A DNA stretch of 16,220 nt from Glaciimonas sp. (GTDB lineage: Bacteria; Pseudomonadota; Gammaproteobacteria; Burkholderiales; Burkholderiaceae). The stretch is taken from the NCBI GenBank assembly GCA_014377145.1, contig JACMQE010000186.1, forward strand, positions 1 through 16,220, written 5' to 3'. Positions 1 through 16,220 of the stretch are shown here, one piece after another. Both the position numbers and the translations under genes were made by a program. Every line of letters starts with the position of its first letter. The first letter of the stretch is position 1. The notes beneath the pieces are model-generated. The model made no database searches, had not been told where the DNA came from, and saw only the letters and a list, made by a program, of their open reading frames with translations.

Positions 1-637
1 CATCGGTGGCATCCATAAATGGTGCCAGGCGGCGGGCAACCGCACCGTAACCGGACTCAACCGCCAGACGTACCTGAAACCAAGCATCAGTTTGAGTAAA
101 TTGCATATTTTGTGCCAAAGTCCCAATCAAGTCAGTGCAACCGGGACCGTAATCCTTTGGATTCGTCAGTAGTGCCCGCGCCTCTTCAGCAACATTCCCA
201 CCTTTCAGGGCTTTCAACGTCAGGGCATAGCATTTAAGCTGGGTATCGTCATCCATTACAAACAGCGGGTATTGTTGATCAAAAGTAGTCCATATCCCAG
301 CCTTACCCAGCTCTAGCAGCCAATCATAGCGCTTCAGATAGCCGCGAATGTCAGACTCAGGCGCGATTAGGTCCTTGATGCGGAGCTTCAAACGGTAGTA
401 ATCTACGTACGAAGGAATATCATAATTACTCAAAACAGCCGCTAAACCGTCAACTATATCTACCTTGTTGGCGCGTGAAGCATTACGCAAGGCAAGAAAA
501 GCATCGTCTTGACCAGCATACTTGGCAGCATTAGCCAGCGCGGTTTGTGCAATCGCTACGGGCAATAAAGTAATCGCAGTGGTGACTAAAAACAGCGTAC
601 CTACAACCCATTTTGTTGCAAATTTTACGCGGTACAT
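1..637 (-). CDS. slt: Soluble lytic murein transglycosylase, N-terminal part (cut by window edge)
   Basis: About 212 N-terminal residues are visible; the gene runs off the left edge, so the catalytic SLT domain cannot be judged. It starts MYRVKFATKW, with a hydrophobic stretch to about residue 30 ending in AIAQ, which fits an export signal for a periplasmic enzyme that cleaves peptidoglycan glycan strands. The helical-repeat (U-shaped) domain of the family is recognisable from YDIPSYVDYYRLK, WTTFDQQYPLF and DDDTQLKCYAL. Odd: family members known to me read roughly KRYDG-x-AIADR-x-RNDWLLxLGK here, whereas this protein reads KRYDWLLELGK, as if about 11 residues were lost in frame near 318-332. 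The start at 637 lies only 33 bp from the divergent ygfA start. Family assignment is good; activity is unknown. Confidence 0.8.
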   Translation of the reverse strand, partial: MYRVKFATKWVVGTLFLVTTAITLLPVAIAQTALANAAKYAGQDDAFLALRNASRANKVDIVDGLAAVLSNYDIPSYVDYYRLKLRIKDLIAPESDIRGYLKRYDWLLELGKAGIWTTFDQQYPLFVMDDDTQLKCYALTLKALKGGNVAEEARALLTNPKDYGPGCTDLIGTLAQNMQFTQTDAWFQVRLAVESGYGAVARRLAPFMDATD

Positions 638-670
638 ACCTTAACAGTCTTTTATTTGCGAGTATGAATA

Positions 671-1297
671 ATGACACCTAGCATAGCATGCGATGCCTCC
701 GATTCAAGGTCTGAAGAAACTAATATCCAGAGGTGTAATAAGACGCACGATAAGGCCTATTTACGCAGCACATTATTAAAAATGCGCAAGTCCATCCAGG
801 AGGATCAGCGGCGTAGCTTGAGCACCACTATTGGCGAATACGTTATCAATTGGGCGAAAACATTGGCGGAGGACAATCCAAAGATCGTAATAGGTGTTTA
901 TTGGCCGATACGCAACGAACCAGATCTATGCACAGCGTATGACACTTTAATCGCTCAGGGCATAGGGCTGGCCTTGCCAGTAGTGGTGGATAAAGATGCA
1001 GCACTACGCTTTGTCCAATGGATACCGGGCGACGCCTTGACGAAAGACGGTTTCGGCATCACTATTCCAGTCAACGGCGCGGTAGTCAGTCCACGGATAC
1101 TACTAATCCCCTGCGTCGGTTTTAACCGACAAAGACTGCGATTGGGTTATGGCGGTGGATTTTATGACCGCACTTTGGCTATCGGTCACCGACCGATCAC
1201 GGTCGGAATTAGCTATGCAAACGGATTGGTGAACTTTGAAGGCGCGGCTCATGATATTGCTTTGGACCTGCTATTTACTGAAACGGGATATGTGTAA
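671..1297 (+). CDS. ygfA: 5-formyltetrahydrofolate cyclo-ligase
   Basis: A 208-residue cytosolic enzyme of the 5-FTHF cyclo-ligase family, which converts 5-formyl-THF to 5,10-methenyl-THF using ATP and so returns stored folate to the one-carbon pool. The family signature RLGYGGGFYDRTL (about residues 156-168) is intact, as is the YWPIRNEPDL segment near 77-86. Length is normal for the family (about 180-210), with about 25 poorly conserved residues before KAYLRSTLLKMRKS. The start at 671 is the first in-frame ATG; no clear ribosome-binding site was seen, so a later start is possible. It is divergent from slt with a 33-bp gap and convergent with the metF pseudogene, another folate enzyme. The symbol follows the E. 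coli homologue. Confidence 0.9.
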   Translation: MTPSIACDASDSRSEETNIQRCNKTHDKAYLRSTLLKMRKSIQEDQRRSLSTTIGEYVINWAKTLAEDNPKIVIGVYWPIRNEPDLCTAYDTLIAQGIGLALPVVVDKDAALRFVQWIPGDALTKDGFGITIPVNGAVVSPRILLIPCVGFNRQRLRLGYGGGFYDRTLAIGHRPITVGISYANGLVNFEGAAHDIALDLLFTETGYV

Positions 1298-1368
1298 AAC
1301 CAAATTGACGGGAGTTGCTTTGCGCTTGTTTTTCGGCTAGCTAGCGATCCTGTCCAGCTGCCTGTTCA

Positions 1369-2193
1369 TTACGTTAAGCGCTGCTAAATTGCAGTCGTCG
1401 CTGTGGCATTATTGAGCTTGTAAAAGTGCAACCCCGGCGCCCCCGGCTCGCAAACGTTCACACAATTGCGTGATGACATCAAGACCAAGCGCACGAATTG
1501 ATTCATTACCATCGCCCTAAGCAACCAGTTTAAGACGTATCCATCGCGGAATTTCAGTACCGCACATATCCGAGAACCGCATGAGTTGGGAATAATTAGT
1601 TATTAGCATGATGCCACCAGCTACCGGCACGGCAACGCCCAGTTTTTGCGCGTCCTCGATAAACCTGAAATACGCTTCAGAATTATAAAAATATTGCGTA
1701 ATAGCGTCGTTAGCACCCACTTTTATCTTCGCTGCGAAATCCTGCACATCGTCTTGGGGAGATTTTTCCTGCGGATGCATTTCAGGATAAGCACCCACTT
1801 CGATATGAAACCAGTCACCAGTTTTGGCGCGGATAAACTCAACCAACTTGTTCGCATAACGAAATTCGCCTGAAGAGGAATCCATCGCGCCGTAACCGCT
1901 AAGGGGCATCACTGCGCAATGCGACCAAGCGCTTGATACTGCGTGAGTATCGCCCGTAATGATTCGCGTGAGCTACCCAGACAGGACAAATGCGGTACGG
2001 CATCATAACCTTCACGACAAATTTCCAAGACCGTATCAAGCGTTCCTTTTTGGGTTGAGCCGCTCACGCCAAAGGTAACCGAAAAATATTTCAGATGTAG
2101 TTCAGTTAGTTTGGCCCGCGTCACACGTAATTTTTACGTACCGTCCAAAGTCTTTGGAGGGAAGAGCTCAATGCTGAAATTTTTTGGAGACAT
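1369..2193 (-). pseudogene. metF: 5,10-methylenetetrahydrofolate reductase pseudogene (three stops, two frameshifts)
   Basis: Reading from 2193 down, all three frames must be joined to rebuild MetF, the flavoprotein that reduces methylene-THF to the methyl donor for methionine synthesis. It starts MSPKNFSIELFPPKT, then TAA at 2134-2136 (codon 20). KYFSVTFGVSGSTQKGTLDT and PHLSCLGSSR follow, then a frame change near 1905-1925 where the conserved RGDLP segment is damaged. The next frame gives FRYANKLVEFIRAKTGDWFH, ITQYFYN and EIPRWIRLKLVA, then TAG at 1517-1519 replacing a usual Tyr. GDGNESIRALGLDVITQLCE follows, a second frame change near 1431-1445, then PGLHFYKLNNATATTAI and TAG at 1384-1386 replacing Trp, with the natural stop at 1369-1371. 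Total length, 825 bp, equals a full metF. Many independent lesions rule out a single sequencing error. The ATG abuts the stop of the upstream membrane gene. Confidence 0.93.
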
Positions 2194-2538
2194 TTATCTT
2201 TTTTTCAGTAATAACGTAGACAAGGCCCACGATACGATGCTGTACAAAATAGCGCCTACTACCGCTGCCCAGAAACTAGCAACATGAAAGCCGCCCACCA
2301 ATTGTGCGACTACCCAGAACATCAAGCCATTGATGATAAAAATGAACAGGCCAAGCGTCAACACATTAGCGGGCAAAGTTAATACCAACAATATCGGACG
2401 AACCAACGTATTCACAAAACCGAGGATCAGCGCAGCAATCAGCGCAGCACCAAAACTATCAACTGATACCGAATGCAATAAATACGGCACAGCCAGCAGC
2501 GCCAGCGCATTAATCAGCCAGGTAACCAGTAAACGCAT
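2194..2538 (-). CDS. Small four-helix inner-membrane protein, phage holin 4_2 (YvlD-like) family
   Basis: A 114-residue, strongly hydrophobic protein beginning MRLLVTWLINALALLAVPYL, with about four membrane segments and a Lys/Arg tail (LLLKKR). The central FVNTLVRPILLVLTLP is typical of the family annotated as phage holin 4_2 or YvlD-like. Despite the name, these are usually chromosomal genes of unknown function and there is no phage context here. I chose the ATG at 2538 because a purine-rich AAAGAGAAGAAA lies just upstream and the hydrophobic family N-terminus starts there; an extension to 2610 would add unlike residues. It lies between ahcY and metF, an order I associate with Burkholderiales, and its TAA directly touches the metF ATG. 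It appears intact although both neighbours are damaged. Confidence 0.82.
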   Translation of the reverse strand: MRLLVTWLINALALLAVPYLLHSVSVDSFGAALIAALILGFVNTLVRPILLVLTLPANVLTLGLFIFIINGLMFWVVAQLVGGFHVASFWAAVVGAILYSIVSWALSTLLLKKR

Positions 2539-2682
2539 TCGTTTCTTCTCTTTTGTAAAATTTATGAAACCTGTACACGTTAATTTTTTTATTAAATGCA
2601 TGAGATGCATTTTTCGCCATCTGCATTCAACACGCTTTTTACTTTTTTACACTTTATTTTCATGCTATTTCTTTACACCGCA

Positions 2683-4134
2683 CTAGTAACGATATTGTTC
2701 CGGTTTGTAAGGGCCGGTTTGCTTCACACCGATATACGCCACCTGTTCTTCCGTCAACACGCTCAATTGTGCGTTCAATTTTTTCAACTGTAGACGCGCA
2801 ACCTTCTCATCCAAATGCTTCGGCAAGGTATATACTCCGATTGGATAATCTTTGGCGTTAACGAACAATTCAATTTGCGCGATGGTTTGATTTGCAAACG
2901 ACGAACTCATGACGTAGGACGGATGCCCGGTACCACAACCCAAATTCACTAAGCGACCTTCGGCTAACAGAATGATACGTTTGCCATCCGGGAAAATAAT
3001 ATGGTCAACTTGCGGCTTGATGTTTTCCCACGTGTATTGCTAGAGCGCAGCGACTTCGATTTCATTATCAAAATGGCCGATATTACACACAATCGCCTGA
3101 TCTTTCATCTGCGTCATATGAGTATGAGTAATGACGTGATAATTACCGGTGCAGGTGACAAAAATGTCACCGTGCTCTGCTGCATAATCCATCGTCACGA
3201 CGCGATAACCTTCCATTGCGGCTTGCAAAGCGCAGATTGGGTCAACTTCTGTCACCCAAACTTGTGCTGACAGGGCACGCATGGCTTGTGCCGAACCCTT
3301 ACCTACATCCCCATAACCTGCAATGACAGCCAATTTACCGGCAATCATAACGTCGGTGGCACGCTTGATACCATCAACTAATGATTCACGACAACCGTAC
3401 AAATTATCAAACTTTGATTTGGTAACGGAGTCATTGACGTTAATCGCAGGGAATGCGAGCTTTTCCTCTTTATGCATTTGATACAAACGATGTACACCGG
3501 TAGTGGTTTCTTCCGTAACGCCTTTAATTTGTGCCAGACGGATTGAATACCATGTCGGCGAGATAGCCAATTTTTTCTTGATAGCGTTGAACAAACAAAT
3601 TTCTTCTTCCGAATTTGGATTTTTCAATACCGATGCGTCTTTTTCCGCACGTGTACCCAGATGCAACAACAGCGTAGCATCGCCACCGTCATCAACGATC
3701 ATATTGGCTTGCTCGTCACCCGGCCATTCAAAAATACGATGAGTAAATTCCCAATATTCATCCAATGATTCACCTTTAAAAGCGAATACTGGCGTACCGG
3801 CAGCGGCGATTGCAGCAGCAGCGTGATCTTGTGTTGAGTAAATATTGCAAGACGCCCAACGCACTTTAGCGCCTAACGCTTCCAGCGTCTGGATCAGTAC
3901 TGCAGTTTGAATCGTCATGTGAATCGAACCCGTTATGCGTGCGCCTTTAAGTGGTTGCGCAGCATTGAATTCTTGACGAATAGCGATCAGGCCAGGCATT
4001 TCAGTTTCAGCAATCCGGATCTCCTTATCGCCCCAACCAGACAAGCTGATATCGGCAATGATATAATCTGAAAATGCAGTAGAAGAGGAAGTAGAACTAT
4101 AAGTAGAGGTTAAATTCATTACAGCGGCGTTCAC
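2683..4134 (-). pseudogene. ahcY: Adenosylhomocysteinase interrupted by one in-frame amber codon
   Basis: S-adenosylhomocysteine hydrolase, an NAD-dependent cytosolic enzyme splitting SAH into adenosine and homocysteine. The GTG start at 4134 fits a strong AGGAGGG at 4139-4145, four bases away, and the MNAAV beginning of homologues; the ATG five codons later is too far from it. Visible motifs: [26 protein letters not shown] (96-109), [13 protein letters not shown] (232-244), the Rossmann GYGDVGKGS (273-281) and [15 protein letters not shown] (350-364). Codon 365 is TAG (3040-3042). Without any frame change, [40 protein letters not shown] and the C-terminal YKPEQYRY follow to a natural TAG at 2683. 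Full length, 483 codons, is normal. The truncated 364-residue product lacks the C-terminal Lys/Tyr that contacts NAD of the partner subunit, so it is probably inactive. A base-call error or suppression cannot be excluded. Confidence 0.85.
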
Positions 4135-4159
4135 CACGCCCTCCTTTCGTTGGAAAAAA

Positions 4160-4232
4160 ACGTAAGCGCGGTTGCATATTGCTACGATACCAAGCCTGGC
4201 AGAATGAGTCCGTCGCAACGCTCCTTGGCACG
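4160..4232 (-). ncRNA. SAH riboswitch in the ahcY leader
   Basis: On the minus strand the ahcY leader reads CCAAGGAGCGTTGCGAC (from 4228 down), then GCCAGGCTTGG (4200-4190), then GCAACCGCGCTTACG (to 4161). This matches my memory of the SAH riboswitch consensus (Rfam SAH_riboswitch): a P1 helix CCAAG/CTTGG, a conserved GAGCGYUGC, CAGGCU, and a 3' strand CGCUY pairing with GAGCG as a pseudoknot (here with one G-U). The class senses S-adenosylhomocysteine and raises expression of SAH-recycling genes. The aptamer ends about 15 bases before the AGGAGGG site, after a run of seven T, so control at the ribosome-binding site is plausible. Confidence 0.88.
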
Positions 4233-4240
4233 AATCCTGT

Positions 4241-4269
4241 ATTCTAAATCAAATTGCCATTGCTTTCAT
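4241..4269 (-). promoter_or_regulatory. Putative promoter of the ahcY operon
   Basis: Minus-strand -10 TAGAAT (4246-4241) and -35-like ATGAAA (4269-4264) with a 17-base spacer. A transcript starting about seven bases after the -10 would begin just before the SAH aptamer, the expected arrangement. The -35 matches only four of six consensus bases. It overlaps a small perfect inverted repeat, CATCGC-TTT-GCGATG, at 4267-4281. Confidence 0.45.
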
Positions 4270-4397
4270 CGCTTTGCGATGCGACTCTTCTAAAACGTAG
4301 AAAGGACGACTTAGATGACCTGTTTGGGAGAAGTTAGTCTCTTACTATGCCTCCGTGAGTTCGCTATTAAAAGCGACAAGGGGCTCCAACCTGCCTT

Positions 4398-5477
4398 TCA
4401 AACCCAACCCATTTCGTATAGTTCGCTTTTAATATAGGCATAATAAACTGGCGCCGCAACCAAACCAGGCAAACCAAACGCCGCCTCGGCCAACACCATT
4501 GCTAGCAACAATTCCCAGCTACGTGCATTAAGTTGGGAGCCGACTATGCGGGCGTTCAAAAAATATTCCAACTTATGAATCACTATCAGGAATACCATTG
4601 CAGCCAGCGCCACATACAATGATATTGATATTGCCACCAGAACAATCAGAGAATTTGAAATCAAATTGCCGATCACCGGCATTAACCCTGCCAGAAAAGT
4701 GACAACAATCATGGTTTTTGTCAATGGCAAATAGACGCCTGCCAGCCGCAAAAGCACCAACAAGAATATCGCTGTCAGCGTGGTATTGAGCAGAGATATT
4801 TTAATTTGGGCAAAAACGACGCGCCGAAATGCTTCGCCAAGAAATTGTACCCTCACCAAAAGTTGTGCACTTAGCGGCTGTAACACTGAGATAGGATGTT
4901 CAGCATTCAACGCCACCATTGTACCCAATACCATGCCAATCAAGACATGAATAAAGACCTGTATCGCTTCTTTTCCCGCCAGGGTCAGCTGGCCGTTATG
5001 GGACTCTATCCATTCAGTTACCATTTGCCGCGTATCGGCAATATCATCAGGCAAATAGCTCTGTAACAGAGTAGGCACTTGGGTGCGCGCCTGATCAATG
5101 ACTTCCATTAATTTAGTCTGAATGACCAGGATACGATCAGGACCGCCATGGAAGAATGCTACCAAACCAAAGATCGCCCCCGTCAGTGCGCCAATAATTA
5201 CCACCGATAAAAATACAACCGCAATTAAATGCGCGCGCTCGCTAGCCAGCCGGCGCTCGATCAGCGGGGTTAGGGAACGCACTAATTGGTACACAAGTAA
5301 CCCGGCCAATAAGGCTATCAGCAAATGCAATACCAACACTAACCACAAAACAACAATCGCGATTAGCCATGCAGTAATATGAAAGGGTGAGACGCTGCTG
5401 ATAACTGGGCGTAGTCTGGGTGACAGCTTATTGGGGACGGCAGATGCGTGACTGACAGGGAATTTGGATGAGGCCAT
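4398..5477 (-). CDS. AI-2E family (PerM/YdiK-like) membrane transporter
   Basis: A 359-residue polytopic inner-membrane protein. Hydrophobic segments lie near residues 32-66 (two helices), 83-110, 170-192 and several from about 220 to 345. An amphipathic soluble stretch (roughly 112-170, including QVPTLLQSYLPDDI and VTEWIESHNG) separates the N-terminal and C-terminal membrane blocks, the usual architecture of the family. Family-like segments in the C-terminal half include GLMPVIGNLISNS and LVAAPVYYAYIKSEL. Members have been linked to export of signalling molecules or ions, but most are uncharacterised, so the substrate is unknown. The ATG at 5477 opens MASSKFPVSH; no strong ribosome-binding site was seen. 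It is transcribed in the same direction as ahcY and metK but separated from both by non-coding stretches. It appears intact and of normal length. Confidence 0.8.
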   Translation of the reverse strand: MASSKFPVSHASAVPNKLSPRLRPVISSVSPFHITAWLIAIVVLWLVLVLHLLIALLAGLLVYQLVRSLTPLIERRLASERAHLIAVVFLSVVIIGALTGAIFGLVAFFHGGPDRILVIQTKLMEVIDQARTQVPTLLQSYLPDDIADTRQMVTEWIESHNGQLTLAGKEAIQVFIHVLIGMVLGTMVALNAEHPISVLQPLSAQLLVRVQFLGEAFRRVVFAQIKISLLNTTLTAIFLLVLLRLAGVYLPLTKTMIVVTFLAGLMPVIGNLISNSLIVLVAISISLYVALAAMVFLIVIHKLEYFLNARIVGSQLNARSWELLLAMVLAEAAFGLPGLVAAPVYYAYIKSELYEMGWV

Positions 5478-5662
5478 ATTAGATTAACCGAAGTGCTATG
5501 AGCGCGGGTGAAGATGTCGCGAGTGCTACTAATAGTGCTGATGGGCCTGATGTTTCTTATTTAATGTTGTTGACAATACAGTCCAGTGTAACAAGTTCTA
5601 GGCATCAGCAAAGATTCATTTTGAACCTATATTTGTGCTTGCTTGCTGGCATGTAAATGTAA

Positions 5663-5688
5663 AGTAGGTCTGGTTCCTCAGACCTACT
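5663..5688 (-). terminator. Hairpin, possible metK transcription terminator
   Basis: A perfect 10-bp inverted repeat, AGTAGGTCTG / CAGACCTACT, with a 6-base loop. On the minus strand it is followed by TTACATTTACA, a poor but T-containing tail. It lies about 135 bp past the metK stop, beyond the inverted-repeat element, so it would terminate metK or be bidirectional. The weak T tract keeps confidence moderate. Confidence 0.55.
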
Positions 5689-5710
5689 CGTTTATTAAAT
5701 CTCGCTTACA

Positions 5711-5813
5711 TAGGACTTACACAAAATTATTGCAGCAAGGGGTACCACAGAAGACAGCACGCTATTGGAGCCAGGAGAGCACAATGCCGCCGGTGCTGTT
5801 TTGTGTAAGCCTA
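5711..5813. mobile_element. 103-bp MITE-like element with terminal inverted repeats
   Basis: The left end TAGGACTTACACAAAA (5711-5726) and right end TTTTGTGTAAGCCTA (5799-5813) are inverted repeats: 11 bp perfect (CTTACACAAAA), then TAGG/CCTA after a one-base offset. A second inner pair, ACAGCAC (5754-5760) / GTGCTGT (5793-5799), abuts the right arm. There is no coding capacity. The size and ends suggest a non-autonomous relic of an insertion sequence, though a long hairpin terminator is an alternative. It sits 10 bp downstream of the metK stop. No clean target-site duplication was seen (flanks TTACA and ATACA are only similar). Confidence 0.5.
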
Positions 5814-5823
5814 TACATTCAAC

Positions 5824-6981
5824 TTACAAAGATGCCTTCAATGCAGCGGCTTTGTCAGTCCGCTCCCAGCTAAACTCTGGTTCCTCACGACCAAAATGGC
5901 CGTAGGCAGCGGTTTTTTCGTAAATCGGACACAACAAGTCGAGCATTTGCACGATTCCCTTCGGGCGCAAGTCAAAATGTTCCAGCACTAGTTTGGCCAG
6001 CTTTTGATCACTGATCTTGCCTGTACCAAAAGTCGTTACCATCACTGAAGTAGGCTTAGCGATACCGATGGCGTAGGAAACTTGAATCTGGCAACGACTA
6101 GCCAATCCAGCAGCGATGATATTCTTAGCAACATAGCGGCCAGCATAAGCAGCAGAACGGTCAACTTTCGACGGGTCCTTACCCGAAAAAGCTCCGCCGC
6201 CATGGGGTGCGGCCCCACCATAAGTATCCACAATAATTTTACGTCCGGTCAAACCGCAATCGCCTTGCGGTCCTCCAATGACGAAGCGACCGGTAGGATT
6301 AACCAAGTAATTAGTGTTTTGCAGCCATTCCTTTGGCACCACCGGCTTGATAATTTCTTCAATTGCCGCTTCCCGAATATCTTCGTGGAGCATTTCCGGT
6401 GCATGCTGCGTGGACAGCACGATCGTGTCGATGGCAACGGGAATGCCATCGATATACTTCAAAGTAATCTGAGACTTTGCATCTGGACGGAGCCAAGGCA
6501 ATCGACCATCCCGGCGTAACTGGGATTGGCGCTCGACAATACGGTGTGCATAATAAATCGCAGCAGGCATGAATTCGGGGGTTTCGTCGCACGCATAGCC
6601 AAACATCAAGCCTTGATCACCCGCGCCTTGGTCAAGATCAAGTCCTTTACCTTCATCCACCCCTTGAGCGATATCCGGTGATTGCTTGTCATATGCCACC
6701 AATACTGCACAGCTTTTGTAGTCGATCCCATACTCGGCATTGTCGTAACCGATACGCTTGATTGTCTCGCGGGCTATGTTGATGTAATCGACATTGGCAT
6801 GAGTAGTGACTTCGCCGGCCAAAACAACCAAACCGGTATTGACCAAAGTTTCGGCTGCAACCCGTGCGAACGGGTCTTGCGCCAAAATAGCATCAAGAAT
6901 TGCATCGGAAATTTGATCAGCGACCTTGTCAGGATGTCCCTCGGAAACGGATTCAGAGGTAAAGAGGTATTCGTTTGTCAT
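5824..6981 (-). CDS. metK: S-adenosylmethionine synthetase
   Basis: A 385-residue cytosolic enzyme making SAM from methionine and ATP. All key signatures are intact: GHPDK (15-19), [16 protein letters not shown] (119-134), and the glycine-rich phosphate loop [17 protein letters not shown] (261-277). [11 protein letters not shown] and the C-terminal [13 protein letters not shown] also match the family. Length is normal (about 385-395). The ATG at 6981 has an AGGAG about nine bases upstream. The gene is divergent from the acyltransferase unit across about 280 bp that holds a predicted promoter, a structured leader and a perfect palindrome. Unlike ahcY and metF it is undamaged, so SAM synthesis seems still to be required. 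Confidence 0.97.
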
Positions 6982-6986
6982 AACAA

Positions 6987-7046
6987 CAGGCTCCTGCTAA
7001 AAAGAAATACAGTGGTGACCGTGCCGCAGTCCTGCTGTAGAGCCTG
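6987..7046 (-). promoter_or_regulatory. metK: Possible structured metK leader masking the ribosome-binding site
   Basis: In the metK leader (minus strand) CAGGCTC (7046-7040) is complementary to GAGCCTG (6993-6987), which overlaps the AGGAG ribosome-binding site; G-U pairs could extend both ends. A small stem ACGGT-cacc-ACTGT lies between them. It does not match any SAM riboswitch class I recognise. This is suggestive only. Confidence 0.3.
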
Positions 7047-7064
7047 CGACGCTTTAGCGAAATT

Positions 7065-7093
7065 TATATACCGCTTCGCAAGTTGTCTATTAA
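7065..7093 (-). promoter_or_regulatory. Putative metK promoter
   Basis: Minus-strand -35 TTAATA (7093-7088), 17-base spacer, -10 TATATA (7070-7065). Four of six and five of six consensus positions match. It implies a leader of about 75 nt before the metK ATG. Confidence 0.5.
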
Positions 7094-7145
7094 CTCGGCG
7101 GATGAATATCGGGCGAATGTGGCCAAGTATTCTTGGATAATCGGC

Positions 7146-7169
7146 TAATTCTTATTGCAATAAGAATTA
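7146..7169. promoter_or_regulatory. Perfect 24-bp palindrome between metK and the acyltransferase unit
   Basis: The half-site TAATTCTTATTG is followed immediately by its exact reverse complement, with no spacer. It is AT-rich, not followed by a T run, and lies in the divergent intergenic region about 55 bp above the predicted metK -35 and about 95 bp before the lpxL start. An operator for a dimeric regulator is the most natural reading. The regulator is unknown. Confidence 0.45.
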
Positions 7170-7264
7170 AAACGTTACATGAAAACTAAATGAATAACTC
7201 GCCACGAAGACATTTAGGCTTACAACGAAATACTATTCTACGCCTTTTATAACATTTCGGCAAA

Positions 7265-8149
7265 ATGCCTCCCCGCCCTCTCATGCTTATCGCTCTCTTT
7301 AAATTATTATCAAGATTACCGCTTTGGGCGTTGCACACAATCGGCGCAGCCGTCGGTTGGTTAGTGTATCTAATATCCCCGTCTTATCGGCGCAAACTAA
7401 AAAACAACCTGAACAGGGCTGGATTTCAGCGCTATTCATCACAAGCCATTTGCGAGTCTGGCAAAAGCATGTTCGAACTCCCGTTCATTTGGTGCGCTGC
7501 GCCGGAGAAAGTTTTACGGACTGCACGGATCGAAAATTGGGCATTAGCGCAATCGGCGCTCGATGCCAAAACCGGCGTCATTTTTTTAACGCCACATCTC
7601 GGTTGCTTTGAAATCATTGCACAGGTGATTGCTGCCAAAACTTCTTTCACCGCCCTGTACCGCCCGCCACGCAAAGCGGCGTTAAAATCGTTAATTGAAG
7701 ATGCCCGCGCACGTCGCAATTTACATCTTGCTCCGGCGAATCTGAATGGAGTACGGGCTTTGTTAAAAGCATTAAAAAAAGGTCAGGCCATCGGCTTGTT
7801 GCCAGATCAGGTGCCACAAAATGGTGAAGGTGTTTGGGCCACATTCTTTGGTAAACCCGCCTACACCATGACCTTATCCGCCAAATTACATCTAATGAGT
7901 GACGCACCGATTATTCTGTCGTATGCAGAGCGGCTCTCTTTTAGTCGTGGTTTTGTGATTCGGTTTGCGCCATTTGAAGAAGAACTTGGCGCGACACCGG
8001 AACAGCAAGCGCGGGCCATCAATATCGCGATGGAAAAACTCATCGGCCGTTGCCCGTCCCAATATATTTGGAGTTACAACCGCTACAAAATCCCTCCTGG
8101 CGTCAGTGCGCCAAGCAATCCCATCACAGATAATCCGGGCCAAGTATGA
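7265..8149 (+). CDS. LpxL/HtrB-family lysophospholipid (lipid A) acyltransferase, first copy
   Basis: A 294-residue protein of the bacterial lipid A biosynthesis acyltransferase family, which transfers a fatty acid from acyl-ACP to a lipid A precursor at the cytoplasmic face of the inner membrane. The N-terminal hydrophobic stretch (about 7-37) is followed by the catalytic HX4E motif in TPHLGCFE (His111, Glu116). Also visible are ALYRPPRK, GLLPDQVPQNGEGVWATFFG and the C-terminal YIWSYNRYK. ATG 7265 gives the longest form; the internal ATG at 7283 (MLIALFKLLSRLPL) better matches the usual family start, and neither has a clear ribosome-binding site. Its TGA overlaps the start of the next acyltransferase as ATGA, so the two are co-translated. 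Which lipid A position it acylates cannot be read from sequence. Confidence 0.88.
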   Translation: MPPRPLMLIALFKLLSRLPLWALHTIGAAVGWLVYLISPSYRRKLKNNLNRAGFQRYSSQAICESGKSMFELPFIWCAAPEKVLRTARIENWALAQSALDAKTGVIFLTPHLGCFEIIAQVIAAKTSFTALYRPPRKAALKSLIEDARARRNLHLAPANLNGVRALLKALKKGQAIGLLPDQVPQNGEGVWATFFGKPAYTMTLSAKLHLMSDAPIILSYAERLSFSRGFVIRFAPFEEELGATPEQQARAINIAMEKLIGRCPSQYIWSYNRYKIPPGVSAPSNPITDNPGQV

Positions 8150-9015
8150 GACTGCTGATTTTCTTATTGTGGCTGACGCACTGGCTCCCGCTTTGGGTTC
8201 TGGGTCCAATTGGTGAAGCACTAGGTTCAATCCTATTCATCATTATGAAACCGCGTCGCAAGATCACGCTGACGAATTTAAAAATGTGTTTCCCAGATAT
8301 GCCTGAGCAAGAACGGGTGGTGTTGGCAAGGCGTCATTTCCAAGCCTATGCGCGTAGTGCTCTGGAGCGCAGCGTATTATGGTGGGCCTCTGAAGTGCGC
8401 CTCAAAAGATTGATTCATATCGAATCTGCGATTCCGCTGAATACCCTTGAGGCAGGGCCAACGATTTTGCTATGCCCGCACTTTGTCTGCCTGGAAATTC
8501 CGGGTATTGCCCTGGTATTAAATTCGTCACTTTCAATTTGCACTATTTACACCTGTCAGCAAGACAAAGTGGTTGACGCGGCCTTGCTTAAAGGACGCTC
8601 ACGTTTTCGCCCAGTAAAGTTATTCACACGTGAACAAGGTGTCAAACCCATTATCCGTGCGATGCACGAAGGATTTCCTTTTATCATGCTGCCGGATATG
8701 GATTTTGGCACCAAGGATTCCGAATTTGTGCCGTTCTTTGGCATTCCCGCAGCCACTTTAACAGCCACCGCCAGAATTGCCGCTGCAACCAAAGCCCGCG
8801 TCGTACCTATGATTGCTACGTTCTTGCCCGGTTACAAAGGCTGGAAAGTCGCTTTCTATCCTGCCTGGGAAAATTATCCCGGCGATGACATCATTGAAGC
8901 CACTCAGCGAATGAATGCATTTATAGAAGCGCGAGTGTTAGAGGCACCAGCTGAATATTTCTGGGCGCACAGGCGCTTCAAAACCAGACCAACCGGCGAG
9001 CCTGATCCTTATTAA
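8146..9015 (+). CDS. LpxL/HtrB-family lipid A acyltransferase, second copy
   Basis: A 289-residue paralogue of the preceding gene, sharing the fold and motifs but clearly diverged. It begins [20 protein letters not shown], a membrane anchor, and carries the HX4E motif in [11 protein letters not shown] (His112, Glu117). [20 protein letters not shown], a hallmark of LpxL-type enzymes, and the C-terminal [13 protein letters not shown] follow. The ATG overlaps the upstream TGA by four bases, so translational coupling is likely. Together the pair would add the two secondary acyl chains of lipid A, or one may act on another lysolipid. It appears intact. Confidence 0.9.
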
Positions 9016-9104
9016 TCAGTTGCGGCCAGTTGATACTGATTGCACATGCTGACTCAAATTCACAACGCCAGTTTTCGCCGACAATTCTAAAAGCGTATAA
9101 GCCC

Positions 9105-9110
9105 TATAAT
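9105..9110 (+). promoter_or_regulatory. Possible dapF -10 element (leaderless start)
   Basis: A perfect TATAAT ends six bases before the dapF ATG at 9117. A transcript starting about seven bases downstream would begin at the ATG itself. No Shine-Dalgarno sequence is present and no good -35 was found, so this is tentative. Confidence 0.35.
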
Positions 9111-9116
9111 CAAGCA

Positions 9117-9983
9117 ATGAAACTCAAATTTACTAAGATGCATGGCGCAGGCAACGATTTTATCGTGATTGATGCGATCAACCAGCAATGTGACTTTACG
9201 CAGGCCCAATGGCAAGCGCTAGCCGACCGTCATTTCGGCATTGGTGCTGATCAGATATTAGTAGTCGAAAAACCGCAAGCGGCAGGCGTCGATTTTCGCT
9301 ATCGGATTTATAACGCTGATGGCAGCGAAGTTGAGCAGTGCGGTAACGGGGCACGCGCGTTCGTCAGATTTGTCACCGAAAAAGGCCTGACCGGCAAACG
9401 CGCAATTAAAGTCGAAACTATGTGTGGCGTGATCGAACCCAGGCTAGAAACCGATGGCACCATCACAGTAAATATGGGTGCACCTATTTTGGCACCATCC
9501 CACGTCCCCTTCGACGCCCGTGCACTGGACCCCACGCAAGAAGGCGCGGATACTCTATGGCCACTCGATATTAAAGGCAAAACTGTGCTGTTTTCGATTG
9601 TCTCTATGGGTAATCCTCATGCGGTTCAAGTAGTGAGCAATACAGAAGTTACCCCCGTGCTGGATGATGGCCCTCTGATTGAGCATCATCCGCGCTTTCC
9701 CAAACGTGTTAACGCTGGGTTTATGCAGGTCATTAATCGCCATCAAATTAAATTGCGGGTATTTGAACGTGGTGTTGGTGAAACGCTGGCTTGCGGCACC
9801 GGGGCTTGTGCCGCCGTCGTCGCAGGTATCCAGCGCGGCTTACTAGACTCTCCAGTAAAAGTGCAGACCCATGGCGGCGAATTATTGATAACTTGGAATG
9901 GTCTCAATCAACCGGTCAAAATGACCGGACCGGCAGTGACCGTGTTCGAAGGTGAAATCGAAGTAAATACTGACAAGCAGTGA
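9117..9983 (+). CDS. dapF: Diaminopimelate epimerase
   Basis: A 288-residue cofactor-independent epimerase that converts LL- to meso-diaminopimelate for lysine and peptidoglycan. The start at ATG 9117 ([19 protein letters not shown]) matches the family; an upstream in-frame extension to 9030 adds 29 unlike residues. Both catalytic cysteines are present: Cys75 in [15 protein letters not shown] and Cys226 in [25 protein letters not shown], typical of the family, is at about 163-170. It follows the acyltransferase pair by about 100 bp in the same direction. In relatives as I recall them, DUF484 and xerC follow directly; here about 3.9 kb intervenes. It appears fully functional. Confidence 0.97.
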
Positions 9984-9984
9984 C

Positions 9985-10011
9985 GCAACATCTAAGTAAT
10001 GAGTATGTTGC
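9985..10011 (+). terminator. Weak hairpin after dapF
   Basis: A perfect 7-bp inverted repeat GCAACAT / ATGTTGC with a 13-base loop, beginning two bases after the dapF stop. There is no adjacent T run, so intrinsic termination is doubtful. The convergent sel1-repeat gene ends at 10073, and another short stem, CAACG-agaac-CGTTG, lies near its end. Confidence 0.3.
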
Positions 10012-10072
10012 CGATAATCGTTTGCATTTGGAAGCGTATGTCTTTTAATATCTTTAACAACGAGAACCGTTG

Positions 10073-11758
10073 CTAGACATTCGTATCTGCAATTTCTTCA
10101 TCTTCCTTTACCCTCTTGCCTACAACACCCAACGCGGGCAGTGCGGTCTTGAAACGATATAGCCGCTGGCGGTAATTTCCCTCTGGACCATCTGGCCCGC
10201 AATCAACATCTTCGAACATTCGCGCAAGCCGATTGAACGTCTGGCGTTCATCACCGGTTTCAATTAATATCAGCCGACGCTTGCTGCGAGCATAATACGC
10301 CCTGATATCCACCACCAAACAGTGACCGCAATCAGCATGGTTTACGTCCAGCAATAATGCTTCAGGCCGACTTAAGCCAAATAACAGCGCAAGCTCGATA
10401 CGTGCAGCCAAAAACGGATGACTGGCGACCAACTCTCGCGTCAACTGCTGTTTAGCGGTCAGCGCCCAGGCCATTGGATGCACGTGATCGGCAATTTTTG
10501 CTAGCAGCCTCTGCGCAACCATATCTCCCTGAATGGCAGCTTTTTGCAACCAATAGACCGCTTGCACATCATTCGTCAATTTTTCACGTCGATTGCGCCA
10601 GGCGCTGACGCCACATTCCAACTGCGCTGCACAATGCCCCATCTCTGCGGCATGTGCCAAATGGCGCTGCATGTCGATCAGATTACGCTGAGAAAATTCA
10701 GATTTTAAATATATCCTCGACAACGCATACCAGGCCTCAGATAAACCACGTTCCCCTGCCTGCGTCAGCCAGCGGATCGCCTTTTTATAATTAGCAGAAC
10801 CGGCACCGACAACAATCCGCTCGCCATCGCTATCCATACGAGCGTACCACAACCCCAAATCTAGCTGGGCGGATTTGTCGTCAGCAGACGCCGCCAGCTC
10901 CAAAAATTGCTGGACCTCAATGACGCCAAAGTCTGTCGTCATCATTAAAACACACGCGCAACGGGTCAATAACAGTAGATTCGCTTCACCCAAGCGCCGC
11001 GCCAATGTGTTTGACGGAGCATGCAATTGGGCTAATTCTCCGCTGTATTGCTGCGCGACGGCACGGGCCAGGGGCAGTCCACGCTCTAAAAATACTGGCC
11101 AGTCCTGACCCTCCCAAGCAATTTCGGCCAGGGCATGTTGCGCTTGCATGACGCCAGCATCAGCTGCGCGTGAAGTCCATTCAAATGTCGTCCCGACAGC
11201 ATCGACACCCCCAGATGCCATTAGTAAGCCAGAATTACCCTCGTCGCCAACAACGTCATCCTTATTAGCAGGACTTTCGCTAGTTTGAGCTTTCAACTGT
11301 ACCGTCGTCGCATCAGATTTTGCCGCGTGCTGCGCCAATAACCACTGTGCTTCAGGAATGCCAGCATGAGCAGCCGTTTTTAGCGCCTTCATTGCCTTCC
11401 CCCAAAAGTCCCTGAGTGCCATATTTGCATTCAGCCGGTCGTTATCGCGCAAGACCAACTGCGCCAGAACCAGTCCTGCCTGTATGACGCCGTTATCAAA
11501 CGCTCGCTCATACCATCCACATATATCTCTGAGATTACTTGCACCAAGTGCCACATCAAGAGGTATGTGACTACCAATTAATATCCATGCATCCGCTTCC
11601 TGCTTTCGCGCGGCCCGATCCAGCCAGTGCAATGCAGTAGGAAAGTTCTGCGGCAATCCGTTACCACCAAATAGGTAACGCTTTCCCAGCGCCAGTTGCG
11701 CTGCGCCCTGTCCAGCACGCGCAGCGCGAATAATCACCAAGTCTTCACGTTTAGCCAT
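10073..11758 (-). CDS. Sel1-repeat (TPR-like) protein with a distinct C-terminal region
   Basis: About 561 residues starting MAKREDLVIIRAARAGQG; a GTG two codons upstream (11764) is an alternative. Several Sel1-like helical repeats are visible: AAQLALGKRYLFGG with ALHWLDRAAR near the N-terminus, EAQWLLAQHA, VMQAQHALAEIAW, SAQLDLGLWYA with AIRWLTQAGERG, EAWYALSRIYL, CAAQLECGVSAW, then AVYWLQKAAIQGDMVAQRLL to about residue 430. Such repeats usually mediate protein-protein contacts. No signal peptide is seen, so it is probably cytosolic. The last 130 residues contain ELALLFGLSRPEALLLDVNH and HCLVVDIRAYYARSKRRLIL and are not a repeat I recognise. The repeat spacing is irregular, with a low-complexity insert around residues 150-185. 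It is convergent with dapF. The precise role is unknown. Confidence 0.75.
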   Translation of the reverse strand: MAKREDLVIIRAARAGQGAAQLALGKRYLFGGNGLPQNFPTALHWLDRAARKQEADAWILIGSHIPLDVALGASNLRDICGWYERAFDNGVIQAGLVLAQLVLRDNDRLNANMALRDFWGKAMKALKTAAHAGIPEAQWLLAQHAAKSDATTVQLKAQTSESPANKDDVVGDEGNSGLLMASGGVDAVGTTFEWTSRAADAGVMQAQHALAEIAWEGQDWPVFLERGLPLARAVAQQYSGELAQLHAPSNTLARRLGEANLLLLTRCACVLMMTTDFGVIEVQQFLELAASADDKSAQLDLGLWYARMDSDGERIVVGAGSANYKKAIRWLTQAGERGLSEAWYALSRIYLKSEFSQRNLIDMQRHLAHAAEMGHCAAQLECGVSAWRNRREKLTNDVQAVYWLQKAAIQGDMVAQRLLAKIADHVHPMAWALTAKQQLTRELVASHPFLAARIELALLFGLSRPEALLLDVNHADCGHCLVVDIRAYYARSKRRLILIETGDERQTFNRLARMFEDVDCGPDGPEGNYRQRLYRFKTALPALGVVGKRVKEDEEIADTNV

Positions 11759-12484
11759 AAACACTCATCACGCAAAAGCGTAAATTATCTCCGATAAATT
11801 ACGAATTCTTTATTTGATAACAATTATGAATAAAGTTCGCGTCTTTAATACAACATATTAAAAAAATTGGTTATTATCGTCCAATCACCATCTAGCAAGT
11901 TCAATTATGCCTTGTATGGCGGTGTGCTTATAAAAGCACAAAAGACCGCCATCTCCTATCAATACCCAACTCCTCAGACGTTTAAGAAAAATTTTTACTC
12001 TTTTATAAAAAGAAGGAAATTACTTTTTTAAGCCCTAGTAGGATGTGTTGAGCTTTATTTCTACCAAGGTACCGTGAAGCTGCGAGAGCCACGAATAAAG
12101 CAAAATGCGAATTAACACGTGCTAATCAAGAAATAATTCATTTAACTGGGCGCCTAAATCAACTCAGATAATTCGCCGATATAGTAATAAAAATACAACA
12201 TTTCTTATTTCAGCTTAAAATTTTCACCTCATTGCGCTCAAATAATTCATCGAAAATATGAAAAAAAACAGAGAATTAGCGGAAGGCATTGCACGACTCA
12301 GAAAGACCACCCTCACCGTTATGTCACATAAATACAACAGAATCGCCAAACCTCGTCAATTTCGACCAATTTATAGCGCGACAGAAGACCAAACCTACAG
12401 CGTAAATAGCCGGACCTATTACTGTTCTATCATCCGACAGATGTACGGATCCTTAAAGCAGGCTTTCCAAATAAAGGACGTCAA
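11759..12484. other. 726-bp AT-rich non-coding region between divergent sel1-repeat gene and porin
   Basis: No convincing gene on either strand. A 76-codon frame at 12258-12488 lacks a ribosome-binding site and recognisable features. The stretch holds the nested hairpin at 11916-11952, several AT runs, and presumably the promoters of both flanking genes plus a long porin leader. The porin ribosome-binding site AAAGGA is just before 12485. A minus-ten-like TATAAA at 12004-12009 has no good partner. Confidence 0.55.
11916..11952. repeat. Nested inverted repeat (strong hairpin)
   Basis: The outer arms ATGGCGGT (11916-11923) and ACCGCCAT (11945-11952) are perfect. Directly inside, GTGCTT and AAGCAC pair around an ATAA loop, leaving a single AAAAG bulge on the 3' side. 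That is 14 base pairs in 37 bases, the most GC-rich point of an AT-rich interval. Neither side is followed by a T run. It could belong to a small RNA, the porin leader or an attenuator. Confidence 0.5.
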
Positions 12485-13660
12485 ATGAAGAAATCACTAA
12501 TCGCACTGGCCGTACTAGGCGCAATTGCAGGTGCAGCACAAGCTCAAAGCTCAGTAACAATCTACGGTATCGTTGATACTGGCGTTACTTATTCTAATAA
12601 AGCTCTGAACACTGCCACTGGCGCAACCGGTAACAAAGTTGAAGTTAACTCGGGCGTCGTGCGGGGTTCGCGTCTGGGTTTCAAAGGCGCTGAAGATCTG
12701 GGCGGCGGTTTGAAAGCAGTGTTCCAATTGGAAACTGGCTTTTCCAATGACACAGGCGCGTTACAAAGTGACAAGAGCAATACGGGTGCCAGCACATTTT
12801 TTCGCCGTAAATCAGTCGTTGGCCTGAGCGGCGACACCTTCGGTACAATCTTGTTAGGTCGTCAGACTGACATAGCTGATGATCTTAGTATCTGGACTTC
12901 AGTTGCAGATTTTGGTGGCGTAACTGGTAACGTCGGTCATAATCTAAATCGTTTGGAAGGCGCACGTACCCAAAACTCAATCCGCTACAATACACTAAAC
13001 CTATCTGGCTTCACTGCCAGCGCGATCTACGGTTTCGGCGAAACAGTTGGTCAAACAGCTGCTGGCCAATCGTTCGGTCTGGGTGGTCAGTATGCTAACG
13101 GCCCACTCGCCTTATTTGCTACCTACTACCAGTCGAAAAAAGGCAATAAACCGAGCGATGTGTCTCTGACAAACGCTGCTGTGTTTTATGCTGGTAACCC
13201 AGGCGATATAGCTCTGAAGACATTCAGTGTCGGTGCTAGCTATGAAGCCGGCCCTGCCCGTATTTATGGTAACTGGTCACGCGTTAAGCAACCTTTGGCA
13301 ACAGCTGCTGCTCTGAATCCATTGGCAGCTGCCAATGGATTCAGCATTGGCAGCTTCAACAATAGCAGGGCTGACATCTTTGAACTGGGTACTAACTACA
13401 TGTTGACAGCTCCTTTACATTTGTTAGCTAGTATTCAATACAGCAAGCTGAGTTTTGTTGATGTTGGTTCACCAAAGGGAAAATTGACTCAATTCAATTT
13501 AGGTACGGACTACTTCCTGTCGAAGCGTACTGATCTGTACGCTTTTGCTTCATACTTGCGTGCCAAAAATGCTACTAATCTAGGCGTTATGAGTGGTGAT
13601 AGCATTGGTTCAAACAATAGCCAAACAGCAGTTTCTGTTGGTATCCATCACAAATTTTAA
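12485..13660 (+). CDS. Gram-negative general porin (Burkholderiales OmpC-like, porin_4 type)
   Basis: A 391-residue outer-membrane beta-barrel for diffusion of small solutes, expected to be a 16-strand trimer. The signal peptide MKKSLIALAVLGAIAGAAQA is cleaved before QSSVTIYGIVDTG, the usual first strand. VRGSRLGFKGAEDLGGGLKA and FFRRKSVVGLSGDTFGTILL are family hallmarks. The protein ends VSVGIHHKF with the C-terminal Phe needed for barrel insertion. The start is fixed by AAAGGA nine bases before ATG. A long non-coding region precedes it and a strong terminator follows, so it is probably a monocistronic, highly expressed gene. Odd: the coding sequence contains a 32-bp perfect palindrome (residues about 277-287, ALNPLAAANGFS), probably in a surface loop. 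Confidence 0.95.
   Translation: MKKSLIALAVLGAIAGAAQAQSSVTIYGIVDTGVTYSNKALNTATGATGNKVEVNSGVVRGSRLGFKGAEDLGGGLKAVFQLETGFSNDTGALQSDKSNTGASTFFRRKSVVGLSGDTFGTILLGRQTDIADDLSIWTSVADFGGVTGNVGHNLNRLEGARTQNSIRYNTLNLSGFTASAIYGFGETVGQTAAGQSFGLGGQYANGPLALFATYYQSKKGNKPSDVSLTNAAVFYAGNPGDIALKTFSVGASYEAGPARIYGNWSRVKQPLATAAALNPLAAANGFSIGSFNNSRADIFELGTNYMLTAPLHLLASIQYSKLSFVDVGSPKGKLTQFNLGTDYFLSKRTDLYAFASYLRAKNATNLGVMSGDSIGSNNSQTAVSVGIHHKF
13313..13344. repeat. 32-bp perfect palindrome inside the porin gene
   Basis: The half CTGAATCCATTGGCAG is followed immediately by its exact reverse complement. The 11-base CATTGGCAGCT of the centre recurs as a direct copy at 13345-13355. The palindrome keeps the reading frame open (LNPLAAANGFS). 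This pattern is typical of a template-switch or inverted-duplication event during replication. Confidence 0.9.
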
Positions 13661-13713
13661 TATAAGTTAGTCAACTCTGCTGCAACGTAGAGATAACCGC
13701 TTAGTTAGAAACC

Positions 13714-13756
13714 AAAGGGTCCACATGATTTTTTATGTGGGCCCTTTGACATTTTT
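13714..13756 (+). terminator. Porin transcription terminator
   Basis: A 13-bp stem, AAAGGGTCCACAT / ATGTGGGCCCTTT with one T-G pair, an 8-base loop GATTTTTT, then GACATTTTT. It lies 54 bp after the porin stop on the coding strand. It would isolate the porin from the downstream DUF484 relic and xerC. Confidence 0.88.
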
Positions 13757-13865
13757 AAGTCTAAAATAAATGCAGCATCGCAATACTAGCGATATTTGTC
13801 ATGCATTACCATATTGGTGATACTCTCGGACTTTCAATCACACTCATTCAAAACACAAGCACATC

Positions 13866-14535
13866 ATGAGCAGCTATTTGGGTCCCGATACCGTCGTACA
13901 ATACCTTGCGGAAACGCCGCATTTCTTTGTAGAACATGCCGAGCTAATAGGAAAAATCAAGCTGACCAGTCCAATACTAGGCCATGCCATTTCTCTACAA
14001 GAGCGGCAGATGGAGATATTGCGTGAAAAAATTAAAGTCCAAGACCTGCGCCTTGCTGATATGGTGCGTAACGCCCAAGAAAACGACGGCATCAGCGACA
14101 AACTGCAAATTTGGTCACGCAGTCTGCTCATGGCACGTAGCGATGTTGATATACCGCATGCTGTCATCACCGGATTACAGACAATATTTAATGTGCCTCA
14201 GGTTACTATGCGACTTTGAGATGTCGCTGATAGCTTTTCACAAACCTAGTTTGCTGCACCAGCATCTGCCGATTCAAAGCTTTTTTCCACTAGCCTGAGC
14301 GTCCCTTTTTGCGGTGGCAATAATGATTTTGAAGCATTATCCTGGCTCGAACATAAGGCTGAAATTCAATCCATCGCCATGTTGCCATTGCGCGTAAATA
14401 CAGCAGAAAGCACTTTTGGATTGTTAGTCTTATGCATCGTCCGACGCAGACCGTTTTCGCCCCAATATGGCAACCGATTTTCTTAGCAAGATAGGCGATA
14501 CCGCCAGCGCCGCGCTCGCCTGCCTACTTACCTAG
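13866..14535 (+). pseudogene. DUF484 family protein pseudogene (two stops, one frameshift)
   Basis: The intact beginning MSSYLGPDTVVQYLAETPHF, the helical region ISLQERQMEILREKIKVQDL and VITGLQTIFNVPQVTMRL match DUF484, a GAF-like protein usually encoded just before xerC. Codon 118 is TGA (14217-14219) where homologues commonly have Trp after VTLRL. A second stop, TAG, is at 14247-14249. The frame then continues SADSKLFSTSLSVPFCGGNN, FEALSWLEHKAEIQSIAMLP and TFGLLVL to about 14432. One inserted base near 14433-14437 shifts the frame, after which DADRFRPNMATDFLSKIGDT and SAALACLLT run to a natural TAG at 14533. Rebuilt length, about 222 residues, is normal. Its function is poorly known, so the effect of loss is unclear. 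Confidence 0.92.
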
Positions 14536-14550
14536 ACGATTATCTTTACC

Positions 14551-15555
14551 ATGCCGGGTGACAGCCAATCCCAATACCAGCACGCTAGTTCTGCGGCAGC
14601 TATTGATGCGTATTTGACCAGCCTGGTTGATCAGTGCAAGTTATCGCCTCACACTGTCCGCAACTATTCACGCGACCTGGCCGAATTATTTTCGCTAATC
14701 TCAGCTCTCAGCAAAAGCAGTGAAGAAAGCGTCAATTTCACGAAGCTATCTCACATGCATATACGGAAATTTGCAGCACAACTGCATTCTCGCGGCTTGA
14801 ATGCACGTTCGATTGCTCGCAAGCTTTCTGCGTGGCGCGGATTTTTTAACTGGCTGGGAGAACACACACCACTCGCCAACAATCCCGTCGAAGGGATCAA
14901 AGCCCCCAAACGTGCCAAACCGTTGCCAAAAGTATTGGGGCAGGACGATACGATACGACTTGTGACTACCAGTGGCAATGCCGTTAGCCAGCAGAGTCCA
15001 ACGCTAACCGCCTGTAATCGTGCCATGTTCGAATTGTTGTACTCCAGCGGCTTACGCGTATCAGAGTTGGCAGGACTTGACCTGCGTTACACGGCAAAGA
15101 CCGGATATACTTCGGACGGATGGATCGATACTGATGCCGCTGAAGTCAACGTCACGGGCAAAGGTGATAAGAAGCGGACTGTTCCGGTCGGGCAACCAGC
15201 GTTGCAAGCGATTGCTGAATGGCTGCCGTTACGCAACACCTTAGTAAAACATGACAATATTTTTGCGCTCTTTTTGACTGAACGCGGCAGCCGCATGTCA
15301 CCTCGCGTAATTCAGCTACGGTTAAAGGCACATGCACAAGCGCTCAACATCCCAACCGCTGTTCACCCCCACGTATTACGCCATTCGTTTGCCTCACACC
15401 TGCTACAAGGATCAGGAGACTTACGCGCAGTGCAGGAGATGCTCGGTCATACCTCTATCACGTCTACACAAGTCTACACATACCTTGATTTTCAACGTCT
15501 AGCGCAGGTGTACGATGCGGCACATCCACGTGCAAAAAAAATGTCAAAAAAATAA
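14551..15555 (+). CDS. xerC: Tyrosine recombinase XerC
   Basis: A 334-residue site-specific recombinase that, with XerD, resolves chromosome dimers at dif during division. The N-terminal SAM-like DNA-binding domain (about 15-110) includes LSPHTVRNYSRDLAE and ARSIARKLSAWRGFFNWL. The catalytic domain has every key residue: Arg169 in SSGLRVSEL, Lys204 in VTGKGDKKRTVPVG, His274 and Arg277 in HPHVLRHSFASHLLQG, His300 in LGHTS, and nucleophile Tyr309 in STQVYTYLD. The position after DUF484 favours XerC over XerD. It starts 15 bp after the relic's natural stop, suggesting an original dapF/DUF484/xerC-type unit; with DUF484 broken, transcription must now pass through the relic. No strong ribosome-binding site was seen at ATG 14551. 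Confidence 0.94.
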   Translation: MPGDSQSQYQHASSAAAIDAYLTSLVDQCKLSPHTVRNYSRDLAELFSLISALSKSSEESVNFTKLSHMHIRKFAAQLHSRGLNARSIARKLSAWRGFFNWLGEHTPLANNPVEGIKAPKRAKPLPKVLGQDDTIRLVTTSGNAVSQQSPTLTACNRAMFELLYSSGLRVSELAGLDLRYTAKTGYTSDGWIDTDAAEVNVTGKGDKKRTVPVGQPALQAIAEWLPLRNTLVKHDNIFALFLTERGSRMSPRVIQLRLKAHAQALNIPTAVHPHVLRHSFASHLLQGSGDLRAVQEMLGHTSITSTQVYTYLDFQRLAQVYDAAHPRAKKMSKK

Positions 15556-15658
15556 TTCTCTCACAGAAGGGTAGAACAATTCCACGCAAAATAGGCAACT
15601 GCATTGCAATTTTGGGGGATAATTAAATTTTATTTATTCTTCTCACATGTGTCCTGGC

Positions 15659-16220
15659 ATGACCACTGACATCAAACTTAAAACCAGCGCACACACTTCT
15701 GCAACACCAAACCAATCTGAGCCACGAGCACCAGGCGCAACGCTCGCTGAAGAACAACTGCGCATGGCGTTGGTGCGCGTCACGGGCGCGCGAATAAAAG
15801 TGCTGACTGTCCTGCTAGAAGCGCGCTGCGCGGTCTCACATCAAGACATGCAAGATTTATTTGTCGAGATGGATCGGGTGACCTTGTATCGCGCACTTGA
15901 CTGCCTGACCGATGCTGGTCTGGCCCATAAAATTGCCGGCGATGACCGTGTATTCCTCTACAGCGCCGGCGCTGAGCACACCGAATCCATATCTGCCGAC
16001 CCTACACTCCACGCACAGCATCAGCATGGGCATTTTAAATGCACCCGTTGTACGAAAGTATTTTGTCTGGATGGAAGCGGTGAGGCGGGATTTTTGGGCG
16101 ACGTATTAGCCCCAGTTAAATCCACCCAAGCGGGGAAAGAAACGACGACAGCATCACCGGCAATGCTACGTCAGCATTTACAGCAAGCCTTGCAGGACTC
16201 TCTCGGCAAAGGCTTCGAAG
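15659..16220 (+). CDS. Fur-family transcriptional regulator (possibly Zur-like), 3' end outside window
   Basis: About 187 residues are visible with no stop before the window edge. A winged-helix region (about 32-105) contains SHQDMQDLFVEMDRVTLYRA and GLAHKIAGDDRVFLYS, typical of the Fur family. A metal-binding segment follows, HQHGHFKCTRCTKVFCLD (121-138), with Cys128 and Cys131 as a CxxC pair. A second CxxC expected near the C-terminus is beyond the edge. After LDGSGE comes a 40-residue low-conservation stretch (KSTQAGKETTTASP) before QHLQQALQDSLGKGFE, longer than in classic Fur. Start ATG 15659 (MTTDIK) was chosen; ATG 15647, four codons earlier, is possible. Neither has a clear ribosome-binding site. 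In relatives such a gene often neighbours a CobW GTPase, which would suggest zinc; that is inference. Confidence 0.85.
   Translation, partial: MTTDIKLKTSAHTSATPNQSEPRAPGATLAEEQLRMALVRVTGARIKVLTVLLEARCAVSHQDMQDLFVEMDRVTLYRALDCLTDAGLAHKIAGDDRVFLYSAGAEHTESISADPTLHAQHQHGHFKCTRCTKVFCLDGSGEAGFLGDVLAPVKSTQAGKETTTASPAMLRQHLQQALQDSLGKGFE

Follow-up and report, generated by a model that had tools for sequence, protein, structure and literature searches.

The methyl-cycle operon on a 16,220-base contig of a Glaciimonas-like bacterium (the contig was analyzed as a whole and is called the window here) is most plausibly, with a probability of roughly 0.7, a standard SAH-riboswitch operon in the early reductive decay of a gene-losing lineage, with an aptamer that persists by inertia. 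Glaciimonas is a cold-soil bacterium. On the minus strand of the window, a promoter-like element and the SAH aptamer are followed by ahcY, a gene for a small membrane protein of the PF04020 family, and metF (Table 1). This is the standard betaproteobacterial arrangement and its layout has already been published: a regulon description lists ahcY, metF and PF04020 among the targets of the SAH riboswitch in Betaproteobacteria, with PF04020 as a taxon-specific operon member in Ralstonia and Burkholderia (PMC4239095). That regulon resembles the window in having the aptamer ahead of ahcY and in uniting ahcY with metF and a PF04020 membrane gene in one operon, while the window differs in its dead metF, its interrupted ahcY and its weakened output hairpin. 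Literature titles and abstract openings yielded no description of such a decayed operon with a leftover riboswitch.

Table 1. Features of the decayed operon and its surroundings, in coordinates of the window.
Feature	Position	Strand	Remarks
Promoter-like element before the operon	4241..4269	-	ATGAAA-17-TAGAAT; conserved in Glaciimonas-like relatives
SAH riboswitch aptamer (RF01057)	4157..4232	-	52.8 bits, E 1.7e-7; gathering score 37
Expression-platform hairpin pairing the ahcY ribosome-binding site	4132..4166	-	weakened by substitutions and a 4-base deletion
ahcY	2683..4134	-	GTG start at 4134; single in-frame amber at 3042-3040
PF04020 small membrane protein	2194..2538	-	open; 121.1 bits (cut-off 28.8), E 3.9e-35
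metF pseudogene	1369..2193	-	six disabling lesions
metK	5824..6981	-	intact neighbor, used as control
DUF484 pseudogene	13866..14529	+	two stops and one 1-base insertion; between porin and xerC

Chromosomal Setting

The closest relative in the comparison is Glaciimonas sp. PCH181 (genome G117, locus L119), with which the window is colinear across 16 kb at ~78% nucleotide identity, and the window therefore represents the orthologous chromosomal place and not a moved copy. The PCH181 operon shares this gene order over 16 kb, and its PF04020 and AhcY proteins are 96.5 and 92% identical to those of the window, but its three genes are all open and its output hairpin folds at -13.7 kcal/mol. The order ahcY, PF04020, metF recurs in all 20 relatives fetched, and in a set of 80 loci, some of them cut by contig ends, PF04020 comes after ahcY in 17 and metF in 60. 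A near-identical sister strain was not found, the best other match of the Sel1-repeat protein being 81% among its best 120 matches; that of AhcY in a protein search was 94%. No plasmid record spans 80% of positions 2683-7200, the only stretch searched for this purpose. Eight control genes in the window (slt, perM, metK, lpxL1, lpxL2, dapF, sel1, and xerC) are open, slt over the part of it that lies on the contig.

Several further features of the region may be recorded. The GC content of the window (1-16220) is 47.6%, compared to 50.9% in the matching PCH181 region, which fits a drift towards A+T. An inverted repeat between ahcY and the PF04020 gene is seen in PCH181 (L119, ~13501-13539) and in Collimonas (L122, 4568-4604) and is degenerate in the window. 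The porin gene is open, and its variable loop contains a perfect 32-base palindrome (13313-13344) that is absent in the five relatives aligned.

Order of Gene Loss

The metF gene was originally described as destroyed, and it proved to carry three stops (one at codon 20, an internal amber and a late amber) and three frame-shifting indels (deletions of 14 and 2 bases and an insertion of 1 base), such that no open frame of ~275 residues for MetF (TIGR00676) exists; furthermore, its decay is clearly older than that of ahcY. The internal stop reported for ahcY is also real in the sequence as it stands and is a single amber at codon 365 of 483 in an otherwise full frame. It arose by substitution in a column occupied by lysine in 118 of 123 homologs, and thus not in a strictly conserved one (two odd sequences, P0001 and P0038, were dropped before alignment). 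P0001, an AhcY of 559 residues encoded on a metagenome contig, contains an internal duplication that may stem from faulty assembly. PF05221 and PF00670 are both matched within the first 364 residues, which score 451, below the TIGR00936 cut-off of 497.6, and a full-length uninterrupted enzyme is not encoded. The truncated AhcY is without the last 119 residues and so presumably without some of the NAD site. A sense reading of TAG, by read-through or by recoding, was rejected as the default, given that the terminal stop of ahcY is itself TAG.

The relative ages of these losses were approached with a codon model that gave the window branch a separate omega against seven relatives (the porin, Fur-like, and 5-FCL genes were not fitted). 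Omega on the window branch is 0.162 for metF (background 0.037, 2dlnL 26.7) and 0.338 for the DUF484 gene (background 0.090, 2dlnL 15.7), the latter pseudogene being a sign of wider decay. For ahcY it is 0.062 against 0.029 (2dlnL 7.5), a ratio of 2.1, while the ratios of eight open neighbors range from 1.1 to 2.1, with lpxL1 also at 2.1. As two of these neighbors, lpxL1 (2dlnL 6.6) and sel1 (4.8), are individually elevated, some of the relaxation is lineage-wide. For the PF04020 gene, which is short and offers little power, omega is 0.082 against 0.033 (2dlnL 1.5), and the fit becomes worse by 5.2 if omega is set to 1 over the whole branch. With the PCH181 branch as foreground, ahcY, metF, metK, and PF04020 did not change significantly (2dlnL 0.5-2.9).

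By simple proportion, calculated by hand, metF has been neutral for ~13% of the window branch, or about one tenth of the period after divergence from PCH181. Had ahcY been neutral as long as metF, ~67 amino-acid changes would be expected and ~30 are seen (P 6e-7), and for the PF04020 protein ~5 are seen on the window branch against ~16 expected (P 0.0014), where both tests use rounded site numbers and hand-copied distances. As judged from these substitution patterns, decay is shown to have been stepwise, metF being lost first and well before ahcY, and ahcY and the PF04020 gene clearly outlived metF as constrained genes. As these two genes remained constrained after metF died, the operon was not abandoned all at once.

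The amber in ahcY is either recent or an error, since amino-acid change in ahcY is little above that of intact neighbors. The second alternative, a sequencing or assembly error or else a minor strain variant, would mean that AhcY is still made and that only metF, together with the DUF484 gene, has been lost. It draws on the facts that a lone substitution interrupts ahcY, that ahcY is hardly more relaxed than open neighbors such as lpxL1, and that only two near-invariant AhcY columns are changed in the window, a number within the range of up to eight in other homologs, although the five Glaciimonas-like relatives show none. The contig is otherwise clean, however, with the control genes open, real pseudogenes lie ~0.8 and 11 kb away, and TAG, which is also the terminal codon of ahcY, does not simply encode an amino acid here. 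On balance, an error or a minor variant is considered unlikely.

The Aptamer and Its Output Hairpin

The presence of an SAH aptamer was confirmed by a score well above the gathering score of RF01057 (Table 1). It is the only match in the window at Rfam gathering scores, and it covers positions 1-78 of 78 with the conserved core and stems of the family, one stem pair (two marked positions) being non-standard; in 15 relatives the aptamer scores 49.3-62.6 bits. Among 12 aligned leaders, none of the 37 aptamer columns that are invariant in the other 11 is changed in the window. As ~2 of 37 changes would be reckoned by hand if the aptamer had been neutral as long as metF, this is only weak evidence either way. 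The operon was also said to have a recognizable promoter, and this can be upheld in part: the element is conserved in the Glaciimonas-like relatives, but its pattern is at chance level, with 6 occurrences in positions 1300-4400 compared to 6.3 expected. The strong ribosome-binding site reported for ahcY is indeed present (-12.1 kcal/mol), and the start codon has changed to GTG.

It is the output side of the switch that differs from that of the relatives. The hairpin that pairs the ahcY ribosome-binding site has a folding energy of -7.6 kcal/mol in the window compared to -13.7 to -14.3 in 26 relatives (these 26 of 30 fitted the hairpin search pattern and were folded; the other four did not fit), and three more loci of the 80-locus set that fit the pattern gave -11.3, -13.2, and -15.2. 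Of 32 platform columns, five are changed, two by substitution and three as part of a single 4-base deletion; the two substitutions fall at otherwise invariant columns and keep pairing as G-U, which counts against the decay reading. When mutants were generated at random in two runs of 5,000, each bearing three transitions and a 4-base deletion, 62 and 64% were as stable as the window hairpin or more so, hence there is no sign that the hairpin is being maintained. It can still fold, the predicted pairing of the ribosome-binding site being 0.33-0.98 in the window and 0.57-1.00 in 11 relatives. These energies omit the aptamer pseudoknot, and the whole leaders of the window and two relatives fold no better than shuffles. 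In terms of predicted structure, the hairpin that would switch ahcY translation off is shown to have eroded. The view in the initial annotation that the sensing apparatus looks intact thus applies to the aptamer core, which is unchanged, but not to the hairpin that hides the ribosome-binding site, which has lost ~6 kcal/mol.

It had further been asked whether the switch now works for the membrane protein alone, with riboswitch and promoter kept just to express PF04020. The gene was described as still open, and it is: it encodes a PF04020 protein by a Pfam match far over the cut-off, nearly identical to its PCH181 counterpart, and, by the deficit of amino-acid changes given above, its coding sequence has stayed under selection since the death of metF. 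Its own ribosome-binding site, however, has weakened to -2.9 kcal/mol, compared to -5.6 to -8.3 in 17 of 20 relatives (another has -3.6, and placement of the start failed in L134 and L136). Moreover, the membrane gene lies ~1.6 kb downstream of the ahcY start, which is where the eroded output hairpin acts, and a switch at one translation start would be expected to affect a distal gene only via coupling or polarity. In the Collimonas-like operon described below, an aptamer persists although the membrane gene is dead. Retention of the switch solely for PF04020 is therefore improbable.

Methyl-Cycle Genes in Relatives

Among 21 close relatives, metF has one match over the cut-off in every genome, always open and inside the operon beside ahcY (two have a further weak match below the cut-off), and AhcY has a single strong match in each. 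More widely, AhcY was matched in 290 of 294 family genomes, with no internal stop among the matches listed. That the operon has decayed redundantly, with intact ahcY and metF elsewhere in the genome after a recent duplication or on a plasmid, is very improbable in view of the single matches over the cut-off in relatives and the orthologous place of the window. The proposal of a reductive decay of the methyl cycle was strengthened instead, by these single AhcY and MetF matches in 21 of 21 relatives, by the DUF484 pseudogene, and by the rate of the lineage, whose branch length in five concatenated window proteins is 0.132 compared to 0.050 for PCH181, or ~2.6 times faster than its sister.

An SAH/MTA nucleosidase was found over the cut-off in 5 of the 21 relatives, and these are exactly the Glaciimonas-like genomes (G021, G084, G117, G102, and G061, the last counted by joining two pieces), so such relatives have a route for SAH removal that bypasses AhcY, but in the absence of MetF they should be unable to make methyl-folate. 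These five have the nucleosidase beside AhcY and no LuxS, which was found in none of the 21. In eight of the 21 relatives, MetH is over the cut-off in all and MetE in seven, and each has one SAH riboswitch (150 candidates scored per genome). MetN (TIGR02314) gave full-length matches of 412-427 bits in all eight, none of which reaches the cut-off of 499.7, and as an argument for methionine import it was set aside for this reason.

A Second Decayed Operon

Fourteen of the 294 family genomes were examined further, namely the four lacking any AhcY match and ten in which that match is weak. The SAH riboswitch is kept in 8 of the 14 and in none of the four that have no AhcY, so that a lasting leftover aptamer is not a general outcome. 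Two of these genomes, G108 and G242, were closely inspected because their metF is fragmented, and the other weak AhcY matches may be just contig ends. In the Collimonas-like locus L139 (G108:C26), ahcY has 6 stops and several indels, the PF04020 gene has lost 42 bases and contains 3 stops, and metF is broken by frame-shifts and a stop. L139 groups with the Collimonas locus L122, apart from the window, on a long branch (0.084 compared to 0.018), and it is an independent second case of a decayed operon. Like the window, it has an aptamer over the Rfam cut-off (39 bits) before broken ahcY and metF genes while metK, perM, lpxL2, and dapF are open. It differs in its lineage, in its broken PF04020 gene and in the state of its switch, in which the aptamer has decayed more than the nearly intact hairpin (-12.9), the reverse of the window.

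Bin G108 also contains a further SAH riboswitch (L140, 6175-6246, 54.1 bits) on a scaffold with N's, and the start directly after it presumably belongs to metH. Because of this second riboswitch the bin may be mixed, but the L139 contig itself is coherent. G242 was dropped as a third broken operon, as metK, lpxL, dapF, and sel1 are frame-broken there too in an error-rich assembly; nearly every gene tested at this locus (L141, 65% GC) is frame-broken over 18 kb, which mimics a decayed operon.

Discussion

The early reductive decay favored here would proceed as follows. The cell would take methionine or methyl groups from outside, and this supply would make both the provision of methyl-folate and the recycling of homocysteine dispensable. 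SAH would be removed by an SAH/MTA nucleosidase, judging from its presence in the Glaciimonas-like relatives, or by a partner. The aptamer would still match its family because mutations have had too little time to strike a target of 76 bases, and not because it has acquired a new job.

A bolder conjecture, on which we place little weight, joins both decayed operons in a repeatable course of death in genome-reducing Oxalobacteraceae, with metF dying early and the sensor outliving the genes, and adds a partly-on switch in the Glaciimonas-like lineage that feeds only PF04020. If this were true, the PF04020 protein would act under SAH or methyl stress in a role separate from AhcY and MetF.

Under early reductive decay with an inert aptamer, the window captures a riboswitch-controlled pathway in mid-decay, in which part of the order of loss would be readable, metF going before ahcY and the hairpin changing while the aptamer core did not. 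Together with the Collimonas-like case, it indicates that a riboswitch match above the Rfam cut-off is no evidence of a working pathway, a point of importance when pathways are called automatically. The window also offers a natural setting for testing if the PF04020 protein, a known operon passenger, functions apart from its neighbors.
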